From Terrimonas sp. (GTDB lineage: Bacteria; Bacteroidota; Bacteroidia; Chitinophagales; Chitinophagaceae): DNA of 64,000 nucleotides. Below are positions 1 through 64,000 of the stretch, in pieces; position 1 is the stretch's first letter; every line of letters starts with the position of its first letter. Under the pieces are notes generated by a model. That model was not told the DNA's origin. It saw only the letters and a program-made list of their open reading frames with translations, and searched no databases. The stretch covers positions 1 to 64,000 of the forward strand of contig NZ_QCZJ01000014.1 of the NCBI RefSeq assembly GCF_003075435.1, written 5' to 3'. The position numbers were made by a program, and so were the translations under genes.

Positions 1-648
1 GCCTCTTACAGCACAAGCTTCTCTGATGAGATAGATAATATGGATGCTTTGAAAGCGGATAATGTGATGGAGAATCTTGCTATCATAAGAAAAGGTCAGG
101 CATTGATGGTAGACAGGAGAAACTGGATACAGTCAGCAGATACGTTGAGGCTGAACCTCACCAATACATCCGTATCAACCTATATGTTTGAGTTCAGCCC
201 GATTGAGCTTGCCGGGGCAGAATCAGTAACACTGGTAGATAATTACCTGAAAACAAATACCCATATCAGTGTAACAGAAACCTCGCAGGTATTCTTCCAG
301 GTAGGCAGCGACAGCAGATCAGCAGCGGCAGACAGGTTCAGTGTAATAATCCTGAATAAGAAAGGATTACCGGGATTGAACAGAGCATTAGAAGCTGTTG
401 TATCAGCTTATCCTAACCCTGTAACAACCGGCAACATCAACCTGACATTTGATAACATTAAAGGCGGCGCTTATACGGTTGAGTTAGTAAACAATGCAGG
501 GCAGGTAGTATTCCGTAAACTCATACATCTGGCAGAAGGCAGCAGAACCCGCAACGTAGATATAAATAATAATATTACCTCAGGTATTTACCAGGTAAGA
601 ATAACAGGCAGGGATATGCGAAAAGTGATAAAAATATTTAAGAAATAA
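1..648 (+). CDS. T9SS-secreted surface protein, C-terminal part (5' partial)
   Basis: The reading frame is open to the window edge, so only the last 215 residues are present. The final 80 or so residues form a type A type IX secretion sorting domain: a Y-P-N-P start (AYPNPVTTGNINLTFDN), a Y-T-V-E-L-V-N-N-A-G-Q-V-V-F strand and an end in G-I-Y-Q-V-R-I-T-G with a basic tail (KVIKIFKK). In this family the domain directs export through the outer membrane by T9SS and is then removed. The preceding part is beta-rich and could belong to an adhesin or enzyme; its function cannot be told from this fragment. The in-window ATG at 40 is probably internal. Confidence 0.85.
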   Translation, partial: ASYSTSFSDEIDNMDALKADNVMENLAIIRKGQALMVDRRNWIQSADTLRLNLTNTSVSTYMFEFSPIELAGAESVTLVDNYLKTNTHISVTETSQVFFQVGSDSRSAAADRFSVIILNKKGLPGLNRALEAVVSAYPNPVTTGNINLTFDNIKGGAYTVELVNNAGQVVFRKLIHLAEGSRTRNVDINNNITSGIYQVRITGRDMRKVIKIFKK

Positions 649-704
649 GCAGGTAAAAGTGAGAAGGTGGAAGCGTATAAACCCTTGCACCTTCTACGCT
701 GCTT
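647..704 (+). terminator. Hairpin after the T9SS gene, probable terminator
   Basis: Starting at the stop codon, GAAGGTG (663-669) pairs with CACCTTC (688-694). An outer AAGCAG (647-652) can pair with CTGCTT (699-704). TTATTTATCTGC follows. The purine-rich GGTGGAAGCG run resembles low-complexity repeats seen elsewhere in the window, so the element may be a repeat reused as a terminator. Confidence 0.45.
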
Positions 705-750
705 ATTTATCTGCTAATACACTTAACTTTACTTCTTAAAAATGACAGGT

Positions 751-975
751 ATGAAACTAAAAACATTTTTTATTACGTTGATCCTTATGTGTGGAATAGC
801 ATATGCACAAGATCTTCAGGTGCAGCCTGTTGATCCGGGTGGTGATCCTGATACAGAAGTACCCATTGATGGTGGTGTAGGTTTATTGGTAGCTGCAGGC
901 ATAGCTTATGGCGCTAAAAAAGCACACGATAAAAGAAAAATATCCCGGGAAAAACACGTAGTCAATAACCCCTAA
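751..975 (+). CDS. Small secreted PID-CTERM-like protein
   Basis: A 74-residue protein with a clear signal peptide (MKLKTFFITLILMCGIAYA, cleavage before QDLQ). It then has a short acidic/proline linker (P-G-G-D-P-D-T-E) and a P-I-D-G-G-V-G-L-L-V-A-A-G segment, which begins a second hydrophobic stretch, followed by a basic tail (KKAHDKRK). This tripartite P-I-D-G-G, hydrophobic, basic end matches the Bacteroidota PID-CTERM sorting signal. Proteins of this sort are thought to be anchored and processed at the inner membrane; the role here is unknown. An in-frame ATG lies 9 bp upstream at 742, but 751 gives the better signal peptide and more room behind the TAACTTTA (-7-like) box at 724-731. Its stop codon overlaps that of the convergent lptD-like gene. 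Confidence 0.6.
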   Translation: MKLKTFFITLILMCGIAYAQDLQVQPVDPGGDPDTEVPIDGGVGLLVAAGIAYGAKKAHDKRKISREKHVVNNP

Positions 976-3809
976 TAATTCCTGAACGTCCTTGTTCTGT
1001 TTATTTTCAGATCACGCAGCATGCCTGATTTGGGAAAGATGGATATATTGAAGGAACGCCAGGGGCCGAACGGTGTAACGTTTATAGACATCTGCCAGCA
1101 ATGCATCTCGCGGGTGATATACATGCTGAAGGAAGGAATTTTCAATGTGCGAAAATCAAAATACCCGTTTGCGCCCATTTTCCATTTTTCAGTAAGGCTG
1201 AAATCGCCATTGAACTGAAGACTGGATGAAAAATTCGTTTTGTATGTATAGCTCAGCGAGTCTGTTTGCAATGTTTTACTAAAGCTCAGCGAATAGGAAA
1301 CATTCACTGACCAGGGAATATTGAAGTCAACGAATTCAGAAGGATTTCTTCTTATATAATCCATTTGCGACTGCATTTCATCTGCAGTCAGGTTATCATA
1401 GTTATCGTATTGATCCTCCACTTTCTTATCCTTCTTTTCATCTTTAGGTTTACTTTTAAAGCTGGTAGATACAGCAAGGCTTCCATTCGTAATACGCCCT
1501 AAGGAAAACTTTTCTCCTGACCATGCATATTTATTCACCCTGTATCCGTACTGGTCTGTTTGATAGGGGTCAATATTTGCACTTGCGGTAATATTTATTT
1601 TTTCAAACAGCGTGCTCCTGGCATATATATTAAAATTGGAAAGGTTAAACGAATCTGCAAGCAGGTTATAACTGCTTGTTATACCAAACCCATCTATTAT
1701 TTTTACTTTCTTCACGCCTTCTTCTTCGCTTTGTTCATCTCCTGCACTGGCAGTATCTCTTTTGTTCCTCACTTTCATTTCAAGAAAATTATCTATACCA
1801 AACCCAATGCTTCCGGATCTGCCGTAACCAAATGAGCCATAAGTTGACCCGTCAAACTGCGACAACATCGCATAATGCCCTAAACTGTCTATTTGTGTAT
1901 TACGATAATATGATTGAGACAGATCCGGTTTATACCCTATGCTTAACTGCGGACGCATGGTATGACGTATAGCCTGAATTTTAGCATCTTTGTTTTTCAT
2001 AGTAAGCGTTCCGAACATGGATGTGCTGAATGATATAGACATTGAAATATCCCGCGCGGTAAAAAAGCCTTTTTCAATTTGCTTGCTTACAGAATTGGTA
2101 GAATCCACCCATTGCCGGTGCAGCTTTTGGGAATACCATCTTTCCTGGTAACTGAAGCCCGGCGATATCTGTATAGGACCAAGCTGCGGCAATGCAAGTG
2201 TTATTGGTATATTATGCTGTGCCCCGTATTGAAAAGTATCGATCAATTGCCTGAAGCTAAAAGCGGTATCATAAAACATCGCCTGTCCCTTTACACTACC
2301 AGTATATCCTATCCCTAATTTCTGGTACCATTTTCCAGAACCTACCATTTCTTTTGGTTGCAACGGGTATAATGTAGTTACATTAAAATTGATATCAGGA
2401 AGGTTAAGATTAACCGTTTTATTCAATGTATTCTGCGAATGGTTCAGGTTTACAGATAAATTATATGGTTTGTTGATCCACGATTTTTGATATGAAATGG
2501 AAGAGCTTAACTGGTTGGTAAAAGCAAGCGGCTGGCTATAGCTGTAGTTTGAACTATTGGTTTGGTTTACATAAGCATTGGTGGTATTATACTTTGCATA
2601 TGAGCTCGACATAGTGTTTACACTCGCCGAAAAACTTACGCCGGGCCTTGCCTTGCTATCTGTTCTATGGCTCCAGTTTAAAGAATAGCTCTTTGTTTTG
2701 TTATAATCCGGATCACCTTTAAACCCGGTATGCATATTTTGATAACTGAAATTCAGTGAGCCATTATATTTATACCTTACGCGGTAGGTTGGCGATATAT
2801 TTAATCGCCAGCTTCCGTAAGAATAAATATCAGCCCTTGTAGTTATATCAAAATTATCGCTGATCACTTTATAGTAACCTAATCCTTCAAGACCAACACC
2901 CAGGGTTTCAATAACTGTAAATTGCGGCGGCAGAATACCGGATTGTCTTCCCTGCTTCATCGGGAACATACCAAAGGGCAATATAACAGGCAATACCGGA
3001 ACGTTTTCAAATTCTACGCCTACAGGCCCGGTAACGGCTACTTTTTTAGTTATATATTTTATTCTTTTAGACCTGAAAGCAAAGTGCGGTGTATCATAAT
3101 TACAGGTAGTAAAGCGGCCTTTGTACGCATATATCGTTTGAGCATCTACCTTTTTTACCACTTCCGCAAAATTATACAGCTCTGCCTGTTGAAAATAACT
3201 GCTGTGCGAAAGCCCCTTCTGTGTTTTAAAATTAAATTCCAGGCTGTCGCTTTCTGTAACAATATCAGCCTGCACCAACTTTGCCGGGGCTATCACTTTG
3301 CCAGCAGTATCAAGCCTCATCCGCGCTTTTACAATATTGGTCTGCTGATCAAATATTATTTCAGGGGCCGTAAGGTTGATGTCTTTATATTTTACATCTG
3401 TTTCACCATATAAAAAAAGCTTCTTTCCTGAAACATCTAATATCATTGAGTCCTTAGCCTTATAATCTATCGGCCCATCAATAGAATCTTTAGACATTTT
3501 TACGCTGAATGTATCAACCACTTTTCGCTTAGCCGAGTCAGTTAGTAGCAAACCAGTACTGTCAAGCAAAATATCAGTATCACCAACTATAACCGTATCT
3601 TTAGATGGAGGTAAGCTGTCTGTAATTTTCTTTACCGGTATAGTATCTTTTGAAGGCGGAATGGTATCAGCAAAAGCTGTTAAATTATTGTAAAAAGGAA
3701 AATTACTTTTGCTTTTTGACCATGCATTATACGTTATTGCAATAGTAAGCAGCAGTAAGGTTGAGGTAAATATATAATTTCGCTTAAATTTGCGACGTTT
3801 ATTTCTCAT
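972..3809 (-). CDS. lptD: LptD-like LPS assembly outer-membrane protein
   Basis: Large outer-membrane protein of the LptD/OstA family, expected to insert lipopolysaccharide into the outer leaflet. An N-terminal hydrophobic segment (YIFTSTLLLLTIAIT) is followed by a low-complexity D/S/P/K linker. An OstA-type beta domain follows (ILDVSGKKLFLYGETDV, then DINLTAPEIIFDQQTN), and then a long beta-barrel rich in Y/S/N alternating strands ending in R-T-F-R-N-Y. The length of about 945 residues suits Bacteroidota LptD-like proteins. I start at ATG 3809 (MRNKRRKFKR) because the upstream in-frame ATG at 3827 lies inside a likely -7 promoter box. The gene is divergent from the amidase. An LptA/OstA-like gene is close by at 6069, consistent with a shared envelope role. 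Confidence 0.8.
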   Translation of the reverse strand: MRNKRRKFKRNYIFTSTLLLLTIAITYNAWSKSKSNFPFYNNLTAFADTIPPSKDTIPVKKITDSLPPSKDTVIVGDTDILLDSTGLLLTDSAKRKVVDTFSVKMSKDSIDGPIDYKAKDSMILDVSGKKLFLYGETDVKYKDINLTAPEIIFDQQTNIVKARMRLDTAGKVIAPAKLVQADIVTESDSLEFNFKTQKGLSHSSYFQQAELYNFAEVVKKVDAQTIYAYKGRFTTCNYDTPHFAFRSKRIKYITKKVAVTGPVGVEFENVPVLPVILPFGMFPMKQGRQSGILPPQFTVIETLGVGLEGLGYYKVISDNFDITTRADIYSYGSWRLNISPTYRVRYKYNGSLNFSYQNMHTGFKGDPDYNKTKSYSLNWSHRTDSKARPGVSFSASVNTMSSSYAKYNTTNAYVNQTNSSNYSYSQPLAFTNQLSSSISYQKSWINKPYNLSVNLNHSQNTLNKTVNLNLPDINFNVTTLYPLQPKEMVGSGKWYQKLGIGYTGSVKGQAMFYDTAFSFRQLIDTFQYGAQHNIPITLALPQLGPIQISPGFSYQERWYSQKLHRQWVDSTNSVSKQIEKGFFTARDISMSISFSTSMFGTLTMKNKDAKIQAIRHTMRPQLSIGYKPDLSQSYYRNTQIDSLGHYAMLSQFDGSTYGSFGYGRSGSIGFGIDNFLEMKVRNKRDTASAGDEQSEEEGVKKVKIIDGFGITSSYNLLADSFNLSNFNIYARSTLFEKINITASANIDPYQTDQYGYRVNKYAWSGEKFSLGRITNGSLAVSTSFKSKPKDEKKDKKVEDQYDNYDNLTADEMQSQMDYIRRNPSEFVDFNIPWSVNVSYSLSFSKTLQTDSLSYTYKTNFSSSLQFNGDFSLTEKWKMGANGYFDFRTLKIPSFSMYITREMHCWQMSINVTPFGPWRSFNISIFPKSGMLRDLKINRTRTFRNY

Positions 3810-3824
3810 ATAATCAACAGGAAA

Positions 3825-3832
3825 CAAAAATA
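3825..3832 (-). promoter_or_regulatory. -7 promoter element of the lptD-like gene
   Basis: On the minus strand TATTTTTG fits the Bacteroidota TAnnTTTG -7 consensus. It is centred about 20 bp upstream of ATG 3809. A -33 TTTG is only weakly matched (TTTT). The position argues against initiation at 3827. Confidence 0.4.
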
Positions 3833-3902
3833 GCCATATTACAGGTAAGAAAACGTGAAGAACTGATTTGAATTACTAACCCTGATAAATTTTAACAACG
3901 AG

Positions 3903-4904
3903 ATGCACAAAAAACTATTTGTATCATCTTTTTTTATTCTGATCTCCCTGTTATCTTATAATGCTTCGCTGGCACAAAAGAGCCGTATTAAAACAATTAT
4001 TGTTGATGCGGGACATGGGGGAAGAGAGCCCGGAGCTAAAGGTTCTTATTCTACTGAAGCACAAATAACATTGGCGCTTTCCCTTAAAGTAGCGGCATTG
4101 CTTGAAAAGGAGCTTCCTGACACAAAAATCGTTCAAAGCCGTACCACAGACGTATTTCAGCCGGTAACGGAAAAAGCGGCTTTTGCCAACCAGAACAAGG
4201 GAGATTTATTTGTATGCATACATGTAAATGCCGCACCGCCTATCCGGCATTCACAAGTTACCGGTTACAGGAATAAAGTATATTATACCGGCAAGGGTAA
4301 AAACAGGAAAAAACATACCAAAAAAGAACCTGTTTACAAGGTTTGGTATACGCCTAACCCCAGATATGGAACCGGCACTTACGTGTGGGCAGCAGACAGA
4401 GACGATAATAAAGCAAATGCCATGAGTGAGCGCTTTGAATCTGAAGCTGAGGTAAGTGATGATGTACCCGACCCGAATACACCTGAAGGTCTTATTGCCA
4501 GCCGTCTGTGGGTACAGAAATATTTTAAGAATAGTGTTCGCCTGGCCAGCATGATAGAGAATGAATTTGTAAAAATAGGCCGCAAAAGCGATGGCGTGCT
4601 GCAACGCAATGAAAAAGGTATTTGGGTACTTCAGGCAACCAATATGCCGGCAGTGCTCATAGAAACCGGTTTTATCACCAATAAGGAAGAAGAAGATTTT
4701 CTTAACAGCGAGGAAGGCCAGGAACAGATGTCTGCAGCTATTGTGAGGGCTGTTGTAAATTTTAAAAAATTACTGGATAGCTCAAGAGGTGGTGCCGGAA
4801 CAGACAATGCTTCTGCAAACCCTGCCCCTGTTAAAACAAAAAACACGGTTACCGCAGCATCCGCCACAAAATCTTCTGGCAGCAAGACCCAATCCGGAAA
4901 GTGA
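3903..4904 (+). CDS. N-acetylmuramoyl-L-alanine amidase (Amidase_3)
   Basis: Zinc amidase that cleaves the bond between MurNAc and L-alanine in peptidoglycan, acting in the periplasm. A signal peptide (about residues 1-24, ending SLAQ) is followed by IIVDAGHGGREPGAKG (first zinc His), a helical region with the E-A-Q-I-T zinc-Glu segment, DLFVCIHVNA (second His) and AVLIETGFITN near the end (catalytic Glu). Between H-V-N-A and the last motif there is a roughly 90-residue insert rich in Y, K and charged residues, as in many Bacteroidota homologues; it may act as a regulatory helix. The C-terminus is a low-complexity S/A/T/K tail. It precedes mlaD- and ostA-like genes, so it fits the envelope theme. 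Confidence 0.9.
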   Translation: MHKKLFVSSFFILISLLSYNASLAQKSRIKTIIVDAGHGGREPGAKGSYSTEAQITLALSLKVAALLEKELPDTKIVQSRTTDVFQPVTEKAAFANQNKGDLFVCIHVNAAPPIRHSQVTGYRNKVYYTGKGKNRKKHTKKEPVYKVWYTPNPRYGTGTYVWAADRDDNKANAMSERFESEAEVSDDVPDPNTPEGLIASRLWVQKYFKNSVRLASMIENEFVKIGRKSDGVLQRNEKGIWVLQATNMPAVLIETGFITNKEEEDFLNSEEGQEQMSAAIVRAVVNFKKLLDSSRGGAGTDNASANPAPVKTKNTVTAASATKSSGSKTQSGK

Positions 4905-4925
4905 TCGCACTTTGATGTAATACCC

Positions 4926-5067
4926 TATTTTTGCATTGAAAGTGTTGATTTTGAATAATAAGTAAACGGTGTAAATCGTTCATCCTGGAGTTTTATGTGA
5001 ATATTATATAATGTGGCCGGGATGTTTTCATAAACAGGGGAACCTGTTTTAAATTAAAACGAATAGG
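4926..5067 (+). promoter_or_regulatory. -7 box and structured leader upstream of the MlaD gene
   Basis: TATTTTTG at 4926-4933 matches TAnnTTTG. The roughly 130-nt leader can fold: CATCCTGG (4981-4988) pairs with CCGGGATG (5017-5024), with one wobble, and AAACAGG (5032-5038) pairs perfectly with CCTGTTT (5043-5049) around a GGAA tetraloop. The second hairpin ends 18 nt before the mlaD start, so it could affect translation. No known riboswitch class is recognised. Confidence 0.4.
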
Positions 5068-6069
5068 ATGAAAGTCTCTAATGAAACCAAAGTAGGTGCT
5101 CTGACTGCTATTGCTATTACTTTACTGATACTCGGATTTAATTTTTTGAAAGGCAAATCAGTGCTTGAAAAAACTTTTCACCTGTATGCCAGGTTTACTG
5201 ATGTAGATGGACTGGCAGTGTCCAATTCTGTTATGATCAATGGCTTGCCCGTAGGTAAAGTATATGCCATTGAAGAAGCCGATAAGAATCTTACAGGCAT
5301 TATCGTAACCATTAATCTCACTAAAAATATCAATATCCCTCAAAACTCACTGGCATATATTTCATCCAGCTTATTGGGCAATACAACACTTAATGTAAAG
5401 TTGGGAAATGAGCAGGTTTATGCAAAAAATGGCGATACACTAACCACCAATATCTCGCCGGGTCTGCTGGAAGAGGTTACAGGAAGGCTTGATCCCACCC
5501 TGGTAAAAGTAAATGCTGCGCTGCAATCAATGGATTCTGTGCTTAAGCTTATAGGTGGCGCCCTTGATGCAAATGCTCAAAAGAACTTTCAGAATATACT
5601 TGCCAATCTTGCTATATCAACCGCGCATCTTAATACTTTATTGAATGCACAAAGCGGCGCACTGGCTCAAACCTTATCAAACGCAAGTGCATTTACAGGT
5701 AATCTTAAAAAAAACAATGATACCATCACGCAAATATTCTCCAACCTTAATGCTACCACAACCAAATTGGCAAACCTTGAGCTGGAACAGACTTTAACAA
5801 AACTGCAGAATGTTGCCGGCGAACTTAATACTACCTTGAACAAAATAAACACCAATGATGGCACATTAGGCTTACTGATGAATGATAAGAAACTGTATAC
5901 GAATCTTACCTCTGCATCAAACAGCCTGAATGTATTGTTACAGGATTTCAGGGTACATCCCCGCCGTTATACCGGTGGATTGGTGTTTGGAAAAAAAGAC
6001 AAATCAGCACCGCTAATGACCCCGTTACCAGATACTTTAAGTACTGTACCGGTTGATAAAAAGAAGTGA
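5068..6069 (+). CDS. MlaD-family MCE-domain lipid transport protein
   Basis: Inner-membrane-anchored protein with a single MCE domain, the family that carries phospholipids between membranes. One N-terminal transmembrane helix (V-G-A-L-T-A-I-A-I-T-L-L-I-L-G-F) leads into the MCE fold (about residues 36-118) with FTDVDGLAVSNSVMINGLPVGKV. A long helical, N/T-rich C-terminal region follows, likely a coiled-coil needle or barrel-forming stretch as in other MCE proteins. No MlaE/MlaF genes are adjacent, so the rest of the transporter must be elsewhere. Its TGA shares one base with the ATG of the OstA-like gene, giving translational coupling. Confidence 0.85.
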   Translation: MKVSNETKVGALTAIAITLLILGFNFLKGKSVLEKTFHLYARFTDVDGLAVSNSVMINGLPVGKVYAIEEADKNLTGIIVTINLTKNINIPQNSLAYISSSLLGNTTLNVKLGNEQVYAKNGDTLTTNISPGLLEEVTGRLDPTLVKVNAALQSMDSVLKLIGGALDANAQKNFQNILANLAISTAHLNTLLNAQSGALAQTLSNASAFTGNLKKNNDTITQIFSNLNATTTKLANLELEQTLTKLQNVAGELNTTLNKINTNDGTLGLLMNDKKLYTNLTSASNSLNVLLQDFRVHPRRYTGGLVFGKKDKSAPLMTPLPDTLSTVPVDKKK

Positions 6070-8075
6070 TGAACACATTAAGGAGGATAGGATTATCTGC
6101 ATTATTTATAGTAACCATATTATTTGCGCTTGCGCAACAAAAACCTCCGGCAACCCCTGCGTCGCCCGCTACGCAGCAGGATACTACAAAAAATATCAAT
6201 CTTATACGCTCCAATGTTTTAAGGTTTGAACAAAAAGATTCTACGGAACTACAAGTGCTGGTAGGCGATGTGATATTGCAACAGGACAAAACACTTTTTT
6301 ACGGAGACAGTATAGTAATGGATAAAACAAGGAACGTAATTGAAGTTTTTGGCAATATTCATATTAATGATTCAGACAGTGTAAATGTGTACTCTCAATA
6401 CCTCATATACTATGGCAATACCAAAATTGCCAATCTAAAAAAATCAGTTAAACTTACAGATGGTAAAGCCACTCTTACTACAGATGAACTGGAATATGAT
6501 CTTAATAGTAAAACCGGCACTTACGTAAATGGTGGTAAAATTGTGAACGGTTCGTCTATCCTTACCAGTAAGGAAGGCTATTATTATGCAGATACAAAAG
6601 ACGCCTACTTTAAGAAAAATGTAAAAATGGTTGATCCTAATTATACAATGGCAACAGATACGCTTTTGTATAATACGGAAACACAGGTGGCCACATTTGT
6701 AGCGCCCACCACAATAAATGACGGAAAATCTATTATCCGGACATCGGATGGTTCGTATGATATGAACAGGGGGCTGGCAAATTTTGGGAGCCGCCCTACT
6801 ATTGAAGACAGCACACAATTTATTACAGCAGACAGTATTGCTTTTGATAAGAATACAGGGGAAGGTTTTGCCAAGGGAAACTTCGTGTACAGAGATACAA
6901 CCCAGGGAATAACGGTATTGGCTGAACGAAGTTTTTTTAACCGCGACGCTAAGACATTCCTTGCTACCGAAAAGCCATTAATGATCATTAAGCAGGACCA
7001 GGATTCCCTGTTTCTTACAGCAGATACTTTATACTCAGGCATACGCCTGGACACTACATATGTGCAGGACTCTTTAAGCTTAACGCAGACAACCAAAGCA
7101 GATATCAAAGGCAATATACCCGATGCCGTAAAAATGGACATTCATAAGCCGTTACCCGATAAACTGCAGGATAATATAGCAGGAAGACCTGGAATGGGAG
7201 CACGCCCTGGCGCAAAGCGGCCACCTGCGGGCAAAAAACCGGCAGACAATAATCCACAACTACCAACAGATATTAAAAAGGATATACCACTCCCCCCGGA
7301 TACTTCAAAGTCTATTGCAATCCTTGCAAACCCAATAAAAGATTCTTCGTTTGCAGTGCCTGAAGCAATAAGCGACAGCACTAATATTGACAGCCTGGCA
7401 AGGGCTATTGCTTTGAACAAAGCTGCCGCGGATAGCATACTAAAAAGAGATGCTGTTCGCAAACAGGATTCCATAAAGGCAATGGCTGCGAGAAAAATAG
7501 ACAGGGTTGACAGTGTTCGTTTTTTTGTAGCCTATCATCATGTAAAAATGTTTGAAGATTCGATGCAGGCAGTTTGCGACAGCATGTTTTTCTCAGGCAA
7601 AGATTCTATTTTCCGGTTATACAATGACCCCATCGTATGGTCGAAGGAAAGCCAGATATCAGGAGATACCATACATCTTTATACAAAAAATAAAAAACCG
7701 GAACGGGTAGAAGTATGGGAAAATGCTTTCAGCATAAGTAAAAGCAACGATGAGTTTTATAACCAGCTAAAGGGCAATACTATCAATGGATTTTTTAATG
7801 AAGGCGAGATAGAACATATACGGGCCAAAGGCAGCGCCGAAAGTTTATATTACCTGCAGGATGATGATAGTGCTTACACCGGCGCTAACTATGCTAAAGC
7901 CGACCTGATCAATTTATACTTTGCTAAAAAAGAACTGGATAAAATCTCGTGGATAAATGATGTGGAAGGCGGGTTCTATCCTGTGAACCAGGTACCTGAA
8001 GACCGGCAGCGTTTCAGAAATTTTAAATGGCAGGAAGCAAGAAGACCTAAGACAAGGGCTGAGTTGTATCAGTAA
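6069..8075 (+). CDS. OstA/LptA-like periplasmic protein
   Basis: A 668-residue exported protein (signal peptide ends F-A-L-A-Q). It has repeated LptA/OstA-type beta-jellyroll motifs in roughly residues 35-345, for example VLVGDVILQQDKTLFYGDS and DSIAFDKNTGEGFAKGNFVY. A Pro/Lys/Gly-rich linker lies around 365-395, then a D/S/A-rich helical stretch, and a further OstA-like section near the end (SGDTIHLYTKN). Such proteins form the periplasmic LPS bridge or act as LptA analogues in Bacteroidota. ATG 6069 overlaps the mlaD stop by one base; GTG at 6066 is a possible alternative. Its 3' end overlaps the convergent glycosyltransferase gene by 29 bp. The substrate is inferred, not shown. Confidence 0.75.
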   Translation: MNTLRRIGLSALFIVTILFALAQQKPPATPASPATQQDTTKNINLIRSNVLRFEQKDSTELQVLVGDVILQQDKTLFYGDSIVMDKTRNVIEVFGNIHINDSDSVNVYSQYLIYYGNTKIANLKKSVKLTDGKATLTTDELEYDLNSKTGTYVNGGKIVNGSSILTSKEGYYYADTKDAYFKKNVKMVDPNYTMATDTLLYNTETQVATFVAPTTINDGKSIIRTSDGSYDMNRGLANFGSRPTIEDSTQFITADSIAFDKNTGEGFAKGNFVYRDTTQGITVLAERSFFNRDAKTFLATEKPLMIIKQDQDSLFLTADTLYSGIRLDTTYVQDSLSLTQTTKADIKGNIPDAVKMDIHKPLPDKLQDNIAGRPGMGARPGAKRPPAGKKPADNNPQLPTDIKKDIPLPPDTSKSIAILANPIKDSSFAVPEAISDSTNIDSLARAIALNKAAADSILKRDAVRKQDSIKAMAARKIDRVDSVRFFVAYHHVKMFEDSMQAVCDSMFFSGKDSIFRLYNDPIVWSKESQISGDTIHLYTKNKKPERVEVWENAFSISKSNDEFYNQLKGNTINGFFNEGEIEHIRAKGSAESLYYLQDDDSAYTGANYAKADLINLYFAKKELDKISWINDVEGGFYPVNQVPEDRQRFRNFKWQEARRPKTRAELYQ

Positions 8076-9228
8076 TAACGGTTCTGTATATTTTATTAAA
8101 CTGTTTCCCAATCTCATCATAATTATACTTCTTAACCGCATCTTCCGCAATCATTTGTTTGTCAAACGAAGCATATTTGTCCATCATATCAAGCATAGCA
8201 CTCAGCAACTGATCTTCATTTTCTGATTTAACCAGTATACCATTTGATTGATCAACGGCTTCTGGTATACCGGCGACATCTGTAGCAACAACAGGTAATC
8301 CGCAGCAAAGTGCTTCAATGATCACACAGGGAAAATTTTCGTAACGGCTGAACATTACAAGCGCGGAAGCCTGCAGCATATGCTGTGCAACTGCTGCATA
8401 GCTGAGTTCTCCCTTTAAATATACAAACCCCGTCAATCCCAGGTCATCAATATATTGCTGCATGACATTATCAGCATTTCCTATCAGTTCCAGCTCCCAA
8501 TCCTGCCTGATATTTTTAAGCTTTGTGCAGGCATTAAGAATCCCTACAGTATTCTTCTGATAGCTCATTACAGAAATATGAACAAACCGGAACTTCACCG
8601 GCATAGTTCTTGGTTTATAAAAAAAATAGTTGGTGTTTACAACATTATGAATTACGCTAACAGGTTTTAACGCAAACAGCTTCTGTATAATATTGCTGTC
8701 ATGCCGCGAAACAGATGTAACAGCAATTGCATTCCGGAAAACCGAACGAACATTTTTACGAAACCAGGCAGACCTGTTTTCAAATGTATCGGACGGACCC
8801 GGCACATATGTAGCGGAATGTTCTGAAACAAGATAAGGAATACCCCATTTCTTTTTTATCCATTTAGCAATCACACCTGCTTTCATAGGCACATGTACAT
8901 GAACGAGATCAGGAACACCGTTTTTATCAAAATACGCTCTTATTACAGAGCGGTATGTTTTATAATATTTCCAGTTGTAAAAAAATTTATCCAGGATTTT
9001 AATTCCCGTTCGGGGGAATTTGAAATATATCCTCAACTCCCTGACGCCTTCATTTAGTATTTCTTCCCTGCCTGTTTGTGGTATTGCTATTGTTTCGCCG
9101 TGTTGTTCAACATATATTACGGATATATCAGCAAATTTTGATACCGCACGGGCATGGCGTTGTACAAAATCTCCTTCTAGCGGAGAGATTTTATTGGGAT
9201 ACCAACTTGCCAGCCAAAGTATTTTCAT
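8047..9228 (-). CDS. Glycosyltransferase, GT4 type
   Basis: A GT-B fold glycosyltransferase of 393 residues, likely transferring a sugar from a nucleotide-sugar to a lipid-linked surface glycan. The N-terminal domain starts MKILWLASWYPN and has the V-H-V-H-V-P-M-K acceptor-side loop. The C-terminal domain has the E-x7-E donor motif (SRYENFPCVIIEALCCG, about residues 293-309) followed by LPVVATDVAGIPEAV. It is the last gene of a minus-strand operon: a methyltransferase ends 15 bp upstream and a flippase precedes that, which points to exopolysaccharide or O-antigen assembly. The exact sugar cannot be read. Confidence 0.85.
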   Translation of the reverse strand: MKILWLASWYPNKISPLEGDFVQRHARAVSKFADISVIYVEQHGETIAIPQTGREEILNEGVRELRIYFKFPRTGIKILDKFFYNWKYYKTYRSVIRAYFDKNGVPDLVHVHVPMKAGVIAKWIKKKWGIPYLVSEHSATYVPGPSDTFENRSAWFRKNVRSVFRNAIAVTSVSRHDSNIIQKLFALKPVSVIHNVVNTNYFFYKPRTMPVKFRFVHISVMSYQKNTVGILNACTKLKNIRQDWELELIGNADNVMQQYIDDLGLTGFVYLKGELSYAAVAQHMLQASALVMFSRYENFPCVIIEALCCGLPVVATDVAGIPEAVDQSNGILVKSENEDQLLSAMLDMMDKYASFDKQMIAEDAVKKYNYDEIGKQFNKIYRTVITDTTQPLS

Positions 9229-9243
9229 GTCATGTTGCTTGTA

Positions 9244-9954
9244 TCATTTCAGCAAAATCATCATTGAGTAACCTCCCCAAAGTTTAATGCTTAATTCTTT
9301 ATTGATTGCAAAACTTATTTTCCTCAATTGTTTTTTTACAAATAATTTAAACGTTGCAGCCGGCTTAATATCCAGGTCGGGTTTTGAATATTCAAAATCA
9401 ATAACAGTAAAGCCGATATCAGCCAAAAACCATAATACCATTTCCTTTGAAAAATAATGAATATGTCCTACCGCATTTCTTTGTTGCAATAATATATGCG
9501 GTCTGAGCAATGACCAGCAACACAAATCAAGTGGAATATGAAATATAAAATATTCGCTTCGTGCTTTCAACTTCCGTAAAAAGCCATAAAAATCATCTAT
9601 ATGTTCAATAACATCTATAGCTAACAACAGGTTGGTTTGAGGATAACCATCTTTGGTATAATCATCATTTATAAATTGTACATTACCGGTACCTTTTTTA
9701 CAGGCAATGGCAATAGCATCAGGAGCAATATCAAACCCCGTAAATGTTTTTGTACCCAGATCTTTCTTAGCAAGTTCTTCCAGAACTCCACCTGCTCCAC
9801 AACCCACATCTACTATATCAGCTGGTAAAATATTATTTCTTTTCAGCAGTTTATGAATTATAGCCGCCTTCCACGAAGCATCTTCAAGATTCCAGTTTTG
9901 GTTGTGCTCCAGGTAACTTCCTCCTGTATAAAATTCATTACTGCTTATCTTCAT
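9244..9954 (-). CDS. Class I SAM-dependent methyltransferase
   Basis: A 236-residue Rossmann methyltransferase. Motif I is VDVGCGAGG at residues 48-56, an acidic residue ends the next strand (G-F-D-I-A), and LLLAIDVIEHIDD follows as the usual post-motif segment. The overall pattern resembles UbiG/Methyltransf_23-like enzymes. The start ATG overlaps the stop of the upstream flippase gene (ATGA), so the two are co-translated. With the GT4 gene downstream it probably decorates a surface glycan or glycolipid, but the acceptor is unknown. Confidence 0.8.
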   Translation of the reverse strand: MKISSNEFYTGGSYLEHNQNWNLEDASWKAAIIHKLLKRNNILPADIVDVGCGAGGVLEELAKKDLGTKTFTGFDIAPDAIAIACKKGTGNVQFINDDYTKDGYPQTNLLLAIDVIEHIDDFYGFLRKLKARSEYFIFHIPLDLCCWSLLRPHILLQQRNAVGHIHYFSKEMVLWFLADIGFTVIDFEYSKPDLDIKPAATFKLFVKKQLRKISFAINKELSIKLWGGYSMMILLK

Positions 9955-11252
9955 AAACGGGGCTTCCAGTTTTCTACAATCATTTGCTTTAATTGATAAA
10001 AGTCTGCCATACTGATTTTGTAAAACCGCAGATAAGATATTGAATTTTCCTTTCTGAAAACTGAGAGAAGAAAAATATGATAAAAAATATATCCGATACT
10101 GCTGACAGTGGCAGCGCCATTTATACCATACCGTGGCGTAATAATCATATTACCGGCAATAATCACTCCTAAGGTAAAACATAAGGTTATAACATTAATC
10201 TTTATTCTTTTAACGCCCGCATAGTATGCTGTTACAGGATACAACATTACTAATGCCAATACACCTGGTATCAGCAATAAAAATGAAGTATACATTTCGT
10301 TGAATGTTTTACCAAAAATAAATGGAAATAACCAAAAACCTGTTGCTGCAAGCCCCAGGCAAACAAATACATATATCAAGAGCAATACTCTTGCAATAAT
10401 GGCAATCTTTTCACTTATACGACTTTCACCCGAACCGATAATTGACGGGAATACCGCGCTGGCAATAATTGACGGCAAAATGAAAAGTGTTTGTGCCAGC
10501 TTTGATACCTGTATATAATTTCCCAATGCTGTCGCGGAACAATAATATTCAACAAACCAATAATCTATTCTGTATACCAGAAAAAAAAGAATATTCGCAG
10601 AAAAAGCTACAAAACTATATTTCGCAATTTTTATAAGATCTCGTTTCACCGGTATCTTAAACAATGCCGGCCTACCATATTTTGCATAAAACAATATTGC
10701 CGTTAATACACCCTGTATAAGAAACCCGGCGAAAAATATATTTATATATGTTTGAGAACTGAACAATAATCCATTGGAGAAAGGAATTAAAGCGACAAGC
10801 ACGATGTTTATCAATGCAAGTAACATGTTGGGCAGGGCAAAATTCTTTTTGGCGTAAAAAGCCGCAGTAAAAAAGTTAACAAGCATACAGCCGGAAACAT
10901 AACATACCGCCGGAAAAAATTGTTGAGCATATGATTCGGGAATAAAGCCAGCATATATAGATACCTCTAAGAGAATAAACACCACAATAGTGGAGAACAG
11001 CGTCCACAACACCGAGAAATTAGCAAGTTTTAATACCGGCACTTCACCTGAAGCAGTATAATATGCCACCCCAGACTCCATACTTAAACCTGATATGGCA
11101 ACAATTAGCGCGAAATTATTTACAACAAAATAAATAAGCCCGCTATACGATGCTTCGTAATAGCGGGCTATCATAATATTCAGCAGCAGCACAGATGCGA
11201 AGTATATACCCCTCCACAGTACACTTTGATATATAAGGCTGCGAAGTTTCAT
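9951..11252 (-). CDS. Polysaccharide flippase (Wzx/MOP type)
   Basis: A 433-residue polytopic membrane protein with about 12 hydrophobic segments. The start (MKLRSLIYQSVLWRGIYFAS) and the spacing of helices are those of oligosaccharide flippases in the MOP superfamily, with a Polysacc_synt_C-like second half. It is expected to move undecaprenyl-linked repeat units across the inner membrane. It lies 3 bp after tpiA and overlaps the methyltransferase gene. No Wzy polymerase is seen in the window, so export of a short glycan or a scattered pathway is possible. Confidence 0.8.
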   Translation of the reverse strand: MKLRSLIYQSVLWRGIYFASVLLLNIMIARYYEASYSGLIYFVVNNFALIVAISGLSMESGVAYYTASGEVPVLKLANFSVLWTLFSTIVVFILLEVSIYAGFIPESYAQQFFPAVCYVSGCMLVNFFTAAFYAKKNFALPNMLLALINIVLVALIPFSNGLLFSSQTYINIFFAGFLIQGVLTAILFYAKYGRPALFKIPVKRDLIKIAKYSFVAFSANILFFLVYRIDYWFVEYYCSATALGNYIQVSKLAQTLFILPSIIASAVFPSIIGSGESRISEKIAIIARVLLLIYVFVCLGLAATGFWLFPFIFGKTFNEMYTSFLLLIPGVLALVMLYPVTAYYAGVKRIKINVITLCFTLGVIIAGNMIITPRYGINGAATVSSIGYIFYHIFLLSVFRKENSISYLRFYKISMADFYQLKQMIVENWKPRL

Positions 11253-11255
11253 TGA

Positions 11256-12017
11256 TTATTTCAATGCATCGATAATCTGCGTGAAGTCTGCAGCGACCAG
11301 CGAAGCTCCTCCAACCAATCCTCCGTCTACATCCGGTTTTGAAAATATTTCTTTAGCATTACTGCCTTTTACACTGCCGCCATATAAAATCGGAACAATA
11401 CCGGCAGTTTCTTTACCATATTGAGCGGCTAATACAGCTCTGAGATGTTGATGCATTTCCTGCGCCTGGTCTGCAGTGGCGGTTTTTCCTGTTCCTATTG
11501 CCCATATTGGTTCATAGGCAATCACTATTTTTGCCAGTTGCTCTGCAGACAAATGAAAAAGACTCTCTTTTAATTGTTTTTCCACAAAGCTGTTTTGTGT
11601 TCCTGCCTCACGAATGTTCAAAGGCTCTCCGCAACAAAAAATGGGTGTAAGTCCGTAGCTTAATGCCATATCCACTTTCTGTGCAAGCAATGCATTGGAT
11701 TCAGAAAAATATTCTCTTCTTTCAGAGTGCCCCAATACCACATATTCCACACCAAGAGAATGAATCATTTCTACCGAAGTTTCCCCGGTATAAGCTCCTG
11801 ATTTTTTTTCAGAACAGTTTTGTGCCGCAACAAAATAATTAGGATGGCTGTTTACCTTGCTTTGCGCAAGAGCGAGATACGGAAATGGAACCGCGAATAC
11901 TACCTTCTGATGATCTGAAAGTTGTTTGGACTGCTGCAGCAGGTTATTTAATAATTCCTCTGCCTGCGTAATCGTAAGATTCATTTTCCAGTTGGCGGCG
12001 GCTACTTGTTGTCTCAT
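11256..12017 (-). CDS. tpiA: Triosephosphate isomerase
   Basis: Interconverts dihydroxyacetone phosphate and glyceraldehyde 3-phosphate in glycolysis. The 253-residue length is standard. Catalytic residues are all present: Lys11 in NWKMN, His97 in GHSERR, Glu169 in the loop YEPIWAIGTG; the phosphate-binding ILYGGSVKGSNA is also intact. Its ATG overlaps the stop of the upstream GlmU-like gene by one base. Housekeeping genes inside glycan operons are common in Bacteroidota. Confidence 0.97.
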   Translation of the reverse strand: MRQQVAAANWKMNLTITQAEELLNNLLQQSKQLSDHQKVVFAVPFPYLALAQSKVNSHPNYFVAAQNCSEKKSGAYTGETSVEMIHSLGVEYVVLGHSERREYFSESNALLAQKVDMALSYGLTPIFCCGEPLNIREAGTQNSFVEKQLKESLFHLSAEQLAKIVIAYEPIWAIGTGKTATADQAQEMHQHLRAVLAAQYGKETAGIVPILYGGSVKGSNAKEIFSKPDVDGGLVGGASLVAADFTQIIDALK

Positions 12018-13183
12018 TATAGTGTTGTTTTGTATAAATGTTTTAAAATGGCTGTTTCTTTATCTGTTAATTTTTGATGCTTCAGCTTTTTCCAGTTATC
12101 AATGTGCTGCAATGCTTTTTCAAGAATATACCGGTCGTTTACTCCCCATGTAAAATCAGGGATGTGTTTAGCGCTTAATCCTTCTCCAAAAATATTACAG
12201 GCTACGCCTGCAAATGTAGCGGTATTCAGTGAAGTATTAATAGCGGTTCTGGTATAATCTCCCATCATTACACCACATTTTAATCCTGCGTTTATATGCT
12301 CACTACCCGGAAATAATTTAATGATATCGCCTGCATCGTTTTTTATATTTGAATTGGAAGTGCCGGCTCCCAGGTTGCACCACTCTCCTATTACCGAATC
12401 GCCAAGATATCCATGATGCGCTTTATTAGAATAACCCATCAGAATACTATTTTTTATTTCTCCGCCTGCATGGCAAAATGGACCTATAGTAGTTGCGCCA
12501 TATATAGCTGTTCCCATTTTAAGCACAGCAGACTCACCCAAAGCAAATGCCCCTCTTATCATGCAACCTTCCATGATAGTTGCATTGCGGCCAATATATA
12601 CCGGACCGGCAGAGGCATTAATAATACAGTGCTCCACTATTGCGCCATCTTCAATAAAAATATTTTCAGGAGCTACTACCCTATTGGTGTCAGCAATTTT
12701 TTTTGACTGCCTGCCACCTGTTATTAATTGAAAGTCGAAACGTATTGCTTCATCATTATATTGAAACAGATGCCAGGGATAGCTGATATAAACCACCTCC
12801 CCATCAAGTTGTGTTGTTTTATTAAATGCTGAAATTTTTATATCATCTACCTGCACATTTTGATGCTGCTCCGTATAAAAGGCAATAATATTATTCTTAT
12901 ATACAATAGCTTCATCATGCTGCAATTCATCTAACATTGCCAGCAATACACTACCGGGAAGAATAGCAGCATTGATAAAAAGCTTTTTCCCCGGGCTCAT
13001 TCCCTTATTACTGATATATTCCGCTGTGAGCGTTTCTACCTTCTTTCCGGTAATATATTCCCATCTTTCTTTGGGTGTTAATATACCAAAACGAATATCC
13101 GCTACGGCCCGTGTTTGTGTAAAGGGAAAAAGCGATCCTCTTTGAGTAGTATCAAATAAAACGATATCCGTATTTTTCAGCAT
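12017..13183 (-). CDS. GlmU-like sugar nucleotidyl/acetyltransferase
   Basis: A 388-residue protein of the Bacteroidota alternative GlmU family. The N-terminal half is a divergent nucleotidyltransferase-like region (DIVLFDTTQRGSLFPFTQTR, then ADIRFGILTPKERWE). The C-terminal half is a left-handed beta-helix of hexapeptide repeats (about 165-330: IGRNATIMEGCMIRGAFALG and NSILMGYSNKAHHGYLGDSV). It probably makes UDP-GlcNAc or a related activated amino sugar for peptidoglycan and LPS. The family assignment is firm; which of the two GlmU activities it holds is not certain. Confidence 0.8.
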   Translation of the reverse strand: MLKNTDIVLFDTTQRGSLFPFTQTRAVADIRFGILTPKERWEYITGKKVETLTAEYISNKGMSPGKKLFINAAILPGSVLLAMLDELQHDEAIVYKNNIIAFYTEQHQNVQVDDIKISAFNKTTQLDGEVVYISYPWHLFQYNDEAIRFDFQLITGGRQSKKIADTNRVVAPENIFIEDGAIVEHCIINASAGPVYIGRNATIMEGCMIRGAFALGESAVLKMGTAIYGATTIGPFCHAGGEIKNSILMGYSNKAHHGYLGDSVIGEWCNLGAGTSNSNIKNDAGDIIKLFPGSEHINAGLKCGVMMGDYTRTAINTSLNTATFAGVACNIFGEGLSAKHIPDFTWGVNDRYILEKALQHIDNWKKLKHQKLTDKETAILKHLYKTTL

Positions 13184-13194
13184 ATGCTCAAAGA

Positions 13195-13386
13195 TCAGTT
13201 GTGAATAAAAATTTCCTGCTTTTTTGTGATATCCAGTTTAGATGAAAGAATACCGGCAATAAGAATGTCCCGGTATTCAGGTGAGCGGGCAGTATATATT
13301 ATATAGGCAGGTACTGTAATATTTCTCACTCCTTCAACCAATACATTAACAGGCATGGTTGAGAAAAAACAATCTTTATATAACAT
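13195..13386 (-). CDS. Small protein of unknown function
   Basis: A 63-residue reading frame filling the gap between the M1 peptidase gene and the GlmU-like gene, in the same direction. From ATG 13386 the protein begins MLYKDCFFSTMPVNVLVEG and is mostly beta-like with no membrane segment. The longer frame to 13410 would use TTG. No family is recognised. Tight packing (24 bp after the M1 stop, 11 bp before the next gene) supports it being translated, but it could be spurious. Confidence 0.45.
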   Translation of the reverse strand: MLYKDCFFSTMPVNVLVEGVRNITVPAYIIYTARSPEYRDILIAGILSSKLDITKKQEIFIHN

Positions 13387-13410
13387 TTCTTTAACGCCGG
13401 TTTCATTCAA

Positions 13411-15066
13411 TTAATTAACTTTCTTTATCTCCACATAAAAATTCCTGTCAACAGAAAATTCAGTAACCGCTTGTTTCACTTTCAACTTTTTCCATCTTTG
13501 TGTTGGGCTTATCCAGAATGCTGCACCGCCGGCTTGTACCTTTAAAGGCAAATCAAATCCGTTTATGCAGTTGGTCCAGCGATAAGTAATTTTTTTCCCT
13601 TCAATTTTATATTCAAGCACCGGTATTTGAACATTGTTCAGGTACTGATCAAATACTTTCGAAAAATCAATACCGGCTTCTTTGCTGATGTATTGCTTTA
13701 CATCCGCACCATCAACGGTTTTATGATAAAATTTTCCATTCAATCCTCTTAATATCTTCCTGAACTTTTCATCATCATTAATTACCTGTCGAATGGTGTG
13801 AATCATATTTCCTCCTTTATAATACATATCGCCCGAGCCTTCCTGGTTAACACCATACGGGCCTTGCACGGGAAGCTTATTCTGTATCCTGCTTCTCGTA
13901 CCTATCACATAATCATTGCCTGCTTCTTTGCCAAATTCGCAGGTTACAAAAATGGTTTCTGAATAATTGGTAAAGCTCTCATGCACCCACATATCAGCAA
14001 CATCATTGGAAGTTATATTATTACCAAACCATTCATGCCCGCTTTCATGCACAATTATGAAGTCCCATTTTAATCCCCAGCCTGTCTCCGAAAGATCAGT
14101 TCCCCTGTAACCATTGGCAAAATTATTTCCATAAGCCACAGCGCTCTGGTGTTCCATACCCAAATGCGGCGCTTCAACCAGCTTATAACCATCTTCATAA
14201 AAAGGGTAAGGCCCAAACCAGTGCTCAAAACATTTCAGCATTTGGGCAGCCTGCTTAAATTGTTCTTTTGCTTTATCAAGGTTATAATCCAGCACCCAAT
14301 AATCGCAGTCCAGTTTCCCTTTTTCACCTGCAAAATCTTCATGCCAGTGCGCATACTTGCCTATATAAGGAATGATATTATAATTGTTGATAGGATTGGT
14401 TACCGCCCAGGTATATGCTGTCGTTCCATCACCGTTCTTAATGGTACTTCTCCATCTTCCATTCGATATTGCAACCAATGTATCAGGAACGATCATGGTT
14501 ACTGAAGCACTGTCCGGTTCATCGCTCTGGTGATCTTTACATGGATACCAAACGCTTGCGCCAAGTCCCTGGCAGGCAACACTGATCCACGGATTTCCAC
14601 TTTTATCTTTACTCCATATTACACCGCCATCCCAGGGCGGGCGGATGGCAGGACGGGGAATACCATGATAATATACTATAATATTCTTTATTGCTTTTAT
14701 TTCCTGGTTTTGTGGTACACTCACAAAATACGCATTCCCATCTCTGCGAAACATAAGCGATTTACCATCAAGTATAACACTATCTATATCCAGTCCCACC
14801 TGCAGATCAACCTGCATTTCTTTTGTGGGGGTTGACAAAACCTGGTAAGCAATAATATTCTTTCCTGCTATGCTCCGTTTATTAAAATCAAAGCTGCAGG
14901 TCAAATCATATTTTGTAACATTCCACCAGCTTCTTTCAGGTGTTATGGTGCCCCTGAGCGTATCTGCCCGTGTAAACTCGCCAGGCTGATGTGTTAGCTG
15001 CGAAAAAAGCTGAACCGAACAAAAGGAAAGCAGTAATAAAACCGCTACAGACTTTATTTTTTGCAC
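13411..15066 (-). CDS. M1-family zinc metallopeptidase
   Basis: A secreted aminopeptidase-type enzyme of 551 residues, short for M1 as is usual in Bacteroidota. The signal peptide ends SVQLFSQ. An N-terminal beta domain (about 35-225) is followed by the substrate-binding GLGMEHQSAVAYG and the zinc site: His340, Glu341, His344 in HESGHEWFGN, and Glu363 in WVHES 18 residues later. A helical region and a short C-terminal beta segment complete it. The only sensible start is GTG at 15066. It heads the seven-gene minus operon and is divergent from the lipoprotein gene. Confidence 0.9.
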   Translation of the reverse strand: MQKIKSVAVLLLLSFCSVQLFSQLTHQPGEFTRADTLRGTITPERSWWNVTKYDLTCSFDFNKRSIAGKNIIAYQVLSTPTKEMQVDLQVGLDIDSVILDGKSLMFRRDGNAYFVSVPQNQEIKAIKNIIVYYHGIPRPAIRPPWDGGVIWSKDKSGNPWISVACQGLGASVWYPCKDHQSDEPDSASVTMIVPDTLVAISNGRWRSTIKNGDGTTAYTWAVTNPINNYNIIPYIGKYAHWHEDFAGEKGKLDCDYWVLDYNLDKAKEQFKQAAQMLKCFEHWFGPYPFYEDGYKLVEAPHLGMEHQSAVAYGNNFANGYRGTDLSETGWGLKWDFIIVHESGHEWFGNNITSNDVADMWVHESFTNYSETIFVTCEFGKEAGNDYVIGTRSRIQNKLPVQGPYGVNQEGSGDMYYKGGNMIHTIRQVINDDEKFRKILRGLNGKFYHKTVDGADVKQYISKEAGIDFSKVFDQYLNNVQIPVLEYKIEGKKITYRWTNCINGFDLPLKVQAGGAAFWISPTQRWKKLKVKQAVTEFSVDRNFYVEIKKVN

Positions 15067-15123
15067 TATACAAACGATTTAAGCGCTAAATTTAGCATGA
15101 TTTACGAATACCGCAGACAAATT

Positions 15124-16893
15124 ATGGTGATAAACCCCAAAGTTCCTTTAAACGGTAAGTATCCAGATTCACATACCCGTGCATTTCGTTTAATTTCTTC
15201 CATAACAATACTACTAATAACAGGCATAATCATGTTATTGGCAGGTTGCAGAAGCAAACATAATAACACAAAAAAAATATTTCGCTACAATCAATCTGAA
15301 GGTATAGCTTCATTAGATCCTGCTTTTGCAAAAAATCAGTCCATTATGTGGGCAACACACCAGTTGTACAATACACTGGTAGAAGTTGATGAAAATATGC
15401 AGATACGTCCATCTTTATGCAAAAGCTGGGAAATATCCGCTGACCGCCTGACATATACTTTTCATCTTCGCAATGATGTATATTTTCATGATAATACAGC
15501 TTTTGCCTCCGGAAAGGGAAGAAAAATGATTGCAGGGGATATAGCTTTCAGCCTGCACAGGATCATTGATAAAAAAACCGCATCGCCGGGCGCCTGGATC
15601 TTTAATAACAGGGTTGATCCTGTAAACGCATTTACGGCGTTAAATGATTCTACTTTTCAATTAAAGCTATTAAAGCCTTTTAATCCCATACTGAATATTC
15701 TGAGTATGCAATACTGCTCGGTTGTTCCTCATGAAGCAGTAGCGCAATATGGCAATGCATTCAGGAGAAATCCCTGCGGAACGGGTCCTTTTAAATTCAC
15801 GTTGTGGGAAGAAGGACAGTTATTGCTTATGTCGAAAAACGAACATTACTTTGAAAAAGACAGTGCCGGCAAAAACCTGCCTTATATTGATGGCATTAAA
15901 GTATCTTTTTTAGACAGCAAAGCAACGGAGTTTCTTGAATTTACACAAGGCAAGCTTGATTTTGTAAATGATATTGACGCATCGTTTAAAGACGAAGTGC
16001 TGACTAAAAAAGGAGAACTGCGAAAGGAATGGAAAGATAAAGCGGCTTTAAGCAAACACACTTTTCTAAATACAGAATACCTCGGCATTCTTGCTGACAC
16101 AAATAATCCTTTATTAAAAAACAATCCACTCAGGCTAAAAAAAGTAAGGCAGGCAGTTAATTACGGCATCGACAGGAGCAAAATGATCATGTATCTCCGT
16201 AATTCATTAGGTCTACCTGCAACAGGCGGTTTTATTCCGGCAGGATTACCTTCTTTTAACGCACAAAACTGGGGATATGATTATGATATTGCAAAATCTG
16301 CGCAACTGCTGAAAGAAGCCGGTTTCCCCGAGGGAAAAGGCCTGCCGGAATTTACATTGCTGACAATACCTGTATACGCAGAGTTGGGTAGCTTTGTTGC
16401 CAAACAACTGGAAGATATTGGCGTGAAAGTGCAGGTTGAAGTAGTACAAAAAAGTTTGTTGCTGGAACAAACGGCTAAATCAAATGCGTTGTTTTTCCGT
16501 GGAAGCTGGATGGCAGATTATCCGGATGCGGAAAATTATCTCAGTGTTTTTTATGGGAAAAATCCGGCACCCCCTAACTATACAAGGTATAAAAACACCG
16601 CATACGACAAATTATATGAACAGGCTTTAACAGAAGAAAACGATAGCCTGAGATATAAAATGTATAATGAGATGGATAAAATGATTATTTCAGATGCGGT
16701 TGTTGTTCCTTTATGGTATGATATGGTTGTGCGGCTGATACAGCCCCGTATTCGTAATTTTGTACCCAATAGTTTAAACCTGCTTGAGCTGAGGAAGGTG
16801 GCAATAGAAGAAGGTGGAAGGCGTAAGGTAAAAGGTGGGCAAGAAACAATAGTAACAACTAAAACAGTAAAAATAAAGCGCTTTAATGACTAA
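15124..16893 (+). CDS. Peptide/oligopeptide-binding lipoprotein (SBP_bac_5)
   Basis: Extracytoplasmic solute-binding protein of the DppA/OppA family. A lipobox (ITGIIMLLAGC) places it as a lipoprotein. Family hallmarks include EGIASLDPAFAK near the start, LTYTFHLRNDVYFHDN, and RQAVNYGIDRSKMI. No permease or ATPase genes are adjacent, so it is an orphan binding protein. ATG 15124 is preferred over 15097 because TAAATTTA at 15087-15094 looks like a -7 box. The last 25 or so residues (after L-L-E-L-R-K-V-A) are rich in G/R/K/T. They are encoded by a GGTGGAAGGCGTAAGG-type repeat run that appears to have extended the frame. Confidence 0.85.
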   Translation: MVINPKVPLNGKYPDSHTRAFRLISSITILLITGIIMLLAGCRSKHNNTKKIFRYNQSEGIASLDPAFAKNQSIMWATHQLYNTLVEVDENMQIRPSLCKSWEISADRLTYTFHLRNDVYFHDNTAFASGKGRKMIAGDIAFSLHRIIDKKTASPGAWIFNNRVDPVNAFTALNDSTFQLKLLKPFNPILNILSMQYCSVVPHEAVAQYGNAFRRNPCGTGPFKFTLWEEGQLLLMSKNEHYFEKDSAGKNLPYIDGIKVSFLDSKATEFLEFTQGKLDFVNDIDASFKDEVLTKKGELRKEWKDKAALSKHTFLNTEYLGILADTNNPLLKNNPLRLKKVRQAVNYGIDRSKMIMYLRNSLGLPATGGFIPAGLPSFNAQNWGYDYDIAKSAQLLKEAGFPEGKGLPEFTLLTIPVYAELGSFVAKQLEDIGVKVQVEVVQKSLLLEQTAKSNALFFRGSWMADYPDAENYLSVFYGKNPAPPNYTRYKNTAYDKLYEQALTEENDSLRYKMYNEMDKMIISDAVVVPLWYDMVVRLIQPRIRNFVPNSLNLLELRKVAIEEGGRRKVKGGQETIVTTKTVKIKRFND

Positions 16894-16929
16894 GAGCTGA
16901 TGGCTGATAGCTGATAGCTAAAACCTGAT
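16894..16929. repeat. AGCTGATAGCTGA-type repeat
   Basis: Directly after the lipoprotein stop codon GCTGATGGCTGATAGCTGAT is followed by AGCT, an imperfect direct and inverted repeat. The same word recurs in five other gaps (near 24.7, 25.6, 32.0, 44.3 and 47.5 kb). Confidence 0.6.
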
Positions 16930-16935
16930 ATTGCC

Positions 16936-17463
16936 ATGAACACAGACCCCCGTTATCCGATAGGAGAATATGAACCGCAGCCTTTTTCTGCACAAACAAA
17001 AGAAGCATGGCTGGCTGATATAAAATTTCTGCCACAGCTTCTTGAAAATGCGATATTAAACCTTGATGAGCAGCAATTACAAACGCCTTACCGCGATGGC
17101 GGCTGGACTGTTCAGCAACTGGTACACCATGTTGCCGACAGTCATATAAATGCTTATTGCAGGTTTAAACTGGGAATTACTGAAGATCATCCCTCTATAA
17201 AACCTTATGAAGAAAAACTTTGGGCAAACCTGCACGATAATCATTTACCCATCAATATATCCATTACACTTTTGCATGCATTGCACAGCAGGTTATATGA
17301 TTTGCTTTGCAGCATTGATGATAACACATGGAACAGAACGGTGTTTCACCCTGAAAGTAAAAAAACAATGACATTATGGTACTTGCTGGGCAGCTATGCG
17401 TGGCATGGCAAACATCATGCAGCGCATATTACTTCGCTTAAACAAAAAAAGAACTGGGCTTAA
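16936..17463 (+). CDS. YfiT/DinB-like metal-dependent transferase
   Basis: A 175-residue four-helix DinB-superfamily protein closest in layout to YfiT/BstA putative bacillithiol transferases. The three metal-binding histidines are visible in LVHHVADSHIN (first) and in WHGKHHAAHI (second and third). The N-terminal DPRYPIGEYEPQPF stretch is a YfiT signature. Members conjugate a low-molecular-weight thiol to reactive compounds, although the substrate here is unknown. It is followed 9 bp later by the Nudix gene, suggesting a two-gene stress or clean-up unit. Confidence 0.75.
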   Translation: MNTDPRYPIGEYEPQPFSAQTKEAWLADIKFLPQLLENAILNLDEQQLQTPYRDGGWTVQQLVHHVADSHINAYCRFKLGITEDHPSIKPYEEKLWANLHDNHLPINISITLLHALHSRLYDLLCSIDDNTWNRTVFHPESKKTMTLWYLLGSYAWHGKHHAAHITSLKQKKNWA

Positions 17464-17472
17464 AATATTTAT

Positions 17473-18030
17473 ATGAAAGATCTTAGCTGGAAAGTATTAT
17501 CATCTTCTTACTTGTTTAAAGATTTATGGTTTACGGTTAGAAAAGATAAATGTGTAACACCGGAAGGTACCGTTGTTGACCCCTATTATGTATATGAATT
17601 TCCTACCTGGGTAACCGTAGTAGCATTAACGGAGGACAATAAAGTTATTATGGTAAGGCAGTATCGCCATGCACTGGGAGAAACGCTTATGGAAATACCC
17701 GGGGGTTGTGTTGATGATACCGATACATCATTAGAAGAAGCTGCCGCACGTGAGCTGCTGGAAGAAACCGGTTATGTATGCGATCAATATGATTACCTGG
17801 GTAAAATATCAGCCAATCCTTCTACCAACAATAATATCATGCACATGTATCTTGCCCGCAACGGTAAAAAAATAAAAGAGCAGGCGTTGGATCATAATGA
17901 AGAAATAGAAGTATATCTTTTAACGATAGATGAAATAAAAGCATTGCTGAAAAGCAACCAGATACTGCAGGCAATGCATGCTACCTGCTTATTTTACGCA
18001 TTGAATAAATTAGAAGAAATGAGCTATTGA
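17473..18030 (+). CDS. Nudix hydrolase, ADP-ribose pyrophosphatase-like
   Basis: A 185-residue Nudix protein. The Nudix box spans residues 77-100 with the catalytic REL-x-EE-x-G core intact (RELLEETG). The loop before it carries one extra residue, and Asp/Thr stand where the first Glu of the consensus sits. YEFPTWVTVVALTEDNKVIM and VRQYRHALGETLMEIPGG resemble NudF/ADP-ribose or nucleoside-diphosphate-sugar hydrolases. It is likely co-transcribed with the YfiT-like gene. Confidence 0.85.
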   Translation: MKDLSWKVLSSSYLFKDLWFTVRKDKCVTPEGTVVDPYYVYEFPTWVTVVALTEDNKVIMVRQYRHALGETLMEIPGGCVDDTDTSLEEAAARELLEETGYVCDQYDYLGKISANPSTNNNIMHMYLARNGKKIKEQALDHNEEIEVYLLTIDEIKALLKSNQILQAMHATCLFYALNKLEEMSY

Positions 18031-18038
18031 TAAAAGAA

Positions 18039-18177
18039 GAAAGCATCAAGTTTTATATCGTATCCGGCTTTCGCCTTTTACTTTACTTAACCCGATGCTT
18101 TCGTGAGAAATTTCCTTCTTTTTACAGAATTCTGTTTCTCGTTGTTATCATCTTTCCGTTGCCGGTTTTCTGATAAC
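18039..18177. repeat. Inverted repeats after the Nudix gene
   Basis: GAAAGCATC (18039-18047) and GATGCTTTC (18094-18102) form a perfect 9-bp pair. GTTATCA (18144-18150) and TGATAAC (18171-18177) form a second pair. The first may terminate the Nudix transcript. The rest of the 270-bp gap is AT-rich and probably contains the promoter of the ATP-grasp gene; nothing more is recognised. Confidence 0.35.
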
Positions 18178-18301
18178 GTTTGTTCTATAAAGATAGCATA
18201 CGCTACCTGTTGTTTCCAAATTTTAAGCATATTTGATATGCACCCGATGCGCACATAGTTATACACATATTGTATTTATAATAGAAATCATATAACCACG
18301 A

Positions 18302-19180
18302 ATGAATATTGCTTATATCGTTTATAGCGGCGAAGTAAAATACTTACCGGCAAATAACTTTAATGAAATTGAAGATCTCCTGCCTTTTTTACAACACAAA
18401 GGCTTAAATATTACTGCCGAAATTTGGGATGACCCTGCAGCAGATTGGGAAGCATATGATGTAGTACTCTTAAAAATGCCCTGGGATTACCATGAAAAAT
18501 ACACTCAGTTCAAAGCATGGCTTGATAAAATAGAAGCTCTTGGCATTAAAATGCTTAATGATTTCCATTTAGTACGATGGAATATGGACAAACATTACCT
18601 GGAAGCAATAGCAGCGGCTGGACTGCCTGTTATTCCTTCTATATTTCTTGATAAAGGATGGAACGGTGAGTTATCATCGCTGTTTAAAACATTACAGGAA
18701 ACGACATTGATCATAAAACCATGTGTAAGTGGTGGTTCAAAAAATACGATTATAATACAAAGCGATACAGTAGCAGACCAGGCAGGTAACATTTTATCGC
18801 TATTATCACAGGGCGATTTTATTGCCCAGCCGCTAATGTCACAAATTGAGGAAGGAGAATGGTCTTTTATATTTTTTAACAGCAGGTATAGTCATACTAT
18901 TATTAAGAAGCCTAAAGCCGGCGACTTCAGGGTACAACAAATTTATGGAGGAACAATAGTACCGGTTAACGCTGAACAAGCGCTTATTAAAAGCGCTGAA
19001 GCTTATGTGCAGCAATTTGCCGGAGGCACTTTATATGCAAGAGTAGATGGCTTAATCGCAGACGGGCGCTTTGTGTTGATGGAACTGGAGCTGATAGAGC
19101 CGTTTCTCTACCTTTCTTACGGCGACGATGCTGTAGAAAATTATTATAACGCCCTGAAAGAGCAACTGATAAAAATATAA
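18302..19180 (+). CDS. ATP-grasp domain protein
   Basis: A 292-residue single-gene ATP-grasp enzyme. The N-terminal pre-ATP-grasp part contains VVLLKMPWDYHEKYTQF. The nucleotide-binding part includes LIIKPCVSGGSKNT (lysine and glycine-rich loop), EEGEWSFIFF, and LYARVDGLIAD with FVLMELELIEPFLYL near the end (metal-binding acidic residues). The pattern resembles the glutathione-synthetase-like/DcsG group that forms amide or peptide bonds. Substrates are unknown. It stands alone, flanked by gaps with inverted repeats. Confidence 0.75.
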   Translation: MNIAYIVYSGEVKYLPANNFNEIEDLLPFLQHKGLNITAEIWDDPAADWEAYDVVLLKMPWDYHEKYTQFKAWLDKIEALGIKMLNDFHLVRWNMDKHYLEAIAAAGLPVIPSIFLDKGWNGELSSLFKTLQETTLIIKPCVSGGSKNTIIIQSDTVADQAGNILSLLSQGDFIAQPLMSQIEEGEWSFIFFNSRYSHTIIKKPKAGDFRVQQIYGGTIVPVNAEQALIKSAEAYVQQFAGGTLYARVDGLIADGRFVLMELELIEPFLYLSYGDDAVENYYNALKEQLIKI

Positions 19181-19541
19181 ACTTAAAAAATATGGGAAGG
19201 CATTGCAGGAAAGCAATAAAACAAAAAAGGTCTTCTGTAGACACAGATGACCTCTAACGATTGCTTGCCATATGAAAATTCTTAATAATCTTTATTTCAT
19301 TTGTGATTACTTCACTACGTAATCATCTCTTTTCGGAAACCACTTTTCTTCATCTTCTTTTCTCTGTTTCCGTTTACAGTGTAAAAATAATACAGGTGTG
19401 AGCGGCTGACAAAACAACTTATTGAGGATTATATCATGCCAAGAGAAATAATAAACGCTGCAAATCCTTTACAGTAAAGGATTTCCTTCAAAAAAGATTA
19501 TGATGTCCAAAGTCTAAAAGATGGATAATTCTTTTAAAAAC
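19181..19541. other. Gap with several hairpins
   Basis: No gene is seen. A hairpin at 19228-19253 has an 11-bp stem with one mismatch (AGGTCTTCTGT with ACAGATGACCT) and an AGAC loop; read on the minus strand it is followed by TTTTTT and could be a back-up terminator. A second hairpin at 19462-19484 pairs AAATCCTTTA with TAAAGGATTT around CAG. GATTAC (19305-19310) can pair with GTAATC (19319-19324). Together with the strong terminator at 19542 these separate two opposing transcription units. Confidence 0.45.
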
Positions 19542-19572
19542 ACAAAAGCGAAATGTTGAGTTTCGCTTTTGT
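19542..19572. terminator. Strong bidirectional terminator after susD
   Basis: ACAAAAGCGAAA (19542-19553) pairs perfectly over 12 bp with TTTCGCTTTTGT (19561-19572) around a 7-nt loop, with A/T-rich flanks on both sides. It lies 29 bp downstream of the susD stop codon (minus strand). Confidence 0.8.
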
Positions 19573-19601
19573 ATTAAAAATAACAGTTATACAACAAACA
19601 C

Positions 19602-21446
19602 CTATTCAGCCGGTATTTCTGTTAAAGGCGGCACATTATTCTGGAAGCCGTCATAGCCTTCATTTTGATTAATTACACCTCCCACATTGCCATTAATTGT
19701 TCCCTGGGGAATTGGCCATAAAACATGGTATGGGCTTATAGTATACTTATCCCCGTGATTTGTTGTTACGCCTTTATTATAGAACTCCGTTTTTTCCATG
19801 ATCCTGTCATAGAAGAAATTATCCTTTGAAAAGTTTGCAAGTGTATATGTTTTTCCATTATAAGCAGCCTTGCCAGTGAGGGCAAATAAATATGCAATCC
19901 GCGTAAGCTCTACTTTTCTGGGCTCTTCATAATATAATTCTCTTGCACGCTCATCAAGAATAGTTCCGATATTAACGTCTGCGGCAGTTATAGGCTGGCA
20001 CCCTGCCCTTGTTCTTACTTTATTTAAATCAGCGGCAGCTAATTCATTTTCTCCCTTCCAGTAATATGCTTCTGCACGTAAAAGATAGGTTTCAGCAAGA
20101 CGAAATACGTACCAGTCTGTATGTCCGCCGCTTGGATTGGAGTTTTGGTTATCTGCGATAAAGAGCTTGTAATGTGGCCAATCAAACCAGCTACGGATAG
20201 TATCGGTACATAAAATCCCTCCATTGCTATTGTATTTCTGAAGATTTTTTCCATAGTATGGATCTGATTTGATGGTGTAATTATTATATAACAGATCCTC
20301 CATGCGCATCCAAACACCGGGTGCATGTCTCATATCTCCTGGATCGTCCCATATCGTATGCGTACTGTACCATGTGCCACGGCAACGGCCGATACCTCTT
20401 CCATACATATTAGCCTGATCCCAGTCAATAAGGGGCTGGTTCTTTTTTTGAGCGTCTGAGGTACCCTTATTGCCTGTCGGAGTATTGATATTAGAAAACC
20501 AGAAGGGAACTCCCTGCCTCATCGTGGAACCGCCTCCCGAAAAATCTCCATTATCAATATACCCATCCCTGTCTATTACCAGCATTAGTGCTTCTGTATT
20601 TGCGGCTACCGCTTTATTGAGCGGACGATGCAAATCCCATATCAGGTTTTTCGTAGCATCGTCTTTATCTGTTCCAAATCTTTGGGTCATCAGGGCATGT
20701 ACGCCATCGTCAATCACACGTGTAGCAGATGCAATGGCATCATCAAATTTTCCTAACGCCAAATTTACTTTAGTGAGCAGATGACTAACAGCGCCTTTCG
20801 AAACAGCCCCGCCATCTGCCTTTACCGGAACCCATTGCTCCGCAAATTCAAGATCTTCTTTTATTCTTTGCAGAATCACTTCCCGCTTAACCGTTGCATA
20901 ATCTACTTTTGGAGACGAAACTTCCTTCAATATCGCAGGAATATCTCCAAATTCATTGGTTAACATATAATATCTGTAAGCTCTGTGAAAATATGCTGCT
21001 CCAAGAACTGCATTCTTTTCTTCTTCTGATTTCCAGGCCGGCAGGTCAATATATGTTATTGCTGTATTAGCATACTTTATTCCTTTATAACCTTCGCTCC
21101 AATACCAACCAATTCTGTTATAGTCTGTACTATTCAGGTTTGCCGTAGGAGTAATCAAAAGGTTAAGATCCTGTGCTGGTCCTGACTTATCAGTAGTTCC
21201 TTCAACCGCTACTTCCGAAAAAATATTCTGGGTAATGATAGGGGCGCCATCACCAAACCATTCATACCTAAGATTCCGTTCACATGCAATCAATGAGCTT
21301 TTTAACCCTTCTACCGTGTTAAAGGTATTTTCAGGTGTGTAAAAGGATAAAGGCTCTGGCGTAAGAAAATCTTTTTTGCACGAGCCTGCAAAGCAAACTG
21401 ATAGAATCATCGCAGTGTTTAATGCAATTTTATCTAAAGTTCTCAT
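19602..21446 (-). CDS. SusD/RagB-family nutrient-binding lipoprotein
   Basis: Surface lipoprotein partner of the SusC channel. ATG 21446 gives a lipoprotein signal ending CFAGSC (Cys then K-K-D-F). SusD hallmarks are the start [16 protein letters not shown], the TPR-like helical core ([19 protein letters not shown]) and the C-terminal [20 protein letters not shown] with [15 protein letters not shown]. The length of 614 residues is at the long end for the family. It follows susC by 53 bp and ends the catabolic operon. It should bind the substrate imported by the TonB-dependent partner; the ligand is unknown, and no carbohydrase is encoded nearby. Confidence 0.93.
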
Positions 21447-21499
21447 TGTATAATATTTTAAAAATAATTTGAGATAATATTTCACATTCCCTTTATCGA

Positions 21500-24400
21500 T
21501 TAAAGGTTGAGGTTTATGCCCAGCGTATATATCCGTGGAGTAGGACCAGAATTTTCCGGATCCCAGAATGTCCACTGAGGAGCATAAAATCCAGCATTTT
21601 TAATGGTGAAATAAAATCTCAAATCCTGTAAATGAATACGACTGATCAGGCTTTGCGGTAAATTATAAGCTAAAGCAATATTATCAAGCCTTATTAAAGA
21701 TTTCTTTTTGTAAATGCTATAGCTTGCGCCTCCATCGCTTGAGAACAAACGTGCATAATCATTTATAGGATTTTCGGCTGTCCAGAATGGCAGCGCATAA
21801 GAATTTACGCGATCAGGAAATGCGTTGCTCCTGTTTTTTGCCTGGTTGTAGGTAGCGCTATGCCCCCAATAGGAATACATCAGGAATGAGAATGTGAAAT
21901 TTTTAAGAAAAGTAAATTCATTGCGCATTGTCCAGCGAAAACGCGGTTCGGTATAACCAAGATACATCCTGTCATCATCTGTATACTTTCCATCATCATT
22001 CACATCCACAATATGAAAATCTCCGGGCTGGACACCGTATATTGCAGCTTCATCTTTATCTGCTGTTTGCCAGATACCGATGGCTTTTTGATCCCAAATT
22101 ACATCAAGCGGCTGACCGATAAACCATTTGTTGGCCTTGTCATCCGGTTCTACCTGGCCAATTACATTTCCATTAGCATCCTTAACATCAACCTTAGTTC
22201 CATACAGGTGTACAATTTTATTTCTGTTCAATGAAAAGTTAATTGAAGTATTCCACTGAAAGTTTGGACGTTGAATATTCTTTGTATTCAGGGATATTTC
22301 TATACCCTTGTTATCAACTTGACCAAGATTATCCCAAACAATATCAAATCCACCTATTGGAGGAAGTGTGCGCTTAACAAGCAAATCATTGGTTTTGCTC
22401 TTATATACGTCTATGCTTCCGTCTATTCTGTTATTAGCTACAGAAAAATCCAAGCCGAGATTGAAAGCTGTTGTAGTTTCCCATTTCAACAATTTATTCT
22501 GCATATTATTAACATACAGTTGCGATACCTGGGATACTGTTCCATCCGATAAAATATGAAGATACTTGCCGGTTGCAAGATCTGCCAATGCTACATATCT
22601 TCCGATATCACGGTTACCGTTTAACCCGTAGCTCACCCTTAGTTTACCATAATTCAGCCAGCTTGCTTTACTCATAAAAGATTCATCGCTAAATACCCAA
22701 CCCAAAGCTGCTGAAGGAAAAGTTGCCCTCGGATTGCTTTGCCCGAAAGCAGAATAGCCATCGCGCCTTACGGTAAGCGTGAGCATATACCTGCTTTTGT
22801 AGGAATAAAATAATCTTGCCATAAGAGCGTCTGCTGTACTTACTTCATCCCCGGGCTTTGAATCATCCCCTTCGTCACTAAAAGTACAATAGTTACAAAC
22901 CGTAACATTAGTAGCTGCTCCCATATTGTGGTAGCTCAATACATCACTGGGTTGAAATCCTGTAGCTACCACTTTATTTCTCCATACCTGGAATTTTTCC
23001 GCATTTACAAGTCCTGTAAAATCCAAATGATGGTCTTTTCCAAAATCCCTGCCCCAGGTTAAGAGGTTATCAATTTGCCATTGATAGATATTCCTGTTTT
23101 CTCTTGTAGCTCTTCCTCCAAGATTTGTCCACGCCTGCCATAAAGCAGATTCACCGTTAAAATAGTTATACCATTCAAACCGGGGCGTAAAATTTGTTTG
23201 AAACTTTATGCCAAATGGCAGGGATAATTTTGCATATAAACTTGCATTCAGTTCATAATACTTTTTTAAGCGATTGGTGTACGTAGGAACACCGAAAGGA
23301 TTATTACCTCCACTTACTTCGTCATTGGGATTAAATCTTAATACTGTTGAATCATCATTATAATATGACCCCCAGGGAGAGTTTGCTGTAATAAGCGACC
23401 AATCCACCGGAATAGAACTTTCGTCTCTGATACTGAATTGAGTATTCATACCAACACTCAGGAAATTCGTAACTTTTGCATCTATATTCAAACGCGAACG
23501 CATTACATTATAATCATCTCCTTTGATAACTCCTTCGTTTTTCATATACCCTAACGACCAATAATAATTTATCCCTTCTTTTCTCCCCGATAAACTGATA
23601 TTATGATCCTGACGAATACCATTATGAAACATCATATCATACCAGTCAATGGATTGTCCTTTTTTATAGTTTTCAATTTCAACAGGCTGAAGGTTTAACC
23701 GTTGAAGCCATACCGTTACCGGATCAGCAGAAGCATTAGAATTATCATAAGCAAGCCAGTCGGTAACAGAAATATCAGAGGGTAAAGTGCGCGGGTCATC
23801 AAATTGGTAAGGTTTGGCATTTACGTTTGTACTGTACTTGACATTCCTTCTCCATGTATATAAGAACTCCTCCGCAGTATACACTCTTTCGTTAACACTC
23901 ATCGTAGCAACACCCACACTTGAGTTTACATTAATAGTAGGTTTGCCTGTCTTACCTCTTTTGGTAGTAATCTGAATTACACCACTTGCAGCCTTAGCAC
24001 CATATACCGCAGCAGAACTTGCATCTTTCAATACATCTACTGTTTCAATATCATTAGGATTAATGTCTGCCAATGCGCCATAATAAATAACGCCATCCAT
24101 TACAATCAATGGGCTTGATCCTGCATTCAACGTATTTTTCCCTCTTACCTGCAGACTGGCATCGCCCTTAGCAGAAGCATTGAATCCTACATTCAATCCT
24201 GGTACATTTGCTCTTAAAACATCCTGCACTGAAGCCGGATGCTCATTAACCAGTTGTGTTGCTTTAACAGAAGCAATAGCTCCTGTCAGATCTTTCTTTT
24301 TAGTAGTGCCATAACCAATTACCACTACCTGGTCAAGTGATGACGCATCATTTTCGAGCGATACATTAATATTGGTTTGATTACCAACCGTAATAGTTTG

Positions 24401-24655
24401 AGATTTAAAACCTACTGATGTAAATAAAAGTTTGGCAGTTTTTGCAACGTTATCAAGCTTAAATCTGCCCTGATCATCGGTAATGGCGCCATTTGTGGTG
24501 CCCTGTACTATTACAGATACGCCGGGTACTCCCTCCGGGCGTTCGGCAGATGTTACCCTGCCACTTACCGTAACATTTTGTGCGATTGCGTTTCCCCATA
24601 TACCTGCAAAAAAACATAGCAGCAGGAGAAATCTGTGAAGAGATTTTTTCATCAT
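21500..24655 (-). CDS. SusC/RagA-family TonB-linked outer-membrane importer
   Basis: A 1051-residue outer-membrane transporter. The signal peptide (ends NAIAQ) is followed by a carboxypeptidase-regulatory-like beta domain (about 28-105, [19 protein letters not shown]), the plug ([20 protein letters not shown], then [12 protein letters not shown]) and a long barrel ending in [12 protein letters not shown]. There is no N-terminal STN signalling domain, so it is unlikely to talk to an anti-sigma factor; regulation is more likely through the adjacent LacI protein. It pairs with the SusD lipoprotein for TonB-driven uptake of an oligosaccharide or other glycoside. Confidence 0.95.
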
Positions 24656-24703
24656 AATAGCAGCTTTTGTTAGTTAATAATGGTTTTGTTAAAAAAAATT
24701 AAT

Positions 24704-24842
24704 GAGCTGTGGGCTTTCAGCTTTCAGCCGTCAGCTTCCAGCTATCAGTATTCTGCAGCCGGTAATCAGCAGTTAGCCGACTCAAGTGAATTTTGTGCTT
24801 TAAATCGCTCACAGCCGAAAGCTCATAGCTGATTGCTGACCG
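24704..24842. repeat. AGCTG-type repeat cluster between SDR and susC
   Basis: The gap upstream of susC is packed with short words GGCTTTCAGC, GCCGTCAGC, CCAGCTATCAG, then CTCACAGCCGAAAGCTC and AGCTGATTGCTGAC. The two ends form an imperfect inverted repeat. It is the longest member of the dispersed AGCTGATAGCTGA family in this window. It lies inside an operon and could shape differential expression of susC. Confidence 0.55.
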
Positions 24843-25601
24843 CTAAAATCCAATAGCGTTGCCTCCGTCAACGGGTAATACAATTCCTGTTATATAATTG
24901 GCGGCATCACCCGCAAGAAATGCCGCGGCATAGCCTATATCATCAGGTTTTCCAAGCTTAGCCATAGGTGTGCGTGATAACACTTTTTGTTTTCTATCGG
25001 GATCGCTGTTTAATGCTTTTGAAGACATATCTGTTTCAATAAAACCCGGAGCTATACAATTCACCCTTATGCCCAGCGGTGATAATTCTACTGCCATCGC
25101 TCTTGTCATGCCTTCTATAGCTGATTTAGATGCGGTATATGCAATCACTTTCGGAATGCCATACTGCGATGCCATTGAGCTTATAAGCAGTATCACACCG
25201 TTTTTTCTTTGCACCATTCTTTTCGCAAATTCCCTGCTGAGAGAAAATACTGCCGACTGGTTGGTTTTTATAACAGATTCGAAATCTTCATCAGTTACCT
25301 CAAGTATATCTTTTTTCATATTAATGCCGGCATTGTTTACCAGCACATCAATATGCCCATGCTTATTTATTACTGCTTCAACAAACAATGGAATAGCTTT
25401 TATATCTGTTAAATCAAACACATGGTATGCGCAGGATGTTCCTATATTTCCACATGCTTCTTTTAGCTGTAGCTCATTTCTCCCTGTAATAATTACTTTG
25501 GCGCCATGATGTGCCATAGTGTTAGCAATAGCAAATCCCAACCCTTTGCCACCACCGGTTATCAATACCTTTTTACCTGTTAAATCAAATTTGTTGTGCA
25601 T
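24843..25601 (-). CDS. Short-chain dehydrogenase/reductase (SDR)
   Basis: A 252-residue classical SDR. The cofactor site is ITGGGKGLG (residues 15-22), the structural motif NNAG is at 89-92, and the catalytic set is Ser141/142, Tyr155 and Lys159 in YTASK. It ends IVLPVDGGNAIGF, like gluconate 5-dehydrogenase or 2-deoxy-D-gluconate/3-ketoacyl reductase-type enzymes. Its place in the SusCD operon points to a sugar or sugar-acid oxidoreductase rather than fatty-acid synthesis. Confidence 0.85.
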   Translation of the reverse strand: MHNKFDLTGKKVLITGGGKGLGFAIANTMAHHGAKVIITGRNELQLKEACGNIGTSCAYHVFDLTDIKAIPLFVEAVINKHGHIDVLVNNAGINMKKDILEVTDEDFESVIKTNQSAVFSLSREFAKRMVQRKNGVILLISSMASQYGIPKVIAYTASKSAIEGMTRAMAVELSPLGIRVNCIAPGFIETDMSSKALNSDPDRKQKVLSRTPMAKLGKPDDIGYAAAFLAGDAANYITGIVLPVDGGNAIGF

Positions 25602-25615
25602 TTGTATTTTTTTAT

Positions 25616-25654
25616 AGCTATTGGCTGTCAGCTATCAGCTGACAGCCAATAGCT
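25616..25654. repeat. Perfect 18-bp hairpin between two operon genes
   Basis: AGCTATTGGCTGTCAGCT (25616-25633) and AGCTGACAGCCAATAGCT (25637-25654) are perfect inverted copies around ATC. The arm at the right starts at the last base of the oxidoreductase stop codon. There is no U-run on the minus strand, so an mRNA stability or processing role, or a REP-like mobile remnant, is more likely than simple termination. It belongs to the AGCTG repeat family. Confidence 0.75.
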
Positions 25655-27048
25655 CACTTCCCTTTGCTCATTGCTATCTCTAATGCCTTTGTGGTTGTGT
25701 AGTATTTCGCCAACATACCGGGTACTTCCCATTCCGGTAATTTTTTTTCTTTTAGATATTGAAGGTACCGTTCCATTACCTGTCCAAAATGCGCTTCATG
25801 CCCCACATTATACTTAGCAGGTATAATAACTTTCCATTCCTTGGTATTTATTTTTTCAACGCTCACACCGGGATATTTTGTGCTGATGGTTGCAATAGAT
25901 TGTGTAATGACACTATCTGCATCTTTACCATTGGCAGGAATAATGTAGAGCACGGGTTTAAAATTTTCTTCCTTACCCTGCCTTATTTCAAGTGTAGATT
26001 TTGTTCCTTTCACTATTGCATGATGTGAGTCGCCACCCGCTTCAGCTTTATAATCCCACCGAGCTATAATTTTTACAGGTATACCTTTTATGGTATAATT
26101 CATTTCGCCGTTGGCATGTGTTTGCAGGATAGAATCTTTTTCAATTAAAGGTTTCAGGTAATCAGGATACTCATTTTTACCAGTTATGCTGGCAAACTGT
26201 GTTGGCGTAAGTGGCGTTGGCCATATGCTTGCTGAAGTAATATTGATATCCTTGCTATAATCAAGGGATACCTCCGGAAGGCATTGCCATTGTACCAGGT
26301 CAACAAGGTGCGTTGCCACATCAGCAATAGCATCTCCCTGTTGAGCAGGGTCAAAAAACCATAAAGGACGAACCAGCGGCTTGCCTGAAACGTTCTTGAA
26401 AAAATAATGGATGCTCTCAATAAATACGGATGGATCTTTTTCGGAACCCTTTTTTATTTCACCAAACAGCACCGGGTCATGCATTAATTCTTTTTGAATA
26501 ATATTAGTGATCTCCGACCTTTCAGTCATAATATCATACAGCAATACATTGTTTTTCTTAGCTGCATCAAACGCTTCAACCAGTTTGGTAAAATTATCGG
26601 TATTAATAGCCATGGGCTTATCACCCAAAACATTCAACCCTGCATCAACCGAACGTTTGATATAATCTGTTTTCAGCCGGTTATTGCCTGCCAGCACTAC
26701 CACATTGCCTTTCTTTTCAGCAAGCATTTTCTCTGCAAAATCAGCACCTTTATATACCACTTCATTCCAATGTGTTGGGTTTTCATCCCTGGTATTATAT
26801 TGATTGATCAGGCTCAGATGCGCATCAACCTCTGCTCCTTCCGGCGCATATACATACACGGTAGTATCAATATCCGGGTAGCTTGTTTTCTGCACCAGTG
26901 CCGCGTGAAAATGGCCGGGGTCAAGTGTTAAAAGCCTTACCATACTGCTATCATTTTTTTCACTATCTGCTTTTGTTTCAGATGGCGACTGGCATCCGAA
27001 AGCTGCTGTTAAAGCCACAAGAATAATTATTGTAATACGTTTCATCAT
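25654..27048 (-). CDS. Gfo/Idh/MocA-type lipoprotein oxidoreductase
   Basis: A 464-residue NAD(P)-dependent-type oxidoreductase carried on a lipoprotein (LVALTAAFGC lipobox). The opening RLLTLDPGHFHAALVQKTSY and the putative oxidoreductase C-terminal domain are characteristic of a Bacteroidota/Planctomycetes subfamily. A degenerate E-K-P motif appears as GDKPMAIN (Asp for Glu). Being exported, it may hold its cofactor tightly, as glucose-fructose oxidoreductase does. It lies just before the SDR gene and 38 bp after a second Gfo/Idh gene, suggesting sequential oxidation of an imported glycoside. Confidence 0.8.
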   Translation of the reverse strand: MMKRITIIILVALTAAFGCQSPSETKADSEKNDSSMVRLLTLDPGHFHAALVQKTSYPDIDTTVYVYAPEGAEVDAHLSLINQYNTRDENPTHWNEVVYKGADFAEKMLAEKKGNVVVLAGNNRLKTDYIKRSVDAGLNVLGDKPMAINTDNFTKLVEAFDAAKKNNVLLYDIMTERSEITNIIQKELMHDPVLFGEIKKGSEKDPSVFIESIHYFFKNVSGKPLVRPLWFFDPAQQGDAIADVATHLVDLVQWQCLPEVSLDYSKDINITSASIWPTPLTPTQFASITGKNEYPDYLKPLIEKDSILQTHANGEMNYTIKGIPVKIIARWDYKAEAGGDSHHAIVKGTKSTLEIRQGKEENFKPVLYIIPANGKDADSVITQSIATISTKYPGVSVEKINTKEWKVIIPAKYNVGHEAHFGQVMERYLQYLKEKKLPEWEVPGMLAKYYTTTKALEIAMSKGK

Positions 27049-27086
27049 GTTACCAATCTCAAATTTTAAATCTCAAATGTCAATTC

Positions 27087-28511
27087 TTACATTGTTGTTT
27101 TTACATTAAATCCTTTATCAATCTGGTAGGGCCATCTTTCTGAACGCTTCAGCATGAAGTTAGCCTCGTCATCATTTTTAAACCTTTCCAATACAGGATC
27201 CCAATATAATTTTCGTTTAAGCTGCATGGTAATATTATTCAGCAGACAAACAGAGCAGGCTCTGTGCCCTGCTTCTATCGGCGCGATATTGGGCTCTCCT
27301 GTGATGATGGCATTAAGCCAGTTGGCATGATGCTCCTTGCTGTCAATCAAATGAATTTCGTTGGGACCTATTACAGAATCAAGTATCTTAGGATTGCTGG
27401 CATCAAGCGCTTTGCTGTTATTGCCTTTTTTTATAGGATCGCTGGCGGTTACAGAATAATTTCCCCTTGTTACAAAAATCCAGCCTTCATCGCCGACAAA
27501 TTTTACTCCATTCGGATATTCATTGCTTGCCAGCACTTTTACACCATTGGCAAATATTGTTTCTGTTTTAAAATTACCATGCACATCCCACAGCGCCTTT
27601 TCATCCGGCCAATCCGCAGTGCCCGAAAGTTCTATCGGGCCGGTATCTTCCGTGCCCATACCCCAGTTGGCAATATCAAAGTGGTGCGATCCCCACCCGG
27701 TGATCATACCTGCTCCAAATTGTTCGCAACGCAGCCAGCCGGGTCTTGAAAAATCATTTTGTGGATGCACTAATTTTTCTGTGTAGGAAACATAAGGCGT
27801 TGCTCCAAGCCATTTTTCAAAATTGAGATTTGAAGGAATGGGCATTTCTTTTTCAGGCGTACTTTCTTTAGGGTTATCAACCGGCAGCCCAACATATATC
27901 GTATGCAATTTTCCTACTCGCCCGTTTCTTACCAGTTCGCATGCTTTTTTAAATTGCGGCATAGAGCGTTGCTGGCTTCCTACCTGGAACACAACGCCTG
28001 CACGATGCACTTCGTCGCTTAATCTTCTTCCCTCACTGATGCACAAGGAAGCAGGTTTTTCCATGTATATATGTTTTCCGGCACGTGCAGCGGTTATAGC
28101 AGGGAGTACATGCCAGTGGTCTGGTGTAGCAATGATCACCGCATCAATATCTTTGTCAGCAATCAGTTCTTCATAATGTTCGTACGTTTTGGTGCTGTTG
28201 TAACCAGATTGACCTTTGCCGGCATAGTAATCATCAATAAACTTTTTACCCAGTTGTAATCTTTTGCTGTCAAGATCACATACGGCCAATACCCTTGAAG
28301 TTTCCTGCTTCATGGTGCCGGGTATATCCCAGTCGCGTGCAATTCTGCCGGCGCCTATAGCTCCAACATTGATGCGGTTAGATGGCGCGTATTTTCCCAG
28401 CACTGATGCAGGAACAATTGTTGGAATGTTGGCAAGCATTGCTGCTCCTGCAGTTCCTTTCAACGTGTTTTTTAAAAAATTCCTGCGGGATGAATTTGTT
28501 TTTTTGCTCAT
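27087..28511 (-). CDS. Tat-exported Gfo/Idh/MocA oxidoreductase
   Basis: A 474-residue oxidoreductase. ATG 28511 gives a twin-arginine signal (SSRRNFLKNTLKGTAGAAM), so it is probably exported folded with cofactor. The Rossmann start is INVGAIGAGRIARDW, the catalytic-side motif MEKPASL has the canonical E-K-P lysine, and ATPDHWHVLPAI is typical of the family. The length and the signature GWGSHHFDIANWGMG are those of periplasmic Bacteroidota Gfo/Idh proteins. Neighbours are ThuA-like and a second Gfo/Idh protein. Confidence 0.85.
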   Translation of the reverse strand: MSKKTNSSRRNFLKNTLKGTAGAAMLANIPTIVPASVLGKYAPSNRINVGAIGAGRIARDWDIPGTMKQETSRVLAVCDLDSKRLQLGKKFIDDYYAGKGQSGYNSTKTYEHYEELIADKDIDAVIIATPDHWHVLPAITAARAGKHIYMEKPASLCISEGRRLSDEVHRAGVVFQVGSQQRSMPQFKKACELVRNGRVGKLHTIYVGLPVDNPKESTPEKEMPIPSNLNFEKWLGATPYVSYTEKLVHPQNDFSRPGWLRCEQFGAGMITGWGSHHFDIANWGMGTEDTGPIELSGTADWPDEKALWDVHGNFKTETIFANGVKVLASNEYPNGVKFVGDEGWIFVTRGNYSVTASDPIKKGNNSKALDASNPKILDSVIGPNEIHLIDSKEHHANWLNAIITGEPNIAPIEAGHRACSVCLLNNITMQLKRKLYWDPVLERFKNDDEANFMLKRSERWPYQIDKGFNVKTTM

Positions 28512-28573
28512 GATTATGTTTTTTCTATTATGGCAATCGTTTATAAGTTTTACTGTCAATCCAGTTATTATGT

Positions 28574-28642
28574 GAGAAGTGAAACATCAGGTGTAAGATC
28601 TAAAAGCTCATCTCGCTTTAGACGTCTCCTATATCACTTCTC
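28574..28642. repeat. Inverted repeat in the ThuA/Gfo-Idh gap
   Basis: GAGAAGTGA (28574-28582) and TCACTTCTC (28634-28642) are perfect inverted copies. The neighbouring GTGAAACAT and GTTTCACAT extend the symmetry loosely. It may be a processing hairpin or a repeat of the GGTG/AAGTG-rich class. Confidence 0.45.
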
Positions 28643-28657
28643 AGGTTTCACATAGCA

Positions 28658-29503
28658 TCAGTACGGTAAAGGGTCATCCGGGCTTTTGGCTCTTGCTTTA
28701 CTATAATCAAGCGGTTTGTTCTTTCCTATCACCCATATTATTCCACCCAATATATGCTTTTGAAATTCAGGTTCTGCGTAAGTTGCGCTGTCATGCCCCA
28801 GGGATGTATACCATTGTCTTCCACCATCAAATTCATGACACCATACGGATGGAGAAGAAGTTCCTCCGTAGTAAGCTGGCTTATCTTTATCATCAAGCGG
28901 AGGAAGATCATGCACGATCAGCACATGAATATCCGGGTTGTATTCTTTAAAAAAATAACACTCATCGTCCCGCTGCCATATTTTAGGCAGAAAAGAAGTA
29001 GAAGGATGCGTATCATCAATAATAATTTCTTTGAAAGGCTGGTGTTTTGCATGGCGTAAGAAAGACGCGCCTATCAATCTTTTAAACCAGGGCCACTGGC
29101 GCTCAGACCCTGTGGCAGAGTGTATGCCTACAAAACCTCCTCCTGCCTGCACATAACGCATGAAAGCTACTTTTTGCTCATCGGTATCAAAGGTTTCGTT
29201 GTTGGTATTATTGAAAATAACCAGGGTATATTTTTTCAGGTTGTCTTCCGTCATACTTGCCGCATCATCGGATACGTCTACTTTAAAACCCTGCTGTTTT
29301 CCTATTTCTTGTATAGCGGCTGTGCAGGCAGCCCTGTTGTCGTGTATATAACCTTTCCCATTTTTAGTATATACCAGCACACTGATATTTTTCCATTTTA
29401 CTTTATACTCCTGCACAGATTTTTTCTGAGCACCTGCTGATGTAAAATAAAAAAACAGCATAATGCTCAGTATCACTTTTGTAATGTTCATCATTCTTTT
29501 CAT
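28658..29503 (-). CDS. ThuA-domain protein, secreted
   Basis: A 281-residue protein with a signal peptide (ends SAGAQ) and a glutamine-amidotransferase-like ThuA fold. Visible motifs are VLVYTKNGKGYIHDNRA, LVIFNNTNNETFD, and GGGFVGIHSATG followed by W-P-W-F-K-R-L-I-G-A. ThuA takes part with the Gfo/Idh protein ThuB in trehalose use through 3-ketotrehalose in rhizobia. Here it sits upstream of two Gfo/Idh genes in a SusCD operon, so a keto-sugar route is a reasonable inference. Confidence 0.88.
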   Translation of the reverse strand: MKRMMNITKVILSIMLFFYFTSAGAQKKSVQEYKVKWKNISVLVYTKNGKGYIHDNRAACTAAIQEIGKQQGFKVDVSDDAASMTEDNLKKYTLVIFNNTNNETFDTDEQKVAFMRYVQAGGGFVGIHSATGSERQWPWFKRLIGASFLRHAKHQPFKEIIIDDTHPSTSFLPKIWQRDDECYFFKEYNPDIHVLIVHDLPPLDDKDKPAYYGGTSSPSVWCHEFDGGRQWYTSLGHDSATYAEPEFQKHILGGIIWVIGKNKPLDYSKARAKSPDDPLPY

Positions 29504-29513
29504 ACTTAATATA

Positions 29514-30764
29514 TTATTTTTCCAGGCGTTCTATTTTTATTTCAGGAGGCGTAGCAAAACTTTTCCATGCATCTTCAGCCTGCTGTGTTGTTATACTATC
29601 TTCATATACCAGCATCCGGTATTTCAAAATATAATTATTACCGGGGTAAAGCGGCCAATCTTTATTTCTGGTAGGGCTGAAACTGAAAAACACATCGCCG
29701 CGTTTATTAGCATCCACCGGCCATACCCGCATAGGTTCCGGGAAGTTATAATTGGTGGGATAACCCATAAATAAAATGCCGGAATGCCCTTTCTCCATAT
29801 CGCCGTCTATCATACACCATCGTGCGGTTGATGCATCAGCAGCTTTACGGTCTTTGCCTTCTGAAGTAAGTACTTTACTGTTGCTGTTGTTCCAGTCTTC
29901 ACTTGCCCTGAAACCAAAGCCGCCATAGCGGTACTCTTTCAGTATTACAGCGCTGTCTGTAGCACAATTTAAGGAAGATGAGAAATCAATAAGCCACATT
30001 TTTTCTGCAATATTATATACACGCACATCCCATACTTCATTCATAGCAACTGTTTCTGCTCCCGGAGATGGTATATTAAATGCCACGTGTTGCTGCAATG
30101 CCCTGAATCCCGTGTACACATTACCGTTATAAGTATCAATAATATTACTGAATCTCACCGTTCCTTTTTTGTCACCAATATTCCAGAAATCTACTTCTTT
30201 ACCCTGGAACAGAACATGCGTCCACGGATTCCAGATGCCCATATGATGATAATGATCAGGCGCATTGATGCGTGTAAGTATATTACCCGATGGCGACCAC
30301 AACGGATGTATGAAGCCACTTCTCTTAAATGCAGTATCAATGCCCTTTGGCGGATAATGCGTGGCATAATTGTATTGTATAACCCTGCTGGCGCCGGATG
30401 TAATTAAGACATTGCCATCTTTTGAGGAAATATTGAGCGGTTGCTTTTGCTGGAGTTCCCTGCTATTGCTGTTGCACAATTCAAAAACTCTTTTATGTTT
30501 GTCGCCAGGTTTTATTATCCACCATAAAAAACGCTGTTGTCCGTTTTCAACCTGGAAAGGAATATTGACAAAATCTTTGCCCACAACTTCTCTTAGATAG
30601 AATGCGGAATCATGCAGCGTAGTAATATTATAAAGGGGAATATAAACAGGCGTACTGATGCTGTTGGTAACATTGAGCGTAAACCGCGCAATTACCTGCG
30701 CGCCTGCAGATGACAGCAGGCAAAACAAAAGCAATATAGTTCCGGAAAGGGTCTTTTTTCTCAT
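29514..30764 (-). CDS. DUF6807 (PmoA-like annotated) secreted protein
   Basis: A 416-residue exported protein (signal ends SSAGAQ), first gene of the operon. Family marks are HPLWSPSGNILTR, DHYHHMGIWNPWTHVLF and KEVDFWNIG, with histidine clusters suggestive of a metal or sugar site. Databases often call the family PmoA, a name with no functional weight for methane oxidation. It is commonly found with Gfo/Idh and ThuA proteins. The function is unknown; a role in binding or hydrolysing an oxidised glycoside is inference. Confidence 0.8.
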   Translation of the reverse strand: MRKKTLSGTILLLFCLLSSAGAQVIARFTLNVTNSISTPVYIPLYNITTLHDSAFYLREVVGKDFVNIPFQVENGQQRFLWWIIKPGDKHKRVFELCNSNSRELQQKQPLNISSKDGNVLITSGASRVIQYNYATHYPPKGIDTAFKRSGFIHPLWSPSGNILTRINAPDHYHHMGIWNPWTHVLFQGKEVDFWNIGDKKGTVRFSNIIDTYNGNVYTGFRALQQHVAFNIPSPGAETVAMNEVWDVRVYNIAEKMWLIDFSSSLNCATDSAVILKEYRYGGFGFRASEDWNNSNSKVLTSEGKDRKAADASTARWCMIDGDMEKGHSGILFMGYPTNYNFPEPMRVWPVDANKRGDVFFSFSPTRNKDWPLYPGNNYILKYRMLVYEDSITTQQAEDAWKSFATPPEIKIERLEK

Positions 30765-30790
30765 ATGTCGGTTCTGCGCAATCAGTTAAG

Positions 30791-30822
30791 TAAAAATAGG
30801 GAGATAGGATATCCTATCCAAA
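30791..30822 (-). promoter_or_regulatory. Promoter of the SusCD catabolic operon
   Basis: On the minus strand TTTG (30822-30819), a 20-bp spacer and TATTTTTA (30798-30791) fit the Bacteroidota -33/-7 pattern well. The DUF6807 start codon lies 27 bp further. The spacer is almost filled by a perfect palindrome (see next entry). Confidence 0.65.
30803..30818. promoter_or_regulatory. 16-bp palindrome inside the promoter spacer, candidate operator
   Basis: GATAGGATATCCTATC is a perfect palindrome located between the -33 and -7 boxes, where a bound repressor would block RNA polymerase. It lacks the central CG of most LacI-family sites, so the binding protein is uncertain. Confidence 0.5.
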
Positions 30823-30855
30823 GCCGCTCTCAGCATAAATTACAGCGCCTTTTTT

Positions 30856-30879
30856 GCACTCGTTACCGGCAACGTTTGC
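30856..30879. promoter_or_regulatory. LacI/GntR-like operator candidate
   Basis: The core CGTTACCGGCAACG (30861-30874) closely resembles known GntR-type LacI-family operators (GTTACCGGTAAC). The symmetry extends to GCA...TGC, giving a 24-bp site with three mismatched pairs and a central CG. It lies between the divergent LacI gene and the operon promoter, so it may serve autoregulation or looping. Confidence 0.55.
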
Positions 30880-30942
30880 ATTAAATATTCTTCATGTAAT
30901 TGATGTATAATTTCGAAAAGATTTATTCTCTTTAAAAAATTA

Positions 30943-30970
30943 TTGCTTAAAATGTAAAACCTTACCTTTA
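30943..30970 (+). promoter_or_regulatory. Putative promoter of the lacI-family gene
   Basis: TTG (30943-30945) and TACCTTTA (30963-30970) form a plausible -33/-7 pair, with the ATG 6 bp after the -7 box. The leader would be very short or absent, which is possible but makes the call uncertain. Confidence 0.35.
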
Positions 30971-30976
30971 TTTTTC

Positions 30977-31996
30977 ATGCAGAATGTTACCATTAAAGAT
31001 ATAGCCAAACGATTGGGCATATCGGCGTCTACCGTATCAAGAGCGCTGAGAGGAAGCACCGAAATAAATGAGGAAACAAAAAGGCTGGTGCAGGAACTTG
31101 CAAAAGAATTAAACTACACACCTAATCCCATCGCTTTATCGCTTAAGGAAAAAAAGACAAAAGTAATTGGCGTAATTGTGCCTGAGATAGCTAATTATTT
31201 TTGTTCTGCAGTAATTGCGGGCATTGAAGATTTTGCTTATAACAAAGGTTACCACGTAGTTATTTTTCAAAGTCATGAAAAATATCAACGTGAACTGATG
31301 AATATAAAATTACTTGAATCAAGAAGAATAGACGGTTTGATCATATCTGTTTCTAACGAAACTAAAAACGGGAATCACATACAGGAGTTGATTGACAAAG
31401 GAATACCTGTGGTAATGTTTGACAGGATTTGTAATGAAGTAGATACCCCGCGGGTGGTAACCGATGACAAAGGAGGCGCTTACATGGCAACCCGTCATTT
31501 GATTGAGCAGGGATATACCAGGATAGCGCACATGACCATGAGCCCGCAACTATCTGTTACCAAAAACAGAACAAATGGCTATACTGAGGCATTGAAGGAA
31601 TACAATATTCCATATCAGAAAAAATGGGTAGTTGCCTGTGATTTTGATATTAAACATATTAAAAGTTCAATACACAAATTGTTTAAATCAACACCCAAAC
31701 CTAATGCTATCCTGGCATCGGCTGAACGCATTGCTATAAGAAGCATTGAAGTATTGAAAGAAATGAAACTGCGCATACCCGCGGATGTAGCCGTAGCCGG
31801 TTTTTTTGATAACCCCATCAGCCGGTTTATTGACCCTCCGCTTACCTCCATTCATCAGCCAACTTTTGATATAGGCCAATCTGCAGCAAGATTACTAATT
31901 GAAATGATTGAGGGAAATACGCTGCAGCACCAGTTTAAAACAATTGAGCTGAAAACAACTATAGAGATCAGGGAATCTTCGATGCGGAAGAAGTGA
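30977..31996 (+). CDS. LacI-family transcriptional regulator
   Basis: A 339-residue repressor or activator. The N-terminal helix-turn-helix is textbook (TIKDIAKRLGISASTVSRAL) followed by the hinge region NYTPNPIALSLKEKKT. The periplasmic-binding-protein-like core begins VIGVIVPEIANYF and carries VMFDRICNEVDTPRVVTDD and VAVAGFFDNPISRFIDPPLT. It is divergent from the SusCD catabolic operon and presumably responds to the imported sugar or a product. Such coupling of LacI to an operon led by exported oxidoreductases is typical of Bacteroidota sugar loci. Confidence 0.92.
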   Translation: MQNVTIKDIAKRLGISASTVSRALRGSTEINEETKRLVQELAKELNYTPNPIALSLKEKKTKVIGVIVPEIANYFCSAVIAGIEDFAYNKGYHVVIFQSHEKYQRELMNIKLLESRRIDGLIISVSNETKNGNHIQELIDKGIPVVMFDRICNEVDTPRVVTDDKGGAYMATRHLIEQGYTRIAHMTMSPQLSVTKNRTNGYTEALKEYNIPYQKKWVVACDFDIKHIKSSIHKLFKSTPKPNAILASAERIAIRSIEVLKEMKLRIPADVAVAGFFDNPISRFIDPPLTSIHQPTFDIGQSAARLLIEMIEGNTLQHQFKTIELKTTIEIRESSMRKK

Positions 31997-32027
31997 AATA
32001 GCTGATAGCTGTCAGGTATCAGCTATT
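31997..32027. terminator. Shared hairpin between convergent genes
   Basis: AATAGCTGATA (31997-32007) pairs perfectly with TATCAGCTATT (32017-32027) over 11 bp. It follows the lacI-family stop codon directly and contains the acpS stop codon. It is a member of the AGCTGATAGCTGA repeat family, so here the repeat may act as a bidirectional terminator. Confidence 0.6.
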
Positions 32028-32402
32028 AGCTATTGCAATCATCACCACCGCGATTGCAACGTTGTCCGTATGCGAAAGTGAAACATGTATATCGGCGGCA
32101 TTGAATTGTTTAAGTGAAACCGCTGTTTCACCGAGTAAACGAACATGTGGTTTGCCAGAAGTTTCATTATATATTTCTATCTCACTAAAAGATGTGCCTT
32201 CTGCCCAGCCTGTGCCAATTGCTTTAAAGAATGCTTCTTTCGCCGCGAATCTTGCCGCATAATGTTCAAACTTTTTTGCTTTTGATTCGCAATAGCTGAT
32301 CTCATGCGCAGAAAAAACCAGTTCCCTGAATCCTTTTTCTTTATTGATAGATGCAGCAATGCGCTCTATCTCCACTATATCTATGCCTACGCCGCTAATC
32401 AT
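32019..32402 (-). CDS. acpS: Holo-ACP synthase (4'-phosphopantetheinyl transferase)
   Basis: Transfers phosphopantetheine from CoA to the serine of acyl carrier proteins. The 127-residue length is standard. The two signature segments are GVGIDIVEIERI (metal-binding Asp) and FAAKEAFFKAIGTGW (Glu and Lys of the active site). It is the last gene of the minus arm of the pigment cluster and overlaps the C45-type gene by 8 bp. It therefore probably activates the ACP encoded at 48.8 kb, and may also be the cell's general AcpS. Confidence 0.92.
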   Translation of the reverse strand: MISGVGIDIVEIERIAASINKEKGFRELVFSAHEISYCESKAKKFEHYAARFAAKEAFFKAIGTGWAEGTSFSEIEIYNETSGKPHVRLLGETAVSLKQFNAADIHVSLSHTDNVAIAVVMIAIANS

Positions 32403-34071
32403 GACTTTTAGTTTGCTTTTGTGATGCAGTTATCTGCTGCTGAATATATTCTTCTTCGTTCTTTGTGGCTATTTCTTTGGTAAGCGCCTGTTTATAATAT
32501 TCAATTGCTTTAGCAAAATCTTTATGTTTAAAACTATAATCTCCGGCAATAACATAAGCATGATAAAATTCCGGATTACTGGCAATCACGCTGTCAGTAT
32601 TCACTTCCAACCCTTCACTTATCATATGCTTGTATCGCCTGAAATTTTCAAACTGCCTGTATTGCGGGCTGTATAAAAAGCTATCAGCGGGAATGGTTAA
32701 AACGCTGTCACATATTTCCTGGTTTTCTTTGAGCCCGTGCAAAGCAAAAATTTTATGAAGGTTATATGCCTTAAACTCGCCCAGCTGCCAGGGAGATGTA
32801 GATACCCAAACCAATAACTTCTTTGGCTCAAAAATAATAGCGTGATGTGCTATCAACTGGTTCATGGCTTTTTCATTCCCCATGCCGATATCTTCATTAT
32901 GCAAACCATTCCTGTCTCTTAAAATTGCCGCGGTTTTCAAAACGGTATTTGCGCCTTTTTCATGCAGCAATTCTTCCAGTCTTTTATAGCGATAGGGAGA
33001 AGCACTTTTATCAAGCTGCTCTATATTGGGTTCAGAAGCAATAAGCCCTTTACTCTGGAAATGATTAGAACAAAGAATGCGGTCTGACTGAGGGTCGTAT
33101 ACATCCAGCGTATCCGGGGTCTTTTCAATGATCACCGCTTTATTATCAGCAGCAGAACCAACCAGGAAGGATTCTGATACAAACATTTTTCGTTTACCCG
33201 CTATCGTTACTGCCTCTTTTATATCAGATGCATATTGCAATATTTCTCTCGCTACCAGCGAAACAGGTGTTGCAGAACCAGAGGGTATACCGCTTTTGGC
33301 AGCATTTATGGTAACGGTTAGTCCTTTTTCATTCATGCCTGAAACAACGCCGATAAAACCACCCCAGGTAACGCTCATAAATTTGTAACCTTCAGCAGGA
33401 TTTTCAAAAGCTATTATCTTGTTTTTTGCAAAATCATCGCCCACATAAAAATCAAAATTCCTGCCAATGATCAATTGGCTATCTGCAGATGCAGCATTCC
33501 ATGTGCCGAAGGATGTGCAGCCTACCAATGCCATATTCTGCAATGCATGCCCTATATCATGCGCTGCATGATAATTCAGAATACGCTGGTAATTGGTGCC
33601 GATATAATCATATTGATCAGACGCTGATTCGGAGACGCCATATATCTCCTCCTTATATTCTTCTGTTATATTTTTATCGAGGTTACGGTTAAACCAGCCT
33701 ATCACATATTTTAAAAAATGCAGGTAAGATTTTGAAGGGATCATCTTATTGATCTGCGCGTTAAAATAATCTTCCTGCAAAACAACCAGTTCTTTTGAAA
33801 GCTTACCATTTACCACACCACGCTCAAATGGCTTGCCTTCCACGTACATTTCATATAAACCGGAATTGCTTTTACGGAACCAGTTATTACCAAGCGTATA
33901 AAAATTATTCCCGTGGTCTTCCCGCTCCCGTTGCAGACCTGATTTATCTGCTATTGCAGGCGGATCAATATCACTCACATATACCACGTAAGCAAACAGC
34001 AACAGCAATATTGCTATAATGGAGATAGCAATATACAGTAGCCATTTGCCTGCTTTTTTCAATCTATGCAT
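32395..34071 (-). CDS. C45-type autoproteolytic acyltransferase/hydrolase
   Basis: A 558-residue Ntn-hydrolase-type protein. An N-terminal membrane anchor (LLYIAISIIAILLLLFAYVV) precedes the domain. Cys185 in ALVGCTSFGTW is the likely nucleophile released by cleavage after Gly184, as in acyl-CoA:6-aminopenicillanate acyltransferase. IIGRNFDFYVGDD and GVVSGMNEKGLTVTINAAK are family blocks. The C-terminal part holds a TPR-like helical pair (YHAYVIAGDYSFKHKDFAKA). In flexirubin/aryl-polyene clusters such a protein may release or esterify the acyl chain; this role is inferred from context. Confidence 0.75.
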   Translation of the reverse strand: MHRLKKAGKWLLYIAISIIAILLLLFAYVVYVSDIDPPAIADKSGLQREREDHGNNFYTLGNNWFRKSNSGLYEMYVEGKPFERGVVNGKLSKELVVLQEDYFNAQINKMIPSKSYLHFLKYVIGWFNRNLDKNITEEYKEEIYGVSESASDQYDYIGTNYQRILNYHAAHDIGHALQNMALVGCTSFGTWNAASADSQLIIGRNFDFYVGDDFAKNKIIAFENPAEGYKFMSVTWGGFIGVVSGMNEKGLTVTINAAKSGIPSGSATPVSLVAREILQYASDIKEAVTIAGKRKMFVSESFLVGSAADNKAVIIEKTPDTLDVYDPQSDRILCSNHFQSKGLIASEPNIEQLDKSASPYRYKRLEELLHEKGANTVLKTAAILRDRNGLHNEDIGMGNEKAMNQLIAHHAIIFEPKKLLVWVSTSPWQLGEFKAYNLHKIFALHGLKENQEICDSVLTIPADSFLYSPQYRQFENFRRYKHMISEGLEVNTDSVIASNPEFYHAYVIAGDYSFKHKDFAKAIEYYKQALTKEIATKNEEEYIQQQITASQKQTKSHD

Positions 34072-35581
34072 TTCTTATTTTTTCTACTATAGCTTCATTG
34101 CCTAAAATAGTAATGCTTGTAAGCAATGCGCTGATGGTTGAGCCAAGCACACCATGTATATTAATATTCTGACCGGTAAGGTAAAGATTCTGCACCTTTG
34201 TACGGGGCGAAATAAATGTCTTTAACGGGTCTTTATAATCTTTGGCTATACCATATAATGATCCGTCATAATTACCGATATAATCCCGGTAAGACAAAGG
34301 CGTGGAAGTAGTATACGATTGAATACAGTTTCTCAATCCAGGGAATCTCTCTTCTACAAGATCAAGCAAAATTTCCGCCTTATATTTTTTGAACGCTTCA
34401 TAGTTTTCTCCCCTGCTGTTTTCATTTGACACAGTATTGAATGTATCATGCCAGGGCGCCACCTCTTCATAACGCATAAAGGCAAAAATAGTCAGCGCTT
34501 CACCATATTCATCATTTTCAGAAGCCGGCGGCACAAACATGGCATAAGACAGCGGCCAATTATCTTCCGTATAATCTGTAAGATTCCATATCTCTCCTTC
34601 CTTATGATAATAATAGTTATGCTTTATATAGGGAAAACAGTTTTTCTTTAAAGCGATATGCACAAGAAAAGATGAAATGGTATGCGGCAGGCTGCTCAAT
34701 CTTTTGCGATAAATATTTTTGATGATCGGCGTTTCTGTCATCTCCATTGTTTTTGCCGGGTGAATATTGGAGATGAATATATCGCCATAAATTTTCCTGC
34801 CATCCGCAGCCTCCACATATATTACCTTATCCTCCTGCACCTGTATTTTTTTTACTTCAAAATGACGGATGATCTCTCCTCCCATTTCACGGATATTCTT
34901 TGCCAGTATTTTCCCAATTTGCGATCCGCCGTTAATGCATTTCCACGAGCTTTCAATATAACTGTTAAGAATAAGCGCATGTATATAAAAAGGCGTTTCA
35001 TCAGGTCGTCCTACATATAATCCATTATTACCAACCAGCACAGCCTGCAATTTCAGGTTATCAGTTATCTCTTCAATAACAGTACGCGTATCTTCCCTCA
35101 TCGCGTCTGCCTTTTCTTCAAACAAACCGTGGGTGCGCAATTTATACAGCGGGAATTTATCACAGGTTTCCTTCACTTTATCACAGTATGCTCTTATTGC
35201 CGTTTCTTCCTCAGGAAAATAAACCAGCAATTGCCGAACAAAATTTTCATAGCCTTGTGCCAGTTTATATTCGTACTTATCTCCGCTTATAATAATACGG
35301 TCAAAACCATCTTCATCCATCCGCTGTATTTTCAGCTTATCCATTACACCCAGGTACTTAAAAACCTGGTAAAGGTTTTGTCCTTTATCAAGCCCGCCTA
35401 TATAATGCACGCCTGAATCAAAAACCACTTTATCCCGTGCAAAGGTTTGAAGGCTGCCTCCTATTTGCTTATTCTTTTCCAGTACGCAAACGCAATAGCC
35501 TTCTTTTGCAAGCAAAGCGGCAGATACCAAACCACCTATACCGCTTCCTGTAATTACTATATCATATTTATCTGCCTGCAT
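34064..35581 (-). CDS. CrtI/phytoene-desaturase-like FAD oxidoreductase
   Basis: A 505-residue FAD enzyme of the phytoene desaturase/all-trans-retinol saturase group. The dinucleotide motif is ITGSGIGGLVSAALLAKEG, followed by VCVLEKNKQIGGSLQTF, and the C-terminal motif is NLYLTGQNINIHGVLGS. It may act on the polyene chain or on another lipid of the pathway. It overlaps the upstream fusion gene by one base and the downstream C45 gene by 8 bp, so it is co-translated with both. Confidence 0.8.
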   Translation of the reverse strand: MQADKYDIVITGSGIGGLVSAALLAKEGYCVCVLEKNKQIGGSLQTFARDKVVFDSGVHYIGGLDKGQNLYQVFKYLGVMDKLKIQRMDEDGFDRIIISGDKYEYKLAQGYENFVRQLLVYFPEEETAIRAYCDKVKETCDKFPLYKLRTHGLFEEKADAMREDTRTVIEEITDNLKLQAVLVGNNGLYVGRPDETPFYIHALILNSYIESSWKCINGGSQIGKILAKNIREMGGEIIRHFEVKKIQVQEDKVIYVEAADGRKIYGDIFISNIHPAKTMEMTETPIIKNIYRKRLSSLPHTISSFLVHIALKKNCFPYIKHNYYYHKEGEIWNLTDYTEDNWPLSYAMFVPPASENDEYGEALTIFAFMRYEEVAPWHDTFNTVSNENSRGENYEAFKKYKAEILLDLVEERFPGLRNCIQSYTTSTPLSYRDYIGNYDGSLYGIAKDYKDPLKTFISPRTKVQNLYLTGQNINIHGVLGSTISALLTSITILGNEAIVEKIRNA

Positions 35582-38500
35582 TAATTTTTATTACTGATCA
35601 CAAAAATAATATTGGATGTGTATTTTGTTTCATCTATCTCCCGGCAATACATACCGTTCGCCGCCGCTATCTCATGTATCATGCTGCCTGAAAGAAATGA
35701 TAATCCTTTATCGGTTGTTTTATTGAATTGTAAAAGCTTTGTAGAGAAAAACTCAGTAAGCTTTGTGCCTTTGTGCTTTTCTACCCGCTCTTTATCACCA
35801 TCCCGTATAATTAAAACACCGCCAGGATTCAGCGCCTGTATGCATTTTTCAATAATGTGCTTTTGCTCACCAGGTTGAAGATAGTGCAGCATATCTGCCG
35901 CGATAATACCATCGTATTTTTCAAAAACAAAATGTGTTACATCTGTATAAGCAAACTGTATGCGCTCATCCTTGCTGAAGCAATGCTGCGCAACGGTAAT
36001 TTTTTCTTCATCATAATCCGCAGCATATATTTCCCGCTCTATAGCAGCAAAACGCAGCATATACGGCATAAAGCCATAGCCGCAACCAATATCGAGTATT
36101 TTGCCTTTTTGCGGCAGCAGTTTATGAAAAACAGCATAATTTTTTTCTAACCCTACCTTCACGCGCATATACCATTCCAACACCGGGCCTTTGTAAATAT
36201 AATTGTAAAACAATTTTTCTCTGTGCCAGTCCGGTTGTTCAAGCGATTGTCTTAACTGGTCAAACTCACTCCTGAAATATTTCCCTACCTGTTTTGCTCT
36301 TTCTGAATAGGTATTACCGAAGGATATATTTTCTGGTGAAATACGTGGTAAAAACTTCAACACGATATGCCCGTCTTTCAGCATCATATCTCCCTTGCTC
36401 AGCGTATAGCCTGTACCGTGAATAATAACCGGCAGTATATCTATGCTCAATTGTTCTGCCAGGAAGAAAGCGCCTTTGTGAAAACGTTTCATATTCCCGT
36501 CAGACGATCTGGTACCCTCTGGAAAAATAACCACGGAATAACCAAGCTTCACTTTTTCCCTGATCTTCTCCAGGTTATTTTCTACACCCATTGAAGCAGA
36601 ATAATAATCAGCCATGCGCACCGCCAGCCCTGAAACCGGAGCGTTTCTTACCCTGTCATTCGTAAAAACGATCAGCTTGGGGTGCATCATCATCATTACA
36701 AAATTATCGAGCCCCGACTGGTGATTACAAATAATGATAGCAGGACTGGAGAAATCTTCTTTTAACGAATTGATGATCGTCTTCTTTACATTGCCCATTA
36801 TATATATCAGTGACCTGGAGAATTTAGCGATCACTTTATGATAAAGCAGCTTTCCTTTCTCTTTATTGAAAGGATTAAGCTTAACGAGTATAATGCCGAT
36901 AAGAACCAATAGTATGCTTCCGAAAATAAACCAGACCTGGGAGAAGATGGTTTTGCTGAGCGACCAGAATGTCCACGGATAGACGCCCCGTTTTACGCGG
37001 TTGCTGATTAAAAAATTAAACAGGTAAGGTATACAAACCTGCGATACCAGTACAACACAAAGTATACCTGTTACAGATATGGAAGCAATGGAACGAAGCG
37101 CAGGATGTTTGGCGAATATCAGCACACCCAGGCCTGCCAGTGTAGTCACCGCAGACAGGATAATTGATGATTTAAAAGAAGCCAGATTTTTCCTGCCGGT
37201 TTTATACTCCTGCAATAAACCATCTATAATAAATATACTGTAATCATCACCCAGTCCAAAAATGAGCGTTGATACAATGATGTTGATGATATTGAATTTA
37301 ATGCCAAGCAAACCCATTATTCCCAATATCCATATCCATGTAATGAACATAGGAAGAAAAGCCATCAGCGCCAGCTCTATCCTCCCGTATGTAATAAGCA
37401 AAACGGTAAAAACAAAAACAGAGGTAATTAAAGCGATGCGGGTAAAATCTATATTGATCAGTTCAACAAACCTGCCGGTAAGATACTGGCGGTCCAGCAC
37501 AGTGATACCGGCTTTATTATCGAAGGTTTCATATATAGCAGGTTTGTTGGCTGCTTCTGCTTTTACCAGCGTAACCACGGTTGTGCGGTCATTATATTCC
37601 GCTATATAATCATCCAGGAAAGAGCTTCGCAATTGATGAAGCGTAGCGGTATCAACAACCGTGTATGTTTGGTTAAGTAAATCAGTAAAACGATCAAAAG
37701 CGGTTGCACTATAGCCAAGCGCTGTGCCTTCCTTTTTTATGACTGTTAAAACTGCCGCTTTTTTCTCCGGCGTCCAGTATGCATTCCAGCGCTGTATCCG
37801 TTCCTGCTGCAATGCTCCTGATATAATGAGTGAAGAAACGCCGGAATATTTATTGACAATGGATTTATCTTTTAGCGCCTCTATATCCTGCTGCACTTTT
37901 TCACTTTGCAAAAGCGCTTCTTCAAGATTTTTTCCTTCAGCAATAATATATACGGATTGTGTAGCCGCCTGGTTGATCGCGTTCAATTTTTGCTCTGCCT
38001 GTTTTAATGCAGGAGGCATATAATTCATATTGTTGAGATCGGTTTCAAAACCAACTTTCTGCGATGTAAAGGCAAAACCGATCGTTAACAATAGTATTCC
38101 GGCTATAATAAATTTATTATGCTCCGGGCGTAATGCAGCCAGTTTGTCAATCCATGAATGGCTATATTCATCAGCATCCTTTTTTTTATGCTTACTGATG
38201 AAATGTGGTAAAAAAATAAGCGATGAAAGCGCTGCGCCTATTAAACTGAAGCCCGCAAATAAACCGAGATCCTTCAGCATATCAGACTCGGCAAAAGTAA
38301 GACAGAAAAAACCGCCGATGGTTGTAGCACTACCCAGCGTTAAAGGAAAAGCAAGATCATCAATTACCTTTTTTATATCACCCGTATGCCGGTAATGATT
38401 AAATACATGCAGCGAGTAGTTTACCGCTATGCCCAGTATAACCGAACCTGTACCTATAGCAATTACAGATATACTTCCCCTGATTAAATATACCGCTGCG

Positions 38501-39420
38501 AGTGCAAACAATGCTCCTGCAACCACGGGTATCATAATTACCAGCGGCGCTGATTTTCTTTTAAAATAAAAACCGATGAAGAGCACAAGGAAAAGAACCG
38601 TTATGCCCTGTGTTAGCCCGGTATCTTTACTGAGTTGTGCCGCATTGCCTGCCGAAACTGCCGTTGCACCAAAATAGGCAACACCTATATCACCTGGGCA
38701 GGTAGCAGCGATGCTGTCGAGCCCGCTCAAAAACAGTTGGTTTTTACCTGTATTGTTAGGGGGGTATACCGGTGTAATAAAAAGCAGCAGGTTTTTTTGA
38801 TCTTTGGTCATCACACAATCATCATACAACTCAAAATTTTCATCGTATTGTAATTGCTGCAACTTTTTTAAACCGATGAAAGATATGCCTGAAGGGTCGC
38901 CGGCAATCATATTTTTTAATGCAAAACCAGCGGGTGAAGTCAGCAGTTGCAGGTTGTGTTCAAGCGTTCCCTTTAATATGCCGGGCTGAATCAAGCTATC
39001 AATAGTTTTATAATCCTGCGGGGTGAGATAAACAGGCAGGTGTTCATTAACAATATCAAATAACGTTGCCGTCATATCATCATCAACACGGTAATTTATC
39101 TTACGGATATAGGGAGCAAGTTTGCTGCTGACATGCTCAACAAAAGTATCTGCAAATAATATCAGGCTATCAGGCGGTACCGCATTCGTATCTTTCAATG
39201 ATACCATCACCACCAGTTTATCCATAAATTTTGAATGCTGAAAAACTTCGTTCAGCTTTTCAACTTTCGGATCCTTAGGCAGTATCCTCGATATATCTTC
39301 TTCAAATTTTAATTTACGGGCAAAAAAAGCGGAGAATAAAATAAACGCGGCAAACAGGCTGTACAGCAACCATCTTCTTTGCCTGAAAAAAGCATATATG
39401 TTGGAGAAAAATTGCTGCAT
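35581..39420 (-). CDS. Trifunctional MMPL transporter / acyltransferase / methyltransferase
   Basis: A 1279-residue three-part protein. Residues about 1-830 form an RND/MMPL-type exporter with two sets of helices (ILGIAVNYSLHVFNHYRH and FGLGDDYSIFIIDGLLQEY carry the polar helix-4-like residues). About 870-1050 is a PlsC-type acyltransferase with NHQSGLD (about 897) and FPEGTRSS (about 965). About 1085-1279 is a class I methyltransferase with ILDIGCGYG (about 1105). This fusion is known in Bacteroidota pigment clusters. It could move the polyene-lipid while acylating and methylating it; the order of the three steps is not known. Confidence 0.88.
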   Translation of the reverse strand: MQQFFSNIYAFFRQRRWLLYSLFAAFILFSAFFARKLKFEEDISRILPKDPKVEKLNEVFQHSKFMDKLVVMVSLKDTNAVPPDSLILFADTFVEHVSSKLAPYIRKINYRVDDDMTATLFDIVNEHLPVYLTPQDYKTIDSLIQPGILKGTLEHNLQLLTSPAGFALKNMIAGDPSGISFIGLKKLQQLQYDENFELYDDCVMTKDQKNLLLFITPVYPPNNTGKNQLFLSGLDSIAATCPGDIGVAYFGATAVSAGNAAQLSKDTGLTQGITVLFLVLFIGFYFKRKSAPLVIMIPVVAGALFALAAVYLIRGSISVIAIGTGSVILGIAVNYSLHVFNHYRHTGDIKKVIDDLAFPLTLGSATTIGGFFCLTFAESDMLKDLGLFAGFSLIGAALSSLIFLPHFISKHKKKDADEYSHSWIDKLAALRPEHNKFIIAGILLLTIGFAFTSQKVGFETDLNNMNYMPPALKQAEQKLNAINQAATQSVYIIAEGKNLEEALLQSEKVQQDIEALKDKSIVNKYSGVSSLIISGALQQERIQRWNAYWTPEKKAAVLTVIKKEGTALGYSATAFDRFTDLLNQTYTVVDTATLHQLRSSFLDDYIAEYNDRTTVVTLVKAEAANKPAIYETFDNKAGITVLDRQYLTGRFVELINIDFTRIALITSVFVFTVLLITYGRIELALMAFLPMFITWIWILGIMGLLGIKFNIINIIVSTLIFGLGDDYSIFIIDGLLQEYKTGRKNLASFKSSIILSAVTTLAGLGVLIFAKHPALRSIASISVTGILCVVLVSQVCIPYLFNFLISNRVKRGVYPWTFWSLSKTIFSQVWFIFGSILLVLIGIILVKLNPFNKEKGKLLYHKVIAKFSRSLIYIMGNVKKTIINSLKEDFSSPAIIICNHQSGLDNFVMMMMHPKLIVFTNDRVRNAPVSGLAVRMADYYSASMGVENNLEKIREKVKLGYSVVIFPEGTRSSDGNMKRFHKGAFFLAEQLSIDILPVIIHGTGYTLSKGDMMLKDGHIVLKFLPRISPENISFGNTYSERAKQVGKYFRSEFDQLRQSLEQPDWHREKLFYNYIYKGPVLEWYMRVKVGLEKNYAVFHKLLPQKGKILDIGCGYGFMPYMLRFAAIEREIYAADYDEEKITVAQHCFSKDERIQFAYTDVTHFVFEKYDGIIAADMLHYLQPGEQKHIIEKCIQALNPGGVLIIRDGDKERVEKHKGTKLTEFFSTKLLQFNKTTDKGLSFLSGSMIHEIAAANGMYCREIDETKYTSNIIFVISNKN

Positions 39421-39429
39421 GGGTTGATG

Positions 39430-40626
39430 TTAAACTACGGTACTCGCCTTTTTCTTAAACACACTCAGCAGTATCCATGTAATTACACCGCCTGCAACAG
39501 CTGCCGCAACAGCCAGGGTAATGCTTCCATATATATATTGCTGAAAATTATTTTTTACAGAATCGAAACTCAGATCGCGGGTAAACAATAGATCTCCGCT
39601 ACCGTTAGCCATCCAAATAGCGCCGGTTTTATAACTTAAAAAAACAATCAGCGGTATCATTGGCGGAATACTGATATTGGCCGCGATTATAACAAGCGCC
39701 TTATTCAACCGCAATACTATGGCAAGAAAAATGGCAGTTACCAACTGGAATCCCCAGATAGGCACAATACCCATAAATACACCCAGTGCCACTGACAATG
39801 CTTTTATATGATCCGGTTCATTTACATTAATAAGATGATCGCGGACAAATGCTTCACGGCTCTCTCTTTTAAACAAAGAGCGGAAAAAATTTCGCGGCTT
39901 TATATATAAGAAAGCAATCAGCACAAGTATGGTATTCAACACACCAATCCTGAAAAAATCTTTAAACGGCCTGAAATGCGTGATCCTTTCGCCTGCAGGC
40001 GCATAATATACCGATATGGGAACAGGGGTTATTTCCAGCCCTTTCCATGCTGCTCTTACCAGCACTTCAATTTCAAACTCATACTTGGTGGTAAAAAAGC
40101 GGGTATGCTTAAAATGTTGTACAGGATATAAGCGATAGCCCGATTGTGTATCAGGCATGTTAATACCTGTTTCTATTTTAAACCAAAAATTAGAAAACTT
40201 ATTACCGAAAGTATTTTTACCCGGCATGTTTTCCTGGTTAAGATTTCTTGAGCCGATTATTATCCCGCCAGGAGATGTTTTCAGCTTTTCAATAAATACA
40301 GGAATGTCCTTAGCGAAATGCTGACCATCTGAATCAATAGTAATAGCATAATCAAAGCCCAGCGCTATCGCTTTTTCAAAACCTTTACGCAGCGCCCAAC
40401 CTTTACCAACATTTTTTGAATAGCCAATATATGTTATAAATGAGAATGATGAAACAACAGTTTCCGTATTATCGGAAGAGCCATCATTTACAACAATGAT
40501 ATTTTTTGTATACCCGGCTACATCTGCAATAACAGCAGGCAGTGTACCTGCATTATTATAGGTTGGAATAATAACGCACAATTGCCGGTCATTGAATGTT
40601 TCCCTTAGAATATCGTTCTCGTTCAT
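39430..40626 (-). CDS. Glycosyltransferase GT2 fused to DUF2062
   Basis: A 398-residue inner-membrane protein. The N-terminal GT2 domain has CVIIPTYNNAGTLP, IIVVNDGSSDNT and the metal-binding TIDSDGQHF. About residues 235-390 form a DUF2062 membrane domain (LSVALGVFMGIVPIWGFQ and ANISIPPMIPLIVFLSYK). It begins the minus arm of the pigment cluster, 9 bp from the fusion gene. It may glycosylate or attach a head group to the lipid product, as DUF2062 proteins often do; the acceptor is unknown. Confidence 0.82.
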   Translation of the reverse strand: MNENDILRETFNDRQLCVIIPTYNNAGTLPAVIADVAGYTKNIIVVNDGSSDNTETVVSSFSFITYIGYSKNVGKGWALRKGFEKAIALGFDYAITIDSDGQHFAKDIPVFIEKLKTSPGGIIIGSRNLNQENMPGKNTFGNKFSNFWFKIETGINMPDTQSGYRLYPVQHFKHTRFFTTKYEFEIEVLVRAAWKGLEITPVPISVYYAPAGERITHFRPFKDFFRIGVLNTILVLIAFLYIKPRNFFRSLFKRESREAFVRDHLINVNEPDHIKALSVALGVFMGIVPIWGFQLVTAIFLAIVLRLNKALVIIAANISIPPMIPLIVFLSYKTGAIWMANGSGDLLFTRDLSFDSVKNNFQQYIYGSITLAVAAAVAGGVITWILLSVFKKKASTVV

Positions 40627-40927
40627 CTGGTTTTAGTGCCGGCAAAGATAATCAAATATTCCCCGCCCTGAAGGGCAGGGCTATTCATACCCCTTATCTC
40701 CTAAGGAAGGACAGATACATTCTTAATATACAAGAGATGAATTGACCCGCCCTTCAGGGGGAGAACCGACACACAGTACTTGCTTTGCAATGCGGTTGTG
40801 AAAATTTCCGCAACATAACCTACAAAGCATCAGGAGTTTTATTTAATTATTCGAAATAATTTAAAAGCTGACCTGGTTAACAGGTTTCCTCCCCTTTAGG
40901 GAAGTTCGTAAGGCTGCCTGTTTTATC
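40627..40927. other. Gap between pigment-cluster arm and OMP gene, repeat remnants
   Basis: No gene. CCCCGCCCTGAAGGGCAGGG (40661-40680) forms a short hairpin with one mismatch. CCGCCCTTCAGGGGG near 40750 and CTCCCCTTTAGGGAAG near 40895 look like degraded copies of one GGGG/CCCC repeat. ACCTG (40871-40875) pairs with CAGGT (40881-40885). The minus-strand promoter of the GT2-fusion operon must lie near the left end but is not clear. Confidence 0.4.
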
Positions 40928-41446
40928 TTACCTGCTTCCTAACACATACCTTACCGATATCCCGAAGTTTGTTGCAAAAAAAGAGTCCTGGAAATCAGGC
41001 TTGGTAAAGAAAATACTTGGCCTATAGTCTGCAGAAAGGTTCAGTGGAATGGTGGGGAATTTATAATCTATACCGCCGGTTGGAAAAAAACCAAACCCAA
41101 GCCCACGGTAACCACCATTTTTATCGCTGAAAGAATTATACATCGTCAATCCACCACCAACATACCAGTTTAACCCTTCAACAGGTATGGCAAAATGATG
41201 CTGGTACGCGGCAGACGCGGCAAAGGTAAATGGAGAATGCCCTACATATGATTTGTGACCAATACCTGCATTAACTTCAATAGCGCCGGCATTTGTTACA
41301 AAGGTTTTATACGAAAAAGAGAAGAAATCATAATAGCTGACAGGAGATACTCTTGCTCCAATGGCATTTTTATAAGTAACCTGTGCAAAACTGATAGCTG
41401 ATATGCCAACGGCAACCAGGGTTAATCCTAAATATCTTTTCATCAT
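40928..41446 (-). CDS. Outer-membrane beta-barrel protein, unknown
   Basis: A 172-residue exported protein from ATG 41446 with a signal peptide (ends SAISFAQ). The mature part alternates aromatic and polar residues (SPVSYYDFFSFSYKTF, GLNWYVGGGLTMYNSF) and ends in I-S-V-R-Y-V-L-G-S-R, as small OmpW/OmpX-like barrels do. Located between the two arms of the pigment cluster but apparently its own unit. Function unknown. Confidence 0.65.
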   Translation of the reverse strand: MMKRYLGLTLVAVGISAISFAQVTYKNAIGARVSPVSYYDFFSFSYKTFVTNAGAIEVNAGIGHKSYVGHSPFTFAASAAYQHHFAIPVEGLNWYVGGGLTMYNSFSDKNGGYRGLGFGFFPTGGIDYKFPTIPLNLSADYRPSIFFTKPDFQDSFFATNFGISVRYVLGSR

Positions 41447-41577
41447 AAGAATCATAATTTGAGCCCAAAGATACGGTATGAAAACTGCACTCATTATAAA
41501 GAAATGTTATTCGTGGCTCAATTTTCCCAGCTTTAACAACCTCTAAACCAAAGAAATGAATGGCAACAATTATTCTT

Positions 41578-41585
41578 TATATTTG
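41578..41585 (+). promoter_or_regulatory. -7 box of the plus arm of the pigment cluster
   Basis: TATATTTG is an exact TAnnTTTG match, 14 bp before ATG 41600. No clear -33 TTTG is seen at the right distance. It would drive the unknown gene and darA. Confidence 0.45.
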
Positions 41586-41599
41586 AAAATTATATTCTT

Positions 41600-42082
41600 A
41601 TGAAAAGTATTTTAGCTACACTTTTTTTGTGTGCCTGTTATTTTTTTCCGCAAGCCCAGTCTTCATTAAAAATAGACAGGAGTAATTATTATAAAATAAT
41701 AGCTTCTGAAAATCTTGAATCCATCAATACCCAAATTGAATTTGTAAAAAACAGCGGAGAAAAATATAAAGAAGCCTTTGAAGGCGCCCTGATGATGAAA
41801 AAGGCAGGATTATTAAAAGGTGCACCCAATAAGCTAAAGGAGTTTAAAGCCGGCCGCCAAAAACTGGAAGATATATTGGCAAAAACCCAGGACAACGCCG
41901 AATTAAGATTTTTGCGCCTTATTATACAGGAAAATGCCCCTAAAATTTTGGGTTATCATAAAGAACTGGAAGAAGATCATAAATATATTGTGACAAATTT
42001 TAAAACCATTCCTGAAGCCACACAACAGGCTATCAGGGATTACAGTAAATCTTCGAAAATATTATCACTATCAGATTTTTAA
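41600..42082 (+). CDS. Secreted protein of unknown function in the pigment cluster
   Basis: A 160-residue protein with a signal peptide (MKSILATLFLCACYFFPQAQ). The mature part is helical and rich in K/E/L with no recognised motif. It is the first gene of the plus arm, 11 bp before darA, and similar small helical secreted proteins occur next to DarA-type genes in related clusters. No function is assigned. It could handle an amphipathic intermediate or help outer-membrane export. Confidence 0.65.
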   Translation: MKSILATLFLCACYFFPQAQSSLKIDRSNYYKIIASENLESINTQIEFVKNSGEKYKEAFEGALMMKKAGLLKGAPNKLKEFKAGRQKLEDILAKTQDNAELRFLRLIIQENAPKILGYHKELEEDHKYIVTNFKTIPEATQQAIRDYSKSSKILSLSDF

Positions 42083-42093
42083 CCCTGGAAAGA

Positions 42094-43005
42094 ATGAGTA
42101 AAAAAGTATTAGCGGTATATTTTACCCAATCCGGACAATTAGAGCAAATTATACATGAGTTTACCCGGCCATTAAGTGATTCAGGCGATATTACCGTTGA
42201 AAAAGTGCGCATTGAACCGCAGAAAAAATTTCCCTTTCCCTGGACCTCTCCCACATTTTTTGATGCCATGCCGGAAAGTGTTGACGGCGTTCCGGCTGAG
42301 CTTGAAAATTTTTCATTTAAGGAGTCAAAATACGACCTGATTATTTTTGGCTATCAACCCTGGTTTCTTTCTCCAAGTATACCGATGAGCTCCCTGGCCC
42401 AGCATCCTGGTTTTATCGCTGTGGCAAAAGATACACCGCTGGTAACCATCAGCGGCTGCCGGAATATGTGGATTAATGCACAGGAAAAACTAAAACGGCA
42501 TTTTAAAAGCGCAGGTACGCTGTTAAAAGGAAATATAGCCCTGGTGGATAAACATAATAATTATGCAAGCCTTATTACTATTTTTTACTGGATGCTTACC
42601 GGTAAAAAAGATCGTAAGTGGGGAGTATTTCCAAGACCAGGCGTTTCGGATGAAGATATTGCAGGCGCTTCCGTATTTGGAGAAACAGTAAAAAAACATC
42701 TTCTTGCAGACGACTGGGATGGTTTGCAACCCGCGTTGGTGCAGCAAAAGGGAGTGGATGTTAAATATTCGCTCATGTTTATTGAACGCAAAGCAGGAAA
42801 AATTTTTAAAATATGGTCGAAGATTATACATGGCAAGAAAAACAGGGCAGCCTGGCTTGTTGGATTCAAATATTATCTTTTAATTGCCCTTTGTATAGCC
42901 GCACCCATAATATTAACGGTTGATGCTATATTCTTTAAACCTTTTCTTGGTAAACGTATAAAAAAACAAAAAGCATATTATGAGGGGGTAACCCTTGAAT
43001 CATAA
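42094..43005 (+). CDS. darA: DarA-type dialkylresorcinol-forming enzyme
   Basis: A 303-residue protein with a flavodoxin-like start (LAVYFTQSGQLEQIIHEF) and the Bacteroidota DarA signature PFPWTSPTFFDAMPE and YQPWFLSPSIPMSS. A hydrophobic helix near the C-terminus (LLIALCIAAPIILTVDAIFF) suggests membrane association. In dialkylresorcinol biosynthesis DarB condenses and cyclises two acyl chains, and DarA, a flavin-dependent aromatase, oxidises the cyclohexanedione to the resorcinol ring. A good ribosome site (TGGAAAGA) precedes the ATG. Confidence 0.85.
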   Translation: MSKKVLAVYFTQSGQLEQIIHEFTRPLSDSGDITVEKVRIEPQKKFPFPWTSPTFFDAMPESVDGVPAELENFSFKESKYDLIIFGYQPWFLSPSIPMSSLAQHPGFIAVAKDTPLVTISGCRNMWINAQEKLKRHFKSAGTLLKGNIALVDKHNNYASLITIFYWMLTGKKDRKWGVFPRPGVSDEDIAGASVFGETVKKHLLADDWDGLQPALVQQKGVDVKYSLMFIERKAGKIFKIWSKIIHGKKNRAAWLVGFKYYLLIALCIAAPIILTVDAIFFKPFLGKRIKKQKAYYEGVTLES

Positions 43006-43049
43006 GAGAATACCTCTATTTTAATAGCAAAATCAAAGGAGTAATCCAT

Positions 43050-43057
43050 TAATTTTG
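43050..43057 (+). promoter_or_regulatory. -7 box upstream of darB
   Basis: TAATTTTG matches TAnnTTTG, 55 bp before ATG 43113. With the 107-bp gap after darA it suggests darB and the genes after it have their own promoter. No good -33 partner is seen. Confidence 0.35.
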
Positions 43058-43112
43058 CGGGCACGACGGGTAAGATGAGATATTTTATTTTTGAATTTTA
43101 TTAAACGTTAAG

Positions 43113-44261
43113 ATGGCATTAAACGAAGTATATATTACAAGAACAGCTTCTTTTTTTCCGAATAACCCTGTTTCTAATGACGAAATGGAAGACTACCTTG
43201 GCTATATCAATGGCAAACCTTCAAAATCACGTAGAATAGTTTTACGCAATAACGCTATAACCAACCGCTATTATGCACTGGAAAAGGGCGGCAAACCTAC
43301 ACACACCAATGCGCAGCTTACAGCGCTTGCTGTAAAAGAATTATTTAAGAATGACCCACAGGGAATAAAAAAAGTAGATGTATTATCATGCGGCACTTCA
43401 TCTCCTGATCAGATGATGCCATCGCATGGTTGCATGGTTCATGGTTGGCTGCCTGAAATGGGTTCGCTCGAAGTAGTATCGCCCAGTGGGGTTTGCTGTG
43501 CAGGTATGCATGCCTTAAAATATGCCTATATGGCGGTAAAAACCGGTGATGCTCAAACCGCGGTGGCTACAGGTTCCGAACGTTTTTCCGCATCGCTTGT
43601 AGCGCACCAGTTTGAAGATGAAATTCATAAGTTGGAAGAGCTTGAAGAGAACCCGTATATCAGTTTTGACAAAGAATTTTTGCGCTGGATGTTATCTGAC
43701 GGGGCAGCGGCATTTTTGTTATCCGGCAAAAAGAATGAAGAAGGACTAAGTTTAAAGGTTGAGTGGCTGGAAGGCATATCTTACGCGGATCATATGGAAA
43801 CCTGTATGTATATGGGTGCGGAAAAACAGGCAGATGGCACATTAAAAAGTTATCTTGAGTTTGATCATCATGACATGAATGAGAAATCTGTGTTAAGCAT
43901 AAAACAGGATGTAAAGTTATTAAGTGAAAATATTGTTCCCTACGGCGGCAAAATGCTGAAACGTTTGTTTGAAACCAAAGGAATTACACCCGATGATATT
44001 GCATACTTCTTGCCCCATATGTCAAGTAGCTTTTTTAAGGATAAAATTTACCAGGAGCAGGTGAAAAATGGTCTTGAAATACCTTATGAAAAATGGTTTG
44101 TGAATTTAAGCACTGTTGGTAATGTTGGCGCAGCATCAGTGTATTTCATGGTTGATGAACTATTTAAAAGCGGTAAACTTAAAAAAGGAGACAAGCTTTT
44201 ACTGGTTGTTCCTGAAAGTTCACGATTCTCGTATATGTATGGTTTGCTTACAGTATGCTGA
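43113..44261 (+). CDS. darB: StlD/DarB-family ketosynthase-cyclase
   Basis: A 382-residue KAS III-like enzyme that condenses two beta-ketoacyl chains and cyclises them to a dialkyl-cyclohexanedione. The nucleophile region is SPSGVCCAGMHA with Cys129 as the likely catalytic residue. The catalytic His is in YFLPHMSSS and Asn in STVGNVGAAS. It begins with DarB-like ALNEVYITRTASFFPNNPVS. With DarA it makes the resorcinol end of flexirubin-like pigments. It is followed by repeats and an unknown gene. Confidence 0.9.
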   Translation: MALNEVYITRTASFFPNNPVSNDEMEDYLGYINGKPSKSRRIVLRNNAITNRYYALEKGGKPTHTNAQLTALAVKELFKNDPQGIKKVDVLSCGTSSPDQMMPSHGCMVHGWLPEMGSLEVVSPSGVCCAGMHALKYAYMAVKTGDAQTAVATGSERFSASLVAHQFEDEIHKLEELEENPYISFDKEFLRWMLSDGAAAFLLSGKKNEEGLSLKVEWLEGISYADHMETCMYMGAEKQADGTLKSYLEFDHHDMNEKSVLSIKQDVKLLSENIVPYGGKMLKRLFETKGITPDDIAYFLPHMSSSFFKDKIYQEQVKNGLEIPYEKWFVNLSTVGNVGAASVYFMVDELFKSGKLKKGDKLLLVVPESSRFSYMYGLLTVC

Positions 44262-44352
44262 GCAAGTGGTAAGGCGTAAGTAGTAAGTGATAAGGTGTAA
44301 AAAGGTTATGAATTGTAAACGCTGATAGCTGACTGCTGACAGCCCACAGCCA
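44262..44352. repeat. Mixed repeats after darB
   Basis: GTGGTAAGGCGTAAGTAGTA with AGTGATAAGGTGTAAAAAGG is a low-complexity G/T/A run (44267-44307). It is followed by GCTGATAGCTGACTGCTGAC (44321-44340), a copy of the AGCTGATAGCTGA family. It lies inside the plus arm of the cluster. Confidence 0.55.
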
Positions 44353-44364
44353 AATACAACACAT

Positions 44365-44760
44365 ATGAAAAAAGATGAAATACCCCAGGATCCCGGAGCT
44401 TTGGGTAAGATAGCGAAAGAATTGTCTTATGTTGTAGATGAAAATGGGAATTATACTACAGGCTTCAGCACGGGTTGGGAAATAAAAATGAAAGCCCTTG
44501 ATGTAGCCTGGGAAAATGTGGAGAAAAGAATAGCCGAAGCAAAACAAAAAGTATTGAATGGCGAAGCAAGTCCTTTGCTGTATTATATGGAACTGAAGCT
44601 GATGGATGTGGAAATTGTGGCAGGTTATACCGGCTTCTGGAAATGGCAGGTAAAAAAGCATTTAAAACCGGAAGTATTTAAAAAACTACCCGACAGGAAA
44701 TTAGAAAAATACGCCAAACTTTTTGAAATATCCAAAGAGCAGCTTTCACAAGTATCTTAG
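44365..44760 (+). CDS. Unknown helical protein in the pigment cluster
   Basis: A 131-residue cytosolic protein, all helix and highly charged, beginning MKKDEIPQDPGALGKIAKEL. The C-terminal third (FWKWQVKKHLKPEVFKKLPD) ends in a short helix-turn-helix-like pair (LEKYAKLFEISKEQL). It may bind a partner protein such as the ACP or the ketosynthase, or be a regulator; neither is shown. It is 34 bp before the BtrH-like gene. Confidence 0.6.
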   Translation: MKKDEIPQDPGALGKIAKELSYVVDENGNYTTGFSTGWEIKMKALDVAWENVEKRIAEAKQKVLNGEASPLLYYMELKLMDVEIVAGYTGFWKWQVKKHLKPEVFKKLPDRKLEKYAKLFEISKEQLSQVS

Positions 44761-44794
44761 AAGGCCTGATTAAAATTAAACGTAAGAAGAAAAC

Positions 44795-45814
44795 ATGCAA
44801 TTGGATTTTAACCACATTCAGGCCGCGCATTGCGAAAATGGCGTTACCACCAGTTTATTACGGCACACAGGTGTGCAGCAAATAACGGAGCCGCTGGCAT
44901 TTGGCATAGGCTCAGGACTGTTTTTTATTTATATACCTTTTTTAAAAGTAAATAATGGTCCGGCTATATCTTTTCGCACAATGCCGGGCATGATATTTAA
45001 AAGAACCTGTAATTCGTTAGACATACCGGTTTTCAGAAAAAAATTTTCATCACCTGAAAAAGCGCAACAGGAATTAAATGAGCGGTTAAAAGCAGGTCAG
45101 CCGGCAGCCTGCCAGGTTGGGGTGTATTATCTTACTTATTTTCCTAAGGAATATCGTTTTCACTTTAATGCTCACAACCTGATTGTGGTTGGCAGAGAAG
45201 GTGATAACTATATTATCAGCGATCCTATAATGGAAACGCTGGTAACTATGAGCAGCTATGAACTGGAAAGAGTTCGTTTTGCAAAAGGCCCGTTAGCGCC
45301 TCGCGGACAATTATATTATCCTAAAGAAAACCGGCAGGTAACAGATGAACAGATTAAAAAGGCGATTGTAACCGGTATTAAAAGAAATGTTCGTGATATG
45401 CTGCGCATTCCGGGTAATATAGCCGGCATAAAGGGTATACGCTATACTGCTAAAAAAATCAAAGGCTGGAAGAATAAGCTCGGTACGGAAAAATCAAGAA
45501 GTTATTTAGCGCAGTTGGTGCGTATGCAGGAAGAGATAGGAACCGGTGGCGGCGGATTCCGCTTTATATATGGCGCATTTTTGCAGCAGGCTCATACATA
45601 CCATCCTGTTGATGAACTGATAGACATTTCAAAACAGTTTACCCATACCGGTGATCTATGGAGAGATGCTGCCATCCAGGCTTCCGGTATTTATAAAGGC
45701 AGGCTTACCGAACAATCTGATTATGATATGATGGGTGATTACCTCCTGAAAATTGCTGATCTCGAGAAAAAAGCATTTGAAGACTTATCGGAAGTGGTAA
45801 AGAAAATGAAATAA
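44795..45814 (+). CDS. BtrH N-terminal-domain protein, putative acyl-transfer enzyme
   Basis: A 339-residue protein whose first 150 residues match the BtrH_N domain (FNHIQAAHCENGVTTSLLRH). BtrH moves an aminoacyl chain from an ACP to butirosin. A Cys13, His127 (FNAHNLIVVG), Asp143 (YIISDP) set could form a papain-like triad. The C-terminal part is helical and basic. In this cluster it may move the polyene chain from the ACP to the resorcinol or another acceptor. The triad is my reading, not proven. Confidence 0.7.
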   Translation: MQLDFNHIQAAHCENGVTTSLLRHTGVQQITEPLAFGIGSGLFFIYIPFLKVNNGPAISFRTMPGMIFKRTCNSLDIPVFRKKFSSPEKAQQELNERLKAGQPAACQVGVYYLTYFPKEYRFHFNAHNLIVVGREGDNYIISDPIMETLVTMSSYELERVRFAKGPLAPRGQLYYPKENRQVTDEQIKKAIVTGIKRNVRDMLRIPGNIAGIKGIRYTAKKIKGWKNKLGTEKSRSYLAQLVRMQEEIGTGGGGFRFIYGAFLQQAHTYHPVDELIDISKQFTHTGDLWRDAAIQASGIYKGRLTEQSDYDMMGDYLLKIADLEKKAFEDLSEVVKKMK

Positions 45815-45842
45815 GTCACACTACCATTTACCTGTATGCAAA

Positions 45843-46556
45843 ATGAACGAACAGCTTAAACAAATAGAAGAAAAATTGTATCAACTTAAAAAGTTAGACA
45901 GTAATTACAGTCTGTTCGGTTCCCTAAAACATAGATATCATCTAAATCCACCTATATCAAGTGAAAAAATTGAAAAGTTTGAGTTGAGAAATAAAATATC
46001 CTTACCTAATGACTATAAGGAATTTTTAATTAATGTTGGAAATGGAGGTGCGGGACCATTTTATGGGCTCGAGCCTCTGGAAAACGCATTATTTGAGGAT
46101 TTAGATTACAAAGACCCAATGTCTTTATTAGATCCAAGCAATCTTTTTTTGCACACAGAACCCTGGAATTTAAATTTTAAACCAACACTAGATGAGAAAG
46201 AAAATATAGAAGAATATGAGTTACAGCTACAAGAGTTTGAAGAAATATATTTTGATTCCAAACAATTAAATGGAGTAATTGCCATTTGCAATTATGGCTG
46301 TGGGATAAGTTTAAATTTAGTTGTAAACGGAAAAGAGTATGGAAATATCTGGACAAATGACAGGGTAAATAACAATGGAATACATCCATCTTATGAGTTA
46401 GGTAACAAAGGTAAAATCACTTTTTTAAATTGGTATGAGCTTTGGCTAAACAACTCTTTAGATAAAATAGAAACAACAGCATCAATCCGGGATTTACAAG
46501 TCGAAAAAACACAAAAGGCAGCTAACACAAACACAGCTTGGTGGAAGTTTTGGTAA
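45843..46556 (+). CDS. SMI1/KNR4 (SUKH) family protein
   Basis: A 237-residue protein with the SUKH hallmark EKFELRNKISLPNDYKEFLI and NVGNGGAGPFYGLEPLE, then a long acidic insert and FLNWYELWLNNSLDK near the end. SUKH proteins are often immunity proteins against polymorphic toxins, and also occur alone with other roles. Its base composition is visibly lower in G+C than its neighbours and it interrupts the cluster, which suggests later insertion. No toxin gene is beside it. Confidence 0.8.
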   Translation: MNEQLKQIEEKLYQLKKLDSNYSLFGSLKHRYHLNPPISSEKIEKFELRNKISLPNDYKEFLINVGNGGAGPFYGLEPLENALFEDLDYKDPMSLLDPSNLFLHTEPWNLNFKPTLDEKENIEEYELQLQEFEEIYFDSKQLNGVIAICNYGCGISLNLVVNGKEYGNIWTNDRVNNNGIHPSYELGNKGKITFLNWYELWLNNSLDKIETTASIRDLQVEKTQKAANTNTAWWKFW

Positions 46557-46580
46557 TCATTTAATTTGACTTATTTATTA

Positions 46581-47324
46581 GTGACGAATACCATTTCCAT
46601 ACAAAATCTTGATTTCACCTACAAGGGCAGTGCCCAAAAGCTTATTAATAATCTCAGCCTGCATATTCAAAAAGGTGATCGCTTCGGTATTTTCGGACCT
46701 AACGGCGCCGGCAAAACAACATTGATGAACCTTATGACAGGTCTTCTGCCCTATTCCTCCGGCTCTATTCAATTACTGGGCAATGAAATAAAAACCAACC
46801 GGAATAAAATAAAAACACTTTTCGGCTTTGTACCACAGGATTTTTCATTCTACCATGAATTAAGTCCGGCAGAGAATATGGAATTTTTTGGTGCATGGGC
46901 AGGGCTGCACAAAAAGCAGATAAAAGAAAGAACAGGTGAATTGCTGAACATATTATCGCTTACCCATGTACGTGATACACCTGTTAAGAACTTTTCAGGA
47001 GGCATGAAAAGAAGGGTAAATCTTGCCATAGCCGTAATGCATGAGCCCGAAATATTATTCTTAGATGAGCCAACGGTTGGCGTAGATGTACAAACGCGTT
47101 ATGCGATTATAGACTATCTTAAATCGCTGAATGAAAAAGGCACAACGCTGGTCTATACATCCCATCATTTGAAAGAGGCAGAAGATTTATGCAATACCGT
47201 AGCCATGATAGATGAAGGCAATATAATTGTGCACGACAGTTTAGAAAACCTTTTGAAAGATCACCTGCAGGATGGACTGGAAGGACTGTTTTTGAATTTG
47301 ACAGGTAGGGCATACAGGGATTAA
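46581..47324 (+). CDS. ABC transporter ATP-binding protein
   Basis: A 247-residue ATPase. Walker A FGPNGAGKTTLM, signature NFSGGMKRRVNLA, Walker B EILFLDEPTVGVD and the H-loop TSHHLKEAED are all present. The start is probably GTG at 46581 (VTNTISIQNLDFTYKG). A TTG start at 46566 is possible. It pairs with the ABC-2 permease at 47557, although 232 bp of repeats separate them. Expected to export or flip the pigment or a precursor. Confidence 0.9.
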   Translation: MTNTISIQNLDFTYKGSAQKLINNLSLHIQKGDRFGIFGPNGAGKTTLMNLMTGLLPYSSGSIQLLGNEIKTNRNKIKTLFGFVPQDFSFYHELSPAENMEFFGAWAGLHKKQIKERTGELLNILSLTHVRDTPVKNFSGGMKRRVNLAIAVMHEPEILFLDEPTVGVDVQTRYAIIDYLKSLNEKGTTLVYTSHHLKEAEDLCNTVAMIDEGNIIVHDSLENLLKDHLQDGLEGLFLNLTGRAYRD

Positions 47325-47556
47325 TTTGAAAATGGAATAATGTGGAAATGTGAAAATGTGAGAGTGTGGGAATTGTTTTTTTGGACTACAAAGACACGAC
47401 GATGTAATTTTTCACAAAGGATTACGCGCAGGCCTCCCCCCTGCGGGGAAGCCGGGATGAGTTGTTGCAAGAGCATTTTTATGATAACAAAAATTAAATT
47501 AATAACACTCCTAAAAAAGCAAAAGGCTGCTGATAGCTGACGGCTGACAGCTGATT
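47325..47556. repeat. Repeat-filled gap between ABC ATPase and permease
   Basis: Three kinds of short repeat lie in a row. They are GTGGAAATGTGAAAATGTGA (47341-47360), an ACTACAAAGACACGACGATG run from about 47386 that recalls the AACCGCAAAGA-type elements, and TGCTGATAGCTGACGGCTGA (47528-47547). No gene is seen. Confidence 0.5.
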
Positions 47557-48837
47557 ATGTTTAAACTTTGGTCTACCATACTGAAGGATTTTCGCATACT
47601 CACAAGAGATAAAGTGGGGCTAACCCTTATGTTCCTGATGCCCGTGGTGCTGGCTATTGTAATTACATCTGTACAAAACAGCACTTTTGAACTGGTGAAC
47701 GAAAATAAAATTCCGCTGCTGATTTATAATAAAGACAAAAAAGCTGTTTCAATTGAACTGGAAAAAGCCCTGGATAAAGTTGGCATGTTCAACATCAATA
47801 CAATTGATACAATAAAAAATGGCGATGATATAAAAAATCATATCAATACAAAAGACGCGTTGATAGCCGCCGTAATTCCTGAAAATTATTCCGATAAAGT
47901 ATTGCAAAAAGCGAAGGCCGTTTCACGCAAAGCGCTGAAAGATCTTGATATACCGGCAGATCCTTCAGCAGCAGTTACCGATACTGCCATGAATATAATA
48001 CTGTATTATCACCCGGTATTGCAACAATCTTTCCGTAAAAGCATTGATGGTGGCTTGCAGAGCGCCCTGCAGGTGGTGCAGAGTAAATACATCGTGCAAA
48101 GCCTGTATCAATACATTAATGATGAAGCTATTCCAGACAGTCTCGAAAACCAGATCATCAGCAACCAGACACCCGTGCAGCAGATAGCGGTATCAAAAGG
48201 AAATATGCACGGCATACCTAATGCTACACAGCACAATATTCCTGCATGGACAATATTCGCCATGTTCTTTATCGTAATATCCTTAGGCAGCAGCGTGGTA
48301 CGGGAAAAATTAAGCGGCAGCATTATCCGTCTCAGAACATTGCCCACCCATTTCGGCATTTCAATCATATCTAAGGAAATCACCTATATCATTGTTACAC
48401 TCCTGCAGGCTGCCGTAATTTTTGCTATCGGAAAATATCTTTTCCCAAAAATGGGATTACCTGCATTGAATATACCGCACGATATTAGCGCATTACTGAT
48501 TGTAACACTCCTCTGCGGCTGGTGCGCTGCCAGCTTCGCTATTTGTATTGGTATATTTGCCAACACGCAGGAACAGGCAAACGGTTTTGGCGCAGTTTCT
48601 ATAGTTTTGCTTGCTGCCGTCGGCGGCTTATTGGTGCCATCGTTTGCCATGCCGTCTTCCTTCCAGTTCATTATGCGGCTTTCACCATTGCACTGGTGCC
48701 TTGAAGCGTATTACGGACTTTTCCTGGAAGAAGGCAATTTGAAAGATATTTTTACTAATATTACACCTTTACTGACTATTACCATATTGCTCCAGTTTTT
48801 AGCATGGTACGGTCTGAAAAGAAAAAATTTAATTTGA
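47557..48837 (+). CDS. ABC-2-type transporter permease
   Basis: A 426-residue inner-membrane permease. One helix near the N-terminus (VGLTLMFLMPVVLAIVITSV) precedes a large extracytoplasmic domain (about 45-225), then five or six helices (AWTIFAMFFIVISLGSSVV and IVLLAAVGGLLVPSFAMP). This is the ABC2_membrane_3 layout. It ends one base before the ACP gene's ATG and forms an exporter with the ATPase above. Substrate inferred from the pigment genes. Confidence 0.88.
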   Translation: MFKLWSTILKDFRILTRDKVGLTLMFLMPVVLAIVITSVQNSTFELVNENKIPLLIYNKDKKAVSIELEKALDKVGMFNINTIDTIKNGDDIKNHINTKDALIAAVIPENYSDKVLQKAKAVSRKALKDLDIPADPSAAVTDTAMNIILYYHPVLQQSFRKSIDGGLQSALQVVQSKYIVQSLYQYINDEAIPDSLENQIISNQTPVQQIAVSKGNMHGIPNATQHNIPAWTIFAMFFIVISLGSSVVREKLSGSIIRLRTLPTHFGISIISKEITYIIVTLLQAAVIFAIGKYLFPKMGLPALNIPHDISALLIVTLLCGWCAASFAICIGIFANTQEQANGFGAVSIVLLAAVGGLLVPSFAMPSSFQFIMRLSPLHWCLEAYYGLFLEEGNLKDIFTNITPLLTITILLQFLAWYGLKRKNLI

Positions 48838-48838
48838 T

Positions 48839-49111
48839 ATGGAAGCAATAGATAAAGAACAGCTGAAGCAAAAGCTGAAAGAGCAGATCATACAGTTTCT
48901 TAACCTTACAGATAAAAAGCCAGAGGATATAAAGGATGATGAACCGCTTTTTGGTGAAGGCCTGGGGCTTGATTCTATTGATTCTATTGAACTGATCGTT
49001 TTACTCTCAAGGGAATATGGCATCAGTATACAAGACCCCAAAGAAGGCAGGAAAGTGTTGGTAGATATCAACACAATGGCAGATTATATTGAGCAGCACC
49101 GCACCAAATAA
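48839..49111 (+). CDS. Acyl carrier protein
   Basis: A 90-residue ACP. The phosphopantetheine attachment site is Ser46 in GLGLDSIDSIEL. The rest is the usual four-helix acidic fold with a C-terminal end DINTMADYIEQH. It overlaps the downstream ketosynthase frame by about 23 bp and begins one base after the permease stop, so it is tightly co-expressed. It should carry the growing polyene chain and be activated by AcpS. Confidence 0.93.
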   Translation: MEAIDKEQLKQKLKEQIIQFLNLTDKKPEDIKDDEPLFGEGLGLDSIDSIELIVLLSREYGISIQDPKEGRKVLVDINTMADYIEQHRTK

Positions 49112-50312
49112 ATTCCAGGTATTGAGCAGTATTGTTGTAACAGGTATCGGCATCATCAGTGCTATTGGCGATAATGCAGAAACAAACAGGAACGCTTTAA
49201 TAAACGGCGTTTGCGGCATTTCCAATCTTGAGTTTTGTGAAACAAAGTACGCGGGATTACGCCCCTGCGGTGAAATAAAAAAATCAACCCGGCAGCTTAA
49301 GGATATACTTAACGCACACGAAAGCGGCGTAACACGCAGCTCACTGTTAGGGCTACACGCTTTTATGGAAGCATGCGCTGATGCAAATCTTACTCCGGCG
49401 CAAATTGCAGCCACAGATACCGCTTTAATCGGCGGAAGCACGGTTGGCGGCATGTGCCTTACAGATGAATTATATCATGATGCAAACTCCGGCGAAGAAG
49501 GTTCGGAATACCTCGCATCGTATGATTGCGCATCCGTTAACCTGTACCTGCAGCAACGCTATAAAATGGCAGGAATTATTAACACCATCAATACGGCCTG
49601 TTCATCATCCGCCAATGCTGTTATATATGGTGCAAGACTGTTAAAACACAGTTTGGCCAAAAGGGTTATTGTTGGTGGCACGGATAGTCTTGCCAAGTTT
49701 ACCATTAATGGTTTTAATGCGCTGCATATATTATCTCCTGAAAAATGCGCTCCGTTTGACAGAGACAGAAAGGGTTTAAATCTTGGAGAAGGCGCTGCCT
49801 TTTTAGTATTGGAAAAAGAAGAAGATGTTGCCGGCAAAAAGGTATATGCAGTATTGTCCGGTTATGGCAACAGTAACGATGCCTATCATCCCTCTTCATT
49901 ATCAGATGCCGGAGAAGGACCATACCTGTCTATGCAAAGCGCATTACAAACCGCAGGTTTATCCGCAGCCGATATCAGCTATATAAATGCACATGGCACC
50001 GCCACGGAAAATAATGACGCGGTAGAAAGCACCGCGATGTTAAGATTATTTACTTCTCCCCCACCCTTTACTTCTACCAAAGGCAATACCGGGCATACCC
50101 TTGGCGCTGCCGGCGCTATTGAAGCAGTATACAGTATTTTCAACCTGCATTACCAGGAAATATATCCCGCATTAAATTTTAATAACCCTATCGAATCAAC
50201 GGGATTGCAGCCTGTACGTGAATATAAAAGCCATACTATTCAGCATGTAATGTCAAACTCCTTTGGCTTTGGCGGTAATTGCAGTTCTTTATTGTTTTCG
50301 AAGTATAATTAA
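49089..50312 (+). CDS. Beta-ketoacyl-ACP synthase (KS, FabF type)
   Basis: A 407-residue elongating ketosynthase. Catalytic residues are Cys171 in NTACSSSANA, His302 in NAHGTATENND and His336 in GNTGHTLGAAGA, so it is complete. The start is uncertain: TTG 49089 overlaps the ACP gene, TTG 49122 is an alternative, and neither has a strong ribosome site. It probably pairs with the catalytically dead partner at 50806 to form a KS-CLF dimer for polyene chains. Confidence 0.9.
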   Translation: MSSTAPNKFQVLSSIVVTGIGIISAIGDNAETNRNALINGVCGISNLEFCETKYAGLRPCGEIKKSTRQLKDILNAHESGVTRSSLLGLHAFMEACADANLTPAQIAATDTALIGGSTVGGMCLTDELYHDANSGEEGSEYLASYDCASVNLYLQQRYKMAGIINTINTACSSSANAVIYGARLLKHSLAKRVIVGGTDSLAKFTINGFNALHILSPEKCAPFDRDRKGLNLGEGAAFLVLEKEEDVAGKKVYAVLSGYGNSNDAYHPSSLSDAGEGPYLSMQSALQTAGLSAADISYINAHGTATENNDAVESTAMLRLFTSPPPFTSTKGNTGHTLGAAGAIEAVYSIFNLHYQEIYPALNFNNPIESTGLQPVREYKSHTIQHVMSNSFGFGGNCSSLLFSKYN

Positions 50313-50805
50313 CCTGAGGAAGCATCCGAAAGCCTCCACAATACAGAGATTTCATTTAAAAAAGACATTTTAATTTCAAAAGAAAAACGCCTGTTATAAT
50401 AAGCGATAAAAGAAGATTTATGAAGGAATTGAGGTTGCTCGTTCGAGATGACGCCTGTTAACGTCATTCCGATCCCGCCTGTACGTTGTAATTAATTAAA
50501 CCAATTTACGGCGGGAGAGGAATCCGTTGGGCTATAGAGCAAAACCTGAGCATTAGTACCAAAGCCCGGCAGATATTTCACTCGCGTAAAAACGATGATA
50601 GCACAATCCCCGTGTTGCTCGTTCAATATGACGCAAACCGGCAGCCGTCTTTCCGAACCCGCCCTCGTGAACTTTGAATTAAAGGTATTTTGCGGCGGGT
50701 GAACCTCCTGCAACTTTCAGAATGGAAACTACTGAAGATTTTTTCTAAAAGCGAAACCTCTGCTGCTATGTGCTATTTCCATATAAATTGCAGACATTTG
50801 CCGCA
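50313..50805. repeat. 493-bp gap with two copies of a roughly 93-bp repeat
   Basis: Copy 1 spans about 50435-50527 and copy 2 about 50615-50708. Both start TTGCTCGTTC, then n3-ATGACGC, and both carry CCCGCC (50474-50479; 50658-50663) and GGCGGG (50510-50515; 50694-50699) that can pair. The two are diverged but clearly related. The repeat belongs to the intergenic elements common in Bacteroidota. It separates the KS from its likely partner gene. Confidence 0.7.
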
Positions 50806-51831
50806 ATGTATATTCACCAGCACACCTGTATTTCAGCGCAGCAAACATTTGACGCTATTGATTTAAATACCATAAAAGAATCAGTAAATAATAAGCTTTT
50901 GGCTATTGAGCCGAAATACGAAGGTATCCCTCCCGGTATTTTACGCCGTATGGGCAAGGCGGTCAGACTGGGAGTTGGCACCGCATTGCCGGTCATTAAA
51001 AATAATGAAGGCATTGACGGTATTATCATTGGTACAGCCAATGGAGGAATGGAAGACTGTATAAAGTTCCTTAACCAGATCATTGACTATGAAGAAGGCA
51101 TGCTTACCCCGGGCAATTTTGTGCAAAGCACACCTAATGCCATTGCCGCGCAGACCGGCTTAATGGCTGCCAACAAATCTTACAACATTACACATGTGCA
51201 CAGGGGACTGGCTTTTGAAAACAGCCTGCTTGATGCAATGATGATGCTGAAAGAAAACCCGGAAGCAAAATACCTTGTTGGTGGCGTAGATGAAATATCT
51301 GCGTATAATTATAATATTGATTACCTGGAAGGCTGGTATAAAAAAGAAAAGATTACCAATACAGGTTTATACGATACCGCATCTGAAGGCAGTATGGCAG
51401 GTGAAGGAGCTGCAATGTTTCTGGTTAACAATAATAACGTTAATGCATCTGCACAGATCAAAGACATTTATACCATTCATACAACAGATGTGCTGCTGGT
51501 AAAAAACGCACTAACGGTTTTCCTGAAAAAAAATAAAATTGCACCCGAAAATATAGACTTGCTGCTGAATGGTGAGAATGGAGACAACAGGTTGTTAAAA
51601 TATTATACGGGTGTAGAAAGCATTTTTCATCAACGCACTTCCATAGCCAGGTATAAGCATATGACAGGCGAGTTTCCAACATCCACGGCAGTTGCGCTTT
51701 GGCTGATTTGTCATGGCAGGCTACCTGCGCAGATGTTTAAATCCGGGTATCCCGGAACTACCATGCAGCATATCCTTATCTATAACAATTATAAAGGAAT
51801 ACAACATGGTTTTATACTCATTAACAAATAA
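50806..51831 (+). CDS. KS-like chain-length-factor protein without catalytic residues
   Basis: A 341-residue thiolase-fold protein from ATG 50806 (GTG 50770 is the alternative). The alignable positions of all three KS catalytic residues are changed: Val131 for Cys (ITHVHRG), Asn255-Gly-Glu for His-Gly-Thr (LLNGENGD) and Glu289 for His (MTGEF). This is what is seen in chain-length factors and the ApeC-like partner in aryl-polyene synthases. It would set chain length with the KS at 49089. It ends the plus arm of the cluster. Confidence 0.8.
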   Translation: MYIHQHTCISAQQTFDAIDLNTIKESVNNKLLAIEPKYEGIPPGILRRMGKAVRLGVGTALPVIKNNEGIDGIIIGTANGGMEDCIKFLNQIIDYEEGMLTPGNFVQSTPNAIAAQTGLMAANKSYNITHVHRGLAFENSLLDAMMMLKENPEAKYLVGGVDEISAYNYNIDYLEGWYKKEKITNTGLYDTASEGSMAGEGAAMFLVNNNNVNASAQIKDIYTIHTTDVLLVKNALTVFLKKNKIAPENIDLLLNGENGDNRLLKYYTGVESIFHQRTSIARYKHMTGEFPTSTAVALWLICHGRLPAQMFKSGYPGTTMQHILIYNNYKGIQHGFILINK

Positions 51832-51945
51832 CTATATAAGATTAATACTAAAATATTTCATAAATCGTTTGGTAACAATTCAGGACTTTACAGTTATTGC
51901 ATAGCACTCTAATTAATTCGAAAAAATACTTAAACAACTATTCAA

Positions 51946-52533
51946 ATGAAACATCTGAAATTACCTTTACTTATTCTTGCACTCTGCATTTCAATAAGCA
52001 GTTTTGCGCAAAGAATTAAAGTTTTAGAAGGAGATATTCCTGCCGATTTTAAAGACCAAAAATCTGTTAACACAGAATTTACCTATGAAAATATTGGCGT
52101 AGGTAAATACGATAAAGAAGAAGATTACATTAAAGCTAAAACGGAAGAGTATAATCAAAAAGAACCCGGTCGCGGCGATAATTGGGCTAAAAGCTGGATT
52201 GCAGACAGGAAAAACAGGTTTGAACCTAAGTTTGATGAACTGTTTACCAAGTACAGTGACCTTACCCTGAATAAAAATTCAAAGTATACCATTATATTCC
52301 ATACTACTTTTTTAGAGCCAGGATTTAATATTGGCATTACCAGAAAAAATGCTACCATCAATGGCGAAGCGCTTATTGTAGAAACAGCCAATAAAAGTAA
52401 AGTGCTTGCAAAGATCAGTATAGACAAAGCTCCGGGAAAATCCTTCTGGGGAAATGATTATGATACCGGCGAGCGTCTTTCTGAATGCTATGCTACAGCA
52501 GGACGTGCGGTTGGAAAATTTGTAAAAAAGTAG
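51946..52533 (+). CDS. Secreted protein of unknown function
   Basis: A 195-residue protein with a signal peptide (LLILALCISISSFAQ). The mature part is beta/alpha with many K/E/D residues, a YTIIFHTTFLEPGFNIGI strand pair and a C-terminal SECYATAGRAVGKFVKK. No family is recognised. It lies 114 bp after the pigment cluster, so it may or may not be co-regulated. Confidence 0.65.
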   Translation: MKHLKLPLLILALCISISSFAQRIKVLEGDIPADFKDQKSVNTEFTYENIGVGKYDKEEDYIKAKTEEYNQKEPGRGDNWAKSWIADRKNRFEPKFDELFTKYSDLTLNKNSKYTIIFHTTFLEPGFNIGITRKNATINGEALIVETANKSKVLAKISIDKAPGKSFWGNDYDTGERLSECYATAGRAVGKFVKK

Positions 52534-52551
52534 CTTTAAGATTGTTATAAA

Positions 52552-52662
52552 TAACCGTAAAGACGCACAGCGTTTTAGAGAAAACAACGAAGGCTATAAT
52601 TTGACCAGGCAAAAGCACCCCTTTTGCTGTCTCTGTAACATGCTTTGTGATCTTTGCGGTTA
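52552..52662. repeat. Imperfect inverted repeat, AACCGCAAAGA type
   Basis: TAACCGTAAAGACGCACAGC at the left (from 52552) and the inverted copy ending TGATCTTTGCGGTTA at 52662 can pair imperfectly over about 30 bp. Such elements recur between genes in Bacteroidota genomes. It occupies about half of the gap before hemN. Confidence 0.55.
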
Positions 52663-52758
52663 ACAAAATATTCAAAGGCACATACCTAATTAAAATCACC
52701 CGGTTAGTATAATCAAAATCATATTATAACTGAAGAATGTATAGGAATTTTGCCCATT

Positions 52759-54135
52759 ATGTCAGATTCCACATTCGATCATGCGTTAATTACAAGGTAT
52801 AACCAGCCAATTCCCCGTTATACCAGCTACCCTACAGTACCCTTCTGGAAAAATAATATTGATAAAAACTCCTGGTCGGAAACATTCAGCAAACAGTTTT
52901 CCCTGCAAAACAGCAACACCGGCATCAGCCTGTATATTCACCTGCCATTCTGTGAATCGCTTTGCACCTATTGCGGCTGCAATAAAAAAATCACTACCAA
53001 TCATTCTGTCGAGGATAATTATATTGATGCCATTGAAAAAGAATGGAAGCTCTACAAGGCTTTAATGGCGGAAAAACCGCTCATCAGGGAAATACATCTT
53101 GGCGGCGGAACACCTACTTTCTTTTCACCGGAAAACCTTGAGCGCCTTCTCCATATATTTTTAGACGACAGCCATACACACCCCGATCATGCTTTTAGTA
53201 TAGAAGGACATCCCAATAATACTACAAGGCAGCACCTCGATACCTTATATAGCCTGGGTTTCCGGCGTATCAGCTATGGCGTGCAGGATCTTGATCCGAA
53301 GGTTCAGCAGGTAATCAATCGCATACAACCAGCGTCACAGGTAAGGTATGCTACGGAACAGGCAAGAGCGGCAGGTTTTACATCGGTAAACTTTGATCTC
53401 ATTTACGGATTGCCGCTGCAAACAAAACAAAGTATTGAAAATACCATTCGTGAAGTTATATCGCTCAAACCTGAGCGTATTGCTTTTTACAGTTATGCAC
53501 ATGTGCCATGGACAAGCAAGGCACAGCGGTTGTTTGACGAATCTGATCTTCCTTCGGCAGAAGAAAAAATCCAATTATACCTGCTTGGAAAAAAACTCCT
53601 GGTATCTGCAGGTTATTACGATGTGGGAATGGATCATTTTGCATTGCCGGAAGATGAATTATACATTGCGAAACAACAAGGCAAATTACACCGGAATTTT
53701 ATGGGATATACAGTGCAGGATACAGGCATTCTGCTGGGTCTTGGTGTATCTTCTATCAGCGATACAGGAAATGCTTTTGCACAGAACGAAAAAACTTTGC
53801 ATGATTACTATGATAATATCAATAACGGGAGGCTTGCAATAAACCGGGGATACTTCCTGGATGAGGAGGATGTAGTCTTCCGCAATTATATTAAAAACAT
53901 CTCCTGCAATGGTTATACCAGGTTTCGCCCGGAAAACCTTCCGCTTTTGCGCGAAATTTGTTTTCCACTGCTTGAGCAACCGGTTAAAGATGGTTTGGTA
54001 GTATACAATGACGAAGCATTGGAACTGACACAAAAAGGAAATTATTTTATCAGGAATATTTGCAGCGTCTTTGACCTTTACCTGCAAAAAAACAAAGTAA
54101 CTACCGGCATTAAAACCTTTAGTAAAGCGATATAG
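52759..54135 (+). CDS. hemN: Oxygen-independent coproporphyrinogen III oxidase
   Basis: Radical SAM enzyme converting coproporphyrinogen III to protoporphyrinogen IX. The iron-sulphur cysteines are Cys65, Cys69, Cys72 and Cys74 (CESLCTYCGC), the CX3CX2CXC arrangement of true HemN rather than the HemW form. EIHLGGGTPTFFSPENL and the N-terminal RYTSYPTVPFW match the family, as does the HemN_C domain. The length of 458 residues is standard. ATG 52759 is preferred to TTG 52750. Confidence 0.95.
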   Translation: MSDSTFDHALITRYNQPIPRYTSYPTVPFWKNNIDKNSWSETFSKQFSLQNSNTGISLYIHLPFCESLCTYCGCNKKITTNHSVEDNYIDAIEKEWKLYKALMAEKPLIREIHLGGGTPTFFSPENLERLLHIFLDDSHTHPDHAFSIEGHPNNTTRQHLDTLYSLGFRRISYGVQDLDPKVQQVINRIQPASQVRYATEQARAAGFTSVNFDLIYGLPLQTKQSIENTIREVISLKPERIAFYSYAHVPWTSKAQRLFDESDLPSAEEKIQLYLLGKKLLVSAGYYDVGMDHFALPEDELYIAKQQGKLHRNFMGYTVQDTGILLGLGVSSISDTGNAFAQNEKTLHDYYDNINNGRLAINRGYFLDEEDVVFRNYIKNISCNGYTRFRPENLPLLREICFPLLEQPVKDGLVVYNDEALELTQKGNYFIRNICSVFDLYLQKNKVTTGIKTFSKAI

Positions 54136-54191
54136 AAAGCTGTAATACTGCGAATACGCAAATAAAATACAGTGCAGGCTTTGGCTATTTA

Positions 54192-54881
54192 TCATTTCAG
54201 CAACCGGTATCCAAAACAAGCTTCTATATTAAAAGCCCTGAATCTGCCATTGTACCTGTTGCGGCTGGCTTCTACAAAATCATTATCACTGTTTGCAGAA
54301 ACTTCCGGACGCATGTCATCTCCATCAGGAAAAGAAAATGAAACGCTATTGTGTGAGACACCTGCCCCGATACTGAAATCAAACAGGCATCTTTTATCCT
54401 TTCCAAATACGGTTTGCATGCCAGCCCTGCCCAATAAGTACCATTCCCTGTTGTGTGCATTATAAGATTGCCATCTTTGATAGGATTGATCATTTTCGTA
54501 AAAATAGTGCCACCCGGAAAACCTGGTGGTTACCCACTTATTACCGTAAGAAACCGAGAGATACGGCCAGGCCTTTGATCTGCTGTTGATAAGCCTGTTT
54601 CCCGCAATATAATAGCGAAGTTCATGTCTCAGCCGCACTCCACTCGTTGCAGTTTTTTCATACCCATAATCACCATAAATATAATCGGCTGCAAAACGTA
54701 CTGAAAAAGAAGGATGAAAACGGTATTCTGCTCCCGCCGAAGCACTTATATCACTATCCCAAAGCGATAAGGGTGTTACCGATACCGGCCAACTGTACAA
54801 CAATTCAGATTTGTTGTTTTTTTGTGCATATAAACCGAAGAAGGATATAACAAATAAAAATGAAAGAAAATGCTTTTTCAT
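54192..54881 (-). CDS. Outer-membrane beta-barrel protein, unknown
   Basis: A 229-residue exported protein (MKKHFLSFLFVISFFGLYAQ) from ATG 54881. The mature part has many strands with alternating aromatics (GAEYRFHPSFSVRFAADYIY, RLRHELRYYIAGNR) and ends in FNIEACFGYRLLK, an outer-membrane-type C-terminus. It follows the LVIVD lipoprotein genes directly, so the three are likely one envelope unit. Function unknown. Confidence 0.65.
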   Translation of the reverse strand: MKKHFLSFLFVISFFGLYAQKNNKSELLYSWPVSVTPLSLWDSDISASAGAEYRFHPSFSVRFAADYIYGDYGYEKTATSGVRLRHELRYYIAGNRLINSRSKAWPYLSVSYGNKWVTTRFSGWHYFYENDQSYQRWQSYNAHNREWYLLGRAGMQTVFGKDKRCLFDFSIGAGVSHNSVSFSFPDGDDMRPEVSANSDNDFVEASRNRYNGRFRAFNIEACFGYRLLK

Positions 54882-54892
54882 TATTGCAGAGA

Positions 54893-55639
54893 TCATTTTT
54901 TTATTTCGGATAATACCACCGGGTTTGCCGGGGTGCTGATATCATACAATACCATCCCTCCTTCTATCATACAAATAAGCACATTATCCACCGGAATGCA
55001 ATCAAAAAAAGTATATCCTTTTTTAGTAGTAACCAGCCTGGGATTAGCGCCATCCTGTACATTAAACACGTCCAGGCCTGCCGCGCCATCGCACACATAC
55101 AAATAATTATTATGCAGGCCCAAACCATGTGGATTATTCATATCCTGACCGAATACCCTGGATGGCGATCCGGCACCCGCACTTACATCATACACATATA
55201 ACGCGTTAATATCACCACTGCAGTTATTACCTGTTCTAACAGTTACATAAGCATATTTATCATCGGCCACCACAGGGTCGCAGGCACGTATATGCGAAGC
55301 AGTACCTTCAACAACCGGTTGCCCGGGATTACTGATGGAAATAACATACATGGCATCTGTAGAACCAATAAACAGCTTATCCTTCCAGGGAAAAATAGTT
55401 TCAATACTATTATTCCAGCCCAGTTGAAGGGAGTTTACCTGTTCTGGCTCAGCAGGATTTTGCAGGCTGAAGGTGTGCAGCTCATCTCCGTCTACCACAT
55501 ACAGGTGCATTCCGGAAATAGTAAACCTTGCTGTTGATCCGCCTTTACCCGTAGCAGCAACGCTTCTGTTACTGTCTTTTTCACAGCCTATAGCTGCAAG
55601 CAGAATAAACACCAATATATACAGATATCGTAATTTCAT
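54893..55639 (-). CDS. LVIVD-repeat lipoprotein, beta-propeller-like
   Basis: A 248-residue lipoprotein (lipobox ILLAAIGC, ATG 55639). Several LVIVD/PQQ-like blades are visible: MHLYVVDGDELHTFSLQNPA, KLFIGSTDAMYVISISNPGQ and LYVCDGAAGLDVFNVQDGAN. Such proteins sit on the cell surface and are often near TonB-dependent or barrel proteins. It follows the second LVIVD protein by one base, so the two are co-translated; the barrel at 54192 follows. Confidence 0.8.
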   Translation of the reverse strand: MKLRYLYILVFILLAAIGCEKDSNRSVAATGKGGSTARFTISGMHLYVVDGDELHTFSLQNPAEPEQVNSLQLGWNNSIETIFPWKDKLFIGSTDAMYVISISNPGQPVVEGTASHIRACDPVVADDKYAYVTVRTGNNCSGDINALYVYDVSAGAGSPSRVFGQDMNNPHGLGLHNNYLYVCDGAAGLDVFNVQDGANPRLVTTKKGYTFFDCIPVDNVLICMIEGGMVLYDISTPANPVVLSEIKK

Positions 55640-55640
55640 T

Positions 55641-56162
55641 TTAGTATTTGCATTTGGGTGAATAAATTTTCTTCTTCGTCCAGCCAATAACCATTCCTTT
55701 CGCGGGATCAACACATTCAAAATAACCGCTTTCGGGCGGTGTAACTGTCGACACTAACGTGAAGGCATTCTCTATATACTTTGTTATAGTAATATTTTCC
55801 GGCGAACTGATATCAAGCACCAGTAAGTCATTATAAGTATTGGTATAAAGTGAATTGTTCAGGATGCTGATTTCCTGTGCACCGGCTATCGGAATAAATC
55901 CTTCTCTAACCGGTTTGGAAGGGTCCGCAATAGATATTACATGAATGCCTTTCCCATTTTCTACCTGGTATAAGAGTTTATCTTTCACATAAATCTTTCC
56001 TGCATTTTCAATAGCCTGTGGTTGTTGAAAGCTGACAGATGATGGTTTTGCCTTTTCGGCATACACAGGTACATATCCTTCTGTTTCTTTTGGAGGTGGA
56101 GGATCAACCGTGCAGGCAGAAATACAACACACACATATAATGGGAATTAGCTTCTTTATCAT
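55641..56162 (-). CDS. Short LVIVD-repeat lipoprotein
   Basis: A 173-residue lipoprotein (ICVCCISACT lipobox, then D-P-P-P-P). Motifs are EGYVPVYAE, GKIYVKDKLLYQVENGKGIH and NDLLVLDISSPENITI. It contains fewer blades than a complete propeller, so it may work with the longer LVIVD protein that follows or be a shortened form. No ligand is known. Confidence 0.78.
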   Translation of the reverse strand: MIKKLIPIICVCCISACTVDPPPPKETEGYVPVYAEKAKPSSVSFQQPQAIENAGKIYVKDKLLYQVENGKGIHVISIADPSKPVREGFIPIAGAQEISILNNSLYTNTYNDLLVLDISSPENITITKYIENAFTLVSTVTPPESGYFECVDPAKGMVIGWTKKKIYSPKCKY

Positions 56163-56400
56163 AGCAGCATTTTTAGGTTATGAGAAAGCGAAACAACTGG
56201 CTGACAGGAAAAGTTGAATAACCATTGCATGACAGGTAATGTATTTTTTTGATAAAGTAAAAACCGACAAAACCATGACAAGCCAATGAATGGAAGATAT
56301 ACGATTGTGTAAACCGCAAGGTTGGAAACCAGTGATGAACAGCAACAGTAGTTTAAATTAGTATATTAATTTATTTTTGGCTCAGCACAAATTGAAGTTT

Positions 56401-57462
56401 ATGGAAAAGGCAATTATTTTAACCAACGGCTTACTGGCTACTGAAGATGCAAAAACCGCGCATGGTCTTATACGGGAAAGCAACCGTTATACAATTGCCG
56501 GTCTGGTAGATGCTGTACACGCAGGCAGGGATGCAGGCGAAATACTGGATGGACGTTCCCGCAATATACCGGTATTTGCAACAGTAGCGGAAGCTGTAGC
56601 AGTCGTGCAGCCTGTTCATTGTATTGTGGGTGTAGCCACCTCCGGAGGTATTTTTCCCGGAGCATTACTGGATGAGGTAAAAGAAGCCATACAACTGGGA
56701 TTATCTGTAGTGAACGGATTACACGACCTGTTAAGTGACAATGAAGATATAGTAGCGCTTGCAAAATTGAAAGGAGTAACGTTAACGGATATACGAAGAC
56801 CGAAAAAGATGAAAGAACTTCATTTCTGGTCGGGCGATATTTTATCACTTACCACACCCATAGTTGCCGTACTTGGAACAGACTGCGGCTTAGGTAAACG
56901 CACAACAACCCGCTTTTTAATGCATGCCTGCAATGCCGCCGGTATAAAGGCGGCAATGATTTATACCGGGCAAACCGGCTGGTTGCAGGGAGGTAAATAT
57001 GGTTTTGTACTGGATGCCACACCAAATGATTTTGTTTCAGGGGAACTGGAACATGCTGTATTAAGCTGCGTTAAAGAAACAGGTGCGGAGATTATTTTTA
57101 TAGAAGGTCAGGCTGCCCTACGCAATCCCAGCGGACCCTGTGGTGCTGAAATGTTGATTTCAGGCTGTGCAAAATCGGTAGTGCTGTTGCATGCGCCTAA
57201 ACGGGAATATTACGATTTTAAGCCTGCATTGGGGAAAATACACTCCCTGTCTTCTGAAATCGAACTGATAGAAAAATATGGTTCAAAAGTTATTGCAATA
57301 GCGCTGAATACTGAACATTGTAACCTTGCCGAAGCGGAACAGTTTCAAAAAAAATACGAAACCGATCTTGGATTGCCGGTATTGCTTCCTTTAGAAAAAG
57401 GAGTAACAACACTTGTTCCTGTACTTGCTTCTTTAGTGAACAACAGCAAAATATTAATATGA
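56401..57462 (+). CDS. DUF1611 / DgcN-like protein
   Basis: A 353-residue P-loop protein. The Walker A-like GTDCGLGKRT is at residues 159-168, and VATSGGIFPGALL at 78-90 is a family block. DUF1611 proteins often pair with a dipeptide epimerase-type enzyme. In recent work on marine bacteria DgcN acetylates D-glutamate and DgcA racemises the N-acetyl product. The gene order here is the same and the ATGA overlap with the next gene is tight. A TTG at 56377 would add eight residues; ATG 56401 is preferred. Confidence 0.75.
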   Translation: MEKAIILTNGLLATEDAKTAHGLIRESNRYTIAGLVDAVHAGRDAGEILDGRSRNIPVFATVAEAVAVVQPVHCIVGVATSGGIFPGALLDEVKEAIQLGLSVVNGLHDLLSDNEDIVALAKLKGVTLTDIRRPKKMKELHFWSGDILSLTTPIVAVLGTDCGLGKRTTTRFLMHACNAAGIKAAMIYTGQTGWLQGGKYGFVLDATPNDFVSGELEHAVLSCVKETGAEIIFIEGQAALRNPSGPCGAEMLISGCAKSVVLLHAPKREYYDFKPALGKIHSLSSEIELIEKYGSKVIAIALNTEHCNLAEAEQFQKKYETDLGLPVLLPLEKGVTTLVPVLASLVNNSKILI

Positions 57463-58526
57463 AGATTATAGAGGCAAATGCGTTTATCAAAAACCTGCGG
57501 TTAAAAAAACCATATACTATTGCCAGGCAGCAGATTGAAGATGTAGAGAATGTTTTTCTTGAAATAAAACTTGAAAACGGAATAACGGGGATAGGCGCAG
57601 CTAATCCGGAGTTTGAAGTTGTTGGTGAATCCCCGGCTGATACGCTTATCAACCTGGAAAAAGAAATATTACCGTGGCTAACAGGAAAGGATATACGGAG
57701 TTTTAATACATTGATTGATACTGTTGATACCATGTTGCCGCATAAACCCGGCACATTAGCCTGCACAGATATAGCCTTGCACGATGCTTTCGGAAAATTT
57801 ATTGATATGCCGGTAACAGGTTTCTATGGAAAACATTATTCCGCTTTACCTACTTCTGTTACCATTGGCATACTGGATATACAACAGACACTTGAAGAAG
57901 CGGCCGCATTTAAAACACTTGGTTTTCGCATCCTGAAACTAAAAACAGGCCTCAATCCTGATGAAGACGCAGAGAAAGTCATTAAACTCCGCGAAACATT
58001 CGGTGATTATTTTATCATCAGGGTAGATGCCAATACCGGATATACGCTTAAGCAACTGGAACGCTTCATGCATCTCACCTCTAGTAAGCCCGTAGAATTA
58101 ATTGAGCAGCCCTTACCACCCGGGTCTGATGAAGCACTTGAAACACTCTCTCCTTCCGCCCGGCAGATGCTTGCGGCTGATGAATCCCTGAAAGACAATA
58201 CCTCGGCATTTAAACTATGCCAATCGGGCCGGTATGGTATTTATAATATAAAATTGATGAAATGCGGCGGCATCAGGGGCGCCTTCAAAATCGCGGCTGT
58301 AGCAGAACCTGCAAGCGCTGAGCTTTTCTGGGGTTGCAATGATGAAAGTATTGTGAGTATTGCCGCTGCGCTCCATGCCGCATTTTCATGTAAGCATACC
58401 CGTTATATAGATCTTGATGGCAGTTTTGACCTGGCAGAAGATATAGTTGAGGGTGGTTTTCTGGTAAAAGATGGCATGATGTCATTATCAGGAGGTGCAG
58501 GATTAGGAATTAAACGCATCTGCTGA
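57459..58526 (+). CDS. Dipeptide epimerase / DgcA-like enolase-superfamily enzyme
   Basis: A 355-residue MR/MLE-type barrel. Catalytic and metal residues are visible: Lys160 and Lys162 (ILKLKTG), Asp190 (RVDANTG), Glu216 (ELIEQP), Asp241 (AADES) and Lys265 (IYNIKLMKCGG). This is the pattern of L-Ala-D/L-Glu epimerases and of DgcA N-acetyl-D-Glu racemase. The overlap with the DUF1611 gene favours the D-glutamate route, but murein dipeptide recycling is equally allowed by the residues. Confidence 0.85.
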   Translation: MKIIEANAFIKNLRLKKPYTIARQQIEDVENVFLEIKLENGITGIGAANPEFEVVGESPADTLINLEKEILPWLTGKDIRSFNTLIDTVDTMLPHKPGTLACTDIALHDAFGKFIDMPVTGFYGKHYSALPTSVTIGILDIQQTLEEAAAFKTLGFRILKLKTGLNPDEDAEKVIKLRETFGDYFIIRVDANTGYTLKQLERFMHLTSSKPVELIEQPLPPGSDEALETLSPSARQMLAADESLKDNTSAFKLCQSGRYGIYNIKLMKCGGIRGAFKIAAVAEPASAELFWGCNDESIVSIAAALHAAFSCKHTRYIDLDGSFDLAEDIVEGGFLVKDGMMSLSGGAGLGIKRIC

Positions 58527-58606
58527 TAATGTTTGTGTTGTTTACTTTCTCATAAAAATAAAATATCTTCATAGCATACTGATCAATCATTTTAATCGTA
58601 ACGACT

Positions 58607-59896
58607 ATGCATCGCCGGGATTTCATCAGGCAGACTTCTGCAGCGGGTATTGCTTACGCAGCTTTCCCGATACTGCCTTCATTGCAGCAACCATCAAAAT
58701 TTAAAACAGCAGTAATTGGCAGTGGCTGGTGGGGAATGAATATTACAAGAGAAGCTATAGCAGCAAGGCAATCTACTATAGTAGCATTATGCGATGTGGA
58801 TGAGCGCAACTTAAAACCGGCCGCCGTTGAAGTAGAAAAACTATCAGGCGACAGGCCTAAACAGTATAAGGATTACAGGGAATTATTACAAAAGGAAAAG
58901 CCGGAAATAGTAATTGTAGCAACGCCTGATCACTGGCATGCCCTCGCAACTATTGACGCTATAAAAAGTGGCGCACATGTATATGTAGAAAAACCCATTT
59001 GCCATACCATTAATGAAGGTAAAGCAATGGTAAAGGTTGCAAGAGCATATGACCGTATTGTACAGGTAGGCACGCATCGCCGCGTTTCGCCGCATAATAT
59101 ATCCGGCATGGAATTTTTAAAGTCGGGAAAGGCCGGTAAAATAGGTATGGTAAGAGCGTTTGTGCATTATGGTGGCGGTGCCGGTAAAATTATTCCTGAC
59201 GCAGAAGTGCCCAAAGAACTGGATTGGAATATGTGGTGCGGCCCTGCTCCAATGCAGCCATATAACCCAGCTATACATCCAAAAGGGTTCAGGCAATTTT
59301 TAAATTATGCCAACGGACAATTAGGAGATTGGGGAATGCACTGGATGGACCAGATACTTTGGTGGACTGAAGAAAAAGGCCCCAGGAAAATTTTCTCATC
59401 GGCTGCACGCCATATCCGCACAGACAATACGGATGCCCCGGATACACAAATTGTGGATTTTGAATTTGAATCGTTTACTGCAACATGGGAACACAGGTTA
59501 TACGCTGCTAATGAAGCAGAAAAAACAAATATCGGCTGCTATTTCTATGGCACAGAAGGCACTTTTCACATGGGGTGGATTGATGGGTGGACATTTTATC
59601 CTGCTGATCCCAAAAAGCCGGTTCAGCACCAGGATGCCATATTACATACTGCAGATAAGCATAATATTCCTGAATTATGGGCCAACTTTATTGACTCGGT
59701 GAGGAATAAGAAAAGACCTGTCTGCGATATCGAAACCGGGCAACGATCTACCAATATGTGTTTACTGGGAATGTTATCCCACAAACATGGCAAGAGCATT
59801 GACTGGGATCCTGAAAAACAAATAATCCTGAACGATCCTGAAGCAGAAAAACTTCTGCAGAGAGTATACAGGAAACCCTGGGAATATCCCGTATAG
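58607..59896 (+). CDS. Tat-exported Gfo/Idh/MocA oxidoreductase
   Basis: A 429-residue oxidoreductase with a short Tat-like signal (MHRRDFIRQTSAAGIAYAAF). The Rossmann motif is VIGSGWWGMNI and the catalytic-side motif YVEKPICHT carries the E-K-P lysine, with ATPDHWHALATID as in the 27-kb homologue. It resembles periplasmic Gfo/Idh proteins acting on sugars. It is 80 bp after the DgcA-like gene and may be a separate unit. Its substrate is unknown. Confidence 0.85.
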   Translation: MHRRDFIRQTSAAGIAYAAFPILPSLQQPSKFKTAVIGSGWWGMNITREAIAARQSTIVALCDVDERNLKPAAVEVEKLSGDRPKQYKDYRELLQKEKPEIVIVATPDHWHALATIDAIKSGAHVYVEKPICHTINEGKAMVKVARAYDRIVQVGTHRRVSPHNISGMEFLKSGKAGKIGMVRAFVHYGGGAGKIIPDAEVPKELDWNMWCGPAPMQPYNPAIHPKGFRQFLNYANGQLGDWGMHWMDQILWWTEEKGPRKIFSSAARHIRTDNTDAPDTQIVDFEFESFTATWEHRLYAANEAEKTNIGCYFYGTEGTFHMGWIDGWTFYPADPKKPVQHQDAILHTADKHNIPELWANFIDSVRNKKRPVCDIETGQRSTNMCLLGMLSHKHGKSIDWDPEKQIILNDPEAEKLLQRVYRKPWEYPV

Positions 59897-59920
59897 TAAG
59901 ATAAGGCTAAAGTTAATCCA

Positions 59921-61849
59921 TCAATCTTCCACTACGGCCTCTTCTCCATACATCTGGCTTTTGTATCTTAAAGATGGAGAGGGAATAAATGTACCCAGTC
60001 CTAAATTATCCCATTTACTATCTACCGACGCAATGGTTTCAGCATTTGCTACAATAATATTCGGCCAATCTCTTTCAAAATCATCCAGCGCTTTGGTTTT
60101 TCGGGTACCATCAAGTCCTACACATGCAATCCGCTTACCTTTTAGTTCATCAATATACTCAACTAAATGATGATCTCTTTTAGGATCGAGGTTATTGCAA
60201 AAACGCCATAATGCCACAGGCAAATCATGGGGGTTTACATTATACTCAACATATAATATCATCTTTATCGCCTGCATACCCGGCACATTTTTACAAATGT
60301 TTTCATGAAGTTGGCTGATATGTCCTTTCCTATCCTTTTTAACCGCTACAATCAAGCAGGGAATATTAATATTTTGTAAGTCAACATTCGCCATCCTGAT
60401 ATCAGGATAATTATCCAGCAAAAATTTTTCTTTTACTTTTTCAACCGCAACATCATGCTCATACCTGTCATCCAGTTCCTCTGAAAATTTTCTTGTGCCA
60501 TCAATACACATTTTTCCGCCAAAGCCGAGCTTGCTGCAGCTATGATCCAAAACATCCATAGGTCCATTTGAAAAAGAAATATCTGTTGCCACATTTAAGT
60601 TGGCAAACACCTGTTGTGCAAGCTTTTTGTAATCCTGTATATTGGTAAGCTCATCTGCAATAACCAGTATTTTATTAAACATCATTTGTCCTGCGCCCCA
60701 CATAGCATACATTACTTTCTGCCCCTGCCCGGCAAACTCCTTTTTGATTTTTGCAATAACAAGATTATGAAATACGCCCTCGACAGGCATTTCCATATCA
60801 ATGATTTCCGGTACCATCGTCATCTTGATCGGTGCAAGAAATATTCTTTCTGTCGCTTTTCCCAACCATGCATCTTCCTGCGGCGGAATACCTACAATGG
60901 TAGCCGGATAAACAGGTGATTTTTTATGTGTAATGCAGGTAACATGAAAGCGCGGATACCAATCGGGTAGCGAATAATAACCTGTATGATCTCCGAATGG
61001 TCCTTCCCAAATCATTTCTTCTTCGGGATCAACATATCCTTCAATTATAAAATCAGCATCTGCAGGTACTTCCAGTTCAGGCTGCGTAATACATTTTACA
61101 AGCTCTACCTTTTTCTTACGCAAAAATCCGGCAAGCATATATTCATCAACATTTTCCGGTAAAGGAGCAGTAGCAGCATATGCATACGCAGGATCACCAC
61201 CAAGCGCTACCGCCACGGGCATTCGTTTACCTTCCGTTTTATAGCCATTAAAATGCTTCGCAGATACTTTGTGCTTATGCCAATGCATACCGGTAAGTGT
61301 TGGTCCAAAAACCTGCATACGATACATACCTACATTACGTATGCCTGTATGCACATCTTTTGTATGAATAATGGGCAGGGTTATAAAAGGTCCGCTATCT
61401 TTAGGCCAACAGGTAATAACAGGTAGTTTTCCGAGATCAGGATTATCAGTTATAACCACTTCCTGGCATTCTCCTCTCCCACTTTTTACTTTAGGCATCC
61501 ACGATGCAAACTGCCCAAGTTTGGGAAGCATATTCAGCTTATCTAAAATCCCTTCTTTAGGTTTTGTCAACAATTTAAATAAGGCTTCAATTTCTTTAGC
61601 TATATCATCAAGATGCTGCACACCCAGCGCCATGCACATACGCTTTTCGCTGCCATAAGCATTCATCAATACAGGAAAATCAAACCCGGTATTCTCAAAC
61701 AATAAAGCTTTCCCACCATTATTGCTTTTGCTTATGCGGTCAGTAATTTCTGCTATTTCCAGTTTGGGATCTACAAAAGCTTTTATCCGGACAAGTTCTC
61801 CGGCTTTTTCGAGAGCGTTAATAAAATCCTGCTGATTCCTGTATGCCAT
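59921..61849 (-). CDS. UbiD-family decarboxylase
   Basis: A 642-residue prenyl-FMN-dependent decarboxylase. The start MAYRNQQDFINALEKAGELV and the central blocks PFGDHTGYYSLPDWYPRFHV and ATIVGIPPQEDAWLGKATE are those of UbiD. The long form of about 600 residues is what is usually called the menaquinone-pathway decarboxylase in Bacteroidota. It should remove the carboxylate of an aromatic quinone precursor. The family is certain, the substrate inferred. ATG 61849 is preferred over the in-frame start at 61870. Confidence 0.85.
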   Translation of the reverse strand: MAYRNQQDFINALEKAGELVRIKAFVDPKLEIAEITDRISKSNNGGKALLFENTGFDFPVLMNAYGSEKRMCMALGVQHLDDIAKEIEALFKLLTKPKEGILDKLNMLPKLGQFASWMPKVKSGRGECQEVVITDNPDLGKLPVITCWPKDSGPFITLPIIHTKDVHTGIRNVGMYRMQVFGPTLTGMHWHKHKVSAKHFNGYKTEGKRMPVAVALGGDPAYAYAATAPLPENVDEYMLAGFLRKKKVELVKCITQPELEVPADADFIIEGYVDPEEEMIWEGPFGDHTGYYSLPDWYPRFHVTCITHKKSPVYPATIVGIPPQEDAWLGKATERIFLAPIKMTMVPEIIDMEMPVEGVFHNLVIAKIKKEFAGQGQKVMYAMWGAGQMMFNKILVIADELTNIQDYKKLAQQVFANLNVATDISFSNGPMDVLDHSCSKLGFGGKMCIDGTRKFSEELDDRYEHDVAVEKVKEKFLLDNYPDIRMANVDLQNINIPCLIVAVKKDRKGHISQLHENICKNVPGMQAIKMILYVEYNVNPHDLPVALWRFCNNLDPKRDHHLVEYIDELKGKRIACVGLDGTRKTKALDDFERDWPNIIVANAETIASVDSKWDNLGLGTFIPSPSLRYKSQMYGEEAVVED

Positions 61850-61893
61850 ACTATTTATCTTATATCGCAAAGATAAAACACAAACCAGGCCGA

Positions 61894-62922
61894 TCAGGAT
61901 TTAAGCATGGATAAATATTTAAGAAAATCTTTCCGGAAACCTTTTTCTCCGGGCACAAAACTTAGATTATTCCAGTTATGATTGCCCTCTATTAATAAAG
62001 GCCCATTGTTAGTAACAGCAACATCCCAGCCTATTGACTTGTTTTCTGGCACAAGCCTTGCAGCATTTACTACAAGCTGCAAACATTCCTGCCAATATGG
62101 TATCTGAAATCCTTCAATCGGCTCATTGGTTACAGGATGGTTATATACATCAGGCTTCATCCTGTTTAAATATATCCCCGGTTTGTTGATTTTACCGGTT
62201 TGCAGGTCAATGGAGCAACCAAAATTTCTGCTGTAATTATCTGCTGATAAATTGTCAATATCGGAGTTTACGCTTACTCTTAAAAAGGCTAAAATTATGA
62301 TCACTTCGCTTTCCAAATATTGAGTGACTATCCTGATCGTATTAAGTCCTGCAGAAGACATTCTCATCAGTGCATCGTGCTGTACAACGTAAGACTCAAG
62401 CAGATCAAAACCTTTACTTTGCATAAGAGCGAGCACTTCTTCTTTATTTCTATTTTCAATATCTATTATCTCAACTGCCTTACCGGCCTGACCGGTAGAA
62501 TTTTTAATAACAACTTTGCATTTTACTTTGCTAAAAAAGTTTTCAGCAAAAGACGTGTCTGAACTCAGCTTAGACAGTGTAGCCCATTCCCTGCCGGTTA
62601 ACCCTTCAAATTGTTCAAGAAATAATATTTTATTTTTTAGCACATTTCTGTATTTCTGGGGATTCATCGCCAACTGATATTCATACATAAACCCGGTACA
62701 GCTCCAATCTTCACGTTCAGATTCATCTAAATCATAAAAACGAAATGAAAAATAATCAAGTGGTGAAGCATTATATTTAAACACTGTATAAATCACCTGC
62801 CTGTAAAGGTAAAACGCCGAAACGCCTTTCTTTTCTTTTACATATCGCACATATTCTGAAAACAAAGTCCACGGGGTCTTCACTACGTAATATACCAAAT
62901 AGAGTAGTCGTTTAACAATCAT
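61894..62922 (-). CDS. Sugar-transfer-associated ATP-grasp protein
   Basis: A 342-residue protein with a basic/aromatic N-terminus (LLYLVYYVVKTPWTLFSEYV) and an ATP-grasp core of the sugar-transfer-associated type. It has VVIKNSTGQAGKAVEIIDIE as the ATP-binding strand and DVAVTNNGPLLIEGNHNWNN as the metal-binding end. Members occur in capsule and LPS loci, where they may add an amino acid to a sugar. ATG 62922 is preferred over TTG 62934. No glycan genes are adjacent here. Confidence 0.78.
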   Translation of the reverse strand: MIVKRLLYLVYYVVKTPWTLFSEYVRYVKEKKGVSAFYLYRQVIYTVFKYNASPLDYFSFRFYDLDESEREDWSCTGFMYEYQLAMNPQKYRNVLKNKILFLEQFEGLTGREWATLSKLSSDTSFAENFFSKVKCKVVIKNSTGQAGKAVEIIDIENRNKEEVLALMQSKGFDLLESYVVQHDALMRMSSAGLNTIRIVTQYLESEVIIILAFLRVSVNSDIDNLSADNYSRNFGCSIDLQTGKINKPGIYLNRMKPDVYNHPVTNEPIEGFQIPYWQECLQLVVNAARLVPENKSIGWDVAVTNNGPLLIEGNHNWNNLSFVPGEKGFRKDFLKYLSMLKS

Positions 62923-63175
62923 GTATTTATTCAATGTTGTATCTATGATCCAAATGAAAAATCCAATTAGTAAAATGCTTATTTATGAATCAAGATACAT
63001 CTTAATCATAAACGCATAAATTTTTCATCAGGCAATTACATTCAGGGCTATAAATGGGGTAAAGCAAGATTCTTAAACAGAAGATAGTGGAATTCAATAT
63101 TAAAGAGGTTGTATAGAACTATTAAAGCAATAAACCTTGCTGCAAAATAAAGTGTTTAATTAAAAAAAACAACAA

Positions 63176-64000
63176 TTAATATACATTACGGGGGCATGCC
63201 AATCCCGGAGCGCTGCCCCCACCAAGGCGTCCCAGGGTACGATCTGACTTAAATAAGCGATAAGTAACAGTAATACCCGAAAAGTAATACCAGTCTTTTG
63301 TTTTTGGATTTCCCCTGACAGCACCTGCAGTAGGATATACAGGATTCCCGTTTTTTACTTCACCGCCCCTGTATGCAAGCTCAGCGGGTTTTGTGCCATG
63401 AGGACCTGATATCAGCACATTGTAATCAGCATAAGTGGTGCTCACATCATCAAGATAATCAGTAAACGTTTTATTAAAACGAAATTCCCATCCCAGCGTT
63501 ACTCTCTCATTTACTGCAAATTTAACTCCTGCACCAAAAGGTAATGAAAACTGATCCAACTTATATCTTTGGCGCTCAGGATATTGTGGATATCCCTGTC
63601 CTTCGGTTCCATAAGGCTGTAACCACCTTCTTGAGCCCGAAGAATCTGTAGTATATGGAGAAAAATGAAAAAAAGAAATACCCGCGAAAACATAAGGTGT
63701 ATATCTCTTTTCTAATACATCAAAAATATCATAAACAATGGTTGCACTTGCATCATAAACCCTGGAACCAAAATCAAGATTACGTTGCCTTTTAGCAAGA
63801 CTTGAACTATATTTATCTGAGGCCTGAATCGTACCAACGGTAGCAAGCCCTCTTAAATAAACCTTATCCGTTATGGCAATATTTCCTCCTAAAGCAATAG
63901 CAGGTTTAGCCTGGGAAAACGTATACCCGTTTTCCTGCAATTCCCCCTGGTAGTTGGCCAGTCCCCCAAAAGCTTCAAAACTGAATCTTTCTATTACCTT
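63176..64000 (-). CDS. PorG/DUF6089-like outer-membrane protein (5' partial)
   Basis: The reading frame is open to the window end, so the N-terminus and signal peptide are missing; 274 residues are present. The start SFEAFGGLANYQGELQENGY and the segments SQAKPAIALGGNIAI and RQRNLDFGSRVYDASATIVY match the DUF6089/PorG group of the type IX secretion machinery. It ends with a long tail rich in G/P/Y after YYFSGITVTYRLF. Part of T9SS is inferred from the family only. Confidence 0.7.
   Translation of the reverse strand, partial: KVIERFSFEAFGGLANYQGELQENGYTFSQAKPAIALGGNIAITDKVYLRGLATVGTIQASDKYSSSLAKRQRNLDFGSRVYDASATIVYDIFDVLEKRYTPYVFAGISFFHFSPYTTDSSGSRRWLQPYGTEGQGYPQYPERQRYKLDQFSLPFGAGVKFAVNERVTLGWEFRFNKTFTDYLDDVSTTYADYNVLISGPHGTKPAELAYRGGEVKNGNPVYPTAGAVRGNPKTKDWYYFSGITVTYRLFKSDRTLGRLGGGSAPGLACPRNVY

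Follow-up and report, generated by a model that had tools for sequence, protein, structure and literature searches.

A LacI-linked SusCD locus of Terrimonas that may use glucuronate-bearing sugars yet has no recognised glycoside hydrolase gene

What does a bacterium consume with a locus that joins SusC/SusD uptake to oxidoreductases, a ThuA-domain protein and a protein of the family DUF6807, and that holds no recognisable enzyme for cutting glycosidic bonds? We analysed such a locus in a 64,000-nucleotide stretch of DNA from Terrimonas sp., referred to here as the window. A LacI gene on the plus strand faces seven minus-strand genes; the open reading frames lie where a first-pass annotation had placed them, and Pfam and NCBIfam confirm their families:

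30977 to 31996, plus strand: LacI-family regulator (PF00356/PF00532), divergent from the other genes
30861 to 30874, no strand assigned: probable operator of the LacI type, CGTTACCGGCAACG, between the divergent LacI and DUF6807 genes
29514 to 30764, minus strand: DUF6807 protein, candidate lyase, 416 aa, with a Sec-like N-terminus
28658 to 29503, minus strand: ThuA-domain protein, 281 aa, PF06283
27087 to 28559, minus strand: Tat Gfo/Idh oxidoreductase (Tat-Gfo), PF01408 and PF19051, likely start 28511
25654 to 27048, minus strand: lipoprotein Gfo/Idh-fold protein (Lp-Gfo), PF16490, 395 bits
24843 to 25601, minus strand: SDR oxidoreductase, PF13561, 207 bits, no signal peptide seen
21500 to 24655, minus strand: SusC/RagA outer-membrane transporter, TIGR04056, 727 bits against a cut-off of 368
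19602 to 21575, minus strand: SusD-like protein, PF07980/PF14322, 165 bits; the GTG-start frame runs into SusC, and the true start, read from the sequence, is likely 21446

SusC and SusD are adjacent, with TIGR04056 and the SusD domains both present. A polysaccharide utilisation locus would show a CAZyme beside such a pair; here CAZyme degradation families account for 0 of the 18 proteins scanned. The absence of any recognisable glycosidase, lyase or esterase, which the first-pass annotation had claimed, is borne out by Pfam for these 18 proteins, namely eight of the locus and ten flanking ones between 12017 and 40626 (AcpS, 32019-32402, lies outside the scan). Of the ten flanking proteins, nine fall into Pfam families with other functions and one is without a family match.

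Several of the enzymes carry signals for export, as had also been proposed. Tat-Gfo (PF01408, 63 bits) bears the twin-arginine motif SRRNFLK, both arginines of which are kept in all 29 aligned rows; over the same rows R25, R26, G69, G71, K168 and P169 are invariant. The lipobox cysteine of Lp-Gfo, Cys19, is invariant in 26 of 26 aligned rows, together with H46, H48, K144 and P145. This protein, whose PDB match is 4oo3, carries DPGHFHA at the place where GxGxxG is expected. The N-termini of the DUF6807 and ThuA proteins are Sec-like, judged by eye only. ThuA matches PF06283 at 222 bits (cut-off 33.4), and H54, H128, H151, D180, E181, D199 and H237 are invariant in 26 rows.

The cluster is not a chance arrangement, because it recurs in relatives. 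With E limited to 1e-40, DUF6807 relatives are present in 21 genomes of a family sample of 147; a phylum sample of 148 genomes, searched at E up to 1e-20, gives 8. The window's own genome counts in both. We compared the neighbourhoods of 29 places, each with up to 20 kb of surrounding sequence, and 80 named loci, the best 80 of at least 288 with a relative. Because these two sets overlap (at least G153=L065, G207=L066, G198=L067, G161=L070, G200=L084, G228=L122 and G223=L140), the statistics given below for genomes and for loci are not independent. A core that joins DUF6807 to Tat-Gfo, Lp-Gfo and either ThuA or a second DUF6807 recurs across Bacteroidota, in support of the first-pass interpretation: among the 48 named loci that extend 6 kb or more to either side, Tat-Gfo is present in 40, Lp-Gfo in 28 and both in 26, and the gene adjoining DUF6807 is ThuA in 17, a second DUF6807 in 11 and Tat-Gfo in 10. 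A glycoside hydrolase as the conserved core, named in that annotation as the observation that would count against it, was not encountered and is rejected; hydrolases adjoin some relatives (GH3 in nine of the 80 loci, GH67 in four, GH10 in four and GH115 in three) and are absent from the core.

ThuA and the second DUF6807 are near-exclusive. Of the 80 loci, 26 have ThuA alone, 22 a second DUF6807 alone, one both and 31 neither (Fisher p=2e-4), the last class being slightly overcounted because a further DUF6807 in L081 (390 aa) falls outside the cluster of second DUF6807 proteins. On a DUF6807 tree of 79 rows the three states require 23 changes; the ThuA locus L105 nests among second-DUF6807 loci, and L142/L114 form a weakly supported pair of one state each. 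Because the two are near-exclusive and repeatedly exchanged on the tree, they would appear to do the same step. The fusion of DUF6807 and ThuA in a single protein in L056 suggests that both act together.

The intergenic region between LacI and DUF6807 is kept in the nearest relatives by sequence comparison. The pattern CGTTNCCGGNAACG has exactly one copy per genome in all seven module-holding genomes and sits in the LacI-DUF6807 intergenic region in five of them; in G198 it lies between ThuA and a divergent 343-aa ORF, and in G265 on a contig different from that of the module. A reversed-pattern control gave one site in two of the seven genomes and none in five. A divergent LacI gene and a conserved palindromic site are together the expected signature of a LacI-regulated operon, and a local, dedicated repressor is likely, on sequence grounds, because there is one conserved operator-like site per genome.

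Several lines of evidence indicate that the substrate is probably of the glucuronate class. We searched the 80 loci for neighbour markers by single-sequence phmmer at chosen thresholds and identified the families by Pfam and NCBIfam. UxuA occurs in 15 loci, D-mannonate oxidoreductase in nine (one at only 25 bits), xylulokinase in six, xylose isomerase in five and CE15 in three; one of the three GH115 matches is partial, and L130 has a GH10 domain by Pfam that is outside the phmmer count. Example proteins pass the curated NCBIfam cut-offs, UxuA at 518, 482 and 486 bits (cut-off 199.6) and D-mannonate oxidoreductase at 373 and 343 bits (cut-off 281). As a control we used 40 loci, from 69 listed places, around higher-scoring BT2158-family genes of the same phylum; three come from the window's own genome, and their taxon mix differs from that of the test loci, which were the 55 of at least 15 kb. 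With D-mannonate oxidoreductase held to 250 bits in both sets (which drops L107, at 25 bits), UxuA or D-mannonate oxidoreductase is found in 16/55 long loci and 0/40 control loci (p=6e-5), and any glucuronate or xylan gene in 23/55 and 1/40 (p=7e-6). Taken alone, GH67/GH115 (4/55 and 0/40, p=0.14) and the xylan-side genes (8/55 and 1/40, p=0.07) do not differ significantly.

The same linkage appears genome-wide within the family. UxuA is present in all 21 DUF6807-positive genomes (the match in G158 is a fragment) and in 77 of 126 DUF6807-negative ones (p=1e-4); the corresponding counts are 13/21 and 36/126 for GH67 (p=0.005) and 12/21 and 37/126 for GH115 (p=0.02). The glucuronate isomerase UxaC was found in 19 of 19 DUF6807-positive genomes searched, of the 21, and the idea that the module replaces it is rejected. 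That the module always replaces alpha-glucuronidase is likewise rejected, GH67 or GH115 being present in 15 of the 21; six, the window's own genome included, have neither, and two of these six are less than 80% complete. The glucuronate linkage holds in the window's own hydrolase-free clade. In Parafilimonas terrae (G153/L065), SusC-SusD are followed by a PF01261 TIM-barrel gene, then by UxaC, a DUF7133-cytochrome c protein, another Gfo/Idh and an MFS carrier. In G223 UxuA shares a contig with the module and lies downstream of SusD; in G198 (Pfam, 427 bits) it lies beyond the 343-aa ORF that borders the operator-like site, 12 kb from DUF6807. Two Pedobacter loci (L085, L089) have an SDR of the window's type adjoining UxuA, and in the xylan loci G172, G228 and G245 DUF6807 is 9-14 kb from a GH115+GH67 pair. 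The window's own genome has UxaC, and has UxuA on the same contig about 46 kb from the locus, with glucuronate genes numbering 0 among the other six proteins scanned around it; GH67 and GH115 were not found in this genome.

The neighbours point more weakly to a methyl group than to glucuronate. In 23 of the 80 loci DUF6807 has a gene of the UroD superfamily immediately upstream, within 200 bp in 21; such a gene occurs in 14/55 long loci against 0/40 control loci (p=2e-4). These loci belong mostly to Prolixibacteraceae and other Bacteroidales, with a Planctomycetota MAG and one further bin, and their hosts are presumably anaerobes. For the three UroD proteins scanned, the best NCBIfam match is MtaA/CmuA at 63, 71 and 88 bits (cut-off 235), ahead of HemE at 55-62, and a profile of all 23 matches HemE structures only. 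C1 genes, in 2/55 long loci and 0/40 control loci, do not differ significantly (p=0.5). L092 has a corrinoid protein (MtgC-like, 183 bits against a cut-off of 370), a methyl-THF:corrinoid methyltransferase (239 bits against 259), methylene-THF reductase and a B12-activation domain; L081 has the latter two beside GH115, GH10, GH3, XylA and XylB, and L119 combines UroD with a corrinoid protein. These three loci are too few for a statistic. Six of 395 genomes match the C1-linked subclade, three of them being the window's own genome, G167 and G178. In a set of 30 genomes, the hosts of 22 of the 23 UroD loci and of eight xylan-type loci, 28, as a raw count made by eye, have a 215-257 aa frame with a B12-binding_2 match, the size of a corrinoid protein.

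4-O-methyl-glucuronate is the methylated acid of glucuronoxylan, in which it decorates wood xylan. Because it fits UxuA, GH67, GH115, CE15 and methyl transfer at once, we put it forward, tentatively, as the substrate. Among the open-licence papers listed by our searches, none deals with how bacteria remove the 4-O-methyl group of glucuronate.

Can DUF6807 supply the missing chemistry? It matches PF14100 at 219 bits (cut-off 27), the only family that Pfam gives for it, and many polar residues are invariant in its alignment. Sequence search gave no real solved relative, and the profile has no PDB match at E up to 1. In the predicted model (pLDDT 94) the best whole-length fold match, spanning both domains, is the exo-rhamnogalacturonan lyase 5xqg, a PL26 uronate lyase about twice as long as DUF6807 that is alike in fold at 8% identity; other supersandwich proteins score close behind. 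DUF6807 had been suggested to be an unrecognised lyase or hydrolase, and because of this match to the model the lyase part of that suggestion gains weight. The sole mention of DUF6807 in the open-licence literature searched (PMC10971088) is merely as a number reached in a Pfam release.

Taken together, we propose, at a probability of about 0.45, that this LacI-controlled, SusCD-fed locus, which lacks a glycoside hydrolase, serves the use of substrates bearing glucuronic acid; the likeliest are 4-O-methyl-glucuronate and oligosaccharides that carry it, derived from glucuronoxylan. We infer a route in which SusCD would take up the acid sugar and the Tat-exported Gfo/Idh, presumably with its own cofactor, would oxidise a ring hydroxyl, at C3 by analogy with BT2158 and perhaps in equilibrium with C2. 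DUF6807 with ThuA or a second DUF6807 would then perform elimination and hydration, releasing the aglycone and/or expelling the 4-O-methyl group as methanol. Lp-Gfo would be a second keto-sugar enzyme, the SDR would reduce the keto-acid, and UxuA, encoded elsewhere in the genome, would make 2-keto-3-deoxygluconate. A bolder and, to us, doubtful form of this proposal reads the module as a bacterial demethylation route for the methylated uronic acid that hardwood xylan carries, in which DUF6807 would be a new uronate lyase expelling methanol from (oxidised) 4-O-methyl-glucuronate and the presumed anaerobes would instead catch the methyl by UroD/corrinoid enzymes.

The chief question for this proposal is whether the glucuronate linkage is incidental to a general 3-keto-glycoside pathway, with Tat-Gfo oxidising C3 of varied glycosides and ThuA/DUF6807 eliminating the aglycone. 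ThuA acts with 3-keto sugars; the best NCBIfam match of Tat-Gfo is the BT_2158 glycoside 3-dehydrogenase family (NF058561), its best PDB matches are 8tdf and 8tdh, and with E limited to 1e-30 the dehydrogenase 8tdf is all that its profile matches. However, Tat-Gfo reaches only 125.3 bits, far under the family cut-off of 750, whereas five closer BT2158-like genes (291-506 bits) lie elsewhere in its own genome; the 40 BT2158-like control loci are without UxuA or UroD linkage, and DUF1080 is found in 0 of the eight locus and ten flanking proteins. We therefore regard this pathway as rather unlikely. The first-pass idea of import followed by a keto-sugar route draws partial support from the conserved core and the BT_2158-family match, but its extension to glycosides in general does not, the neighbours pointing to glucuronate and glucuronoxylan. 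A module for unmethylated glucuronate or aldobiouronate, handling glucuronides from xylan or gums with no methyl chemistry and with UroD serving another role in relatives, would suit the strongest linkage (UxuA, UxaC and D-mannonate oxidoreductase) and the C1 genes that are not significant. It would nevertheless leave UroD and the C1 genes unexplained, and exported oxidoreductases would seem superfluous for free glucuronate, since UxaC and UxuA are already in the genomes searched; we consider it unlikely.

The remaining alternatives reassign single enzymes. DUF6807 could be only a mutarotase-like accessory that interconverts anomers or epimers while ThuA and the Gfo proteins do the chemistry, but the PL26 match to the predicted model covers both of its domains (333 against 234 residues), its many invariant polar residues speak against a mere accessory, and a second DUF6807 takes the place of ThuA, all of which makes this improbable. 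GH109 and GH188 belong to the Gfo/Idh superfamily, and the Gfo/Idh domains and Tat motif of Tat-Gfo would befit an NAD-dependent glycosidase of that sort, in which case the locus would hold a hydrolase after all. We think this very improbable: lyase-like partners would be unneeded, and the 60 of 74 PDB matches listed include no GH109 entry, which is not proof.

If the glucuronate proposal is true, DUF6807 and the exported ThuA proteins gain a substrate and a chemistry, and the step that removes the 4-O-methyl group in xylan breakdown becomes directly testable. New in this analysis are the linkage to glucuronate genes, the recurrent exchange between ThuA and a second DUF6807, an operator-like site conserved as a single copy, and a predicted fold resembling that of a lyase. 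Among known systems, the thuAB operon of rhizobia serves trehalose and 3-keto sugars and shares with our locus a ThuA adjoining a Gfo/Idh oxidoreductase, whereas the window locus has exported proteins, SusCD uptake and DUF6807, and Pfam names no other trehalose family among its eight proteins. Relatives of the module sit inside glucuronoxylan loci with GH67, GH115 and CE15, while the window locus is without a CAZyme degradation family (18 proteins scanned). The corrinoid O-demethylases MtvB, OdmB, VdmB and MtoB belong to the UroD superfamily, a member of which lies next to the module in 23 of the 80 related loci; a UroD-type methyltransferase and a corrinoid protein are absent from the 18 window proteins scanned and are seen in relatives only. 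PMC10418091 and PMC13222342 place O-demethylases among UroD-superfamily corrinoid enzymes. The BT2156-BT2160 3-keto-glycoside pathway of B. thetaiotaomicron, in which BT2158 is described as a periplasmic glycoside 3-dehydrogenase (PMC11300592), likewise has an exported Gfo/Idh dehydrogenase, but our locus has DUF6807, ThuA and PF16490 with relatives linked to UxuA, and the DUF1080 lyase (PF06439) of that pathway is the family missing from the 18 proteins above. Finally, the Mn-dependent 3-keto-glycoside beta-eliminases AtOGE and PuCGE (PMC10628242) perform elimination after C3 oxidation, the chemistry proposed here; the window locus has no PF01261 protein, whereas one follows SusD in Parafilimonas terrae.

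The Gfo/Idh-type lipoprotein encoded at 25654-27048 of the window (PF16490) carries DPGHFHA in place of the dinucleotide-binding GxGxxG and may lack the usual mode of NAD binding.

Several other genes accompany the module (DUF6807, ThuA or a second DUF6807, Tat-Gfo and lipoprotein Gfo) in relatives. A two-cupin protein of ~261 aa (protein cluster 13; for example 13630-14442 of neighbourhood L044) adjoins module copies at 11 loci, a count in which some places are included twice; as a guess, it could open unsaturated uronates. A DUF2264 protein (cluster 21) is encoded near the module at six loci in all, among them L100:13938-15992 (684 aa), and at two loci the glycine cleavage P-protein lies immediately 5' of the UroD-DUF6807 gene pair (L134:5994-8888 and L139:5777-8698).

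The genes at 32019-40626 of the window resemble a cluster for making a lipid or a pigment and include:
32019-40626 (within), AcpS-like ORF, recognised by eye
32019-40626 (within), AAT-type acyltransferase
32019-40626 (within), FAD amine-oxidase-like protein
32019-40626 (within), MMPL-acyltransferase-methyltransferase protein, 1279 aa
32019-40626 (within), GT2-DUF2062 protein

Elsewhere in the window's own genome (G000), contig C26 carries an additional 355-aa DUF6807 gene that adjoins a Gfo/Idh gene and lies ~5 kb from a DUF6786 gene (neighbourhood L054), and a 1264-aa protein on contig C1 (L055:6888-10682) combines DUF6807, DUF7133, HEAT and cytochrome c in one chain. In Parafilimonas terrae a DUF7133-cytochrome c protein (L149:10742-13048) follows the glucuronate isomerase UxaC, and a distant relative encodes a 746-aa DUF6807-ThuA fusion (L056:8914-11154).
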